This document shows positions 1-64,000 of a stretch of 64,000 nucleotides of DNA, piece after piece. The stretch is from Macrolepiota albuminosa (lineage: Eukaryota; Basidiomycota; Agaricomycetes; Agaricales; Agaricaceae): NCBI GenBank assembly GCA_027475525.1, contig JAMWFC010000051.1, positions 62,001-126,000 on the forward strand, given 5' to 3'. The notes below the pieces were generated by a model. It was not told the origin of the DNA. It did no database searches and worked only from the letters and a program-made list of their open reading frames with translations. The translations under genes were made by a program, and so were the position numbers. Every line of letters starts with the position of its first letter. Within the stretch, counting starts at the first letter, position 1.

Positions 1-2
1 GA

Positions 3-1067
3 CTAGTGAGGGGTCTCCGGGCCTTTCTCCCCATCCTCCTCCCTGCTGGACATTGACGGCCAACCCTGGGGCTCCTCTCCCTCCTGCTCCCCCAAAACGT
101 ATTGCCGCAACGCCTCCTCCATCAGCTGGTCCCAGAATGGGAGCAACTCGCTCTCGTCCAGGACCCTCTCGAACCAGGTCTCCAGTGCTGGGACGTTTCT
201 TTGCCGATGCGCCGAGACCAGCCTCCCCAGCAAGTCCAGCCCATGCTCCACCCCGAAGGTCGCCAGTTCGGGCCGCTGACCCTCCTGCAGGGAGGCCAAT
301 GCCACAGCCACCCCGTCCAGGAGCAGGTGGTGCTCCCGAGCCCAACCTGGAAAATTAGCGTGAAGACACAGGGAAACAGCCGAATCACTTACTCAAGGCT
401 GAGATCCGGGCAATGACCAAGTCCTGCAAGCTCTGAAGGGCCGGCTCTAGATGGCCCGCCTCCTGCTCCAGCCAGGCCTGCAGCGCGTCCCGCTCGGCCT
501 CCAACACCCCCCGCGCGACCCGAACCTCCTGCAGCTCCCGGGCTACCGCCCCCGGTCCTCCTCCACCCACCGCCGAGCCGCTGCCTCCTGCCTCATTGCC
601 TCCTTGCTCCGAGCCAAGGTCATCCGAACCCCCCGCAGTTGCTCGGCCATGACCTGATGGTGGTCGGCCAGCTCTCCCCTCTTCCGCTCGGCCCTGTCCA
701 CGCGCTCCTGCAGCGCCGCCACGTCAGTGCTCAGCAGCCGCCCCAACAAGAGGGAGAACGCCGCCGGGGACAGACGCAGGGGAGGGGGCGAGGAGGGGGC
801 CTCCCAGGAAAGTCGCAGCTGTTTAGAAGGCCTGGGGGAAGGGCTGGGTGACGCCCACCGCTTCCCCTTGTCGACACGACCCCTGCTCGCTCTGGCCTGG
901 GTTGACCGGCACATGATCAAGACCACGGGCCGGCCCCGGCTACCTGCTCCCGCCACCCCCCTCACCCAAGACTCCCTTGCCGGGGCTCCATCCCCCCCAG
1001 AGCCCCCCAGTGCTCCCATCGGCGGCTCGACCACCCAGTCCCTCTCCTCCACCCCCATCCTGCGCGT
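3..1067 (-). pseudogene. Element VI antisense accessory gene, 3' part (rest of exon 3, exon 4)
   Basis: Read on the minus strand, exon 3 resumes at 1063 after the 61.5 kb insertion of element III and runs to 393. A 46 bp intron (392-347, GTAAGT donor, CAG acceptor) leads to exon 4 at 346-3, ending in TAG. Exon 3 encodes a basic Lys/Arg plus Ser-Pro tract (KGKRWASPSPSP) that resembles a nuclear localisation signal. A long charged Glu/Arg/Ala segment follows that looks like a coiled coil. Exon 4 adds a helical, Leu-rich and acidic tail of about 115 residues. The frame is open across this part, but the gene as a whole is dead: it is split by element III and has a TGA in exon 2 (62906-62908). The function is unknown; a nuclear DNA-binding-like role is inferred from the cysteine cluster in the other half. 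Confidence 0.75.
1064..1067. repeat. TSD of element III, left copy (GCGT)
   Basis: The four bases before the element III LTR pair with GCAT at 62595-62598. The single difference is a C-to-T type change at the CpG, read on the other strand. Removing the element and one copy restores the accessory frame of element VI (TRRMGVEERDW), which supports the junction. Confidence 0.8.
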
Positions 1068-1883
1068 TGATGACGCCCAAAGTTTGGTCAGGAACAAATA
1101 TAGTTACAGTGTTACCATACCAATTGCTTGCGTTGGGCGCGCTATAAATGATGTGAGGAGTCCCGGGCAGGTCCCAGAGAATGCACCTATGAAAATGAAA
1201 AAAAGTCGGTAAGGGGGTCGGCAAGCGTAATGCGCTAAGGTAAAGCACCTATGAAGGGAGCGGTAAGTGAACACGGCAACGTGAGTGGCAAGAGCGTGGT
1301 AAGCTTAGTGAAGTTTAAGTGTTGTAAATGCCTGCCGTAGCTGCAAGGCGCAAATAGGTCGAAAGCTAGCAATAGTCTGCAACTGCCGACAAGCGCGACG
1401 TTGCTGACTGTAAATGAAATCTTGAGCGTAAGGGAGGCTAACGAAAGAGGAGCAGGAAACTCTGGTCTATTGTTCAATGTACAAGTCGGTAAGTATTTTT
1501 ATACTACAATGAGTTCACCGTTGCCAGTGGCCAATGACGCCAAAGTGCGGTAAACTAGAAAATTTTATAGGGGTAGCTCCAACAGTTTCAAATCCCTACC
1601 GTCCATTCAAGAACCTTAGCGACGCCAGGCAGCAGATCGTGAAGCTAAACCATCAATCCATCACCCTTCTGTTTGTCAGAGCACCTAAGCAATGTCAGGC
1701 ACCAGATCGAGGCGCTAAGCGGTGTCAGACGCCAAGGTCAAATGCCAAGCTGTCTGTCAGTTTTTGATAAATCATCAGGCTTCTCGCTAAGCGCTGTTGT
1801 CACTGACTGATGCCATCTGTCAGTTGTCATTCTGTCCGCCGTCGGCGCTATCACTGATTGGATCTGCTTCTTGCCATGCACGG
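1068..1883 (-). repeat. Element III 3' LTR, first part (split by element II)
   Basis: On the plus strand it starts TGATGACGCCCAAAG and matches 61668 onwards almost base for base. It is cut at 1883 by element II and resumes at 15788. The joined length (816 + 111 bp) equals that of the right LTR, 927 bp. Confidence 0.93.
1880..1883. repeat. TSD of element II, left copy (ACGG)
   Basis: ACGG precedes the LTR start TGATAGG at 1884 and recurs at 15784-15787 after the right LTR. The uninterrupted sequence in the right LTR of element III (about 62478) reads CACGGCCGTCAAATATTG, which confirms the target. Confidence 0.9.
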
Positions 1884-2926
1884 TGATAGGCTTCTACTCG
1901 GACTGAGCGCATCAAGGGACATTATAGGCCGACCAACACTTGACACACTAGAGACTCTAGCGACCAGCATTGGGTACAGAGCAGCCCTAGCGTGGGCGCT
2001 CTATGGCAAGACTTATCCATTCATCTCAATCACCAGTATCAGCCCCTCAGCGCCCTCCACCCAGTTACTTTGAAGACCAAGAAGACTCAGAACTCTTAGC
2101 GCTAGCATAACGGCGGGAGGTGACTCTGACCAAACCCCGATCAGTACTGAAAGGAGTTAGCAATTGGCGCTGTCAATCACCGAGGCATCTCAATCAGAAG
2201 TCTAAAAGGATCAATGGCGACGAGACAGGATACATGCAGACCCAACATTTAAATCTATCAAAGAATGGTACAATGTTTAGCGCCGGAATTAGCGCTTATG
2301 GCGTCTGTCGAGGATTCCCCGACCATACCCCGGGATGGCATGGCCAATTAAATTACATCAAAAAGTGAGCAAACTCGTACCACTTCTAAGTAGTTTTCGA
2401 GTTGCCGTTGGTCGCCGTCACCCATGTGCTGCAGGTCGCCGTTGACAGGTGGCAGTTAGCTACAGTCACGAAGAGAGGCGCTAATTGGTAGCACCGTCAA
2501 TGGACTTATTTTGGAAATAATGTAGCGCATAGTATAAAAACTAGCTACTTGCCATGTATATAACAACGAATCGTAACCTCTTGAGCACCGAGTTACACTT
2601 AGCGTTCAAATTGCACTAGCGTTGCCTGACTTTGTCACCAAGTTTGGCGCTAGCTTTGTCTATCTCGTCTTCGTTGTTTACGGTGCCACCTATGGGCACG
2701 CTACGCTGCGCTATTCGTTTATTTCTCTATAACTTCTCCTAAACTACGACGCTTACCACTTGCTAGGTAGCACCCGAGGCGCTATCGTCTAGCGCATCGC
2801 CCTATCACCTCTGCTCGAGCACACCGGGACCCTGCCGGGACTCCTCACAAACCCGTACGCCAGGCGCTGGAGACGGCGTTGTACTGCGTATACGTCCAGC
2901 GCACCCAACCACAGTTGGCGTCATCA
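1884..2926 (+). repeat. Element II 5' LTR (family B)
   Basis: It starts TGATAGGCTTCTACTCGG and ends GTTGGCGTCATCA, giving short inverted TGAT/ATCA ends. It matches 14665-15783 in the same orientation and the element V LTRs more distantly in reverse. Its last bases are followed directly by the primer-binding site. Confidence 0.95.
2533..2540 (+). promoter_or_regulatory. TATA box in element II 5' LTR
   Basis: TATAAAAA stands about 390 bp before the LTR end. The same box recurs in the 3' LTR, and a TATATAAA variant lies at the matching place of the element V LTRs. Transcription of the element would start about 30 bp downstream; this start site is inferred. Confidence 0.55.
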
Positions 2927-2929
2927 TTT

Positions 2930-2951
2930 TGGAGCCCACCGCGAGGGGTTC
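2930..2951 (+). promoter_or_regulatory. tRNA-type primer-binding site of element II
   Basis: Three bases after the LTR, TGGAGCCCACCGCGAGGGG continues into TTC. Its complement has the layout of a tRNA 3' end: T-arm GAACCCC, then an acceptor strand, then CCA. The first 17-18 bases recur after the 5' LTRs of elements I and V, and with one change in III. Which tRNA it is cannot be told without the host tRNA set. Confidence 0.75.
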
Positions 2952-3317
2952 TATTAAGGCAGAATTCCGCTGGAAACTCAAGCCCAGCGACAGCGCCGCC
3001 TCCTATTGGAGAGCGCGTTTGAACAAACATTAACTGAGTCACCACACTTACCAGGCGCGCTACCGAGGCAGACTTTAGATCAGGAACTTGAAGCCGCTCC
3101 AGATAGCTTGGCTGAAAGCTTCTTCCCGTTTTCCCGACCATTCGAATACTTAGCAGGTGAAAACCATACACCGCTTACTCCTTTGGAAGAGCTGTCTAGG
3201 TCATTATCGCCAGAACCTAGCGACTCCGAATTACTCAAGCCAGTACCGACTACGACCACGCCAAGCGAAACTACCACTAACACTACTATTCCCACCACGA
3301 CATTGACGCCAGCTAGT
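2952..3317 (+). other. Element II gag leader, open without an ATG
   Basis: This stretch before the first gag ATG is open in the gag frame from just after a TAA at about 2953. It encodes a peptide conserved in elements V, I and III (ETQAQRQRRLLLES here, ETRLQRRRRLLDQS in I; PGALP and QEL further on). No ATG is in frame, so translation would need a non-AUG start, for example CTG or the TTG at 3006, or a splice. See the findings. Confidence 0.5.
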
Positions 3318-5679
3318 ATGGAGCAGGCAAACATACCACGTATGCCACCAAGAAGCCACTTCTCGTCACCAAAATGGGACGAGACGAAACCTTGCGAGCT
3401 AACACAGTATTTCCAAGAATTGGAATATTTATTACGCGACTGCCGAGTCACCGACAATACACAAATGAAAGAATACGCCGCCAGATATGTTTCCTACGAT
3501 ACCGCGGAATCCTGGACAGGACTGGATGAGTTTCAAGGATTAACACGAGATGCGGTGCCAAGGTCGTTTACCTATGAGGAATGGAAAAAGGCGATCATTA
3601 AACTGTATCCGGGCGCTGAAGAATCCACGCACTATACCGTCCTTGAAATCCAGAAACTGGTACAGGATACCTTTGCAACAGGCATTTATACGCTAGGCAC
3701 GCTATCTACTTATTATCGAGATTTCCAGCGAATTGCAAGATGGCTAGTACAGAACGGCAAACTCTACAGGAACGAGGAGCGGCACTTGTTTCAACAAGGC
3801 ATTCCAACATCACTATGGACCCGTATAGCTCGTCGCCTAGAAATTCTTAAGTCCAACCACCACCCTGAGGAACCCTACAATATAGAAGACGTTTTTGAAG
3901 CAGGTAAATGGATACTGAAAGGCACGGATACTGGCATCCCCTTCCAGCGACCCTCTAGTACTGATAACGGAGGAAAGGCGCCACCTGTTGCGGCGCCAGC
4001 ACCTAGCGCGACTAACAATCAGGGAGGTTTTGTCAAGAAGGAGGATCTGGAAAACGCAGTCAACACGGCCGTCGCAAATGTTATGAGCAAATTGGAAACG
4101 TTAATCTCGACTAGCCTTAATGCGCCACGAGGTAATATGCAATCCGGCCCTTGTCACTTCTGTGGTGAGGCAGGACATACGATGACTCGCGGACGCTGCG
4201 CTATCCTCGAACAATATCTACGCCAAGGAAGAGCGCGCCGAGGCGCCGATGGGAAAATAGTCCTACCCTCCGGCGCTAACATCCCTCTATATCCTGAGCA
4301 CCGAACCTTCCAGGGACGAATTGATGAATGGCACCGACGTAACCCTGGGAACTTAGCGACGGGCAATCTCAATAGTACGGCCGCAACAGAGGCAGAAACA
4401 ACTCCACAACAGGCGCTAATCCATGAAGTACTCCAGCTTAACGCTGTTAGCGAGCGACCGACGTTGTCACGAGAGGAGAGGATCAAGACGTTGGAAAGGG
4501 AGCTAAAGTCGCTAAAGAATCAGGTTTTCGATGGTGTCGAGATTAAAAAGAGCAAGCAACTGTTGAAAGACTATAGACCCTCAGGCGCTACGTCAGATCC
4601 AGCACCCGCAAAGCCTTTGAATCCCAGCATCAACGACGACACACCTGATACGGCCAAAGCATCAGTTAGCACGGAACCGCCACTACACCCGTATTCAGGA
4701 CTTGCCGGTAACTATGCTCCGCCTATCAATCAAAACTTTGGGGCGCCAGACAAGCCAGCAGGAGGCTACCGACCAACGGCACCAATCTACAACATAGAAA
4801 AATCTAAGCAAGTATTCGATTGTATTATGAAAAGTCAAGTCACAATGTCGGTAGGGGAGCTATGCAGTGTGGCGCCAGACGTCAGGAATCAGATGTGTGT
4901 ATTATGAAAAGTCAAGTCACAATGTCGGTAGGGGAGCTATGCAGTGTGGCGCCAGACGTCAGGAATCAGATGTGTACAGCGGTTACCCCTCGACGAAATG
5001 TAGCTAACAATGTAACGGCGGTGGACGAATGCGACGACGCGTTACCTGGATTCGCGTACATAACAGAGACGGTTGCATCGGAAATCAAAGAAGAGGCCGC
5101 GCCACCCAAAGAAGCTACGTCCATTGACCCAGTTGAAACCTACCTTGAGTCGCTAAGATCTAGCGACGATCCCGCCGTCCTCACTGTAGCTCAAGACTCT
5201 CACGCAATTCGCTCGATTATGTTGACAGTTGATGGAAAAAGCAAGATAGAATCTATCGTGGACAGCGGATCACAAATTATTTCAATGGCTGCCGACGTCG
5301 CTAACGAGCTTGGCATCATTTACGACCTACCATCATTCTTAATATGCAAAGCGCTAACGGCACTATTGATCGATCCTTGGAAATGGCTCGTAACGTGCCA
5401 TGCGCTGTTGGCGATCTTACGTTTTACCTTCAAATACACATTCTTAGATCGCCTGCGTACGACTTATTATTAGGAAGGCCCTTCGACGTCTTAGCCCGAT
5501 CAGTAGTCAAGACGACGTCTGAAGACGAAACGACGCTAACTATTAGCGACCCTAACTCGGGCGTCAGAAGAACGGTACCAACGTTTCCACGGGGGAAATT
5601 CCAGAAACCGGGACCGAGAAAGCGACCTTACGTTAGCGACGACCCTTGCGAGTGTTTTCCGGCGCCATCGAGGAGATGA
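3318..5679 (+). pseudogene. gag: Element II gag-protease
   Basis: It encodes the nucleocapsid/capsid polyprotein followed by an aspartic protease. The ATG at 3318 (MEQ...) is chosen because elements I and III start at the same place. The capsid-like region lies at about 3380-3990. A zinc knuckle at 4152-4199 has spacing CX2CX4HX6C, two residues longer than the usual CX2CX4HX4C. The protease DSG is at 5261-5269. Two breaks are seen. One is the 77 bp tandem artefact at 4821-4975. The other is a one-base deletion near 5328, where element V keeps the frame. The gag stop at 5677-5679 overlaps the pol ATG. It is labelled a pseudogene because of the deletion; the 77 bp break is probably not real. 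Confidence 0.85.
4821..4975. repeat. 77 bp tandem artefact 1
   Basis: Two identical adjacent copies, period 77, in gag of element II; shifts the frame. Confidence 0.9.
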
Positions 5680-6105
5680 GTGATGAGGATCATGGAGATG
5701 AAGCGCTTATCTTGGACTATAACCATCGGACTGGGCAAGTAAACTTTATATCACATACCTCTTTAGCCCATGAAATCTTGAATTCTTCCTCGTCGCTTAC
5801 TAGCAAAGCGTTATCCTACTTATACCTCACTGCGTCAGATATTACTGAAAACCTTTCAACAGACACTTATTTCGTTTCTACTCCCGACTCTAAAGAACCT
5901 TTGATATCAGGTTTCGCTAGAAACCATGACTCTATTTATAATATGTTTGCTAACAATAGTACCCCTAAGCGCAAAGGGGTTCAGGTCAAGAAGAAATATA
6001 AACCCGTAGCGCTTAAAACAAAACCGGTAGCAAGCGCCGTACCCGAGGAATTTCGCATCGAAAGAAAAATAATGGGCGACCCTTTGGCTACCCTGCCAAA
6101 ACTCG

Positions 6106-6262
6106 ACCCAAATCCACCACCCTTCGAACCAACAGGACGATTTACAGAAGAACGAAAGGCGCTATTTCTTAGCGCCCACGATACCCAAATCCACCACCCT
6201 TCGAACCAACAGGACGATTTACAGAAGAACGAAAGGCGCTATTTCTTAGCGCCCACGATACC
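6106..6262. repeat. 77 bp tandem artefact 2
   Basis: Period 77, in pol of element II before RT; shifts the frame. Confidence 0.9.
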
Positions 6263-6765
6263 GGCTTCCTCTCGACGGAGGAAATGAACGTATTAGTCAA
6301 CATCATGCAAAAACAGAATGAGGCTTTCGCATGGGAGGACTCAGAACGCGGTAAACTTAAAACTGACTTCTTTCCACCAGTGGTTATACCGACAATACCG
6401 CACGTACCCTGGACTGAGCATAACCGACCCATACCCCCGGGCATCGAAGCCGAAGTCTGTCAAATTATTCGCTCCAAGATAGCGGCAGGTGTATACGAGC
6501 CTTCTAATTCGGCCTACCGCTCAAGATGGTTCTGCGTACTAAAGAAAAACGGGAAGCTACGTATAGTTCACAGCTTAGAACCGCTAAACAAAGTCACCAT
6601 TCGTCATTCAGGGGTACCACCATTTCCCGATCACGTCGCTGAATCTTTCGCGGGACAAATATGTGGCGCTACCCTGGATTTATACGTGGGCTATGACAAG
6701 CGCTTAATCCATCCTTCCTCTCGCGACTTGACGACATTTCAAACACCGTTTGGGGCGCTACGACC

Positions 6766-6919
6766 AGTCACACTTCCTATGGGATGGACAAACTCGGTAC
6801 CGATATTTCACGACGATATTACGTTTATCCTACAGCCTGAAAAGTCACACTTCCTATGGGATGGACAAACTCGGTACCGATATTTCACGACGATATTACG
6901 TTTATCCTACAGCCTGAAA
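6766..6919. repeat. 77 bp tandem artefact 3
   Basis: Period 77, exactly two units, in RT of element II; shifts the frame. Confidence 0.9.
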
Positions 6920-9528
6920 TACCCCACCATGTGCTCAGCTTCATAGACGACGTAGGAATTAAAGGCCCGAAGGATTGGCGATTGGTAGATGGCAAGCCTG
7001 AAGTTCACCCGGAAAATCCTAATATTCGTATGGCGCTATGGGACTTCTTTCAACTGGTTAACCGAGTACTTCAGCGCATGAAGTATTGTGGCGGGACGTT
7101 TTCAGGGCACAAGCTCGTTCTTTGTGCGCCGCAGTTTAAAATTTTGGGGCACGTTTGCACGCCAGAAGGCAGGATTCCAGAAAAGAGCCGATTAGCGCTG
7201 TTGGAGAAATGGGGGGTCTGTCATAACCTCTCGGAAGTTCGCGCGTTCTTGGGCACTGTAGGGGTGCTGCGCATGTTCATACACCATTTTTCACATCGCG
7301 CAAACACCCTTAATTGCCTAACCCGTTCAGGGGTCCCCTTTGAATTCGGACCTGATCAAATCAATGCCCAGAAGGACTTAGTAAAGGCGCTACAGGAAGC
7401 GAAGCCATTGGTACCCATTGACTATACTACCGCCGATCCCGTTATACTTGCCGTTGACACTTCCTATATCGCCGTTGGCTTCTTCTTATGCCAGTGTGAT
7501 AGCGCGAACTGGAAAATCAGGCGCTACAATTGCTTCGGATCGATTACCCTTAACAACCGAGAATCGCGCTACAGTCAGCCCAAGCTAGAGTTATATGGCT
7601 TGTTTCGATCGTTTCAGGCGTTGCGCATGTACCTCATTGGGGTACGGAATCTGATTGTCGAAGTCGACGCACGATACATCAAAGGAATGCTTCAGAACCC
7701 TGATATTCAACCTTCGGCCAGTATGAACCGCTGGGTAGTAGCGATATTAATGTTTCACTTCGAGTTAGTACACGTCAGAAGTGCATTCCACGGGCCGGAC
7801 GGATTATCTAGGCGACCCAGACAACCGGAAGATGAAGCGCTAGACGATAGCGACAACAATGTATTTGACGACTGGATTGATCGATTGCATGGTTTCATGC
7901 ATATCATTCAGTTGCCTATTCCGGTGCTTCGCGAAGACCAACCAGTTTCAAATTGGCTTCACCCTATTGTTCCGTACCAGCCCCGACCATATCAGGCTTC
8001 ATCAACTTTTTACACGGCCAGTATCTATAACGTCGCTAAGCCGTCTAACGATCTAAAGATAGTCGAGGAACCAAGACCCTTGCGAGAAGACAGTCAGAAC
8101 CTGCCATATTCGGCGGTACCTCGAAGCGCCAAAGCTAAGTCAGAAGATCAGCGAGTGGACCAGGTTAGGAAGTGGCTACAGGATTTGCGACGACCATCAG
8201 ACCTTACGGATACGGAATACGCCACCTTCATTCGATATGCGACGACTTTCTTTATAGTGGAAAACCGACTTTGGCGACGAAATAGAGATGGCGCCCATAA
8301 ACTAGTAATTAAACCGGATAATCGAGTTAGGATTCTACGCGCTATGCATGATGACTTGGGACACCGAGGACTCTATGCAACAAGGGCGAACCTTTTGGAG
8401 CGCTTTTGGTGGCCGCAAGTTAGCGCCGATATTGCGTGGTATATTCGCACTTGTCATCTCTGTCAAATCCAGCAGACACGTCAGGTTCTAATTCCCCCAA
8501 CAGTAGCGACTCCAGCGCCGTTATTTGGAAAAATATATATCAACACCATGCACATGCCCAAGTCGGGGCGCTACAAGTATATCATTCAAGGAAGGTGTTC
8601 CTTGGTACATTGGCCAGAGTTCCGTATGCTCCAGCGGGAAAATACAGACGCTATAGCTAAGTGGCTCTTTGAGGACGTTATCTGCCGATGGGGAGCCCTT
8701 CACGAGATCGTCACAGACAATGGAGCGCCAATAGTCAAGGCGCTCACTTATCTTGCCAAGAGATACAACATACAACACATCCAAGTCTCAGGATACAATA
8801 AACGTGCTAATGGAATCATAGAGAGGCCTCATTTCGATGTTCGACAAGCGCTATTCAAGGCGGTCGACAGTGACGAAAGTTGCTGGAGTGAGGCGACTTA
8901 TTCGGTCTTCTGGTCGGAACGGGTTACCGTACGAAAGAGGATGGGCTGCTCTCCCTACTATGCGGCGACTGGCACCCACCCCTTGCTACCTGCGGACATG
9001 GTGGAAGCGACGTATTTACAACCCCCACCGAACTCAATACTATCCTCTACCAACATGATCGCTAGACGCGCTATAGACTTACAACGACGCATGGAGGATC
9101 TCGAGCGCTTACACGAGGTAGTATTTCAGGCTAGACGACAAGCTGCGCTACGATTTGAGACCGAGCATAGCGCCACGATCCGAGACTACAACTTCACAAC
9201 TGGCGCCCTAGTACTAATGCGCAACTCCAAGATCGAGGTTACCCATAACAAAAAGATGCGGCCTCGGTACCTGGGACCCCTAATAGTGGTTTCCCGCAAT
9301 AGGGGAGGCGCATACGTATTCTGCGAGTTGGATGGCTCAGTTTTGCATCGACCAGTAGCGGCGTTCCAACTCATTCCCTACTTGGCACGTGAACACATTT
9401 CATTACCTTTATCGGTGCTGGACATTAACACTGCTAAACTTCAAGAGCTAGAGGAGACCGAACTTGTGGACGATGACGAAGTCGCACCAGAAGAAGAAAT
9501 CGATCAGTAATAGGACCCGAAGGGGAAG

Positions 9529-9547
9529 GGCGCTAGACCTTAGCGCC
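9529..9547. terminator. Hairpin between the convergent pol and accessory 3 genes of element II
   Basis: GGCGCTAGACCTTAGCGCC forms a 7 bp stem with a 5-base loop just after the pol stop and before the end of the antisense gene. A similar but stronger hairpin stands at the same place in element V (49481-49499). A role in 3' end formation is inferred. Confidence 0.4.
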
Positions 9548-9637
9548 TTGCACCTCACTTATGAAAGGAACAACAATGCATAGGATTTCATACTATACAG
9601 GACTCTGGAACTGGCAATAATTGATCTACGGGCTACT

Positions 9638-10383
9638 TTACGTTCTATGGCGAGGACCCCTAACAAATCCCTCAGAGCGCTGGAGGTGCTGTCTGCGGCG
9701 GAGATGCGCAGGAGAAGGAGGCGGTGCAGGGGGGAGAATAGGCGACGGAGTAGAGGGAAAGGTCCCCGGAGGAAAGGTGGAGAAGCCGGGAGGAGACTCA
9801 TTTATGGGGGCAGGCAGCGCCCCAGCTCCGAAGCGAGGAGCTAGAGGCGTAAACGGTATGATGACGCGCTGAAGCGTGGCGGCACGAACTTCGTCGTCAA
9901 TGCTCCGAAGCGAGGAGCTAGAGGCGTAAACGGTATGATGACGCGCTGAAGCGTGGCGGCACGAACTTCGTCGTCAATCAGGTCTGGCAAGGGCAACCAC
10001 TTCAAAGTCTGAAGCTGGGGGTCAGCAAACCTGAACATAGGAGCGGGAAAAGAAGAGGAACTAACAACATTATCTGTTTCGAGGAGTAGGTACTCCAAGC
10101 TTTTTGTGCTACCCGAAATAGGAGGCTGGAAGGACACGTAAGAAGGTAATGGATCACCCTGACGGTAGAAACTTACCGCGTTGGGATGCTGTTCGGACTC
10201 TACGAGCCACTCCTGGGCCATAGCCAGAAGTAACTGGTAGCACCGAATCAGGGTAAGGATGTTCCCGTTGTGGTGTCGGATACCGCCTGGGGGCAGCTGA
10301 GCAAAGAACATCTCGAGGCGATCTAAAACCTCGGGACGAGGGACGGAGGTGATGTCTTCAAGAAAGAAAGAGGGAGTAGGCAT
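9638..10383 (-). pseudogene. Element II antisense accessory gene 3
   Basis: ATG at 10383 on the minus strand. The N-terminal helical domain (PEVLDRLEMFFAQLPPGG ... CYQLLLAMAQEW) resembles those of accessory proteins 1 and 2 and is homologous to element V 48712-49374. A GTAAGT donor follows NA codons at about 10176, and a CAG acceptor lies about 50 bp on. A second GTTAGT donor/CAG acceptor pair near 10060 matches the intron of the element V copy. The C-terminal part is Pro-rich and then Arg-rich (RRRQHLQRSEG), ending at TAA 9638-9640. The 77 bp artefact at 9825-9978 lies inside. Function unknown; no known domain is recognised. Confidence 0.55.
9825..9978. repeat. 77 bp tandem artefact 4
   Basis: Period 77, in accessory gene 3 of element II. 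Confidence 0.9.
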
Positions 10384-10714
10384 TCCGAAGAGCTTAACAA
10401 CGCTAGGCCTGGAAATCTCAGATATATACCTAGCGACATTATGCAGGGTCGAAGGGACTTAGGAAACAGAACTTATGCGGCACCATCACGAGGACGCGAC
10501 AACAACGATATATTTCATATAACTACGGCAGGGACTTAGGAAACAGAACTTATGCGGCACCATCACGAGGACGCGACAACAACGATATATTTCATATAAC
10601 TACGGCAGAAGAAGCAAAAAGCTGGGAATATGTTAGGCCGGTGGTGCTGCGAAGAAGATGGGATCGCCTCACTCAAACAATAGGGGGGGGGGAAGAAAAA
10701 CAACACGCAACAGG
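10384..10714. other. Gap between accessory genes 3 and 2 of element II
   Basis: About 330 bp with no coding signal. It holds one 77 bp artefact (10453-10608) and a G9 run near 10683. It should contain the promoter of accessory gene 3, but no clear TATA box was found. Confidence 0.5.
10453..10608. repeat. 77 bp tandem artefact 5
   Basis: Period 77, intergenic in element II. Confidence 0.9.
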
Positions 10715-11323
10715 TCAAGAAGGACCGAACCAAGAAATACGCTTGCTAACCACCGTCGGCCCCTCGAGGGGACCACAAAAGAGACGAGCGCCGGTATACT
10801 TGCGAGGGGACTAGGAGAAAAGGGCTGTTAGCCACGGAAGAAGGCGAGGTGATGGCTCAGTCACTAACCAGGTAATAGCTTTCCTCCATCAAAAGTTGAA
10901 GACAATCCGCCGTGTCTTCGGTGGTGATTTCCTGGATTTGGGCGACCGTCAGAAGGGCACTGTAGTGCGCTAAGAATAGCAAGACACGCACATGGAAAGC
11001 CCGACTCCAAGTGGCCTCTGTACCAAAACGCGTTAACGGGGACGCGTCTCCCCAAATTTCACAAGCAGCCCGCAGAAGCCGACAGCGACGACTCAACTCC
11101 ACTACTTCGTCGGCCAACTTAGGAATACCCTCTGGAGGGTAATGATGAAAGAACGAGGTGGCCCGGTCCAGAAAGGTGGGAGGGTCCATGGTAACATAGG
11201 CGCGATCACAGCTTCGAGTCCACACGCAACCAGACTGGCCCGGTCCAGAAAGGTGGGAGGGTCCATGGTAACATAGGCGCGATCACAGCTTCGAGTCCAC
11301 ACGCAACCAGACAGGGTGGCCAT
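10715..11323 (-). CDS. Element II antisense accessory gene 2
   Basis: Three exons on the minus strand. Exon 1 is 11323-10992, which is 255 bp after removing the artefact at 11159-11312 and equals the element V copy. Exon 2 is 10931-10869 (63 bp, as in V). Exon 3 is 10810-10715, ending TGA. Donors are GTGCGT and GTTAGT; acceptors are CAG and TAG. The protein is about 137 residues. It has a helical core (DPPTFLDRATSFFHHYPPEG, then RRCRLLRAACEIW) and a short RLFCGP motif shared with the element V copy. Apart from the artefact the frame is open. Function unknown. The shared layout 'LxxFF-PxxG-Y/RRxxLLxAxxxW' with accessory proteins 1 and 3 suggests paralogy. Confidence 0.65.
11159..11312. repeat. 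77 bp tandem artefact 6
   Basis: Period 77, in accessory gene 2 of element II; removal restores a 255 bp exon 1. Confidence 0.9.
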
Positions 11324-11845
11324 CGCAAAGACTGATGGAATCAAGTTGATGTATAAGTAATTTATAGGACACGGGAAGTGTTTCGATTAGCGACAGCGTG
11401 GGAGGACTTTTCTCAAGGAGCCAGGACCCTAACAGGAGCGCTAGCCAATCAAAAGCGTTTAACTTATTCTGGGTCCCTCCAAAAAGGGAATCGACATTTG
11501 ATGTTCAGCGCTTACTCACAACCGCACTAAACGGGCATAAGCGATCACTGGTTTTCTATTTCTTTATACGCGCTACTTCTTACATGGATCTGCTTATTTA
11601 TTTTCAGACAGTTCTTATTTTCTTCTTAGGCTGGCGCGGTAATGGCTATTGGACCGCGTCGGCAAAAGGGGTTTTTGCGCTGTGATGATCTACTGAGCGT
11701 TTCCCCTTTTTACTTATTTTTCTTTTGATTACTTACAAACTGACGATTTGAAGCAAAGGGGGGCGTTTATTTTAGTACCGCACACTACAAAGTACGTATC
11801 AAATGACATAGTCCATAAAAAGTTTAAAACGCTAAGGGTCACCAA
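11324..11845. other. Intergenic stretch in element II with a conserved block
   Basis: About 520 bp between accessory genes 2 and 1 without a supported gene. At 11668-11706, read in reverse, it holds GGGGAAACGCTCAGTAGATC followed by ATCACAGC, found at the matching place in elements I, III and V. It should also carry the 3' end of accessory gene 1 and the promoter of gene 2. Confidence 0.55.
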
Positions 11846-14441
11846 CTACGGATCATACTCGGGAAGGGCGGGATCACCCAAAGGAAGCAAGTCCCCGTCC
11901 TGGATCGAGTTACTCGCTTGCCACTCAAGCGCAGCCGTAATATCGTCATGGAGCTCGAGCAAGAGGCGCTCGCGGCGAGCTAAGGTGGAAACACGAGGAC
12001 GCAGGTTGGCAAGTTCGCGACCAACGACTTCGGTCGCATCCTTGATATGGCAAAGTTGCTGGCGAAGGTCGGCAGAAGGACGGAGAGGAGTAACGGGATA
12101 GGAGAACTCGTCCCCGAGCCAAGGGAAGGCGTCGCCAGAAACTCGCATGGTGGGAGGGGGCGTCCAAAAGGGATCGAACTTATGGAAGGTTAGAAAAGGG
12201 GAGAAAAAGGGGAACAAACAAAGACGGACGTACCCAGACAGTTACAGGCGCACGGGGTGTCCACTCATGGCGCTCGTCGCCGGGGGACATAGCTCTGGCA
12301 GAAGAAAGATGGATGCCGTAGGGAGGCAAGTATCTCCAGCGGCGACGACGCTCACCTTCCGGCACCAGGGTTCCTTCGGACTCCGGCGCCGCAGAAGTCT
12401 CGCGGCTACTAGGAAAAGAAGAGGAGCTGTGGGGAGGAGTAAGGGATGGAGTAATAGGGAGAGCAACAGGAGTGTCGCTAGCCGCAACCGACTCAGGGGC
12501 AGGGGTAGCGCCAGCGTTAGACATAACGACATCTTCAGCAGCAGGGATAGCCACTACAGCGGGAACAGGAGTGGGGAACCTATCAGGCAAGAAGTTAACA
12601 CGCGAAGAAAAAGAAGTTAGGAAAAATGCGTACTGGTTACCACTGGGGCCACTCTGACGAGGGTTAGCAGCGATAGGGGGAGTAAGGCGAAGCAGGAGAG
12701 CGCGTACCGCCAACAGCGCATCGGCATCAACAACGGGCTCAGCTTCATCATCATCCTCTCCCTCGGCGTCCCTCTCAGTACCCTCCCCCTCATCCGTAGA
12801 AGACTCGGTCAAAGACAAAACCACAGGCGTAGCAGGCACTAGCTCGCGGCGCTTACCAGGGCTCTTGCCGGGAGACGCAACAACGGGCTCACGTTTCGAC
12901 AGAATGGGACGACGGGGAGAGCGAGCAAAAGGTGCCGCCACGGTGGTACCATCCTGGGTAGTCGGCAGCGCCAGGCTGGCTGCGCTGATAACTGTGGGTT
13001 GGTGAGTAGCCGCCAGATCACGTTGCTGCAGCACGAAGTCCCGAGCGTTACAAACCAACACCGCGCACTCATAGTTCCTTTGCATAATGGTGTCCCAACC
13101 ACGTTCACGAGTACAAATCCCGTTGAAGGCGCAACCTTGTTTCAACGCATCGCACCGATAGCAAGGCAGAGAGGCGGTAGGAAACCAGCAGCCCTCAGGA
13201 TCGTTCTCAGACCAACACTTGTCACACTAAGAAAGAAATCAGCAACGGCATGAACCTACTAATGGGCAAACCAGTGCTTACCGTGCCAATCTTTGCCCTA
13301 AACGCACGACGCTCCAAGGGCGCAACGGTAACCTTCTTCTTGCCGCCCAGTACTTGGACACCAGCCGGGACGCCGGTATCAATGACGGTAGTATCACGGC
13401 GAAGACGCAAAAGGTCGCAAAGCTCCGCGTCGGTGAACATGGTCTGGTTAGGCGCCTATCGACATTAACATTTAGGCGCTAAAGTCTAGCGACAACAAGC
13501 AAAGCACTTACGACATACAAAGGGGGAACACGAGCAGGGAGATTGATCTGGAAGGGGAGAAGTCAGAAAAATGGAGTAAGGAAGATAGGGAAGGAACGCA
13601 CGGTACGTTTGGGAGAACTAGCACGAGCAGGGGGCGCTCGTTCAATAACAATGGTGAAATTATGCGGAGGACCGTGGGAAGTTGGGCGCGTTGGGCCGGG
13701 TCGTGGCTTGCTACGAGAAACGGCAATACGTTTGATGGCCGAATGGGGAGGGGCAGTGCGAACGGGAGAAGCAGCGCTTGGGGCGGGCTACGAGAAACGG
13801 CAATACGTTTGATGGCCGAATGGGGAGGGGCAGTGCGAACGGGAGAAGCAGCGCTTGGGGCGGGGCGAATGGAAGAAGCAGCGCCACGAAAAAGGCTGCC
13901 AAGAACGGAAGGAGGCAGAACAGAAGTCGAAGAAGGAGGGGCGGTAGGAACAGAAGGGACAGTAGAGGCCGAGGTGGCAGTAGGAAGACTGGCGACGGTG
14001 GGAGACGTGGCAACTGACTGCTCAAAGGATTAACAGTGTAAAAAGGGGAGAAGAAAAGGAAGGACTTACCTTGCTGACCTCGGTACTAGCCAACAACGCG
14101 TCGATCTCGTCGGATAAGGAGGGAGCCTAGTATGGGCGCTGAACCTTAGCGCCACAGAGCCAAAATCAAACTTAGAAACTTACAAAAAGGTCCGCGAAAG
14201 GGTGCAACCAATCGGCACCTTCGAACTCACGGTACCGGGCCACACACTACTCACGAACCTCGTCACCCCGCTCCCAGGAACTGTTGGAGCCGCGGACCAC
14301 GAGCCAGCATCGATAAAGTTGCATAATGCCAGGGACGGTTTGTGGCGCATCGGCGGGACCGACAAACTTAGCGCAATCAAATAAATAGGAGGCCTTAGCC
14401 AGGAAATTGCGGAGAGCAGAGGCATCGAAAGAAGTGGACAT
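11846..14441 (-). pseudogene. Element II antisense accessory gene 1 (Zn2Cys6-like cluster protein)
   Basis: Six exons on the minus strand: 14441-14184, 14126-14070, 14017-13512, 13455-13282, 13226-12234, 12178-11846. Exon sizes 258, 57, 429 (after removing the artefact at 13710-13864), 174, 993 and 333 bp match element V almost exactly, which fixes start and splice sites. Exon 1 holds a helical domain. Exon 3 is Ser/Pro/Ala-rich. Exon 5 begins with six cysteines spaced CX2CX8CX8CX2CX6C (13226-13131), then a basic RSPRRP/GKSPGKRRE tract and an acidic stretch. Exon 6 is a predicted coiled coil. One true defect is visible: Trp to TAG at 14247-14249 in exon 1. TATAAAAA at 14498-14491 is a likely promoter. 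The gene is antisense to gag-pol, between pol and the 3' LTR. Confidence 0.82.
13710..13864. repeat. 77 bp tandem artefact 7
   Basis: Period 77, in exon 3 of accessory gene 1; removal gives 429 bp, as in element V. Confidence 0.9.
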
Positions 14442-14490
14442 GCTGGAAAGATGGGAAGGAAAATATGGGGAGGTGAAGTGCTGAAAACGA

Positions 14491-14498
14491 TTTTTATA
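14491..14498 (-). promoter_or_regulatory. TATA box of element II accessory gene 1
   Basis: On the minus strand TATAAAAA lies about 50 bp before the ATG at 14441. Element V has the same box at the same distance (44862-44868), within a conserved stretch (GCCTTATAAAAAT, then TTTTCAGC). This suggests the antisense gene has its own promoter. Confidence 0.6.
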
Positions 14499-14542
14499 AG
14501 GCGCCGGCGGCATTATATGGACCGTAGCGCAGTCAAATTAAC

Positions 14543-14697
14543 GACGGCGTTTGACTGAGGACAGTCAATTTTTCAGTTGGGGGGAGATGATAGGCTTCTA
14601 CTCGGACTGAGCGCATCAAGACGGTGTTTGACTGAGGACAGTCAATTTTTCAGTTGGGGGGAGATGATAGGCTTCTACTCGGACTGAGCGCATCAAG
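14543..14697. repeat. 77 bp tandem artefact 8
   Basis: Period 77 with one mismatch, over the polypurine tract and LTR start of element II. Confidence 0.87.
14551..14587 (+). promoter_or_regulatory. Conserved hairpin and polypurine tract of element II
   Basis: TTGACTGAGGACAGTCAA (7 bp stem, loop AGGA) at 14551-14568 is followed by CAGTTGGGGGGAGA, the polypurine tract, directly before the LTR start TGATAGG. The block is repeated at 14628-14664 by a 77 bp artefact. The same hairpin and tract occur in elements I, III and V. Confidence 0.75.
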
Positions 14698-15783
14698 GAA
14701 CATTATAGGCCGACCAACACTTGACACACTAGAGACTCTAGCGACCAGCATTGGGTACAGAGCAGCCCTAGCGCGGGCGCTCTATGGCAAGACTTATCCA
14801 TTCATCTCAATCACCAGTAGACCAGCATTGGGTACAGAGCAGCCCTAGCGCGGGCGCTCTATGGCAAGACTTATCCATTCATCTCAATCACCAGTATCAG
14901 CCCTCAGCGCCCTCCACCCAGTTACTTTGAAGACCAAGAAGACTCAGAACTCTTAGCGCTAGCATAACGGCGGGAGGTGACTCTGACCAAACCCCGATCA
15001 GTACTGAAAGGAGTTAGCAATTGGCGCTGTCAATCACCGAGGCATCTCAATCAGAAGTCTAAAAGGATCAATGGCGACAAGACAGGATACACGCAGACCC
15101 GACATTTAAATCTATCAAAGAATGGTACAATGTTTAGCGCCGGAATTAGCGCTTATGGCGTCTGTCGAGGATTCCCCGACCATACCCCAGGATGGCATGG
15201 CCAATTAAATTACATCAAAAAGTGAGCAAACTCGTACCACTTCTAAGTAGTTTTCGAGTCGCCATTGGTCGCCGTCACCCATGTGCTGCAGGTTGCCATT
15301 GACAGGTGGCCGTTAGCTACAGTCACGAAGAGAGGCGCTAATTGGTAGCGCTGTCAATGGACTTATTTTGGAAATAATGTAGCGCATAGTATAAAAACTA
15401 GCTACTTGCCATGTATATAACAACGAATCGTAACCTCTTGAGCACCGAGTTACACTTAGCGTTCAAATCGCACTAGCGTTGCCTGACTTTGTCACCAAGT
15501 TCGGCGCTAGCTTCGTCTATCTCGTCTTCGTCATTTACGGTGCCACCTACGGGCACGCTACGCTGCGCTATTTGTTTATTTCTCTATAACTTCTCCTAAA
15601 CTACGACGCTTATCACTTGCTAGGTAGCACCCGAGGCGCTATCGTCTAGCGCATCACCCCATCACCTCTGCTTGAGCACACCGGGACCCTGCCGGGACTC
15701 CTCACAAACCCGTACACCAGGCGCTGGAGACGGCGTTGTACTGCGTATATGTCCAGTGCACCCAACCACAGTTGGCGTCATCA
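14665..15783 (+). repeat. Element II 3' LTR (family B)
   Basis: It matches the 5' LTR at 1884-2926. It contains one 77 bp artefact (14743-14896); without it the length is 1042 bp. The LTR-like start at 14588 belongs to the artefact copy. It ends GGCGTCATCA at 15783. Confidence 0.93.
14743..14896. repeat. 77 bp tandem artefact 9
   Basis: Period 77, in the 3' LTR of element II; absent from the 5' LTR. Confidence 0.9.
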
Positions 15784-15787
15784 ACGG
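15784..15787. repeat. TSD of element II, right copy (ACGG)
   Basis: Pairs with 1880-1883. Confidence 0.88.
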
Positions 15788-15898
15788 CCATCAAATATTG
15801 CCAAAATTGGTTAGTTAGCGTGCGCTAAGGTACTCCGAGCCCGTGCCGCGTTGCCGTAGCCTGCCGTTGATGCGCTGATCCTGTATGGGGTCCTATCA
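15788..15898 (-). repeat. Element III 3' LTR, second part
   Basis: It continues the LTR cut at 1883 and ends GGGGTCCTATCA, like the right LTR at 62594. Confidence 0.92.
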
Positions 15899-15934
15899 TC
15901 TCTCCCCAACTGAAAAATTGACTGTCCTCAGTCA
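15899..15934 (-). promoter_or_regulatory. Polypurine tract and conserved hairpin of element III
   Basis: Read on the minus strand, TGACTGAGGACAGTCA (15934-15919) and then a G-rich tract ending GGGGAGAGA lead straight into the 3' LTR. On the plus strand the same block lies about 135 bp before the ATG of the antisense accessory gene. Confidence 0.72.
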
Positions 15935-16068
15935 CCAAATAAGGCTACCATTACCGCTTTTGTGACAAGTGGTCCGTGCGTTCTTGAGATTTTGTTTATA
16001 GTCCTAGCGTGTGAGTTTGGACTTCGTTTCTTCTCCCTATCTTTATCTGGCGCTCAATAAAATAAAAT

Positions 16069-18476
16069 ATGTCCTTCCGTATTCTAACTCCACCCCCCAT
16101 CCCATCTCGCGAGGCTCAAGACGCTGCCTCCGCCTACATCGAAAAGGCAAACAATTTTCTCAAGCAAATCGATGGCGTTGGCGCAGATGCGCCTGTAAAT
16201 TTGGTCGTTGCCGTGATGAAGCTATACGAGCGATGGCTGGAGATGTGCGTTCTTGGCATGGGATGGGATCGCGAAATAGAGGTTCAGGAGTGGTGCTGGT
16301 CACAGTACCTGGATCATCATGGCGCAGAGTGGCTAGCGCCCTTTGCTCGTTTTGTAAGTACCTCCAGTTCTTGCTGTGTCGCTAGCTGATCGAGTTGCCA
16401 GGCACCTCCTCCTGTCCCAACTATTGAGGATGAATTGGAGGACATCCTCTCTGGTGTCTTGCTGATGACGGTAAGCACGCCTGCACCTGAGTAAGTAACT
16501 CTGATCCTGATTTCTGACTTAGCTGTGGTCTGACTTGTCTCCTCATAGCAAACAGGAAGTGCTGGCGCTCTTGGCGTGGATGCAGGTGGAGGAGGAACTT
16601 TCTACTGCCGCCTTCTATGACGCTAAGGAGATTACAAGGATGCTAGAAGAGTGGGCACATGCGCAGGCATTGGCGGAGGAGATGGAGGAGATTGACTGTG
16701 GGAAGGTGCCCATCACCAAGGGACAGGATTTAATTGTGGCGGGATCCAGCAAGGTTTCGTGCACCGGCAGTGCACAGAGCCCAACACTGCTGGCTAGCAG
16801 GAAGGGCTCCCCAGTAAAGCCGGGTAAGGCTTTGAAGAAAGTGAGTTTTTACCTCTTCTTGCCACTGCCGTGCCATGATAACCACTGTTTCCAAGTCTCG
16901 CAAGGGAAAGGCTCCCCAGTACGCGGTAAGTGTTCTTTTTAGACCTAGGCAGTGTTTACCAACCTATGTCTGCAGGTGCTAACGCAGACTATCTTTACCA
17001 ATTCTGAATTGAAGAGTCTGCTGGTGCCGCGCCAGAAAGATGCCGTCCTTGACGAGGGAATAGATGCGGGAGTTGTCTTGCCCAAGATGAAGAACAAGAA
17101 GACTGTTGCGCTCGTGGCAAGGCAAGAATTTAAGGATTCCCAGGGGGCGGTAAGCTTAGCACCTTTTCTGTTACCGTGCTTACTGACTTAGGTACTAGTG
17201 CAACAAATGCTGGGCTGACAACGACCCAGAGGGGTGCTGGTACCCTACTGGCAGTCAGCCCTGCTATTGGTGCGGAACTCTTAAACGAGCTTGTACTCTG
17301 GATGGCGCCAAGAGTTGCGAATGCGGGGGAGCTCCCAATGCGGTAGTGGAACGCACCTTCAAGCGCGCCGTCTTGGTCAAGAAAGCGTGAGAGTTTGTTG
17401 AGGGAGAGAAGAAGAAGAAGGCCACTGGAGACGCAGCAGCAATCAGCAAGAGTTCCCTGGCGCTGCCGACACGTCAAGGGGACAAAAACAAAACTGTTGG
17501 CAACCGTGGCGCCGGTGAGCGCCAAGGGACTATGGTCCCTTTAAAAAGACAAGTCTCTTTGCCTGCTAAGGGGAAGGGCAAGGCCAAACGTGTGTGGGTA
17601 GAGTCTCCTCCCTCTACCCCCGGAGACATGGAGATGGAGGAGCTGAAGAAGGCGCTTGCCGCCAGCTGCCTGCCACCAAGGGACGACAAGGCCGGGCCCA
17701 GCAAGTTGCTTTCCCCCATTTGCCTGAGAGGGGCTTCTCTGCCACTTCCCAATGAGAATGACACGGTAACGGACCTGCTGCCAAGGGAAGAGCCTCAGAA
17801 GGCGGCACCGACGGTGGCGACACCAAGGGGCAAAGGAAGCCCCCCAGCAATGGCGGGTGATGAGGACGTGGATGGGAAAGACGACATGGGTGAAGAAGAC
17901 ACCTTGGTGACCCAGCGCCAAGGCGATGGGGAGGAGACATCGGCAAAGGAGGTGGTAGGAGTTAGCCAGGAGGAGCCTGAGTGGTGGTGGCTACTGCCTT
18001 ATGGTAACGTTGCCCCCTGGGAGGTGTCAGACCCTGAGGACGTTGCCAGGCTGGAACCAAGGCGTCCCGTGATCGCCAGGATCAATCCTGCCTGGACCCC
18101 TCAACCGGAACCGATGGTGACTGGTGACGCTTTCCAGTGGCTGGGGCAGGACCTCGTTTACCCGGTTGTAGCGCTCAATCCTCGCAACATGTTGGAGCGC
18201 TATTCCAGGAGGGCAGCAATGATGGAGGCAACAATGAGTCGGGAGCGGGAACAAGTCCGAGGTCAACTGATGGCGCTGAGGTTGCGTTACTCCAATTTGA
18301 GTCGTAGCCTTCGTGTCCTTCGTGACTACCAGGATGATTGCCAAGCCGCTATGGATTGGCAAACCGCCAACAACATCTTGCTGGGTGATCTTCTGCCTCT
18401 GCGCGACTCCTCTTTGCTGGTACCGCCCGTCCTTGTAAATATATTTTTACCACCTCCTTGCCGAGTGAACGGATAA
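16069..18476 (+). pseudogene. Element III antisense accessory gene (Zn2Cys6-like cluster protein)
   Basis: Six exons: 16069-16353, 16402-16470, 16523-16840, 16896-16925, 16976-17149, 17199-18476. Introns are 48-55 bp with GTAAGT/GTAAGC/GTGAGT donors. Exon 1 encodes a helical domain shared with all accessory proteins (VVAVMKLYERWLE). Exon 6 begins with the cysteine cluster CX2CX8CX8CX2CX6C (17199-17294). It continues with a basic KGKGKAKR tract, an acidic stretch, the conserved WLGQDLVYPVVALNP segment and a coiled coil (about 18180-18370). Defects: an in-frame TGA at 17388-17390 where element I has Arg, and a deletion near 18420 that removes the normal acidic C-terminus and stop. It runs convergently toward the integrase end of pol. 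Confidence 0.82.
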
Positions 18477-18811
18477 GTCTCGTAATCTGAGTTAGCACAA
18501 CAACATAGAGCAAAGAAAGTAAAGCAAAAAGAAAGCAAGCAGCAAGTATTCTAAGGTAGGTTTTTTAGCAAGAGGAGTTGTAAGTGAGGGACTTAGACAA
18601 ATTTTTGAGGAGAAAGGGAAACGCTCAGTAAATCATCATAGCAAAAAACCCTTGGTGAGAGTTGCGCAAGGCGCTAAGCGTTGGCGACACGCTAGCGCTG
18701 CGACTTGACTATGTAAGGAATTGTCTGTTGGATATAGTACAGTAAGTATCGGCAAGAAAGATAAGTAAGGTAAGTAATAGAAAGAAAGAGCTTATCAATA
18801 TATAGTCTTTT
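18477..18811. other. Intergenic region between accessory gene and pol of element III
   Basis: No gene. At 18616-18651 it carries the block GGGAAACGCTCAGTAAATCA, continuing TCATAGC, conserved in elements I, II and V. It separates two convergent genes and is probably where both transcripts end. Confidence 0.55.
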
Positions 18812-19562
18812 CTAATCATTTTCTTCTTCTTCAACTAGAGTCGGCAAATCATCATCATCCAATAATTCTGTTTCTTCAAGTTTCCTAAGCTTGGCGGTGT
18901 CGATATCTAGCGCTTCAAGCGGCAAGTCAATGTGTTCTCTGGCGAGATATGGCAATAAGCAAAAGGTGGCAACAGGTCGATGTAGTACTGAACCATCTAA
19001 TTCACAGAGCACATAAGTGCCTCCATGGTTACGAGAGATAACTACCAAAGGTCCTAGATAGCGTGGGCGCATTTTCTTGTTATATGAGGTCTCGATTTTG
19101 GAGTTGCGCATAAGCACTAGCGCACCTCTCGGGAAGTTGTAATCCTTGATAGTGGCGCTATGCTCGGTTTCAAATTGTAGTGCTGCTTGGTGACAGGCGC
19201 TAAAGACTACCTCGTAGAGTCGCTTTAAATCTTCTTTCCTTCGTTGGAGATCAATGGCTTGTCTGGCGATCAGGTCGGTAGTTGCTAAGATGCTGTTGGG
19301 TGCTGGCTGAAGGTAGGTTGCTTCTATAATGTTGGCAGGGAGTAATGGATGGGTGCTAGTAGCCGTGTAATAGGGAGAACAACCCATGCACTTACAAATG
19401 GTAACTCTTTCCGACCAAAATATTGAATAGGTCACTTCACTCCAACAAGACTCGTCGCCATCGACTGCCTTGAAGAGCGCTTGTCGGACGTCAAAGTGTG
19501 GTCTCTCTACCAGGCCATTGGTGTGCTTGTTGTAGCCAGATACTCGAATATGATGGATATTG

Positions 19563-19716
19563 TATTTCTTGGCAAGATAGGTTAGCGCTTTGATAATGGG
19601 CGCACCGTTATCCGTGACAATTTCTCTTAGCGCTCCCCATATTTCTTGGCAAGATAGGTTAGCGCTTTGATAATGGGCGCACCGTTATCCGTGACAATTT
19701 CTCTTAGCGCTCCCCA
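19563..19716. repeat. 77 bp tandem artefact 10
   Basis: Period 77, in the integrase of element III. Confidence 0.9.
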
Positions 19717-20338
19717 ACGGCAAAATGACGTCCTCAAATAGCCACTTGGCAACCGCGTCTGTATTTTCTCTCTGAAGCATTCAAAAAATTCAGGCCAGTG
19801 GATTAGCGAGCAACGACCTTGAATAATGTACTTGTAGCGACCGTGGTAGTATGAGTACTTGGCGTGTTTGTTGAATTGGCAGAGGTGGCAAGTCCTAATG
19901 TACCAGGCGATGTCGGCACTAGCATGTGGCCACCAGAACCGTTCTAACAGAGAAGCTCGGGTAGCGTACAGACTTCTATGTCCCAGCTTGTCATGCATAG
20001 CGTGCAGGACTTGTAAGCGACTTTCTGGCTTGATGATCAGCTTGTGAGCGCCATCTCGATTTTGTCGCCAAAGGTGGTTGCCGGTAAAGAAGAAGTGAGC
20101 GGCATATCGAATAAAGGTCGTGTACTATTCGTCGGTAAGGCCTGCGGGTCGCTTAAGGTCTTGTACCCATTGTTCAACTATTAACAAGCGACTGTCTTCT
20201 GCCTTTGCCTTGGCGGATCAGGGAACGGCATCGTAGGTCAGGTTTCTGCTGTCTTCTCTTAGCGGATGTGGTTCCTGTATGACTTTTACTGGAGGCAAGT
20301 CTTGTCCAAGAATGCTTGCCATGTAGAATGTGAGGGGT

Positions 20339-20342
20339 GCGC
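20339..20342. repeat. TSD of element I, left copy (GCGC)
   Basis: Pairs with GCGC at 31850-31853. The intact pol of element I itself (about 25996-26005) reads GGGTGCGCTAAAGG at this place, confirming the target. Confidence 0.88.
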
Positions 20343-20392
20343 TGATGACGCCCAAAGTTTGGTCAGTAACAAATGTAGCTAAAGTGTTACCT

Positions 20393-20547
20393 AACCAAGA
20401 GTGTGCGTTGGGCGCGCTATAAGTGTGTTGAGGAGTCCCGGGCAGGTCCCAGAGAACGCGTCTGTGAAAAACCAAGAGTGTGCGTTGGGCGCGCTATAAG
20501 TGTGTTGAGGAGTCCCGGGCAGGTCCCAGAGAACGCGTCTGTGAAAA
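20393..20547. repeat. 77 bp tandem artefact 11
   Basis: Period 77, in the left LTR of element I; absent from the right LTR. Confidence 0.9.
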
Positions 20548-21254
20548 GGGTAAAAGTCGGTACGGGTCGGCAAGTGGTAAGCGCTAAGGTAAAGCGCCTA
20601 AGGAAATGCGGTAAGTGAACACGGCAAGGGTGAGCGGCAAGAGCACGATAAGCTTAGCGAGGTTCTAAGCGTCGATAATGCCTGCCGTAGTTGCAAGGCG
20701 CGAGTATGTCGAGTGTTGGCGAACGTCTGTAACTACCGATGAGTTTTGACGTTGCCGACCGTAGCGTAAATGAGCTCTTGAGCGTAAGGGAGACTGAAGT
20801 AAGGGGGAAACTGTGGTCTATTCGTCTGCTGTTCTGTATGTACAAGTCGGTAAGTAATATATATACTACAAGGAGTTCACCGTCGCCAGTGGCTAATGAC
20901 GCCAGAGTGCGGTAAACTGGAAAATTTCAAAGGGGTAGCTCCAACGGTTTCAGATCCCTACCGCCCATTCAAGAGCCTTAGCGACGCCAGGCGACAGATC
21001 GCGAAGCTAAACCATCACTCCATCACCCTTCTGTCTGTCAGAACCCCTAAGCGACGTTGGGCGCCAAATCGAGACGGTAAGCGGTGTCAGACGCCAAGGT
21101 CAAACGCCAAGCTGTCCGTCAGTTTTTGATAGATCATCAAGCTTCTCGCTAAGCGCTGTCGTCAGTGACTGATGCCATCTGTCAGTTGTCATTCTGTCTG
21201 CCGATCGGCGCTATCACTGATTGGATCTGCTTCTTGCCGTGCGCGGCCGTCAGA

Positions 21255-21408
21255 AATGGCTTAAAATGGGTAGAACGCGTGCGCTAAGTTCGGAACGAGT
21301 GCGGCAAGGTTTCCGGAGCCGGTGCTGAGCCAATGGCTTAAAATGGGTAGAACGCGTGCGCTAAGTTCGGAACGAGTGCGGCAAGGTTTCCGGAGCCGGT
21401 GCTGAGCC
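21255..21408. repeat. 77 bp tandem artefact 12
   Basis: Period 77, in the left LTR of element I; absent from the right LTR. Confidence 0.9.
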
Positions 21409-21443
21409 TGCGTTGATGCGCCTAACCTGTATGGGTCCTATCA

Positions 21444-21478
21444 TCTCCCCCAACTGAAAAATTGACTGTCCTCAGTCA
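21444..21478 (-). promoter_or_regulatory. Polypurine tract and conserved hairpin of element I
   Basis: On the minus strand TGACTGAGGACAGTCA (21478-21463) and CAGTTGGGGGAGA precede the LTR start TGATAGG. On the plus strand the block lies about 125 bp before the accessory ATG. Confidence 0.75.
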
Positions 21479-21602
21479 CCAAATAAGGCTACGTTACCGT
21501 TTTTGTGACAAGTGGCCCTGCGTTCTTGAGATTTGGTTTATAGTCCTGGCATGAGTGTGGACTTCGTTTCTCTCCCATCTTTTCCTGGCTCAATTAAATA
21601 AA

Positions 21603-24004
21603 ATGTCTTTCCGCATTCAACTCCGCCCTGTTCCCTCCCGTGAGGCTCAAGACGCCGCCTCGGCCTATATCGAAAAGGCGAACAATTTCTTAAGCGGATC
21701 GAAGGCGTTGGCGCGGACGCGCCAGTAAATTTGGTGGTTGCCGTCATGAAGCTGTACGAGCGGTGGCTGGAGGTGCGCGTTCTTGGCGTGGGATGGGATC
21801 GCGAAATCGAGGTTCGGGAATGGTGCCGGTCGCGGTACCTGGATCATCGTGGCGCAGAGTGGCTAGCGCCCTATGCTCGATTTGTAAGTAGCTTCTAGTT
21901 CTTGCCGTGTCGCTAGCTGATTGGGTTCCTAGGCGCCTCCTCCTGTCCCCACCATTGAGGACGAGTTGGAGGATATCCTTTCGGGTGCCTTGCCGATGAC
22001 GGTAAGCGCGCCTGCGCCTGAGTAAGTATTCCTAACCCATTCTTTTGACTTAGCTTTGGTCTGACTTGTCGCCCCATAGCAAACAGGAGGTGTTGGCGCC
22101 TCTGGCGCGCATGCAAGTGGCCGAGGAACTGGCGACGCGGCAAGAGGAAGTGTCTCAGGATGCCCGGGAGATCACCAGGGCTCTGGAGGAGCGGGAGCGG
22201 GTCAGGGAGTTGGCGGAGGAGATGGAGGGAGTGGCTGCGGGGAAGGCGCCTGCCGTTGAGAGGCAGGCGGTAGCAGAGGGATCCGGCAAGGTAGGTCGCG
22301 CCGGCAGCACCTTGAGCCCAGTGCTGCCGGCTAGCAAGTCGGGCTCGCCGAGGAAGCCGGCAGGTGCTTCCAAACGCAAGGTAAGTGCTGTTTTTGCTTG
22401 CCGTTGCCGACGGTCGCTAACGACATTTACAGAGTCGCAAGGCGGCTCCTCAATACGCGGTGAGTGGTACTCTTCTTTTTGGCCTGAAATCACTAAGTCA
22501 TTGTAGGCGCCAACACAATCGAGCTTTGACGACAAGGAGCTCAAAGGACTTTTGTTGCCGCGTCGCGAGGAGGCAGTCCTGGATGAGGGGCAGGAGGCCG
22601 GGGTCGTAATGGAGGAAATGAAGGGGAAGAAGACCGTTTCCTTAGCGACACGGCAAGCATTCAAGGAGGCGCGGGGAGCGGTAAGTGACTCTTCTATCTT
22701 TTTGAGCTTTCTCTGACTTATAGCGCTAGTGTGACAAGTGCTGGGCGGATAACGACCCAGAAGGCTGCTGGTTCCCGACTGGGGCCCAGCCTTGCTATTG
22801 CTGTGGTGCCCTCAAGCGCGCTTGCACCATCGACGGGGCCAAAAGTCGCGAGCGTGGCGGCGCGCCAGACGCACTTGTCGAGAAGACATTTTCGCGCGCA
22901 GTTTTGGTGAGGAGGGCCAGGGAGTTTGTGGAGGGCCAGAGGAAGAAGGTCGCTGCCGGTGGTATGGCAGTCGTTGGACGAGCCTCCTTGGCGTTGCCGA
23001 CGCGCCAAGGAGATGGATCAGAAACAGTCGGCAACCGAGGCGCCGGCGAGCGCCAAGGGACTTTGGTCCCAGAAAAACGACAAGCCCCTTCCCCCAGCAA
23101 AGGGAAGGGCAAAGCCAAGCGACCTCGGGTAGTGTCGTCGCCTTCCCCCTCGCCAACCCCTCAAGACATCGAAATGGCCGATCTCGAAAAGGCCTTGGCG
23201 GCGAGTCGCCTGCCTCCTCGCGATTCTGAGGCAGGCCCAAGTGGCCTTCTGTCGCCTATTCATTTGGCGGCGAGGTCCCTTGGTGAGGAGCAGGAGGTAG
23301 GAGAACGGGAAGCGGTTGGCGACTCGGCGCCTCAAGAGGAGCGGGAAGACGCTCCTGCAGACGTCGAGATGGGGGAGGAGAAGGCAGAGGGGGCGGCAAT
23401 GGGAGGGGATGAGGATGCTGAAGGGGAGGTGGATGAAACCTTGGCGACGCAGCGCCAAGGCGACGAGGAGGTGGTAGCGGGAGAGGGCGAGGAAGCGGCA
23501 GGAGTCGCCAGGGAGGAGCCTGAGTGGCGCTGGCTACCTCCCTACAGTAGCGTGGCCCCTTGGGAGGTTTCAGACCCGGAGGACGTTGCCGGTCTGGAGC
23601 CTAGGCGCCCCGTAATCGCCAGGATCAATCCTGCTTGGACGCCTCAACCGCAGCCAACGGTCACAGGCGACGCCTTCAACTGGCTGGGACAAGACCTCGT
23701 GTACCCGGTAGTGGCGCTTAACCCGCGGGAGATGCTGGAGCGGTTTTCGAGGAGGGCGGCAACGATGGAGGCGGCAATGGGGCGAGAACGGGAGCGAGTC
23801 CGAGGGCAGCTCATGGCGCTGAGGTTGCGCTATGCCAACCTTGGTCGTAGCCTTAGCGTCCTTCGCGACTACCAGGCAGATTGCCAAGCCGCCATCGATT
23901 GGCAGGCCGCCAATAACATCTTGCCGGGCGACCTGCTTCCTCTTCGCGACTCTTCGCTGCCGATTTCCGACGACTCCCTGCCGATGGACGATGAGAGCGA
24001 TTAA
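21603..24004 (+). pseudogene. Element I antisense accessory gene (Zn2Cys6-like cluster protein)
   Basis: Six exons: 21603-21883, 21933-22001, 22054-22380, 22433-22459, 22507-22680, 22730-24004 (TAA). Exon sizes parallel element III (69, 174 bp identical). Exon 6 starts with six cysteines CX2CX8CX8CX2CX6C (22730-22825), then a basic KGKGKAKRPR/SPSPSP tract, an acidic low-complexity stretch, and a coiled coil with ERERVRGQLMALRLRY (about 23760-23900), ending in an Asp/Ser-rich tail. The only defect seen is a one-base deletion in exon 1 near 21693, in a patch rich in homopolymer losses, so it may be a sequencing error. Expected product about 717 residues. It lies antisense to pol, tail to tail. 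A zinc-dependent DNA-binding role is inferred only from cysteine spacing. Confidence 0.85.
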
Positions 24005-24423
24005 ACGAACCTTAGCGTAGATAGGTCGTTTACTGTACAGTTTTTTTTTTTTTTTGATACCGCCTCTATATATATTGCCATTTCCCTGCCGCGTGAAAGA
24101 ATAAGTCCAATAATCTGAGTTAGCGTAGCGGCAGAGAGCAGAGAAAGTAAAGCAGGCAGCAAGTATTCTGAAGTAGGTTTTAGCAAAAGGAGTTGTAGGT
24201 GAGGGACTTAGACAAATTTTTGAGAAAAGGGAAACGCTCAGTAAATCATCATAGCGAAAAACCCTTGGCGAGAGTTGCGCAAGGCGCTAAGTGTTGGCGA
24301 CACGCTAGCGCTGCGACTTGACTATGTAAAGAAATGTCTGTTGAATATAGTATAGTAAGTCACGGCAAGAAAGATAAGTAAGGTAAGTAATAGAAAAATA
24401 GGAGCTTATCAGTACTGTCTTTT
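24005..24423. other. Intergenic region between accessory gene and pol of element I
   Basis: No gene. It holds a run of T (about 24039-24055), the conserved block GGGAAACGCTCAGTAAATCA, continuing TCATAGC, at 24229-24264, and several AGCGCT words. It probably contains the 3' ends of two convergent transcripts. Confidence 0.55.
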
Positions 24424-27400
24424 CTAATCATTTTCTTCCTCTTCAACTAGAGTCGGTAAGTCATCATCGTCCAATAATTCTGTTTCTTCAAGTTCCCTAA
24501 GCTTGGCGGTGTCGATATCTAGCGCTTCAAGCGGCAAGTCGATTTGTTCCCTAATTCTGTTTCTTCAAGTTCCCTAAGCTTGGCGGTGTCGATATCTAGC
24601 GCTTCAAGCGGCAAGTCGATTTGTTCCTGGCGAGATACGGTAATAGGCAAAAAGCGGCAACAGGTCGATGTAGTACTGAACCATCTAATTCACAGCACGT
24701 AAGCGCCTCCACGGTTACGAGAGATAACTACCAAAGGTCCTAGATAGCGAGGGCGCATTTCTTGTTGTATGATGTTTCGATTTTGGAGTTGCGCATAAGC
24801 ACTAGCGCACCCTCGGGAAGTTGTAATCTTTGATAGTGGCGCTATGCTCGGTTTCGAATCGCAGGGCTGCTTGGCGACGGGCGCTAAAAACTACCTCGTG
24901 AAGTCGCTCCAAATTTCTTTCCTTCGTTGGAGGTCAATAGCTCGTCTGGCGATAAGGTCGGTAGTCGCTAAGATGCTGTTGGGTCGCTGAAGATAAGTTC
25001 TTCTAATGTCGGCAGGAGTAACGGATGGGGTGCCAGTAGCGGTAGTAGGGTAACAACCCATGCGCTTACGAATAGTAACTCTTTCCGACCAGAACACTGA
25101 ATAGGTCGCTTCGCTCCAACGAGACGTCGCATCGACTGCCTTGAAGAGTGCTTGCCGAACGTCAAAGTGGGGTCTCTCTACCAGTCCATTGGCGCGCTTG
25201 TTGTAGCCAGATACTCGAATGTGGTGAATTTTGTATTTCTTGGCGAGGTAAGTTAGCGCTTTGATGATGGGCGCACCGTTATCCGTGACGATTTCTCTTA
25301 GCGCTCCCCAACGGCAGATGACGTCTTCAAATAGCCACTTGGCGACCGCGTCGGTATTTTCTCTTTGGAGCATTCGAAATTCAGGCCAGTGGATTAGCGA
25401 ACAACGACCTTGAATGATATACTTGTAGCGACCAGACTTGGGCATATGCATGGTGTCGACGTAGATTTTGCTGAAGAGGGGAGCTGGCGTTGCAACGGTT
25501 GGCGGTATGAGTACTTGGCGCGTTTGTTGGATTTGGCAGAGGTGGCAAGTCCTGATGTACCAGGCGATGTCGGCGCTAGCGTGTGGCCACCAGAATCGTT
25601 CTAGCAGAGAAGCTCGGGTAGCGTACAGACCTCGATGTCCTAGCTCGTCATGCATAGCGCGCAAGACCCGTAAGCGACCTTCTGGCTTGATGATCAACTT
25701 GTGGGCGCCATCTCGATTTCGTCGCCAAAGTCGGTTGTCGGTAAAGAAGAAGTGGGTAGCGTATCGGATAAAGGTAGCGTATTGTTCGTCGGTAAGGTCT
25801 GGGGGTCGCTTAAGGTCTTGTATCCATTGGTCGACTAGTAACAAGCGACTGTCTTCCGCCTTTGCCTTGGCGGATCGGGGGACGGCATCGTAGGTCAGGT
25901 TTCTGCTGTCTTCTCTTAGCGACTGGGGTTCCTGTACGACTTTTACTGGAGGCGAATTTTGACTGAAAATGCTTGCCGTGTAGAATGTGAAGGGTGCGCT
26001 AAAGGTCTCGGGGCGGTAAGAGACAATGGGATGCAAAAATATGCTGGTAGGCTGTTGCCGTCGTAGTAGGGGAATCGGTTGTTGTATGAGGTGCACGAAA
26101 CCATGTAGTCGGTCGACCCAGTCCTCGAAATCGCTATCAGCCTGTGGGTCCACTGCCGGGTCGCCAGGCTGCCGTGGTCGCCTAGAGAGTCCATCTGGTC
26201 CGTGGAAAGAGCTCTTGACGTGTACCAACTCAAAGTGAAACATGAGGATAGCGACTACCCACCGGTTCATACTAGCGGATGGCTGGATGTCGGGATTCTG
26301 CAGCATGCCTTTGATGTACCTAGCGTCGACTTCAACAATTAGGTTCCGGACGCCAATCAAATACATCTTTAGCGCCCGGAATGCTTTGAACAGTCCATAG
26401 AGTTCTAGCTTAGGCTGACTGTAGCGAGACTCTCTGTCGTTTAGCGTAATAGACCCAAAGCGGTTGTAGCGTCGCTGTTTCCGATTGTCGCTAAGGCACT
26501 GGCACAAGAAGTAGCCAACGGCAATGTACGAGGTATCCACCGCCAAGATGACAGGGTCGGCAGAGCTATAGTCGATTGGAACTAGGGGCTTGGCGTCTTG
26601 TAAGGCTTTTACTAAATCTCGTTGGGCAGTGACCTGGTCTGGCCCAAATTCGAAGGGCTCGTTAGCGCGGGTGAGTCGGTTAAGGGCATGTGCGCGATGG
26701 GCAAAGTTCTTGACGAATATCCTGAGAACGCCAACGGTGCCAAGAAATGCGCGAACTTCTGATAAGTCGCGGCAAGGACCCCATCGCTCCAGGAGTGCTA
26801 AGCGAGACTCGTCGGGAACGCGACCGTCGGGTGTGCAGATGTGACCAAGGATTTTGAACCTTGGCGCGCAAAGGAGGAGCTTGTGACCGCTAAAGGTTCC
26901 ACCGCTATACTTCATGCGTTGGAGGACTCGGTTGAGCAACTGGAAAAAATCCCATAGCGCTAAGCGAATATTGGGGTTTTCGGGATGGGTCACCGGTAAG
27001 CCGTTCACGAGTCGCCAGTCTTTGGGGCCTTTGACGCCAACGTCATCAATGAAGCTTAAGACGTTATGCGGTATCTCGGGTTGGAGGATGAATGTGATGT
27101 CGTCATGGAATATGGGGACTGAGTTTGTCCAGCCCATCGGCAAGGTGACTAGGCGCAGTGCGCCAAACGGAGTTTGAAAGGTGGTGAGGTCACGGGAAGA
27201 TGGGTGTATTAAGCGTTCATCGTAGCCAACGTAAAGATCAAGGGTGGCGCCACAGATACGCCCGGCAAAGGACTCGGCAAAGTGGTCAGGGAAAGGCGGT
27301 ACGCCAGAGTGTCGTATGGTTACTCTATTCAGCGGCTCAAGACTGTGAACTATGCGTAGATTGCCGTTCTTTTTGAGGACACAGAACCAACGGGAGCGGT

Positions 27401-28232
27401 AAGAACTGTTTGAGGGCTCGTAGACGCCAGCCTGTATCTTGGTCCTAATGATCTGGCAGACCTCGGCCTCGATCCCAGGCGGTAACGGTCGGTTGTGCTC
27501 AGTCCACGGCACGTGGGGGATGGTCGGGATGACGACAGGCGGGAAGAAATCTGTACGTAGACTGCCGCGTTCGGAGTCCTCCCAAGCAAAAGCTTTGTCT
27601 TGCTTAGCGACAAGATCGGTAAGGACGTTCAACTCATCTTTGGTCAAAAATCCTGTGTCGTGCTCCTTGGCGAACTGCTGCTGGCGTTCCTCGGTAAAAC
27701 GTCCTGTGGGCTGAAAGGGTGGCGGATTTGGTGACAAGGTCGGTATGTCGGCAAGAGGGTCGCCAATGATCTGGCGCTCGATTCTAAACGTCTCGGGAGA
27801 GTGCGTAGCGATTGGTTTTGTTTTAAGCGCAACTGGCTTATATTTCTTTTTAACTTGTACCCCTTTCCTTTTGGGAGCGTTAGCTTGGTTATACACAGAG
27901 GTGGAAAGGGGAACTGTAGCCTGAGGAGCGGCAAGTCCAAGAACGGCAGGAGACGAGGCTCCGGGAAGAGTGGTGAGATAAGTATCGGTAGACGCAATAT
28001 TTTGAAATGACTCGGAAGCGGTAAGATATAAGTAGGCAAGAGAGGAGTCGGTAATATTTTGATTTTTCTGGGAAAGCTCTGCGTCGGTAGTGGGTAAAGT
28101 AGTTAAAACATCTTCGTCAAGAAAAGCAGTAGACATAACAGTTACAAGACCAGTTGAATGGTCAAATTCCAGCGTTAGCGCTACATCTCCGTGATCGTCG
28201 CCAATCACCTCCTCGATGGTCTGTGAAAACAC
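24424..28232 (-). CDS. pol: Element I pol: RT, RNase H, integrase
   Basis: It is open from 28232 to about 25060 on the minus strand (over 1,050 residues). It is in -1 relative to gag, with a 28 bp overlap and no ATG at the junction (GTGA stands where element II has ATGA). RT has FIDDVGVKGP; RNase H has AVDTSYIAVG and VEVDARYIKG; integrase has HDELGHRG and CHLC, then YVDTMHMP (Asp kept), TDNGAP and NGLVERPH, so the catalytic set is complete. From about 25060 to the stop at 24424-24426 several one-base losses and a 77 bp artefact (24475-24627) break the frame. Compared with element III these are homopolymer-type changes, so they may be sequencing errors rather than decay. Confidence 0.9.
24475..24627. 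repeat. 77 bp tandem artefact 13
   Basis: Period 77 (76 matching bases), at the end of pol of element I. Confidence 0.88.
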
Positions 28233-30517
28233 CGGTGTGGAGGCTCGTTGGCGTGTTGGTCGGTAAACTCCGGGGGCTTAGCGCGGGCGCCTTTTCGTTG
28301 TCCCCTAGGGAACGTTGGCACCGTTCGTCGGATTCCGGAGTTGGGGTCGCTAATGGTGAGGGTCGTTTCCTCGTCGGTAACTGTCTTGACGACTGATCGC
28401 GCCAAGACGTCGAAAGGTCTGCCAAGTAGTAGGTCGTATGCGGGGGAGCGTAAAATGTGGATCTGAAGATAAAACGTAATGTCGCCAAGGGTGCACGGCA
28501 CATTCTTGGCGAGGCCTAGGGATCTGTCTACCGTTCCGTTAGCGCTCTGCATGTTTAATATAACGGTAGGGTCGTATATGAGGCCTAGATCGTTAGCGAC
28601 TTCTGCTGCCATAGAAATAATCTGAGACCCGCTATCCACGATTGCCTCTACTTCGTGCTTGTTGTCTACTGTTAGCGCTACCGAGCGGATAGCGTGCGAT
28701 TCTTGAGCGACGGTAAGGATTGCGGGGTCCTCTCCATGGTCCACAGATCTAAGGTAGGTCTCCACTGGGTCCACCGAGGTGGCGTTAGCGATGGGGTCGG
28801 CAAGAGGTTCATTGGTGTCGGGAGCGTCGATGGTAACAGAGAAACCAGGAAGCGCATCGTCTAGTTCATCAACCTCGGCAACGGCTGTCGCCAAGGGTCG
28901 TCGGGGAGTGACTGCCGTCTTGACTTGGTTGCGGACGTCGGGAGCAATACTACAAAGCTCTTCTACTGATAAGGTAACATTGGTTTTCATGATGCGGTTA
29001 AAGACGTGGTTGGATTTCTCGATATCGAATATTGGCGCAGTAGGTCGGTAGCCACCCTCAGGACGTTTCTCGGGAGCGGCAAAGTTTCGTTGTGCGGGAG
29101 CGTGATAACGGTCGGGAATCCCGGAGTAGGGATGGAGAGGCGGCAAAGGCGGTTCGGGAGCGGTAGCGGACGACGAGGGTTCTGGAGCAGGAGCAGGAGC
29201 AGTAGCAGGCGGTGCGGCAGGAGAAGGTGTCGGTAACTTGCTAGCGGGAGGCATCGGCTTATATCCTTTGAGAGGTTGTTTGGGCTGCTTAACTTCAACC
29301 CCATCAAAGACCTGGTTCTTTAGCGAATCTAATTCCTGCTGCAGCTTGGCGATACGCTCTTCCCGCGAGAAAGTAGGGTGGTCGCCAACGCTGTCGAAAT
29401 GTAGGACCTCGTGAATCATCTGCTGTTGGGTCGCCTGTTCGGGGTCGGGGTTAGCGTTGCCAGATAGCGTGCCGGTAACGATTTGTCCTGGGTTGCGCCT
29501 ATGCCATTCATCAACTCGCTCCTGGAAGGACTTCTTGTCTGGGTAGTTGGGGATGGTGGCGCCAGTGGTGAGGACTATCTTGCCGTCGATAGCTCGTCGA
29601 ATTCTACCTTGGCGAACGTAATTCTCGAGGGTAGCGCAGCGTCCTCTAGTCATGGTGTGGCCAATTTCCCCACAGAAGTGGCAAGGGCCAGGTGCGGGTA
29701 CGTTAGCGGGTCGGTTAGCAGTCAGGTTGGTGGTAATCATAGTTTCAATACGTGTCATAGCGGAAGCGACAGCGGCGGTAATCGCAGCATTGAGCTCCTC
29801 CTTCTTAACGAAGTCGGCAACAGGAGGCGGGATGGGAATGATACCGTTAGTTCGCTCAGGTGGTGGGCTCATCCTAGCGCGCTGCAGTCCAACGCCAGTG
29901 TCCGTTCCCTTGAGAACCCATTTACCGGCTTCAAAGACGTCGGCAACGTTATAGGGCTCGTCTGGGTGATGAGCCTGATGAACTATCTCTAGGCGACGAG
30001 CAATACGAGTCCAAAGCGAAGTCGGGATGCCTTGCTGGAACAGGCGACGCTCCTCGTTAATATAGAGCTTGCCGTTCTGCAGGAGCCACCTAGCGATTTT
30101 CTGGAACTCGCGGTAATACGTAGAGAACGCGCCAAGCGACGATGTGCCACTGTCGAAAGATTCCTGTACTAGTTTCTGTAACTCGTTTACCGTGTATCGG
30201 GTAGCCTCCTCAGCGCCAGGGTACAGCTGGATAACTGCCGTCTTCCAGTCCTCATACGAAGCGCCTTGAGCTGGAGCTGGCGGTGCGGCAGGGACAAAGG
30301 CGGCAAACTCCGTAAGACCTGTCCACGTCTCTGCCGTGTCATACGATACGTATCTTGCCGCGTACTCCTTCATCTGCGTGTGGTCGGTAATGTTACAATC
30401 TCTGAATAGATACTCCAACTCCTTGAAATACTGGGAGAGCTCCCGTGGCTTGGTCTCGTCCCATTTCGGTGCCGAGAAGTGGTTGCGTGGCGGCATGCGC
30501 TGGACTTGTTGTTCCAT
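28205..30517 (-). CDS. gag: Element I gag-protease, intact
   Basis: An uninterrupted 770-residue frame starting MEQQVQRMPPRNHF. Order: Gln/Pro-rich start, capsid-like region to about residue 220, zinc knuckle CHFCGEIGHTMTRGRC (CX2CX4HX6C), a short coiled segment (EERIAKLQQELDSLKNQ), a Pro/Ala linker, then the protease with DSGSQIISMA. The last residues overlap pol in the -1 frame. This is the best gag of the window and serves as reference for elements II, III and V. It forms the virus-like particle and processes the polyprotein, as in the Ty3/gypsy family generally. Confidence 0.93.
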   Translation of the reverse strand: MEQQVQRMPPRNHFSAPKWDETKPRELSQYFKELEYLFRDCNITDHTQMKEYAARYVSYDTAETWTGLTEFAAFVPAAPPAPAQGASYEDWKTAVIQLYPGAEEATRYTVNELQKLVQESFDSGTSSLGAFSTYYREFQKIARWLLQNGKLYINEERRLFQQGIPTSLWTRIARRLEIVHQAHHPDEPYNVADVFEAGKWVLKGTDTGVGLQRARMSPPPERTNGIIPIPPPVADFVKKEELNAAITAAVASAMTRIETMITTNLTANRPANVPAPGPCHFCGEIGHTMTRGRCATLENYVRQGRIRRAIDGKIVLTTGATIPNYPDKKSFQERVDEWHRRNPGQIVTGTLSGNANPDPEQATQQQMIHEVLHFDSVGDHPTFSREERIAKLQQELDSLKNQVFDGVEVKQPKQPLKGYKPMPPASKLPTPSPAAPPATAPAPAPEPSSSATAPEPPLPPLHPYSGIPDRYHAPAQRNFAAPEKRPEGGYRPTAPIFDIEKSNHVFNRIMKTNVTLSVEELCSIAPDVRNQVKTAVTPRRPLATAVAEVDELDDALPGFSVTIDAPDTNEPLADPIANATSVDPVETYLRSVDHGEDPAILTVAQESHAIRSVALTVDNKHEVEAIVDSGSQIISMAAEVANDLGLIYDPTVILNMQSANGTVDRSLGLAKNVPCTLGDITFYLQIHILRSPAYDLLLGRPFDVLARSVVKTVTDEETTLTISDPNSGIRRTVPTFPRGQRKGARAKPPEFTDQHANEPPHRCFHRPSRR

Positions 30518-30872
30518 AGCGACTGTGTTGGCGAGTTCGGTTAGCGGTAGTGGGGAAGGAGTTCTAGAAATTGGCGACGGGGTAAGAGAAATGAGTTGTG
30601 AAAGAGGCGTTAGCGGAGTAATGGGGGTGATTGGTTGCGGTACGGTAAATGGCGACGCTAAGGGGTCGTCGGCACTGTAATCGAGGGAATGCGGGAAGAG
30701 ATCAGGAAAAGCGTCTACAGTGGCGTTCTGTAGTTCCTGGGCGAGAGAGAGACCCGGTAAGGCACCAGGTGGTTGTGGGGTTGATGGGTGGGAAGGAGCT
30801 ATGCCTTCTGCCGACTGGTCTAGCAGGCGGCGCCTACGCTGGAGACGGGTTTCTGGCGGAATTCTGCCCTAG
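30518..30872 (-). other. Element I gag leader, open without an ATG
   Basis: From a TAG just downstream of the primer-binding site the gag frame is open up to the MEQ start, with no ATG. The peptide contains RLQRRRRLLDQS and PGALPGLSLAQEL, alignable with the leader of family B. Confidence 0.5.
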
Positions 30873-30894
30873 AGATCCCTCGCGGTGGGCTCCA
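30873..30894 (-). promoter_or_regulatory. tRNA-type primer-binding site of element I
   Basis: On the minus strand, TGGAGCCCACCGCGAGG lies three bases after the 5' LTR; the next bases (GATCTCT) differ from element II (GGTTCT). Confidence 0.72.
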
Positions 30895-30897
30895 ATT

Positions 30898-31849
30898 TGA
30901 TGACGCCCAAAGTTTGGTCAGTAACAAATGTAGCTAAAGTGTTACCTAACCAAGAGTGTGCGTTGGGCGCGCTATAAGTGTGTTGAGGAGTCCCGGGCAG
31001 GTCCCAGAGAACGCGTCTGTGAAAAAGGGTAAAAGTCGGTAACGGGGTCGGCAAGTGGTAAGCGCTAAGGTAAAGCGCCTAAGGAAATGCGGTAAGTGAA
31101 CACGGCAAGGGTGAGCGGCAAGAGCACGATAAGCTTAGCGAGGTTCTAAGCGTCGATAATGCCTGCCGTAGTTGCAAGGCGCGAGTATGTCGAGTGTTGG
31201 CGAACGTCTGTAACTACCGATGAGTTTTGACGTTGCCGACCGTAGCGTAAATGAGCTCTTGAGCGTAAGGGAGACTGAAGTAAGGGGGAAACTGTGGTCT
31301 ATTCGTCTGCTGTTCTGTATGTACAAGTCGGTAAGTAATATATATACTACAAGGAGTTCACCGTCGCCAGTGGCTAATGACGCCAGAGTGCGGTAAACTG
31401 GAAAATTTCAAAGGGGTAGCTCCAACGGTTTCAGATCCCTACCGCCCATTCAAGAGCCTTAGCGACGCCAGGCGACAGATCGCGAAGCTAAACCATCACT
31501 CCATCACCCTTCTGTCTGTCAGAACCCCTAAGCGACGTTGGGCGCCAAATCGAGACGGTAAGCGGTGTCAGACGCCAAGGTCAAACGCCAAGCTGTCCGT
31601 CAGTTTTTGATAGATCATCAAGCTTCTCGCTAAGCGCTGTCGTCAGTGACTGATGCCATCTGTCAGTTGTCATTCTGTCTGCCGATCGGCGCTATCACTG
31701 ATTGGATCTGCTTCTTGCCGTGCGCGGCCGTCAGAAATGGCTTAAAATGGGTAGAACGCGTGCGCTAAGTTCGGAACGAGTGCGGCAAGGTTTCCGGAGC
31801 CGGTGCCGAGCCTGCCGTTGATGCGCCTAACCTGTATGGGGTCCTATCA
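30898..31849 (-). repeat. Element I 5' LTR
   Basis: 952 bp; on the plus strand it starts TGATGACGCCCAAAG and ends GGTCCTATCA. It is free of the 77 bp artefacts. On the sense strand ACTTATAGCGCG near 30980 may serve as TATA element. Confidence 0.93.
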
Positions 31850-32356
31850 GCGCTAAAGATCTCGGGGCGGTAAGGGACAATGGGATGTAAAAGGATACTG
31901 GCTGGTTGTTGCCGTCGTAGTAGGGGAATTGGCTGTTGTATAAGGTGCACAAAACCATGTAATCTGTCGATCCAGTCCTCGAAATTGCTATCAGCCTGTG
32001 GATCCACTGCCAGGTCGCCAGGTTGTTGTGGTCGCCTAGAGAGTCCATCTGGTCTGTGGAAAGAGCTCTTGACATGTACCAACTCAAAGTGAAACATGAG
32101 GATAGCGACTACCCACCGGTTCATGCTAGCGGATGGCTGAATATCGGGATTCTGCAGCATGTCTTTGATGTACCTAGCATTGACTTCAACAATAAGGTTC
32201 TGCATGCCAATCAAATACATCTTTAGCGACCGGAAGGCTTTGAAGAGTCCATAGAGCTCTAGCTTAGGCTGACTGTAGCGAGATTCTCTGTCGTTTAGTG
32301 TAATAGACCCAAAGCGGTTATAACATCACTGTTTCCGATTGTCGCTAAGGCACTGG
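31850..32356 (-). pseudogene. pol: Element III pol, RNase H segment
   Basis: A piece of pol between elements I and IV. It encodes the RNase H C-terminal half (MYLIGMQNLIVEVNARY ... PDGLSRRP) and the linker to the integrase. One acidic RNase H residue is changed (VEVN for VEVD of element I). The first four bases are the right TSD of element I; the last five bases up to 32361 are the left TSD of element IV. Confidence 0.85.
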
Positions 32357-32361
32357 CACAA
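32357..32361. repeat. TSD of element IV, left copy (CACAA)
   Basis: Pairs with 43166-43170. The intact pol of element I (about 26500-26520) reads GGCACAAGAAGTAGCC, so removal of element IV restores the gene. Confidence 0.93.
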
Positions 32362-32696
32362 TGTCACGACCCCTCTCCTCCGGGCCCACCCCGGGACACC
32401 CCCGGGACACCATCCGGGACCCTCCCTCCGACCCCACAGGACACGCCCCGCCATCACGACCGCCGACACCGCCATCACACGCATCAAGGACCGCCATCAG
32501 CCACCTCCGGCCCCGATCAACGATCGGATCACGCAACTCGTTCCCGGCCATCATGCATCACGCATCACGGCTCCACCCACGCCAATTGATCGCACGCCCC
32601 ACACGCGCAATCCCGGTATGCAGCCCCTGCCGCTACTCAATGACCCCCGGGACCCATCCCAGACATCCCGGAACCCCGAGACCCGGTCCCGTAGTA

Positions 32697-32739
32697 CTTA
32701 TAGCGTAGTTTCCTGTTGTATTCGCTAGTCTTGATATTA
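32697..32739 (+). promoter_or_regulatory. TATA-like box and self-primer sequence of element IV
   Basis: ACTTATAGC (about 32697-32705) lies some 27 bp before AGTCTTGATATTA (32727-32739), which is exactly complementary to the primer-binding site at 33258-33270. In Tf1-type self-priming the primer is the 5' end of the RNA, so the start site is placed at about 32727. The same pair of motifs is kept in the LTR of element VI (self-primer 63851-63863) and in the solo LTR. Confidence 0.7.
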
Positions 32740-32823
32740 CATTGCTTTACTTGGATTGTTGTGTGCCCTCTGCTTGACTGGTACGCATTGACTGGCACGC
32801 TTTTGACTGGCACGCTTGAATAT

Positions 32824-32977
32824 TCGCGTGCTCTAAGATTGGTACGCACTTCGCGACTTAAATTTGCTAACTTGGTCTCGTCTTAGAACCTCCGGTTCAC
32901 TCGCGTGCTCTAAGATTGGTACGCACTTCGCGACTTAAATTTGCTAACTTGGTCTCGTCTTAGAACCTCCGGTTCAC
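32824..32977. repeat. 77 bp tandem artefact 14
   Basis: Period 77, in the 5' LTR of element IV. Confidence 0.9.
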
Positions 32978-32983
32978 GACTCG

Positions 32984-33138
32984 ACCCCCACCCAAACTCC
33001 CCAGCTACTTACCACCCAAAACCCCCGGACCAAATCCCCTTCCCCGGGATTCCCCTGTCCACCCCCACCCAAACTCCCCAGCTACTTACCACCCAAAACC
33101 CCCGGACCAAATCCCCTTCCCCGGGATTCCCCTGTCCA
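32984..33138. repeat. 77 bp tandem artefact 15
   Basis: Period 77, in the 5' LTR of element IV; the 3' LTR has a single copy. Confidence 0.9.
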
Positions 33139-33232
33139 TGTCTTGAACCCCGGAGTCCTAGCCCCGGAGTTCCAGACACCCGAGTATCCATAGGACAAGT
33201 CCGCATTGTAAGGGCAATCGCTTTCCTGGAAG

Positions 33233-33386
33233 GCCCCCGACTCAGCAGAACCTGACATAATATCAAGACTCCCTCCTTACACCGTTCTTGATGGCTACGT
33301 ATACTCACAGCCCCCGACTCAGCAGAACCTGACATAATATCAAGACTCCCTCCTTACACCGTTCTTGATGGCTACGTATACTCACA
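33233..33386. repeat. 77 bp tandem artefact 16
   Basis: Period 77, over the LTR end and primer-binding site of element IV. Confidence 0.9.
33258..33270 (+). promoter_or_regulatory. Self-primer-binding site of element IV
   Basis: TAATATCAAGACT follows the LTR directly. There is no TGG as in a tRNA-primed element. All 13 bases pair with 32727-32739. A copy at 33335-33347 is due to the 77 bp artefact. Confidence 0.75.
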
Positions 33387-34297
33387 TCTACTACCCCACG
33401 GGCTACCAGACCGACCCCTACGGGCGCCCAGTACCCGAGCATTACTCCGCGCAGACCCCCCGCCCCATCTATCCACCTCTCCTGTACGAACCTCCGTATC
33501 TCCACCGCCACTGGGCCCCCGACCCATCCCTCTATGATCTGGGGCCCTCAGCCAGCTGGGCCCCTCCGCCCAACTTAGCCATGGCACGACCCGTGGAGGT
33601 CCCCTCGTACCGGAGCATCCCCGGGGGCCTGCCGGAGACCCCACCAGTGCCCAGTGGACCTCGCCCGATCCCCCCCAGCGAGGGCCCCTTTGCACCCACC
33701 CCCTACTATGGCTACCAGCACCCCGTTCCCCAGCCCCAAGAACCCCGAGGACCCCCTACCTCGACTACACCCCTCGTCACTACCCGGCCGCCGCTCCACC
33801 CGCTCGAACCCCTCCCTCGCCAATGGGACAACGACGCCTCGAGGAATATGAACGGCAACGGGACAAAGTACTCTGCTCACTCAGGATTACGCCGGAGGAC
33901 TTCGCTCAACGGACAAGGGCGCTGCTCACGGAATTCGGGCACGACGACTTCGAAGGCACTCCGGAGGAATGGGCTCATTGCTTGGTCGAGTTTGGGGACC
34001 GCCTCATGCGAGGAGAACTCCCGGAGCAAACTATGGTAAAGTATAGGCGCAATACGATCCTCCGAGAAGAATTGCAGCAGCTGCTCGACGAAGTCCACGC
34101 ATCCTCCTCCCCTCGACCCCTCAACGACCCCGCGGACCCAGGTCGCTTGATTCACGTTCGATGGGAACCCCCAGAGCTGGCCCCGGCACCCCCGACAGCC
34201 CCCGCGGACCCCTCTCCGGAACAACGACAATGGGAAGAGCGACAAAACGCCTCAGCCATATTGCGGTCCCTCAACCCGACTGGAGGCCTCTTGGATC

Positions 34298-34451
34298 AAC
34301 CCGCTGCCCGCACGGTAGGCTTGTCAACTCGCCGCAGGGCTAACTCCGTTCCTAGTACCTTCGAGACCTGGGGAAACCCGCTGCCCGCACGGTAGGCTTG
34401 TCAACTCGCCGCAGGGCTAACTCCGTTCCTAGTACCTTCGAGACCTGGGGA
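34298..34451. repeat. 77 bp tandem artefact 17
   Basis: Period 77, in gag of element IV. Confidence 0.9.
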
Positions 34452-35584
34452 CAACCCTAAAGACCCCTGGAACCCCTCCCGCGAACAGACAACGCCCGAA
34501 CCCCGGCCCCGGCGAACCCCGGTAGACCCTGCGTGGACACCCCTAGCACAGACGACACGCTGTGCTACATCGACGAGCTCACGCGTGGCAACAATGAACC
34601 ACGCCCCGCGCCCACGCCCATCCCAGTACCACCCCCTACGTCAGCTCCAGTCCCTCCGGAACGCAACTTCCGCCGCGATCCGCCACCCCACTTCGACCTA
34701 CAAAACCCCCCGCAACCCCTGATGCAAGCACGACCCTCCTGGGTTGAACGTCCCCTGCGTAACCCGGCACCCAACCCAGCACCTGACCCACCCCTGCCCG
34801 ACCCGACACCGCCGAACCCTCCCCGACCGCCTCCGCCACGCCCAGCCGAACCTTGAGGACGACCCCCAGGTCCTCCACCTCTGCCACCCCCCGCGTGGAG
34901 ACCCGGGCCTCCCCCCGGCAGGAACGAACCCCCCTGGGATAACGGACCCCCCGGGCGTGGACCCCCAGGTGAGCCACCCGGAGGAGGCCCTCCAGGCGGG
35001 TGGGGTCCCGCCCTTGGTGCTTTTCCTCCTCAAGAAGGGGGGAGGTAATCACTACTACTACTATTACAATGCTGGCCCCCCTCCCCGCAACGCTGCCGGA
35101 CCAGACGACGCTCACGACGCTCTCGCCCGCAAAGGACGACTGGACATTCAAAAGCCCAACGCTTTCACGGGCCGGGACCTCCAAAAATGGCGTACCTTCC
35201 TCACTTAGTGTCTCAATACATTCCAGGCAAAGCCGCTCACGTTTCAGATTGACAGCTCCCGAGTGGCCTTTGCCGCATCGTACCTCCAGGGGATCGCCTT
35301 CGATCACTACACGGCCCTCATCCAGTTCGACCCCAACAACCCGGCACTCGCTTGCTGGCAGGCCTTCGTCAACGAGTTTTCCAGGAAGTTCGGGATCTAC
35401 GACACCGTGGCCGAGGCCGAGGACAACCTCTTCAACCTCCAGATGTGCTCCGAAGAATGTTTCACCACCTTTATCGTACGTTTTGAGAAGGAAGCTTACG
35501 AAACAGGTTGGAACTACAGCGCCCTCCGGTACGCCCTCTGCCGCGCCCTGCCACAACACATCAAGGACGTCCTCCGACTCGCCC

Positions 35585-35739
35585 TGAAACAACCCTCCTA
35601 CGACGGGTACAAGGCCCTCGTCATGCAGATCGACCAACGCTACTGGGAAGACCGCAGCGAGTGAAACAACCCTCCTACGACGGGTACAAGGCCCTCGTCA
35701 TGCAGATCGACCAACGCTACTGGGAAGACCGCAGCGAGT
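35585..35739. repeat. 77 bp tandem artefact 18
   Basis: Period 77, in the capsid region of element IV; removal puts capsid and protease in one frame. Confidence 0.9.
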
Positions 35740-36208
35740 ACTCGAATTCCTGACCCCCCTGGAACTCTAGAGGAGGACCCCCTTGGCCCTCCGGCGAAAC
35801 CCCCAACCCCCAAACCCAAAACCCCGGTCCCCCCGCATTTTCCGGCGGCCGACCCCCGGTGAGTCGCGGCCCGCCCAATGCTAACCCCAGCAGCGGCGTC
35901 CGCCCCCAGGCCCAACTCAACACCGCCGTGGCCACCCATGACCCGGGCAACGCGCCAAGCCCCAAGGAACCCCCAGAAGACCCCGAAGACTTCGACTTCA
36001 ACGACGAACGGGACGAGGAGGCCCTCCGGGCCGACCCTGGATCGAAGTCCCGGTGGATGTGCAGGAACGACGGAGAAGGGAGAGTGTCTGCATACTCTGT
36101 GGTGAGAAAGACCATTTCATTTCCGAGTGCCCCAAACGACAGGTCATGGGACGTGCCACCTGGACCTTCGAAGGGGAGGACGCCACCTACAAGTATTTGG
36201 AAAACGAC

Positions 36209-36362
36209 CCAGCAATTTAGACCCGGAAGACGCCCTAAATCGCGGAATCGACCCCGACGTCTTCTCCGCCCCGGTCTCACATCTTCCAGCAATTTAGACC
36301 CGGAAGACGCCCTAAATCGCGGAATCGACCCCGACGTCTTCTCCGCCCCGGTCTCACATCTT
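36209..36362. repeat. 77 bp tandem artefact 19
   Basis: Period 77, between zinc knuckle and protease of element IV. Confidence 0.9.
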
Positions 36363-39300
36363 TGCTCTACGACACTCATACAGAACACCCTCACGGCTTA
36401 TCTACCTTCCCACTCTTCCCACTCCCTCCTCCTCAAAACCCACCTCACCCCCTCCGGAACCCCCCTCGACACCCTCGTTGACAGTGGCGCCACCGACAAC
36501 TTCATCAACGAAGCATGGTCTCCCCTTGCCCCAGAACCCGCTCAGCGACTCCCGGTCCCGGTACGGCTCTGCCTCTTCGACAGAGACGCCTCTACGGCGG
36601 GGGACATCACTCATTTCGTGCGTATGCCCGTCACTTTCGCCAACGGACAGACTCACACCCTCCGGGTGTTGATAACCAAACTCCACCCCTCCACACCCCT
36701 GGTCCTAGGGCTTCCGTGGCTCCGAGACACCAACCCCCACATTGATTGGCGACATCTCACCCTTCGCCTGACCCAGGACCCGACGCCTGACAACCAGCAA
36801 CTTCCCTTCGACATCCCCCACTCCCTAGACCCTACCCCAAAGGACGGGCCCCCATCGCCTCCCGGACTCCAGTCCCGGTCATCCTGATCCTTTGTCATCA
36901 ATGCCAGGCTGGACGGCACTCCAGGGCCAGTGTCGGCCCTCATCGACAGCGGAGCCACCGGAGTTTTCATCAGTGACGCTCTCGACCTCCCCCACAACTT
37001 TCTCGACCAGCCCCTCCGCCTGCAACGCCTCGACGGCACCCTCTCCTCCTCTGGCCCCATCCAGAGGTCTCACTCAGGACGCATGACCCTGGACAACAAC
37101 TACAAATTCACCTCCGACTTCCTGGTCACACGACTTCATGAGTCGACCCCGATGGTGCTGGGACTACCCTGGCTGTGCGACACGAACCCCGACATCAATT
37201 GGAGGACGCTCACCATGACATTCCCGGGACCCGAAGACCACCCCTTGACCGCCGTATACCTCCGGGCCCTAGGAAGCGACCCGATGCCCGACACCCCCGG
37301 GACGACTGCCACGCCCCCCATGCATTCACCCCCCACGCCAGTCTGAGACCGCAAGGCCCCTAATTGGCCCCCAAACATTCCTCGGAACAAGTACAAGAGG
37401 CCGAACTACCCTGACCGGTCTCAGACACGCGTCAAACCTGCTTCGGCCGATGCGCCCGCGACCCCGATCGACTTGAATGCACTCGACATTAGGATCATCA
37501 GAGCCGCCCCCTTCGCCCGCCTCATGAAGGATGGAACACCCACGTTTCAGCTACACACCTCGCCATCTCTCCCGGAAGAATATCTACGAGGGGACGCTAT
37601 TCCCCCGGAAAGGAAGTCCGAGGAGCAGATCCTCCAAGGAGTAGTTCCCCCGGAGTATCACGAGTTCGCTGACGTATTCTCTGAAGGAAACGCCAAGGAA
37701 ATCCCCCCGCACCGCCCCTATGACCACACTATCGACCTTGAGGAAGGAGCCACCCTCCCTTTCGGCAAAGTATACAATATGTCAGAGGTTGAACTCCGGG
37801 CCCTCAAGGACTACCTCGACGAAATGCTCGGTAAGGGATTCATCCGACCCTCCGCCTCTGCCGCCGGAGCCCCAGTTCTATTTGCCAAGAAGAAGGACGG
37901 CTCGCTCCGGCTCTGCGTCGACTACCGGGAACTCAATAAGATCACCAAGAAGAACCGCTACCCGCTCCCGCTCATCGGCGATCTGGTCGATCGACTCCGC
38001 AGTGCCAAGGTTTACACAAAAATCGACCTCCGCTCCGGTTACAACAATGTCCGCATTGCCCCGGGACACGAGTGGAAAACCACGTTCCGCACGCGGTATG
38101 GTCTGTTTGAGTACCTTGTGATGCCTTTTGGAATGACTAACTCCCCCGCCACGTTCCAATACTTCATGAATGACATTTTCTACGACATGAGTGACGTCTT
38201 CGTGATCATCTACCTGGACGACATCCTCATTTATTCCGACTCACCGGAGGACCACCAGAAGCATGTCCGGCAAGTCCTCGAACGCCTCCGGGAGCACAAC
38301 CTCCACGCCAAGCCCGAGAAGTGTTCATTCCATACGGAAGAGGTTGAGTATCTTGGCATCATCGTATCCCCGAACGGCGTCCGCATGGACCCCCACAAGG
38401 TCGAGGCCATCATCAACTGGCCGCAGCCCCGGAACGTCAAGGAAGTACAATCTTTCTTGGGTTTCGCTAACTTCTACCGGAGGTTCATAGATAACTACTC
38501 CGGTATCACGAAACCCCTCAACCAGCTCACGCGCAAGGACGTCGCCTGGAACTGGGACAGTAAGTGCCAGAGCGTCTTTAACCTGCTCAAGGAGGCTTTC
38601 ACAGCCGCCCCCGTACTCCGGCACTACGACCCGACCCTCCCGATTATCCTAGAATGCGACGCCTCCGACTACGCCATCACCGGGATTCTCTCACAGATGG
38701 AGCCTGACGGTGGGGAGCCCCGGCCAGTCGCCTTCTACACCTGGTCCATGATCAACGCCGAGCTCAACTACGACATCTACAACAAGGAGCTCCTCGCCAT
38801 CGTCGAAGCCTTCAAGCAATGGCGAGCCTACTTCGAGGGAGCCTGGCACCGGATTCAGGTCTACTCGGATCACAACAACCTGCAGTACTTCACCACGACC
38901 AAGCAACTTAGTCGACGGCAGGCCCGATGGTCCAAGGTTCTCTTGGAATATGACTTCACAATCCAGTACTGCCCGGGATGACTCAGAGCTAAACCCGATG
39001 CCCTCACCCATTGACCGGACGTCTATCCCAAGAAGTCGTTCGAGGCGGAATGCAATGCGTTCAATCATTGCGTGGTGATCCCTCCTGAACATCTGAATGC
39101 TGTACTGATCTTAAACGATGAAGGAACCCTGAGCCAGATCCGCCGTGCCTCCCGAGACAAGTATTTCGCCAATCATGACCCCCGCAACCCTCCCGACAGA
39201 ACCAACCGGGACCCCGCCTTTTCCTTGTCCCCCGACAAGAAACTCCTCCTCCGGGACGGCCGCATTTACGTCCCGGATCACGCCCGACTCCGCTACAACG

Positions 39301-40781
39301 TCCTGCGCCAGCACCACGACCACAAGCTCTGGGGACACTCTGGAATACGTAAGACCCTCCAGCTTATCTTCTGGACTTACTTTTGGCCAGGATTGAAGAA
39401 GGACGTGACCTGCTACATTCGATCATGCGAACCCTGCCTCCGGGCCAAGGTCCCCCGACACCGACCGTATGGACTCCTGAAACCCCTGCCGATCAGACGA
39501 CGCCCCTGGTCCTCCATATCTCTGGACCACATCGTCGAACTCCCAGAATCTGAAGGGTTCAATGCCATCCTCGTTGTTGTATGTAGGCTAACCAAACAGG
39601 GCATTTTCCTACCCTGCCACACCACGGACACCGCCCCGGACTTTGCCCGGCTGTTCCTTGAGCACGTCTTCGCCAAACATGGACTCCCGGACGACATCGT
39701 CTCCGACCGTGGCCCCCTCTTCGTGTCCAAGTTTTGGACTTCCCTGTGTAAGGCACTTGAAGTGAAGACTAACCTCTCTACCGCCTACCACCCCGAAACC
39801 GACGGCCAAACCGAAAGGGTCAACCAGTCTCTCGAGCAGTACCTCCGACTGTACGTCAACTACTTGCAGGACAACTGGCACGCCGAACTCCCCCTGGCCA
39901 AATTCACCTACAACAACGTGCCACACTCTGCCACCAGGGTATCGCCCTTCTTCGCCAACAAAGGGTACCACCCACGACTGACCTTCTTGCTCCAGGACAT
40001 CCCGTCGCACGTCGCCTATGAGGTCACCCGGGATCTCCAGTCCCTTCACGAGTTCCTCTGGGAGGAAATCAAAACCGCAAACCAGGCCTATGCGAAACAC
40101 GCCGACCGGAAACGGGAAGACACCCCCGACTGGGCCCCCGGGACAAAGGTATGGTTAGATTTGCACTCCGCCACCGGGGTGTCCCCCTTCTTCGCCAACA
40201 AAGGGTACCACCCCCGACTAACGCTCTCACTCCGGGACATCCCGTCGCACGCTGCCCACGAGGTTGCCCAGGATCTCCAGTCCCTTCACGAGTTCCTCCG
40301 GGAAGAGATCAACACCGCGAACCGGGCCTATGTGAAACACGCCGACCGGAAACAGGAAGACACCCCCGACTGGGCCTCCGGGACAAAGGTATGGTTAGAT
40401 TGACGCCACCTCCGCACCCGCCGGCCCTCCCCAAAACTCGATCACAAGCACCTCGGCCTGTTCAAAATACTGAAGAAGGTCTCATCCCACGCCTACAAGA
40501 TCGAGCTCTCCCCGGGACTAAAAGGTCTGCACCCGGTATTCCACGTCCGCCTCCTGGAACGACACCCCCCAGATCCTTTCCCCGAACGACGCCCCGAGCC
40601 CCCTCCCCTGGTCGAGGTCGAGGACGAGTACCACTACGAGGTTGAAGAAATCCTCGACTCCCGGAATATTTGTGGACGACCCCACTTCCTCGTACGGTGG
40701 AAGGGATATGGCCTGGAAGACGACACTTGGGAACCGCGCAGAAACCTCGAAGACGACCTCGACAAACTCCGGGATTTCTAA
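36363..40781 (+). pseudogene. pol: Element IV pol: two proteases, RT, RNase H, integrase, chromodomain
   Basis: A single frame over 4.4 kb, interrupted only by TGA codons (36885, 37344, 38979, 39012, 40401), as expected for CGA-to-TGA decay. Protease 1 has DSG at 36480-36488 and GLPWLRDTNP; protease 2 has DSG at 36945-36953 and GLPWLCDTNP. RT has YLDD at 38211-38222; RNase H has ECDASDYAITG and YSDHNNLQYF. Integrase has GHSG and CEPC (HHCC), SLDHIVELP, SDRGPLF and DGQTERVNQ, so the DDE residues are kept. An 80-residue segment is tandemly repeated (39924-40403). The chromodomain at about 40632-40781 ([19 protein letters not shown]) would tether integration to modified chromatin, as known for chromoviruses. 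Confidence 0.92.
39924..40403 (+). repeat. Diverged 240 bp tandem duplication in the element IV integrase
   Basis: 39924-40163 and 40164-40403 encode the same 80 residues (SATxVSPFFANKGYHPRLT ... GTKVWLD) with many differences. The period is 240, a multiple of three, so the frame is kept; this sets it apart from the 77 bp artefacts. It may be a real duplication or a join of two element copies in assembly. Confidence 0.8.
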
Positions 40782-41088
40782 CAACGGCACCCGGGAAATG
40801 ACCTTCCCAGGCGCAGGACTCACAGACGGCAGTAGTGGGCGTAACCCCCACCTTTGGGCTCAGTAGGGATTCAACTCCCATGTATATTTTCTATTTTCAC
40901 TTTCTAGATCTTACCCCCTCCTTAGTACCTTCTCTCGTAGTAGCGCCCCGGAGTCGGGGCAAGGTCTCTTTCCAACTCTTTACTAATCTCTTACTCGCTT
41001 TTACTCACTCCGGCAGTCCAAGTATATACAGCTACGAATTACATTACTCTACAAAGTACCAAGACCGGCGACAAGAAAAAGAGGACCC
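40782..41088. other. Region between pol and accessory gene of element IV
   Basis: About 300 bp between two convergent genes, without a gene. GCCCCGGAGTCGGGGC (40945-40960) forms a 6 bp stem with loop GAGT. T-rich stretches around it suit transcript ends. Confidence 0.45.
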
Positions 41089-42608
41089 CTAATATTGGGG
41101 CCCCGGATCCCCCTCCCCCTCTGCCTCACCTCCCTCCCCCACCTTCCCGGGCCAACCTCGGAACCCCTCCCCCATTCCCCCCGGACCCCAACCTGGACGT
41201 GTCATTAGGGGACCAAACCCGAGGGAAAGAGAGACTCACTTAGCGCGGCCATGCGGGCCACCACTACGTCTCGACGCAAGTCCTCCACCAACCCCGGAAT
41301 TCCCGGGAGCCCCATCCCTTGCCCCAGCCTCACCCGCAACGCCTCTAACTCGGCCTCTGCTTCTCCTCGGGCGACCCTGGCCTCTCCCAGGTCCCGGACC
41401 ATCCCCTTCCGACCCTCCTCCAGACCTCTCCCGGCCGCCGCCCCCTCCCTCACCCCCTCCTTGTGACCCTCCTGTTCGCGCCCGGCCCGCTCCTGCAAAG
41501 CCTCAAAGTCGCCAACCAGGAGTCCCCCAGACAAGGGGGAGAACTCCGCGGGGGACAAGCGCGGGGGAGAGACCGGGGATGGGGTCCTCAGGGGCAGACG
41601 CACCCTCTTGGAGGGCCCCGGGGAAGGACTGGGCGATGCCCGTCTCTTCCCCTTGTCGGGACGCCCCCCACGACCCTCATGACCCCCAGTCCCGGCCCGG
41701 GTCGCCCGACGTGTGATCAGGACCACGGGACGGGCCCAGCCCGCCACCCGGACGACCCCCTGGCCCCCCGACCCCCCACGGGGCGCCTCCGCGGGTACTG
41801 CAGACGCCTCCCCCGCCGACTCCAACCCTGGCTCCGCCCCCTCCACCGGCTCCACCACCCAGTCCCGCTCCTCAACCCCCATCCTCCGGGTGACCCCCGC
41901 CAACGGCCACCCCTGCTCCCATGCGACGCATCACGCCCTCCACAGCGCCGACACGGAACACCGCTCGTGGTTGAGGCGGCACGCCTCGCACACGGAAGTG
42001 TCCCGGCGGGACGAGGGCGCTGGGGCCTCGAATAAGCAGGGCACCAGCTGGCAGGCGCAGTGCAGACACTGCGGCTCCAGAGTCAGCCAGGAGACCCGAG
42101 GTAAGAACCCACTTACCGGCCCATTGCTCACACACCAGCTGTGGGCAGGCAACTCCCGGGGCCTCTCCAAAGCCTCCGCAAAAACCTCCTGCGACACGCC
42201 TGCCCACGCAACGCGCCGGTCGTCCGGGACCACCGTCACCATCCCTACCGCCATCCCAGAGCGACGAAATCGAGGGACAGTTAATCGGGGCCGCGGAGGA
42301 GGGCGAGGGGGACGCACGGGACGGCCGCGACCTGGCCCCGAGGAAGGACCAGGGGCCGCATCGGGTGGATGTGCTGAGAGCCGACTGGGACCCGCCTCCG
42401 GGGCAGGGATGTTTTGTTGTTCTGAAAAAGGAAGGTCAGTAGCAACAAGCGAGCGGCACAGGAAACACTCACGTTGCTGCGTGAGCGCCGCCACGCGCTC
42501 CCGGTCTTGACGGGCTTGGTACCGCGTGTCCCAGGCTTTCCAAGCCATGAGGGGCGCGACCTCGTTGGTTTGCGGGGGCGTCGGGGAATGTGTTGGCGTA
42601 CGTGACAT
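41089..42608 (-). pseudogene. Element IV antisense accessory gene (Zn2Cys6-like cluster protein)
   Basis: Four exons on the minus strand: 42608-42473, 42421-42117, 42068-41240, 41192-41089 (TAG). Introns of 51, 48 and 47 bp have GTGAGT/GTAAGT donors and CAG acceptors. Exon 3 opens with cysteines spaced CX2CX6CX15CX2CX6C (42068-41958; second half CEACRLNHERC). This follows the Gal4-type Zn2Cys6 pattern apart from a long middle loop. A basic KGKRRASPSPSP tract and a Glu/Arg/Ala-rich coiled coil follow. One TGA at 41931-41933 interrupts exon 3. The phase-0 intron directly before the first cysteine is shared with the family A and B accessory genes, arguing for common descent. Element VI has the same gene with a different last exon. 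Confidence 0.8.
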
Positions 42609-42724
42609 GGTTGAACTTGACGGTAAAAAATTTTTTTTGATACGTGGCAAGTCAGGTGCCAGATCCCACGGTTGGACCCTGGTCCGGACCACCGGCTACG
42701 CGCGCCTCGGAGGGTCTCGGCGCT

Positions 42725-42737
42725 GAAGGGGGGGTGA
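42725..42737 (+). promoter_or_regulatory. Polypurine tract of element IV
   Basis: GAAGGGGGGGTGA directly precedes the LTR start TGTCACG at 42738; element VI has a matching G-rich tract before 63486. Confidence 0.65.
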
Positions 42738-43165
42738 TGTCACGACCCCTCTCCTCCAGGCCCACCCCGGGACACCATCCGGGACCCTCCCTCCGACCCC
42801 ACAGGACACGCCCCGCCATCACGACCACCGACACCGCCATCACGCGCATCAAGAACCGCCATCAGCCACCTCCGGCCCTGATCAACGATCGGATCACGCG
42901 ACTCGTTCCCGGCCATCACGCATCACGCATCACGGCTCCACCCGCGCCAATTGATCGCGCGCCCCACACGTGCGATCCCGACTCCCCAGCTACTTACCAC
43001 CCAAAACCCCCGGACCAAATCCCCTTCCCCGGGATTCCCCTGTCCACGTCTTGAACCCCGAAGTCCTAGCCCCAGAGTTCCAGACACCCGAGTATCCGTA
43101 GGACAAGTCCGCATTGCAAGGGCGATCGCTTTCCCGGAAGGCCCCCGACTCAGCGGAACCTGACA
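42738..43165 (+). repeat. Element IV 3' LTR with internal deletion
   Basis: 428 bp against about 742 bp in the 5' LTR. After CGATCCCG the sequence jumps to ACTCCCCAGCTAC, so about 314 bp holding the TATA-like box, the self-primer and the GGCACGC repeats are missing. Ends match the 5' LTR. Confidence 0.92.
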
Positions 43166-43170
43166 CACAA
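43166..43170. repeat. TSD of element IV, right copy (CACAA)
   Basis: Pairs with 32357-32361. Confidence 0.92.
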
Positions 43171-43501
43171 GAAGTAGCCAACGGCAATGTACGAGGTATC
43201 CACCGCCAAGATAACAGGGTCGGCAGAGCTATAGTCGATTGGAACTAAGGGTTTGGCATCTTGTAGGGCTTTTACTAAATCTCGTTGTGCAGTGACCTGG
43301 TCTGGCCCAAATTTGAAGAGTTCGTTGGCGCGGGTGAGTCGGTTAAGGGCATGTGCACGATGGGCAAAATTCTTGATGAATATCCTAAGAACGCCAACGG
43401 TACCAAGAAAGGCACGAACTTCAGATAAGTCACGGCAAGGACCCCATCGCTCCAAGAGGGCTAAGCAAGACTCGTCGGGAACGCAACCGTCGGGAGTGCA
43501 G

Positions 43502-43656
43502 ATGTGACCAAGTATTTTGAACCTTGGTGCGCAAAGGAGGAGTTTGTGGCCGCTAAAGGTTCCACCGCTATACTTCATATGTGACCAAGTATTTTGAACC
43601 TTGGTGCGCAAAGGAGGAGTTTGTGGCCGCTAAAGGTTCCACCGCTATACTTCATA
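43502..43656. repeat. 77 bp tandem artefact 20
   Basis: Period 77, in the RT segment of element III. Confidence 0.9.
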
Positions 43657-43696
43657 CGTTGGAGAACTCGGTTGAGCAACTGGAAAAATTTCCATA

Positions 43697-43700
43697 GCGC
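43697..43700. repeat. TSD of element V, left copy (GCGC)
   Basis: Pairs with GTGC at 57742-57745, which differs by a CpG transition. Element I reads ATAGCGCTAAGCG here (about 26955), giving the original target. Confidence 0.78.
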
Positions 43701-44772
43701 TGATGACGCCAACTGTAGTTGGGTGCGCTGGACGTATACGCAGTACAACGCCGTCTCCAGCGCTTGGCATGCGTAGTTGTGAGGAGTCCTGACAGGGTCC
43801 CGGTGTGCTTGAGTGGAGGTAGTAAAACAATGCACTAGATTATAGCGCTTCGGGGGCTACCTGGCAGACGGTAAGCGTCGTAGTTTAGGCAAAGATATTG
43901 AAGAAAAGACAAATAGCACAGCGTATTGTGCCTGTAGGTGGCACCGTAAACGATGAAGACAAGATAGACAAGGCTAGCGCCCGACTTAGTGATGAAGTCA
44001 AAGGAAGCTAGCGCGAGTTAAACTCTAAGTGTAACTGTGTGTTCGAGGAGTTACAATTCGTTGTTATATACATGTAAAGCAGCTATTTTATATATTATGC
44101 GCTACCGTGTTTGCCAAGATACAAGTCCATCTGCGGCGCTACCTCTTAGCGCCTCTCCTCGTGGTTTCCTCTAACGGCGACCTGTCAACGGCAACCTTTT
44201 GCACATGGCTGACGGCGACCAATGGCGTTATGATCCACGGTGACCAGCGGCAACTCTATATTGACTTAGAATTGTACGAGTCTGCTCACTTTTACTATAA
44301 CTCTGATTGGCCAGGCTGTTCTGGGGTATGGTCAGAAAATCCTCAACAGACGCTGTGAGCGCTAATGTCAGCGCTACTCATTGTATCAGTTCCTGGCAGG
44401 TCCAGATGTCGGATTTAAGTATATCCAGTGCCGCTGTCATTGATCCTTTTAGACTTCTGATTGAAGTGCCTCGTCCAAATGGCAGCGCCTGCTGCTGGCT
44501 CCTTCTGGAAGTGATCGGGGTTTAGTTAGAGTCCTCTCCCGCCGTCATGTTAGCGCTATACACTATGAGCCTCCTTTGTCCTTGGGATAGGTGAATGGAG
44601 TGTGCTGCAGGCTTGGTAGCTAGGGGTTAGGATAAATGTCTAAATCCTGTAGTAGTTTATCGGAGCCAGAGCTGCTCTATATTCCCAACTGGTCGCTAGA
44701 GTCCTGAGTACATCAAGTGTTGGTTGGCCTATAATGTCCCTTGATGCGCTCAGTCTGAGTAGAAGCCTATCA
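43701..44772 (-). repeat. Element V 3' LTR
   Basis: 1072 bp; plus strand starts TGATGACGCCAACTGTAG and ends AGAAGCCTATCA. It is homologous to the element II LTRs in reverse orientation. Confidence 0.93.
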
Positions 44773-44809
44773 TCTCCCTCTGACTGAAAAATTGACTGTC
44801 CTCAGTCAA
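44773..44809 (-). promoter_or_regulatory. Polypurine tract and conserved hairpin of element V
   Basis: On the minus strand TTGACTGAGGACAGTCAA (44809-44792) and CAGAGGGAGA precede the 3' LTR. The block lies about 110 bp before the accessory gene 1 ATG on the plus strand. Confidence 0.72.
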
Positions 44810-44861
44810 ACGCCATCATTAATTTGACTGTGTTACGGTCCGTATGATGCCGCCGGTGCCT

Positions 44862-44868
44862 TATAAAA
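44862..44868 (+). promoter_or_regulatory. TATA box of element V accessory gene 1
   Basis: TATAAAA stands 57 bp before the ATG at 44919, matching 14498-14491 of element II. Confidence 0.6.
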
Positions 44869-44918
44869 ATTGTTTTCAGCACTTCATCTTCTCGTGTTTT
44901 CCTTCCCATCTTTCCAAC

Positions 44919-47433
44919 ATGTCCACTCCTTTCAATGCCTCTGCTCTTCGCAATTTCCTGGCTAAGGCCTTCTATTTATTTGATCGCGCTAAGTCTGTCG
45001 GTCCTGCAGATGCGCCACAAACCGTCTCTGGCATTATGCAACTTTATCGGCGCTGGCTTGTGGTCCGTGGCTCTGACAGTTCCTGGATGCAGGGCATCAA
45101 GGTTTGTGAATGGTGCATGGCTCGGTACCGTGAATATGAGGGTGCCGATTGGTTACTACCGTTCGTGGACTTGTTCGTAAGTTTTTAGGTTTGATTTTTG
45201 GGTTCATGGCGCTAAGGTTCAGCGCCCATACTAGGCTCCTTCTTTATCCGACAAGATTGACGCCCTGCTGGCTAGTACCAAGGTTGGCAAAGTGAGTTTC
45301 CTCCTCTTCTTCCTCACATTTTCCATGTTAACCCTGAGTAGTTGGTTGCTATGTCGCCCACCGCCGCCAGTCTTCCTAGTGCCCCGTCGGCCTCTACCAT
45401 TTCTTCCGCTCCGGCCGCTCCTCCTGTTGCTCCTGTTTCTGTTCTACCTCCTCCCGTTCTTGGTAGTCTTTTTTGTGGCAATGTTTCTCCCGCTCATACT
45501 GCACCCATCGTCGCTTCTCCTACTCGTACTGCGCCTTCTCATTTGGCCATCAAATGGATTGCCGTTACCGCCAGTGAGCCCTGGCCTGGACCTACTTGTA
45601 CTATTTCTTGCCTTCCCCCCTATAACTTCACCGTGGTTATTAATCGTGCGCCCCCTGCTCTCGCTAGCCCTCCTAACCGTACCGTGCGTCCTTGTCTTCT
45701 TGCCTCTAGTTCTTCTACTAACTTTGCTTCTCAGGTCAATCTCCCTGCTCGCGTCACCCCTTTATATGTCGTAAGTGTTTCCTTTTAAGATTGCTTATTT
45801 TTAGTGCCTGATAGAGCCCTCCTTAGGCGCCCAACCAGACTATGTTTACCGACATGGAGCTTCGTGATCTGTTGCGCCTTTGGCGCAACACTACTGTTAT
45901 TGATACCGGCCTCCTGGCTGGTGTCCAAGTACTCAGCGCTAAGAAGAAGGTTACAGTGGCGTCCGTGGAGCGCCGCGCTTTTAGGGCGAAGATTGGCGCA
46001 GTAAGTACTTGTTCGTCCCTGAAAGGTTGATGGCATCGCTAACTTCTTTCTCAGTGCGATAAATGCTGGTCTGAAAACGATCCCAAGGGTTGCTGGTTTC
46101 CTACCGCCTCTCTTCCCTGCTACCGTTGCGATGCGTTGAAATGGGGCTGTGCCTTCAATGAGATTCGTACTCGTGAACGTGGTAGGGACGCCATCATGCA
46201 ACGCAATTACGAGCGCGCAGTCTTAATTTGTAACGCCTGGGCCTTCGTCCTGCAACAACGCGATCTGGCCGCTACTCATCAGCCCACTGTGATTAGCGCT
46301 GCAAGCCTAGCGCTTCCCACCACCCAAGATGGTACCATCATTGCGGCCCCCTTTGCCCGCTCTCCCCATCGTCTCGTCCCTTCAAAATGTAAGCCCATTG
46401 TTGCCTCTCCTAGCAAGAGTCCCGGTAAGCGCCAGGAGCTAGCGTCTGCTACTCCCATGGTCTTGTCTTCTACCAAGTCATCTACTGATGAAGACGAGGA
46501 TACCGAGAGAGATGCTAAGGGCAAGGATGACGATGAGGCTGGGCCTGTAGTCGACACCAATGCGCTATTGGCAGTATGCGCTCTTCTGCTTCGCATTACT
46601 CCCCCTATCACCACTAACCCTTATCAGAGTGGCCCCAGTAGTAATCGGTGCATAGTGTTCGTATTTTCCTGTTTAGGTTGCGCTAACCTCTTTGTCGCCA
46701 GGTCCCCTACTCCCTCACTTCCTGTCGTCGTGAATATCCCTCCCGCCAAAGATGTCATGATGTCGGTTGCCGGCGCTACTCCTGCTCCTGAACCTGTCAC
46801 GGCTAGCGCCTCCTCCATCGCTCTTCCTATTACCCCTTCTCTTACTCCTCCTCGTAGCCTGTCTTCCTTCCCTAGTACTCGTGAGTCCTCCACCGTGCCT
46901 GAGTTTGAAGAGACCTTAGTGGCTCAGGGCGAGCGCCGTCGCCGCTGGAGGTACTTGCCTTCTTATGGCATCCACCTTTCCTCCGCTAGGGCCATGTCCC
47001 CAGGCAATGAGCGCCATGAATGGACCCCACGTGCCTCCGTAACCGTTCGAGTAAGTCTGCATTTCTTAGTCGGTTCGCCCCTTCTCTGACCTCCGCTAAG
47101 TTTAATCCCTTCTGGACTCCTCCCCCCTCCATGCGCGTTTCCGGCAATGCCTACTCTTGGCTTGGAGATGAGTTCTCTTATCCCGTCACTCCCCTTTGCC
47201 CTGCCGCTGATGTTCACCAACAACTCCGCCAGGTCGAGGATGCAACCGATGTCATTGGTCGTGAACTCGCCCTCCTACGTCCTCGTGTCTCCACCTTAGC
47301 GCGCCGTGAGCTCCTCCTGCTTGAGCTCCATGACAATATCACTGATGCGCTTGAGTGGCAAGCGAGTAACACCATTCAGGACAGGAACTTGCTTCCATTG
47401 GGTGATCCCGCTCCCTCCACGTCTGATGCGTAG
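44919..47433 (+). CDS. Element V antisense accessory gene 1, intact (Zn2Cys6-like cluster protein)
   Basis: Six exons: 44919-45176, 45235-45291, 45342-45770, 45827-46000, 46055-47050, 47101-47433 (TAG). They join to 2247 bp, 748 residues, with no stop. Introns are 50-58 bp with GTAAGT or GTGAGT donors and TAG/CAG/AAG acceptors, all in phase 0. Exon 1 is a helical domain (IMQLYRRWLVVRG). Exon 3 is Ser/Pro/Val low complexity. Exon 4 ends in a basic region. Exon 5 starts with the cluster CX2CX8CX8CX2CX6C (46055-46150), then basic and acidic tracts and a WRYLPSYGIHLS segment. Exon 6 is a coiled coil (ELALLRPRVSTLARRELLLL). It is transcribed against gag-pol from its own likely promoter. DNA binding is inferred from the cluster; the activity is unknown. 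It could also be a structural zinc protein. Confidence 0.87.
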
Positions 47434-47960
47434 TCGCCGGCCCGTAGCGCTTTGGACTTTTATGGACTTTTAAAATTTTTGATACGTAGTTTGTGGTAGC
47501 CCTAGCCAAAAATAAACGCTCCCCCCTTTGTTTCGAAATTGTCAGTTTGTAAGTAATCAAAACACAAAGTAAGAAAAAGGGAAAACACTCAGTAAATCAT
47601 CATGGCGTAAAAACCCCTATTACCAGCGCGACCCAATAGCCAATATCACGCCAGCCTAGGAAGAAATAGGTATCGTCTGTAGAAAAATAAGTCGATTCAT
47701 GCAAGAAGTTTTAATGTATAAGAAATAGAGTGCCACTGATCGCTTGTGGTTATTCGGTGATGGTGGCTATAAGCGCTAGATCTCGAAGGTTAACTTCCTC
47801 TTTGTGCGACCTAACATTAGTTCAAGCGCATCCTATTGGTTCGTGTCTGCGTCAGGGTCCAAGCCCCTTGAGAAGTGCCCTCCCATGCTGTCGCTAGTTG
47901 AAACACTGTCCAAGTCCTATAAATTGCCCATGCCTCGACAGCATCTCATCAGTCTTCGCG
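47434..47960. other. Intergenic region between accessory genes 1 and 2 of element V
   Basis: No gene in about 530 bp. At 47578-47616 it carries the conserved block GGGAAAACACTCAGTAAATC followed by ATCATGGC, shared with elements I, II and III. A TATAAATT-like stretch near 47918 could belong to the accessory gene 2 promoter. Confidence 0.5.
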
Positions 47961-48472
47961 ATGGAAAGCCCAACCGGCATCGTGTGGACCCCCCGCTGTG
48001 ATCGCGCTCATGTCATGATTGATCCCCCCACTTTTCTGAAACGCGCTACCTTGTTCTTCCACCACTACCCAGCAGTCGGCGTGCCCGGGCTGACCGACAG
48101 AGTCGTTGAGTTAGGTCGTCGCTGTCAGCTCCTTCGTGCGGCTTGCGAGATTTGGAACGATGAGCTGCTGCTGACCCGATTTGGTATGGAGAAGAACTGG
48201 AGTCAGATTTTTCAGGTGCGCTCTTGCCTTTTTTGCCCTCCTTCTCTTCTGATAGTCTCCAAATCAAGCAAATCGCGACCAAGGAAACAAAAGAATGTCT
48301 TGAGCTGCTGCTGGAGGAGAGTCACTACCTGGTTTGTTACCTTATTACCTCTTTTCTTCCTTCTAACGCATCGCTTCGCTAGGTGCCCCGCTTGTCTACC
48401 AGTGGCCGGCTTTTTTGTGGTCCTGCTGAAGGCTGGAGGCCTCCCAGGCCTCTCCTTCTGCCCGGGCCTTGA
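47961..48472 (+). CDS. Element V antisense accessory gene 2
   Basis: Three exons: 47961-48215, 48269-48331, 48383-48472 (TGA). They join in phase 0 to 135 residues. Introns of 53 and 51 bp use GTGCGC/AAG and GTTTGT/TAG borders; exons 1 and 2 have the same lengths as in element II. The protein starts MESPTGIVWTPRCDRAHV, has a helical core (DPPTFLKRATLFFHHYPAVG, RRCQLLRAACEIW) and ends with RLFCGPAEGW. No known family is recognised. It lies between accessory genes 1 and 3 on the same strand, so the three may be expressed together as an antisense unit. Confidence 0.65.
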
Positions 48473-48711
48473 TGCTCGTCCATCTCCCATGTTGTTTATG
48501 TAAGTCGGCTCCTTCTTTTCCGTGGCGCCATCGGACTGACAGATTTTAGATATTTGATTTCTTTTGTCATAGTTATATGAACTGCATCATTGTTGTTGCC
48601 CCCCCTCGTGATTGTTTTGTGCATGTAAGAATTCTCTAGTATCTGCGACCCTGCAAGTAGCTTGAGGTACTTTATGGGTTCTGGCACGATTAACTCAGTC
48701 AGTATCACCTC

Positions 48712-49374
48712 ATGCCAGTAGTTCCCCTTCTCCTTGATGAGCCCGAACGCCTGTACCGTCCCGCTATACTAGACCGATTAGAACAGTTCCTTGCGCTCAT
48801 GCCTACTGGCGGTTTTCCACATGAGAATGGAAATACGATGACCCTGGTATGCAGGTACCAGATTCTTCTCGCCGCTTCTGAGGAATGGATGATCGACGTC
48901 GACCTATCCATAGTCACCGTACGCCTTCCCTTAGCGCGGGTCGTGAGTAATACTCATGCATTGTGCAGGAGCCGGTTACGGGTAACGCTCTGAGTCTGAC
49001 CAGCCTACTCTGCAAAACGGGAACCTTGGTTAGTTCTTATCTTTTCCTAACCTGAGGTGGTTAACTCCATGATGTCTCTAAGAGTCTCTCCTGGCTCCCC
49101 CTTCTCCCACTCATCAATCTTGATGTGCGTCGGGCTATATTAGCACGCACAGCCTTTCCTTACCCATTGTTTAAGTCCCACCCGGATGAGGACAGGTGGT
49201 ACTCATCCCCAAACCCCTTGGCCGCCCCTCCAGGGAGCGCCCGTGCCTCCTCCTAGCGTTCCTGTTCCTCCTGTTCCCTTTGCTAACGCGCCACCTCCAG
49301 GTGCTCCTCCCACCCGCAGGCGACCTAAAGATCAAGTGAAAGGTCCACGTCGACGGTCTGCATCTTTAGGGTAG
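48712..49374 (+). pseudogene. Element V antisense accessory gene 3
   Basis: ATG at 48712. Exon 1 encodes YRPAILDRLEQFLALMPTGG and CRYQILLAASEEW, homologous to element II 10383-9638. Two introns are likely: one ending in GCAG at about 48969 and one from GTTAGT (about 49029) to AAG before 49083. From 49083 the frame (SLSWLPLLPLINLDVRRAIL) matches element II but meets TAG near 49255. The conserved Pro-rich and Arg-rich C-terminus (RRRPKDQVKGPRRRS, to 49374) is in another frame, so a frameshift or a further intron is needed. Function unknown. Confidence 0.5.
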
Positions 49375-49480
49375 TTCCATTAGGTGCAGTTGTAGTCTAA
49401 TCGCCTGTTCTCTGTATACTAGTACCGCTTGTGTATTTATTCTTTTCTGGATTTTGGGTTGCCTAAGTCTGATCCCCAGG

Positions 49481-49499
49481 GGCGCTAACAGTTAGCGCC
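49481..49499. terminator. Hairpin between convergent accessory 3 and pol genes of element V
   Basis: GGCGCTAACAGTTAGCGCC is a near-perfect palindrome with a 9 bp stem, at the same place as 9529-9547 in element II. Confidence 0.42.
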
Positions 49500-50166
49500 T
49501 CGCGTTTCGTATAAGTTTATTGCTCCTCATCTTCATCCAGAGTGTTCTTGTCATTGTCCACCATCTCAGTCTCTTCCAGCTCTCAAAGCTTGGCAGTGTC
49601 AATGTCCAGCACCGGCAAAGATAGTGGAATATGTTCACGCGCTAAGTAGGGAATGAGTCAAAACGCCGCTACTGGTCAATGCAAAACTGAGCCGTCCAAC
49701 TCGCAGAGTACGTAGGCACCTCCCTTATTGTGGGAAACTACTATGAGGGGTCCTAGGTATTGGGGTCATATCTTTTTGTTGTGGGTGACTTCGATTTTTG
49801 AGTTGCGCATTAGTACTAAAGCGCCAGCTGTAAAGTCGTAGTCTCGGATAGTAGCGCTATGCTCGCTTTCAAATCGTAATGCGGCCTGTCATCTAGCTTG
49901 AAATACTACCTCATGTAGGCGCTCTAGATCCTCCATGCATCTTTGTAAGTCAATGGCACGCCTAGCGATCAGATTGGTAGAGGACAGGATTGAGTTAGGT
50001 GGAGGCTGTAAGTATGTCGCTTCCACAACGTCCGCTGGAAGCAGGGGATGGGTGCCAGTTGCCACGTAGTAAGGAGAACAGCCCATCCTCCTCCATACGG
50101 TAACTTGTTCAGACCAAAAGACCGAATAAGTTGCTTCACTCCATCGACTTTTGTCACTGTCTACCG

Positions 50167-50320
50167 CCTTAAATAGCGCCTGTCGTACGTCAAAATGCGG
50201 CCTTTCCACTATACCGTTAGCGCGTTTATTGTATCCTGAGATTCCTTAAATAGCGCCTGTCGTACGTCAAAATGCGGCCTTTCCACTATACCGTTAGCGC
50301 GTTTATTGTATCCTGAGATT
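50167..50320. repeat. 77 bp tandem artefact 21
   Basis: Period 77, in the integrase of element V. Confidence 0.9.
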
Positions 50321-52858
50321 TGAATATGGTGGATGTTGTATTTCTTAGCGAGGTAGGTAAGCGCCTTAACTATTGGCGCTCCATTGTCTGTAACAATCTC
50401 GTGAAGGGCTCCCCACCTGCAAATAACATCTTCAAAGAGCCACTTAGCTATAGCATTGGTATTTTCCCGCTGGAGCATATGGAACTCCGGCCAATGTACC
50501 AAAGAACACCTTCCCTGGATAATGTACTTGTAGTGCCCTGACTTGGGCATGTGCATAGTGTCGATATATATCTTTCCGAACAAGGGTGCTGAAGTCGCTA
50601 CAGTTGGGGGAATAAGCACCTGGCGCATCTGCTGGATTTGGCAGAGATGACAAGTGCGAATATACCACGCAATATTGGCGCTAACTTGAGGCCACCAAAA
50701 ACGTTCCAATAAATTCGCCCACATCGCATAGAGTCCTCGATGTCCCAAGTCGTCGTGCATAGCGCGCAAAATCCTAACGCGGCCCTCTGGTTTGATTACT
50801 AATTTGTGAGCGCCAGCCCTATTTCGTTGCCAAAGCCGGTTTTCAACCATAAAGAAAGTCGTTGCATATTGAATGAAGGTGGTGTATTCCGTATCTGTCA
50901 GGTCTGATGGTCAGCGCAAATCCTGTAACCATTTCCTAACCTGATCAACTCGTTGGTCTTCTGACTTAGCCTTGGCGCTATGAGGTACCGCCAAATATGG
51001 AAGATTGCGACTATCTTCCCATAAGGGTCTGGGTTCCTCGACTATCTTTAGATCATTATATGGCTTAGCAACGTTATAGATACTGGCCATGTAAAAAGTC
51101 AATGGAGCCTGATACGGTTTAGGTTGATACGGAATGATAGGGTGTAGCCAGGTCGAAATAGGTTGGTCTTTGCAAAGGGCCGAAATAGGCAATTGAATAA
51201 CATGTATGAAACCGTGCAACTGGTCAATCCAGTCATCAAATACGTCATTATCGCTTTTGTCTAGCGCTTTGTCCTCCGGTTGCCTAGGTCGCCTAGATAG
51301 TCCATCAGGTCCGTAAAACGCACTCTTGATGTGCACGAGTTCGAAGTGGAACATTAGTATTACTACTACCCAGCGATTCATACTAGCCGAGGGTTGAATG
51401 TCTGGATTCTGGAGCATTTCTTTGATGTAGCATGCGTCAACTTCGACAATCAGGTTTTGGACCCCAATAAGATACATGCGTAGCGCCTGAAACGCTCAAA
51501 ACAATCCGTATAATTCCAGCTTGGGTTGACTATAGCGTGACTCTCTGTCGTTAAGGGTAATTGATCCGAAGCGATTGTAGTGTCTGATTTTTTGATTTGC
51601 GCAATCACATTGACATAAAAAGAAGCCGACCGCAATGTAAGAGGTGTCAACGGCAAGTATAACAGGATCGGACGTAGTATAGTCAATGGGTACCAATGGC
51701 TTCGCTTCCTGCAGCGCCTTCACTAAATCTTTTTGGGCATTAATTTGGTCGGGTCCGAATTCGAAGGGGACCCCTGAACGGGTTAAGCAATTTAGCACGT
51801 GCGCTCGATGTGAAAAATGGTGTATGAACATGCGCAGCACACCTACCATGCCTAGAAACGCGCAAACTTCTGAGAGGTTATGGCAGACTCCCCACTTTTC
51901 CAGAAGCGCTAATCGGCTCTCCTCAGGTATTCTGCCCTCTGGTGTGCAAACATGCCCTAAAATTTTAAATTGTGGTGCGCAAAGAACCAACTTGTGTCCT
52001 GAGAACGTTCCGCCACAATATTTCATGCGTTGGAGCACCCGGTTAACCAATTGGAAGAAGTCCCATAGTGCCATGCGGATATTAGGATTTTCCGGGTGTA
52101 CTTCGGGCTTGCCATCTACAAGGCGCCAATTTTTTGGGCCCTTAACGCCTACATCGTCAATAAAGCTAAGCACATGGTGGGGTATTTTGGGTTGTAGAAT
52201 AAACGTAATGTCGTCGTGGAATATGGGTACCGAATTAGTCCATCCCATGGGAAGTGTAACCAGTTGTAGCGCTCCGAATGGCGTTTGAAATGTCGTTAAG
52301 TCGTGAGAGGCAGGGTGAATCAAGCACTCGTCATAGCCAACGTACAGATCCAGGGTAGCGCCGCATATTCTTCCTGCAAACGATTCAGCGACGTGATTGG
52401 GGAAGGGCAGTACCCCTGAATGATGAATCATGACTTTGTTTAGCGGCTCCAAACTGTGAACTATACGTAGCTTTCCATTTTTCTTCAGTACACAAAACCA
52501 TCGTGATCGGTATGCCGAATTGGAAGGCTTGTAAACTCCTACCGCTATTTTGGAACGAATAATTTGGCACACTTCAGCTTCAATACCAGGTGGTATAGGT
52601 TGGTTATGCTCGGTCCAAGGTACGTGAGGTATCATCGGTATAGCCACTGGTGGAAAGAAGTCAGTTCTAAGTTTACCGCGTTCGGAATCCTCCCAAGCAA
52701 ATGCTTCATTTTGTTTTCGCATAATGTTGGTTAATACATCTAGTTCCGCCGTTGATAGAAAGCCTGTATCGTGGGTGCTAAGGAATAGCGCCCGTCGTTC
52801 TTCTGTAAATCGTCTGGTAGGCTCGAAGGGTGGCAGGTTCGGATTAAGCTCAGGAAGG

Positions 52859-52863
52859 GTCGC
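52859..52863. repeat. TSD of the solo LTR, left copy (GTCGC)
   Basis: Pairs with 53731-53735. Confidence 0.88.
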
Positions 52864-53730
52864 TGTCAGGTTCCGCTGAGTCGGGGGCTTTCCGGGAAAG
52901 CAACGCCCTTACAATGCGGACTTGACCTACGAATACTCGGGTGTCTGGAACTCCGGGGCTAGGACTCCGGGGCTCAAGACGAGGACAGGGGTAATCCCGG
53001 GAGAGGGGACTAGAGTCCGGAGGTTTTGGGTTGGAGGTAACTGAGAGTTAGAGGGGGTCGAGTCGTGAACTGGAGGTTCTAAGACGAGACCAAGTTAGTA
53101 AATCAAGAGTCGCGAAGTGCGTACCAAAACTTAGAGCACGTGAATACTTAGGCGTGCCAGTCGAAGCGTACCAATCAAGGCGTACCAGTCAAGCAAAGGG
53201 CACGCAATAACCAAAGTAATATCAAGACTAGCGAATACAGCGGAGAACTACACTATAAGTACTACGGATCGTGTCTCGGGATTCCGGGGTGTCTGGGATG
53301 AGTTCCGGGGGTCATTGAGTAGCGGCCAGGGACTGTATACCGGGATCGCGCGTGTGGGGACGCGCGATCAATTGGCGCGGAGGGAGTCGTGATGCGTGGG
53401 GCGTGATGCGTGATGGTCGGATGCGAGCCGCGTGATCCGATCGTTGATGGCGGTTGATCCCGGGGTCCGTGATGCAGGGGTCCCGGGGGGCTGGCTGATG
53501 GCGATCGTTGACGGCTGATGGCGGTCATTGATGCGTGTGATGGCGGCGTCGGCAGCTGTGGGGGCGGGGTGCGCTGTGGGATTGTTGACAGCTGATGGCG
53601 GTCATTGATGCGTGTGATGGCGGCGTCGGCAGCTGTGGGGGCGGGGTGCGCTGTGGGATTGGCGGAAGAGGTTCCCAGGCGGGGCTCCGGGGGTGTCCTG
53701 GGGAGGTTCTGGGGGGGAGGGGTCGTGACA
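52864..53730 (-). repeat. Family C solo LTR
   Basis: On the plus strand it starts TGTCAGGTTCCGC and ends GGGTCGTGACA, the reverse complement of a family C LTR. No internal sequence remains, so LTR-LTR recombination is inferred. It holds one 77 bp artefact (53507-53661) and keeps the self-primer (GTAATATCAAGACTAGC near 53215) and GTACCA/GTGCCA repeats. It is the youngest insertion in its branch, lying in element V, itself inside III and VI. Confidence 0.9.
53507..53661. repeat. 77 bp tandem artefact 22
   Basis: Period 77 with one mismatch, in the solo LTR. Confidence 0.87.
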
Positions 53731-53735
53731 GTCGC
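53731..53735. repeat. TSD of the solo LTR, right copy (GTCGC)
   Basis: Pairs with 52859-52863. Confidence 0.88.
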
Positions 53736-54142
53736 TAACGGGTCTCCAATGATTTTTCTCTCGATGCGAAATTCTTCAGGTACGCCGCTCACTACCGGTT
53801 TCGTTTTAAGCGCTACTGGCTTGTATTTCTTTTTAACCTGAACCCCTTTGTGCTTAGGGGTACTGTTGTTAGCAAACGTATTATAAATGGAACTCTGGTT
53901 TCTAGCGAAACCAAATATCAAAGGTTCTTTAGAATCAGGGGTAGAAACAAAATAAGTGTCTGTCAAAAGATTTTCAGTAATATCGGATGCAGTGAGGTAT
54001 AAGTAGGATAAAGCTTCGCTAGTAAGCGACGTAGAAGTGTTCAAGATTTCAGGGGCTAAAGGGGTATGTGATATAAAGTTTACTTGCCCAGTCCGATGAT
54101 TATAGTCCAAGATAAGCGCTTCATCTCCATGATCCTCATCAC

Positions 54143-56134
54143 TCATCTCCTCGATGGCGCTGGAAAACACTTGCATGGTTTGTCGCTAATGTAAGGTCGC
54201 TTTCTTGGTCCCGGCTTCTGGAACCTTCCTCGAGGAAATGTCGGTACCGTTCTCCTGACTCCAGAATTGGGGTTGCTAATAGTTAGCGTCGTTTCATCCT
54301 CGGACATTGTTTTGACTACTGATCGCGCTAGCACATCGAAGGGCCTCCCCAATAATAAATCGTAGGCTGGCGATCTAAGTATGTGAATTTGCAGATAGAA
54401 CGTAAGATCGCCTATAGCACAGGGCACGTTCCGAGCCATCCCCAAGGATCGATCAATCGTGCCGTTAGCGCTCTGCATGTTAAGAATGATCGTTGGATCG
54501 TAAATGATACCCAGCTCGTTAGCGACGTCGGCAGCCATTGAAATAATTTGTGATCCGCTATCCACGATCGACTCTATTTTGCTTTTCCCATCAACTGTCA
54601 GCATAATTGAGCGAATCGCATGAGAGTCTTGGGCTACAGTTAAGATGGCAGGATTGTCACTAGATCTTAGCGATTTAAGGTAGGTTTCGACCGGGTCAAT
54701 GGACGTGGCTTCTTTAGGCGGTGCGACCTCTTCCTTGGTTTCCAGAGCTGCCATCTCGGTTATATATGCAAAACCAGGCAGCGCATTGTCGCATTCGTCC
54801 ACCGTCGCTACATTGTTAGCTACGTTTCGTCGAGGGGTAACCGCGGTACGCATCTGGTTCCTGACGTCTGGCGCCATGCTGCATAACTCTCCTACCGATA
54901 GCGTAACCTGACTTTGCATGATGCGATCAAAAACTAACTTAGACTTCTCCAGATCATATATAGGCGCTGTGGGTCGATATCCTCCCGTAGGTTTATCTGG
55001 CGCTCTGAAGTTACGATTAAGGGGCGGGGCGTAGTTGCCTCCGAGACCAGCGTAAGAATGTAGCGGTGGCTCTGGAATGGCCGGCGCCTTGGTTGCTTTG
55101 GATACTTTGTCGTTAGCGCTAGAGGTCGAGGCTGGTGCTGAGACGGGGCCTATTATTGCACCCGACGGTCTATAATCCTTTAAAGGCTGCTTGCCCTTTT
55201 TGATCTCCACCCCATCGAAGACCTGATTCTTTAGCGACTTCAGTTCCTTCTCTAGCGTCTCAATCCTCTCTTCACGGGACAGCGTGGGTCAGTCACTGAT
55301 AGCGTTTAGCTGGAGTACTTCGTGAATTAGTGCTTGTTGAGGAGTTGCCTCGGCTTTTTCCAGTTTATTCATGATGTTAGCAACTGCATTGTTAACGGCA
55401 TTCTCCAAATCCTCCTTCTTGACATACCTGTTACGGTCATTGGCAGCGCTAGGCGCTGGCGACTCTAGCTTGGGTGCCATTCCTCCATGGTCCGCACCAG
55501 GTCGCTGTAATGGTATACCCGTATCTGTGCCTTTTAATACCCACTTTCCTGCCTCAAAGACCTTTTCTATGTCATAGGGTTCCTCGGGGTGATGGTCATG
55601 TATAGTGATCTCCAAGCGTCGCGCAATCTTAGTCCATAACGAAGTCAGGAATCCTTGTTGAAACAAGCGGCGCTCCTCGTTCCCATATAATTTCCCATTT
55701 TGGACCAGCCATCTCGCTATCCGTTGGAAATCACGATAATAAGTCGATAACGCTCCTAGAGTATGGATTCCAGCCGCGAAGGTGTCCTGTACTAGCTTCT
55801 GGATTTCCATTACCGTATAACGCGTAGCTTCTTTGGCGCCAGGATATAAATGAATGATAGCCTTTTTCCATTCATCATAGGTAAAAGGCCTGGGCGCTGC
55901 GTCACTAGTAAGTCCTTGGAACTCCTTCAACCCTGTCCATGATTTGGCTGTGTTGTATGAGACGTATCTGGCGGCGTATTCCTTCACCTGTGTATTGTCG
56001 GTCACCCAGCAATTGCGTAGCAGATACTCCAACTCCTTGAAATACTGCGTTAGTTTGCGAGGCTTCGTTTCGTCCCATTTTGGCGACAAGAAGTGGTTTC
56101 GGGGTGGCATGCGCTGATTGTTCGGCTGATCCAT
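54143..56134 (-). pseudogene. gag: Element V gag-protease lacking the zinc knuckle
   Basis: ATG at 56134 (MDQPNNQRMPPRNHF). The capsid region is conserved with element II. At about 55350 an in-frame deletion joins MNKLEK to AEATPQQ, removing roughly 95 residues that in element II contain the CX2CX4HX6C knuckle. A TGA at 55289-55291 stands where element II has CGA. The protease DSGSQIISMA is intact. The 3' end overlaps pol in -1. Confidence 0.87.
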
Positions 56135-56497
56135 ACTGATAGGTGTGTTTGTCAAGGTAGGAAGAGTAGTGGTGCTCATGTTACTTAGCGTCGATGTCGT
56201 AGGTACCGGCTCAGTTGGCTCTGAGTTGCTAGGTTCTGGCGATAATAACCTAGATAACTCTTCTAGAGAAGTCAGCGGCGTATGGTTTTCGCCTGCTAAG
56301 TACTCAAATGGTCGGGAAAAAGGAAAAAAGCTTTCAGCTAAGCTGTCTGGGGCGGCTTCAAGCTCCTGATCCAAAGTCTGTCTCGGTAGCGCGCCTGGTA
56401 AGTGTGGTGAGTTGGTGGTACTTGGTTCAAACGTGCTCTCCAACAGGAGGCGGCGCTGTCGCTGGGCTTGAGTTTCCAGCAGAATTCTGTCTCAGAA
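56135..56497 (-). other. Element V gag leader, open without an ATG
   Basis: The gag frame is open upstream of the ATG and encodes a peptide very close to the element II leader (SPHLPGALPRQTLDQELE). Confidence 0.5.
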
Positions 56498-56519
56498 GAA
56501 CTCCTCGCGGTGGGCTCCA
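56498..56519 (-). promoter_or_regulatory. tRNA-type primer-binding site of element V
   Basis: TGGAGCCCACCGCGAGGAG on the minus strand, three bases after the 5' LTR. Confidence 0.72.
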
Positions 56520-57120
56520 AAATGATGACGCCAACTGTAGTTGGGTGCGCTGGACGTATACGCAGTACAACGCCGTCTCCAGCGCTTGGCGTGCGTAGTT
56601 GTGAGGAGTCCTGACAGGGTCCCGGTGTGCTCAAGTGGAGGTAGTAAAACAATGCGCTAGATTATAGCGCTTTGGAGGCTACCTGGCAGACGGTAAGCGT
56701 CGTAGTTTAGGCAAAGATATTGAAGAAAGGACAAATAGCGCAGCGTATTGTGCCCGTAGGTGGCACTGTAAACGATGAAGACGAGATAGACGAGGCTAGC
56801 GCCCGACTTAGTGACGAAGTCAAAGGAAGCTAGCGTGAGTTGAACGCTAAGTGTAACTGTGTGTTCAAGGGGTTACAATTCGTTGTTATATACGCAGCTA
56901 TTTTATATATTATGCGCTACCGTGTTTGCCAAGATACAAGTCCATCTGCGGCGCTACCTCCTAGCGCCTCTCCTCGTGGTTTTCTCTAACGGCGACCTGT
57001 CAACGGCAATTTTTTGCACATGGCTGACGGCAACCAATGGTGTTATGACCCACGGCGACCAGCGGCAACTCTATATTGACTTAGAATTGTATGAGTCTGC
57101 TCACTTTTACTATAACTCCG

Positions 57121-57274
57121 ATTGGCCAGGCTGTTCTGGGGTATGGTCGGAAAATCCTCAACAGACGCTGTGAGCGCTAATGTCAGCGCTACTCATTATT
57201 GGCCAGGCTGTTCTGGGGTATGGTCGGAAAATCCTCAACAGACGCTGTGAGCGCTAATGTCAGCGCTACTCATT
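57121..57274. repeat. 77 bp tandem artefact 23
   Basis: Period 77, in the right LTR of element V; absent from the left LTR. Confidence 0.9.
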
Positions 57275-57287
57275 GTATCAGTTCCTG

Positions 57288-57442
57288 GCAGGTCCAGATG
57301 TTGGATTTAAGTATATCCAGTGCCGCCGTCATTGATCCTTTTAGACTTCTGATTGAAGTGCCTCGCAGGTCCAGATGTTGGATTTAAGTATATCCAGTGC
57401 CGCCGTCATTGATCCTTTTAGACTTCTGATTGAAGTGCCTCG
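57288..57442. repeat. 77 bp tandem artefact 24
   Basis: Period 77, in the right LTR of element V; absent from the left LTR. Confidence 0.9.
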
Positions 57443-57741
57443 TCCAAATGGCAGCGCCTGCTGCTGGCTCCTTCTGGAAGTAATCGGGGTTTAGTTAGAG
57501 TCCTCTCCCGCCGTCATGTTAGCGCTATACGTTATGAGCCTCCTTTGTCCTTGGGATAGGTGAATGGAGTGTGCTGCAGGCTTGGTAGCTAGGGGTTAGG
57601 ATAAATGTCTAAATCCTGTAGTAGTTTACCGGAGCCAGAGCTGCTCTATATTCCCAACTGGTCGCTAGAGTCCTGAGTATGTCAAGTGTCGGTTGGCCTA
57701 TAATGTTCCTTGATGCGCTCAGTCCAAGTAGAAGCCTATCA

Positions 57742-57745
57742 GTGC
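57742..57745. repeat. TSD of element V, right copy (GTGC)
   Basis: Pairs with GCGC at 43697-43700, one CpG transition apart. Confidence 0.75.
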
Positions 57746-59017
57746 TAAGTGAATGTTGGAGTTGTTGGGATGGGTCGTCGGTAAGCCGTTTACGAGTCGC
57801 CAGTCTTTGGGGCCTTTGATGCCGACATCATCAATGAAGCTAAGGACATTATGCAGTATCTCGGGTTGGAGGATGAAAGTGATGTCGTCATGAAAGATAG
57901 GGACTGAGTTTGTCCAGCCCATTGGTAAGGTGACTAGACGCAAGGCGCCAAACGGAGTTTGAAAAGTGGTAAGATCCCGGGAAGAAGGGTGTATTAGGCG
58001 TTTGTCGTAGCCAACGTAGAGGTCAAGGGTGGCGCCACAAATATGCCCAGCAAAGGACTCGGCAACGTGGTCAGGGAAAGGCGGTATGCCAGAGTGTCAT
58101 ATGGTAACTCTATTCAGCGGCTTGAGACTGTGAACTATGCGTAGATTGCCGTTCTTTTTGAGGACACAAAACCACCGGGAGCGGTAAGAGCTATTAGAGG
58201 GTTCGTAGACGCCAGCCTTGATCTTGGTCCTAATGATTTGGCAGACCTCGGCTTCAATTCCAGGCAGTAACAGTCGGTTGTGCTCAGTCTATGGCACGTG
58301 AGGAATGGTCAGGATTACAACAGGCGGGAGGAAATCTGTACATAGACTGCCGCGTTCCGAGTCCTCCCAAGCAAAGGCTTTATCTTGCTTAGCGACGAGA
58401 TCGGTAAGGACATTCAACTCATCTTTTGTCAAAAATCCTGTGTCATGTTCCTTCGCGAATTGTTGTTGGCATTCCGCGGTAAAACATCCTGTGGGCTGGA
58501 AGGTTGGTGGATTTGGTGATAAGGTTGGCATATCAGCAAGAGGGTCGCCAATGATTTGGCGCTCAATTCTAAACGTCTCGGGAGAGTGCGTGGCAACAGG
58601 TTTTGTTTTAAGCACAACTGGCTTATATTTCTTTTTGACTTGAACCCCTTTCCTTTTGGGAGCGTTAGCTTGGTTATATACAGAGGTGGAAAGGGGAATT
58701 GTAGCCTGTGGAGCGGCAAGTCCAAGAACGGCAGGAGACGAGGCTCCGGGAAGGGTAGTGAGATAAGTATCAGTAGACGCAATGTTTTGAAAGGATTCGG
58801 AAGCGGTAAGGTACAAGTACGCTAGAGCGGAGTCAGTAATGTTTTGGTTTTTCTGGGAAAGCTCAGCGTTGGTAGCGGATAGAGTAGTTAAAACCTCTTC
58901 GTCAAGAAAAGTGGTAGACACAACATTTACAAGACCAGTAGAATGGTCATATTCCAGCGTTAGCACCACATCTCTGTGATCGTCACCAATCACCTCCTTG
59001 ATGGTCTGTGAAAACAC
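57746..59017 (-). pseudogene. pol: Element III pol, N-terminal part and RT
   Basis: It starts in the gag overlap (MFSQTIKEVIGDDH...) and runs through the linker (KRKGVQVKKKYKP) into RT up to FIDDVGIKGPKDWRL, where element V is inserted. The frame is broken near 58289 (Trp-to-stop type change in VPWTEHN) and elsewhere. It is closely related to element I but carries many C-to-T/G-to-A changes. Confidence 0.85.
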
Positions 59018-61287
59018 CGGTGGGGAGGCTTGTTGGCGTGTTGGTCGGTAAACTCTGGGGGCTTAGCGCGGGCACCTTTTTGTTGTCCCCTAGAGAACAT
59101 TGGCACCGTTCGTTGGATTCCAGAATTTGGGTCACTAATAGTTAAGGTTGTCTCGTCGTTGGTAACAGTCTTGACGACTGATCGTGCCAAGACGTCAAAG
59201 GGTCTGCCAAGTAGTAGGTCGTATGCCAGGGAACGTAAGATGTGTATTTGGAGGTAAAACGTGATGTTGCCAAGGGTGCAAGGCACATTCTTGGCGAGGC
59301 CTAGGGATCTGTCCACCATACCGTTAGCGCTCTGCATGTTTAGTATAACTGTATGGTCATAAATGAGACCCAAATCGTTAGCGACTTCGGCTGCCATAGA
59401 AATAATTTGAGACCCGCTATCCACGATTGCCTCTACCTCATGCTTGTTGTCTACTGTTAGCGCTACTGAGCAGATAGCGTGCAATTCTTGAGCAACGGTA
59501 AGGATTGCGGAGTCTTCTCCATGGTATACTGACTTAAGATAGGTCTCTACTGGGTCCACAGAGGTGGCATTAGCGATGGTGTCGGCAGGAGGCTCGTCGG
59601 TGTCCAAAGAGTCGATGGTAACGGAAAAACCAGGGAGCGCGTTGTCGAGTTCATCAACCTCAGCAACGGTTGTCACCAAGGGTCGTCAAGGAGTAACTGC
59701 CGTCTTGACTTGGTTGCAAACATTGGGAGCAATACTGCAAAGTTCTTCTACTGACAAGGTGACGGCGGTTTTCATAATGCGGTTGAAGACGTGGTTGGAT
59801 TTCTCTATGTCGAAAATTGGCGCGGTAGGTCGGTAGCCACCCTCAGGACATTTCTCGGGAGCGGCAAAGTTTTGTTGTGCGGGAGCATGATAACGGTCAG
59901 GAATCCCTGAGTAGGGATGTAAAGGCGGCAAGGGCGTTTCAGGAGCGGTGGCGGTCGACGATAGTTCTGGAGTGGTAGCTGGTGGAGCAGCAGGAGCGGG
60001 AGTCGGTAACTTGCTAGCGGGAGGCATTGGCTTGTATCCTTTAAAAGGCTGTTTGGGCTGCTTAACTTCAACCCCATCAAAGACCTGATTTTTAAACGAA
60101 TCCAATTCCTGTTGGAGCTTGGCGATACGTTCTTCCCGCAAGAAAGTAGGATGGTCACCAACGCTGTCAAAGTGTAAGACCTCGTGGATCATTTGCTGTT
60201 GGGTCGCCTGTTCAGGGTCGGGGTTGGCGTTACCAGAAAGCATGCCAGTAAAGATTTGTCCTGGGTTGCGCCTATGCCATTTATCAACTCGTTCCTGGAA
60301 GGACTTCTTGTCTGGGTAGTTGGGGATGGTGGTGCCAGTGGTGAGGACTATCTTGCCGTCAATAGCCCTTCAAACTCTTCCTTGCTGAATGTAATTTTCT
60401 AGGGTCGCGCAGCATCCTCTAGTCATAGTGTGGCCAATTTCCCCACAGAAGTGGCAAGGGCCAGATGCAGGTACATTAGCAGGTTGGTTAGCGAGATTGG
60501 TGGTAATCATAGTTTCAATACGAGTCATGGCGGAAGCGACAGCAGCGGTAACGGCAGCGTTGAGATCCTCCTTCTTAACGAAGTCGGCAGGAGGGGGCGG
60601 GATGGGAATGATACCGTTAGTTCGCTCAGGTGGTGGGCTCGTCCTAGCGCGTTGCAGTCCAACGCCAGTGTCCGTTCCCTTGAGAACCCATTTACCGGCT
60701 TCAAAGACGTCGGCAACGTTATAGGGCTCGTCTGGATGATGGGCCTGATGAACTATCTCTAGGCGGCAAGCAATGCAAGTCCAAAGTGAATTCGGGATGC
60801 CTTGTTGGAATAGGCGACGTTCCTCGTTAATGTATAGCTTGCCGTTTTGTACTAACCACCTAGCGATCTTTTGGAATTTGCGGTAATACGTAGAGAATGC
60901 GCCAAGAGACGATGTACCGCTGTCAAATGATTCCTGTACTAGTTTCTGCAGCTTGTTTACCGAGTATTGGGTAGCCTCTTCAGTGCCAGGGTATAACTGA
61001 ATCACTGCCGTCTTCCAGCCTTCATACAAAGCGCCTTGGGCTAGAACGGGTGGGGCGGCAGGAACAAAGGCGGCAAACTTGGCAAGTCCTGTCCACGTCT
61101 CTGCCGTGTTATACGACACGTACCTTGCCGCGTACTCTTTCATCTGCGTGTGGTCGGTAATGCCACAATCCCTGAATAAATACTCTAATTCCTTGAAATA
61201 CTGGGAGAGCTCCTGTGGCTTGGACTCATCCCATTTTGGTGCCGAGAAGTGGTTACATGGCGGCATGCGCTGAACTTGTTGTTCCAT
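58990..61287 (-). pseudogene. gag: Element III gag-protease
   Basis: Starts MEQQVQRMPPCNHF at 61287. The zinc knuckle CHFCGEIGHTMTRGCC keeps spacing, and the protease DSGSQIISMA is present. Stops split it into blocks 61287-60370, 60243-59686 and 59679-58990, and several Arg codons of element I read Cys, Gln or stop. At 60361-60420 most CpG of element I (29581-29640) read TpG or CpA. Inactive by decay, not by insertion. Confidence 0.87.
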
Positions 61288-61642
61288 GGCGATGGTGGTA
61301 CTGAGTTCGGTTAGCGGTTGTGGAGAAGGAGTTCTAGAGATTGGCGACGGAGTAAGAGAAATGAGTTGAGAAAGAGGCGTTAGCGGAGTAATGGGGGTGA
61401 CTGGTTGCGGTACGGTAAATGGCGACGCTAAGGGGTCGTTGGCGCTATAATTGAGGGAATGCGGGAAGAGATCAGGAAATGCGTCTACAGTGGCGTTCTG
61501 TAGTTCCTGTGCAAGAGAGAGACCCGGTAAGGCACCAGGTGGTTGTGGAGTTGATGGGTGGGAAGGAGCTATGCCTTCTGCCGACTGTTCTAGCAGGTGG
61601 CACCTATGCTGGAGACGGGTTTCTGGCGGAATTCTGCCCTAG
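61288..61642 (-). other. Element III gag leader
   Basis: Homologous to 30518-30872 of element I; the gag frame is open and encodes a similar peptide (LLEQSAEG, PGALPGLSLAQEL). Confidence 0.45.
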
Positions 61643-61664
61643 AAATCCCTCACGGTGGGCTCCA
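61643..61664 (-). promoter_or_regulatory. tRNA-type primer-binding site of element III
   Basis: TGGAGCCCACCGTGAGG on the minus strand; one CpG of the element I site has decayed. Confidence 0.68.
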
Positions 61665-61667
61665 ATT

Positions 61668-62594
61668 TAATGATGCCCAAAGTTTGGTCAGGAACAAATA
61701 TAGTTATAGTGTTACCGTACCAATTGCTTGCGTTGGGCACGCTATAAATAATGTGAGGAGTCCCGGGCAGGTCCCAGAGAACGTGCCTATGAAAATGAGA
61801 AAAAGTCGGTAAGGGGGTCGGCAAGCATAACGCGCTAAGGTAAAGCGCCTATGAAGGGAGCGGTAAGTGAACACGGCAATGTGAGTGGCAAGAGCGCGGT
61901 AAGCTTAGCGAAGTCTAAGCGTCGTAAATGCCTGCCGTAGCTGCAAGGTGTGAATAGGTCAAAAGCTAGCAATAGTCTGCAACTGCCGACGAGCGCGACG
62001 TTGCTGACCGTAAATGAAATCTCGAGTGTAAGGGAGGCTAACAAAAGGGGAGCAGGAAACTCTGGTCTATTGTTCGATGTACAAGTCGGTAAGTACTTTT
62101 ATACTACAATGAGTTCACCGTCGCCAGTGGCCAATGACGCCAAAGTGCGGTAAACTAGAAAATTTTATAGGGGTAGCTCCAACGGTTTCAGATCCCTACC
62201 GTCCATTCAAGAACCTTAGCGACGCCAGGCAGCAGATCGTGAAGCTAAACCATCAATCCATCATCCTTCTGTTTGTCAGAGCACCTAAGCAATGTCAGGC
62301 GCCAGATCGAGGCGCTAAGCGGTGTCAGACGCCAAGGTCAAATGCCAAGCTGTCTGTCAGTTTTTGATAAATCATCAGGCTTCTCGCTAAGCACTGTCGT
62401 CACTGACTGATGCCATCTGTCAATTGTCATTCTGTCTGCCGTCGGCGCTATCACTGATTGGATCTGCTTCTTGCTGTGCACGGCCGTCAAATATTGCCAA
62501 AATTGGTTAGTTAGTGCGCGCTAAGGTACCCCGAGCCCATGCCGCGTTGCCATAGCCTGCCGTTGATGCGCTGATCCTGTATGGGGTCCTATCA
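61668..62594 (-). repeat. Element III 5' LTR
   Basis: 927 bp. The first bases read TAATGATGCCC where element I has TGATGACGCCC. It ends GGGGTCCTATCA. It is the uninterrupted partner of the LTR split by element II. Confidence 0.93.
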
Positions 62595-63358
62595 GCATCA
62601 CTCCCCCAACGGCCACCCCTGCTTCCATGCCATACAGTGCGCCCTCCATAACGCCAAAACGGAGCAGCGCTCATGGTTGAGGCGACATGCCTTGCACACC
62701 AATGAGTCCCTCCGAGACAATGGGCTGGGGGCCTCGAAAAGGCATGGCACCGTCCGACGAGCACAATGCACACACTGGGTCAATGTTAGCAGTGGCCACA
62801 AGGTACAACGTCACTTACCGGCCCGTTGCTGATGCACCACGCATTGGTGGGCAACCCCCAGGGCCTCTCAAGGGCCTGCTCAAACGACGACTGCAACACG
62901 ACTGCTCACGGGATACATAGGTCCTCCGGAACTGTCGATATGGTACCAGGGGCCATCTCTGACCGACAAAAACGAGGGGTGGCCAGACGAGGGCGAGGTG
63001 AGGGAGGAGGACGGGGAGGCCGGACAGTCATCCGCGCAACAGTGGGCACGGGATGACTGGAGCCCGGCTGAGGAATCAACCCAGGAACCAACGCCGGGAG
63101 ACTGGCCGGGTCTGCCTCAGTCTCCGGCAGGCGACTGGGCCCCACCTCCGGGGCAGGTGCGTTTTGTTGTTCTAAAACAGGGAGGTTGATTGTGCCAAGC
63201 AAGAACACGTGAATGCACCTATGTTGCTGGAAGAGCGCCGCAATGCGCTCCTGATCCAGGCGGCGCCTATACCGGGCGTCCTGGGCCTCCCACGTGACAA
63301 GGGGTGCAACTTCGTCAGTAGGCGGGGGCATCGGGGAATGCATCGGCATACGCGACAT
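62595..63358 (-). pseudogene. Element VI antisense accessory gene, 5' part (exons 1-3)
   Basis: ATG at 63358 (MSRMPMHSPMPPPTDEVAPL). Exons: 63358-63223, 63171-62819, and 62774 down to the element III junction. The first intron donor reads AT where element IV has GT, so splicing is doubtful. Exon 2 contains a Pro/Arg tract and a TGA at 62906-62908 where element IV has Trp. Exon 3 starts with cysteines CX2CX6CX15CX2CX6C (62774-62664; CKACRLNHERC), as in element IV. It continues at 1063. Confidence 0.75.
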
Positions 63359-63485
63359 GGTTGAGTTTGATGGTAAAATTTTTTTCAATATGTGGCAGGT
63401 CAGGTGCCGGATCCCACGGTTGGACCCCGGTCCGAACCACCGGCTATGCGCGCCTCGGAGGGTCTTGGCGCTGAGGGGGGGGTGA

Positions 63486-64000
63486 TGTCACGACCCCTCC
63501 CCTCTGGACCCGCCCCGGGACACCTCCGGAACACCATCCAGGACCCTCCCTTTGACCCCACAGGACACGCCCCGCCATCACAACTACCGACACCGCCATC
63601 ACGTGCATCAAGGACCGCCATCAGCTGCCACCAGCCCCGATCAACGATTGGATCACGCAACTCGCCTCCGGCCATCACGCATCACGCATCACAGCTCCCT
63701 CCGCACCTATTGATCGCATGCCCCACACGCGCGATCCAAGTATACAGTCCCTGCCCACTACTCAATGACTCCCGGAACCCATCCCAGACACCCCAGAACC
63801 CAAGACCCGGTCCCATAGTACTTATAGCACAGTTCCCCGTTGTATTCGCTAGTCTTGATATTACACTGTTACACTGTTTACGTTTGCTTTACTTGGATTG
63901 TTGCGTGCCCTCTGTTTGACTGGTACGCATTGACTGGCACGCTTTGACTGGCACGCTTGAATACTCGCGTGCTCTAAAGATTGGTACGCACTTCACAACT
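63486..64000 (+). repeat. Element VI 3' LTR (truncated by window end)
   Basis: It starts TGTCACGACC after a G-rich polypurine tract. It contains the self-primer AGTCTTGATATTA (63851-63863) and TTGACTGGCACGC repeats. It is homologous to 32362-32870. Confidence 0.92.

Follow-up and report, generated by a model that had tools for sequence, protein, structure and literature searches.

The window, the whole 64,000-nucleotide stretch of DNA analysed here, is a nest of Gypsy retrotransposons in which an old element is split by element I, a young element, element IV and element V. The old element, the oldest of the nest, has its LTRs at 1067-1883 plus 15784-15898 and at 61667-62594. Element I (1884-15783) is inserted in it with the 4-bp target duplication ACGG/ACGG. 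The young element (about 20.34-31.85 kb), whose main LTR match is 99.5% identical, is bordered by the target duplication GCGC/GCGC, and element IV (about 32.36-43.17 kb) by CACAA/CACAA. Element V occupies 43701-57741, with gag-pol on the minus strand and a 4-bp target duplication of GCGC/GTGC; around 26.95 kb, the young element shows this target site without an insertion. The 3ʹ LTR of V (43701..44772, minus strand), which reads TGATGACG...CCTATCA on the plus strand, is paired with a 5ʹ LTR at 56523..57741 (minus strand) that has two 77-nt duplications inside, and the two LTRs align in three pieces of 94.7-97.1% identity. A polypurine tract, placed from sequence at 44773..44785 (minus strand), adjoins the 3ʹ LTR. 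Gag-pol of V lies at approximately 49547..56522 on the minus strand and contains aspartic protease and RNase H pieces; its RT scores under the Pfam cut-off, and an H2C2 integrase match is present in element I and the young element. Breaks in gag and pol of V, reported in an earlier sequence-only reading of this DNA, may partly be an assembly artefact, because the window holds 21 perfect 77-nt tandem duplications, one of which (50167) sits at the pol end of V. Perfect tandem duplications of the 11 other lengths tried are absent from the window.

Between pol and the 3ʹ LTR of V, antisense to gag-pol, lies the multi-exon gene that the sequence-only reading had placed there (44919-47433, plus strand). 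Modelled from copies elsewhere in the genome, the gene in V has eight exons and seven introns and encodes a product of 713 residues; all features of the gene given here are on the plus strand. Exon 1 (44919..45176) encodes an N-terminal helical domain and is followed by exon 2 (45235..45291) and by exon 3 (45342..45683), which encodes a linker rich in Ser, Pro and Ala. Exon 4 (45735..45770) is a mini-exon, and exon 5 (45827..46000) is 174 nt long both in V and in the third family of elements described below. The six-cysteine module, CDKCWSENDPKGCWFPTASLPCYRCDALKWGC, is encoded by exon 6 (46055..46647) and precedes a helix. Exon 7 (46702..47050) leads to exon 8 (47101..47433), which contains a conserved WLG.....YP segment and a C-terminal coiled coil and ends in the stop codon TAG.

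This structure was compared over 37 loci of families A and B, to which elements I and V, respectively, belong. They comprise 30 loci from a genome search (one of which, L009, is V), element I and six loci fetched to sample family A. The earlier model of six exons and 748 residues was true as drawn, in that the exon chain is open in V and bordered by GT and AG. However, it missed two introns that are open in V by accident and are multiples of three in length, and it is rejected in favour of the eight-exon model. One of the two (45684..45734, 51 nt) has its GT in 35 of the 37 loci and its AG in all 37, and an in-frame TAG present in many copies forms its 3ʹ splice site. The other (46648..46701, 54 nt) contains a branch-site-like GCTAAC, keeps GT and AG in 37/37 loci each and houses the TAA that falls in frame in the family-A copies inspected. 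A whole-genome search likewise found one TAA in most copies at 75-78% identity, and in those inspected the codon is intronic. Taken intron by intron, 32-37 of the 37 loci retain the 5ʹ GT and 34-37 the 3ʹ AG.

Insertions and deletions separate exons from introns in the same way. Counted over 31 of the 37 loci (the reference L009 and the disrupted or badly aligned L026, L031, L036, L037 and L074 being left out), exon indels are multiples of three in 38 cases and of exactly 77 nt in nine, with 11 of other lengths. In all seven introns together, a multiple of three occurs in only 1 of 80 indels and other lengths in 79; these cells share ancestry and hence are not independent events. All exons are open without a frame change in 18 of the 37 loci, four of which have a GT-to-AT donor. 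Within the gene region, open stretches on the gag-pol strand reach at most 145 codons, and the antisense strand has one of 348 codons, which reads through the second short intron (46648-46701). Because purifying selection, described below, frame-preserving indels and conserved splice sites all hold over the 37 loci, the gene is more than a chance reading; on this comparative evidence, it is a genuine protein-coding gene of several exons, antisense to gag-pol and maintained by selection in elements that replicate.

Signals for expression lie at both ends of the gene. A predicted TATA box, TTATAAAA (44861..44868, plus strand), stands about 50 nt upstream of the ATG and is present in 33 of the 37 loci; the other four (L026, L031, L036 and L074) have unrelated sequence at this position. 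A 12-mer spanning the LTR edge and the polypurine tract is found 82 nt before the TATA box in 32/37 loci of families A and B, and the 12-mer is also found in 29 of 30 third-family loci. This placing argues that the gene is part of the elements, with a promoter signal of its own immediately internal to the 3ʹ LTR. Downstream, AATAAA at 47511..47516 (plus strand), about 78 nt past the stop, is a candidate poly(A) signal.

The six-cysteine gene has a companion in families A and B, another spliced gene antisense to gag-pol. Its first exon in V is at 47961..48215 (plus strand), with a TATA-like sequence, CTATAAAT, near 47916. Over 27 copies, this exon has a pN/pS of 0.21, compared with 0.56 for the spacer, and its donor GT is kept in 27/27; both comparisons used 27 of the 30 B-type loci. 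The two antisense genes were also compared in their N-terminal domains, where homology was rejected as weak (14 of 62 positions identical, single-comparison E 0.021).

The gene is repeated within the window and far beyond it. The spacing CX2CX8CX8CX2CX6C is common to four window copies, at 13226 (minus strand) in element I and at 17199, 22730 and 46055 (plus strand), the last in V. In element I the gene lies at approximately 11846..14441 (minus strand); there, exon 1 is interrupted by a premature stop and exon 3 contains a 77-nt duplication. The copy in the young element (21600..24004, plus strand, start approximate) has an apparent frameshift in exon 1, and the oldest element retains the cysteine exon at 17199..18476 (plus strand), recognised by sequence match. 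In element I, the young element and V, the gene stands antisense between pol and the 3ʹ LTR. In the genome searched (100 Mb in 129 contigs), the main, cysteine-encoding exon has at least 123 matches, V and the window copies included, and the corresponding exon of the third family has at least 99, again including the window's own.

The third-family protein, read from locus L040, follows the same plan, with a helical-domain exon 1, a mini-exon, a 174-nt exon and an exon that starts with the cysteines. Its mini-exon is 27 nt long and occupies the same place as exon 4 of V, and the last two introns of V are absent from it. As judged by these shared intron sites, the genes of families A and B and of the third family are orthologous. 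The V protein is 33% identical to the third-family protein and 30-32% identical to two Termitomyces proteins, P0001 and P0002, and the block CDKCW..NDP..CW.PT...PC.RC.ALK..C is nearly invariant among the four. Across the 67 gene-bearing loci examined in the three families, the six cysteines are kept in every one (37/37 of A and B, 30/30 of the third family), and one A/B locus has a stop inside the cysteine block. A core-only search of the protein database returned relatives that were all from Termitomyces (39/39, five strains, the query included), and no precomputed Pfam domain is recorded on these 39 proteins. Given these relatives, the genome is probably that of a Termitomyces or of something closely related. 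The exact cysteine spacing occurs in 22 of them; the rest have apparently lost a cysteine, been cut short or had an exon skipped in annotation. A profile of the four-protein alignment returned P0001 alone from the protein database, probably because of low-complexity words.

The sequence-only reading had called this protein Zn2Cys6-like. The Gal4-type cluster has the spacing CX2CX6CX5-12CX2CX6-8C, and in PF00172 basic residues between the second and third cysteines contact DNA. The module resembles this class in having six cysteines ending in CX2CX6C, a Pro before the fourth cysteine and a helix behind the cluster. It differs in its X8/X8 spacing and in its first loop, which has eight residues in place of six and is acidic or neutral rather than basic: only 0-1 of the eight are basic in the four sequences counted, whereas PF00172 proteins encoded elsewhere in this genome are rich in Arg and Lys there. 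PF00172 was not matched at E<=1 by the V and I exon pieces or by the four full proteins, nor at E<=10 by seven cysteine cores; 21 other places in this genome do match PF00172. The Pfam matches of the cores were only chance-level (Anti-TRAP at 0.22 for two cores, bpX5 at 0.14 for one). Because there is no PF00172 match, the spacing is different and the first loop is not basic, the protein is not, by sequence criteria, a recognised Zn2Cys6 member, and that part of the reading is not supported. When its profile is compared with eight stretches of PF00172 from this genome, the module reaches a probability of 9% and a single-comparison E of 0.0036 over 19 columns in the second half only, a faint similarity that might reflect a distant relation.

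Structure models add to this picture mainly outside the cluster. In AlphaFold2 models of P0001 and of the V exon, pLDDT is mostly below 50 over the cysteine cluster, too low for a zinc geometry to be read from either model. Long helices span residues 128-188, 347-387 and 541-603 of the P0001 model (mean pLDDT 59.7), and much of their extent is predicted with confidence. The middle one follows the cluster and has block pLDDT values of 68-94 from residue 361; the V exon model places a helix at 45-73. These predicted helices are coiled-coil-like, in agreement with the coiled coil expected behind the cluster from the sequence-only reading. Sequence searches against solved structures found no relative (best E 1.4 and 1.2), and a fold search of solved structures returned nothing (best E 1.4), a result of little weight given the low-confidence model. 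Among the four proteins, NCBIfam gave a single chance-level match, in one of them (E 0.093). A bipartite-NLS-like pattern occurs behind the cluster in 10 of the 22 relatives with the exact motif and is missing in 12; in six of the ten (P0003, P0009, P0019, P0025, P0030 and P0033), it lies in a basic tract, not in the helix.

Between families A and B, open copies give a dN/dS of 0.12 (0.09-0.18; dN 0.089, dS 0.733; 42 pairs), a sample that favours intact copies: it pairs three of the six fetched family-A loci (L071 being unused and L073 and L074 not open) with 14 open B loci. By exon, in order from 1 to 8, the ratio is 0.15, 0.08, 0.35, 0.52, 0.09, 0.06, 0.09 and 0.11, so that the cysteine exon has the smallest value and the linker exons have the largest, the 0.52 covering only 36 nt. 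The third family has a median of 0.088 (0.05-0.13) for open copies, from 28 of 30 loci and 360 of 378 pairs (those with dS above 0.03). Within the 14 B loci, the median is 0.21 and the maximum 0.70 (89/91 pairs), and among 31 copies that include broken ones, scored with the older six-exon model, the median is 0.26 (0.11-0.89; 461 of 465 pairs). The dN/dS counts ignored alignment columns absent from V.

As a yardstick, three open gag-pol arms compared between I and V have in-frame ratios of 0.05, 0.08 and 0.08, and the longest arm read in the wrong frames gives 1.6 and 3.0. The other two of the five arms, one of which starts in the LTR, lack an open frame and were dropped; their best ratios are 0.24 and 0.32. 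Other controls temper the figures for the antisense gene. When the spacer downstream of the gene is treated as if it were coding, its ratio is 0.56 and not 1. Introns of I and the B copies diverge by 0.37-0.43, below the dS of 0.67-0.87, and the corresponding dN (0.10-0.18) amounts to roughly a quarter to less than half of the intron divergence, not an eighth. Since the intron yardstick is lower than dS and the spacer control is 0.56, the strength of the constraint is less certain than 0.12 implies; that constraint is present, as read from these substitutions, is not in doubt. The in-frame ratios, the controls and the open antisense frame argue that selection sees the protein, a pattern that shows, as far as substitutions can, that the protein as such is of importance to the elements. 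The earlier proposal that the elements encode a protein of their own from a spliced antisense gene is thereby upheld by strong purifying selection. The V copy has ratios of 0.28-0.69 against seven other listed B copies and looks relaxed, as if no longer fully constrained.

Antisense genes of LTR retrotransposons have been described before. The accounts in PMC7264820 and PMC11963269, as far as the excerpts extend, describe plant Gypsy aORF-3R genes (gene23 of maize Grande, that of rice RIRE2 and the Silene Retand ORF with TRP28/PF04195), report an upstream promoter of its own and a nuclear product for gene23 and propose a regulatory role for the plant ORFs. In these excerpts, the plant ORFs likewise lie antisense between pol and the 3ʹ LTR, and they are reported from most copies of their elements; the accounts speak of ORFs, unlike the eight exons and six-cysteine module found here, and their main texts use the word "intron" 0 times. 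PF04195 has no Pfam match at E<=1 in the four proteins. The sequence-only reading knew of no antisense gene in fungal Ty3 elements. However, Boty of Botrytis cinerea, a fungal Gypsy element, carries the additional antisense gene brtn (Zhao et al. 2011, as summarised in passages of PMC7264820, PMC8365987 and PMC4227169); Boty is an ascomycete element, likened here by its description in those passages and not by sequence. A retroviral counterpart, in the excerpted account of PMC10186651, is HBZ of HTLV-1, which is similarly antisense, spliced and near the 3ʹ LTR and encodes a dimerising nuclear regulator, with the APH proteins alongside. In the fungal elements, by contrast, the TATA box is inside the element, not in the LTR; no evidence points to common descent, and the bZIP domain of HBZ has no Pfam match at E<=1 in the four proteins. 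The titles and abstracts listed in searches of an open-licence library contain no description of the present gene or of antisense genes in Termitomyces or basidiomycete elements. What is new here is the eight-exon structure tested over many copies, a six-cysteine family without a described domain, the basidiomycete host and the second antisense gene.

In LTR retrotransposons, only the gag-pol-sense RNA is reverse transcribed. The gene is best understood as an accessory gene of a group of large Ty3/Gypsy elements, placed opposite gag-pol beside the 3ʹ LTR under its own putative TATA box. Retrotransposition would copy the gag-pol-sense RNA, in which its introns read CT...AC and should stay unspliced; the introns would persist through each round because in this RNA they lack splice signals. 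Antisense orientation would thus let an intron-rich gene live in a retroelement. The product would enter the nucleus and oligomerise by its predicted coiled coils, and the metal-binding-type cysteine module could contact chromatin or a host factor, so as to control in trans either the survival of these same elements or their sense transcription. Such a role would be comparable to that of HBZ, which represses sense transcription from the 5ʹ LTR, and to the one proposed for the plant antisense ORFs. Since no known domain matches, it is argued from analogy, and a nuclear trans-acting regulator of the elements has roughly an even chance of being the correct reading. A broader proposition is possible but rather doubtful: that Termitomyces Gypsy elements encode a new family of nuclear regulators of their own, intron-stable by orientation and built from a metal-binding six-cysteine module of a new fold type and coiled coils, with a second spliced gene in families A and B.

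Other roles for the protein deserve weight. The product might be a silencing antagonist that counters DNA methylation, heterochromatin or RNA interference and so keeps the elements active. More than 100 copies in one genome would be in keeping with such a function, and CpG-to-TpG-like differences (GCGC to GTGC at V; Arg to His, Cys, Trp or Gln, an uncounted impression) would fit a methylating host. Yet the absence of any known domain match and the slow cysteine exon (0.06), which is unlike an arms-race protein, make this an unlikely reading. Comparably unlikely is a particle, packaging or integration-targeting factor that cooperates with integrase or Gag, either during integration or in the cytoplasm, for which the constraint similar to that of pol, a predicted helical N-terminal domain and long helices suited to assembly, and GCGC in two of the three readable target duplications of the group can be cited. 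Against it, an own TATA box would uncouple the amount of protein from Gag, and the target bias is weak, GCGC being common in the window (511 seen vs 321 expected from base composition).

Two further readings concern the origin of the gene and the nature of its product. The introns suggest descent from an ordinary nuclear gene, which would fit a passenger gene acquired from the host only recently; alternatively, the gene could be a transposon in its own right that sits within the elements. This reading is hard to reconcile with a TATA box that stands 82 nt from the LTR edge in 32 of 37 loci, introns common to diverged families, long-term purifying selection and relatives in five Termitomyces strains, and it is quite improbable. 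That the functional product is antisense RNA and not protein is more improbable still and close to refuted, since codon-level selection and frame-keeping indels need a protein; retroelement antisense RNAs are discussed as regulators in the part of PMC7264820 concerned with them.

Antisense genes of LTR retrotransposons are already known, whereas their functions are not. The present elements offer clear protein-level selection, eight exons, more than 100 copies, many of them open, and relatives in several sequenced strains. With these, two questions can be put to the test: do retroelements other than retroviruses encode regulators that act in trans, and is antisense orientation the general route by which intron-bearing genes last in RNA-replicating elements? 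If the proposed family of regulators is real, a retrovirus-like regulatory gene set would have evolved independently in fungi.

The window also contains cysteine-rich coding sequence of another kind. The sequence-only reading had found a cysteine cluster in all three of its families, which stands for the CX2CX8CX8CX2CX6C motif in the four window copies. However, the motif CX2CX6CX15CX2CX6C that it assigned to a family C is part of another gene, carried by another Gypsy element, and is set aside here. This motif occurs at 42068 and 62774 (both minus strand). At 42068 it lies in a gene that runs opposite to gag-pol of element IV; the RT of this element matches RVT_1 at 3.8e-42. The two open pieces of the element IV antisense gene have no match in Pfam. 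The element IV-type cysteine gene is a separate case, convergent or very distant, and has at least 155 matches in the genome.

Element V, a Ty3/Gypsy element, carries a second antisense spliced gene in addition to its six-cysteine gene. This second gene, which has a TATA-like box, lies at 47961 to about 49200 on the plus strand, and its counterpart in element I is found near 11250-10000 on the minus strand. Across 27 copies, exon 1 gives a pN/pS of 0.21, and the donor GT is kept in all 27. An N-terminal helical stretch bears a weak resemblance to that of the six-cysteine gene. In copies of the latter, a GT-to-AT donor change is present at the intron 45771-45826 (numbered on the copy in V) in four genomic loci (L022, L027, L031 and L034) and at the intron 45684-45734 in two (L015 and L024). 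Many of the differences among its copies, by uncounted impression, resemble CpG decay; such differences would fit methylation-linked mutation.

A six-cysteine gene with the spacing CX2CX6CX15CX2CX6C is antisense in element IV (42695-41208, minus strand) and is also present at 62910-62600 (minus strand). Genome-wide, this gene is matched at 155 or more places, and it has no match in Pfam. Its host element is from a different Gypsy clade, and it looks unrelated to the six-cysteine gene of V.

Between 4821 and 57441, the window has 21 sites (including 4821, 6106, 6766, 13710, 43502, 50167 and 57121) where a stretch of exactly 77 nt is perfectly duplicated in tandem; perfect tandem duplications of the 11 other lengths tried are absent. 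The 291 kb of genomic loci retrieved, two of which overlap the window, contain 46 such 77-nt duplications. These are most likely k=77 assembly-graph overlaps left unmerged; since a length of 77 nt cannot be divided evenly by 3, they disrupt reading frames artificially.

Among the elements bearing the six-cysteine gene of V, three insertions have readable target duplications (element I, the young element and V), and two of these landed in GCGC: V (43697-43700/57742-57745) and the young element (20339-20342/31850-31853). Because GCGC is itself enriched in the window (511 observed versus 321 expected from composition), this is only a hint of an insertion preference. One old Gypsy element, spanning 1067-62594, hosts insertions of four other elements, with element I inserted within its left LTR.
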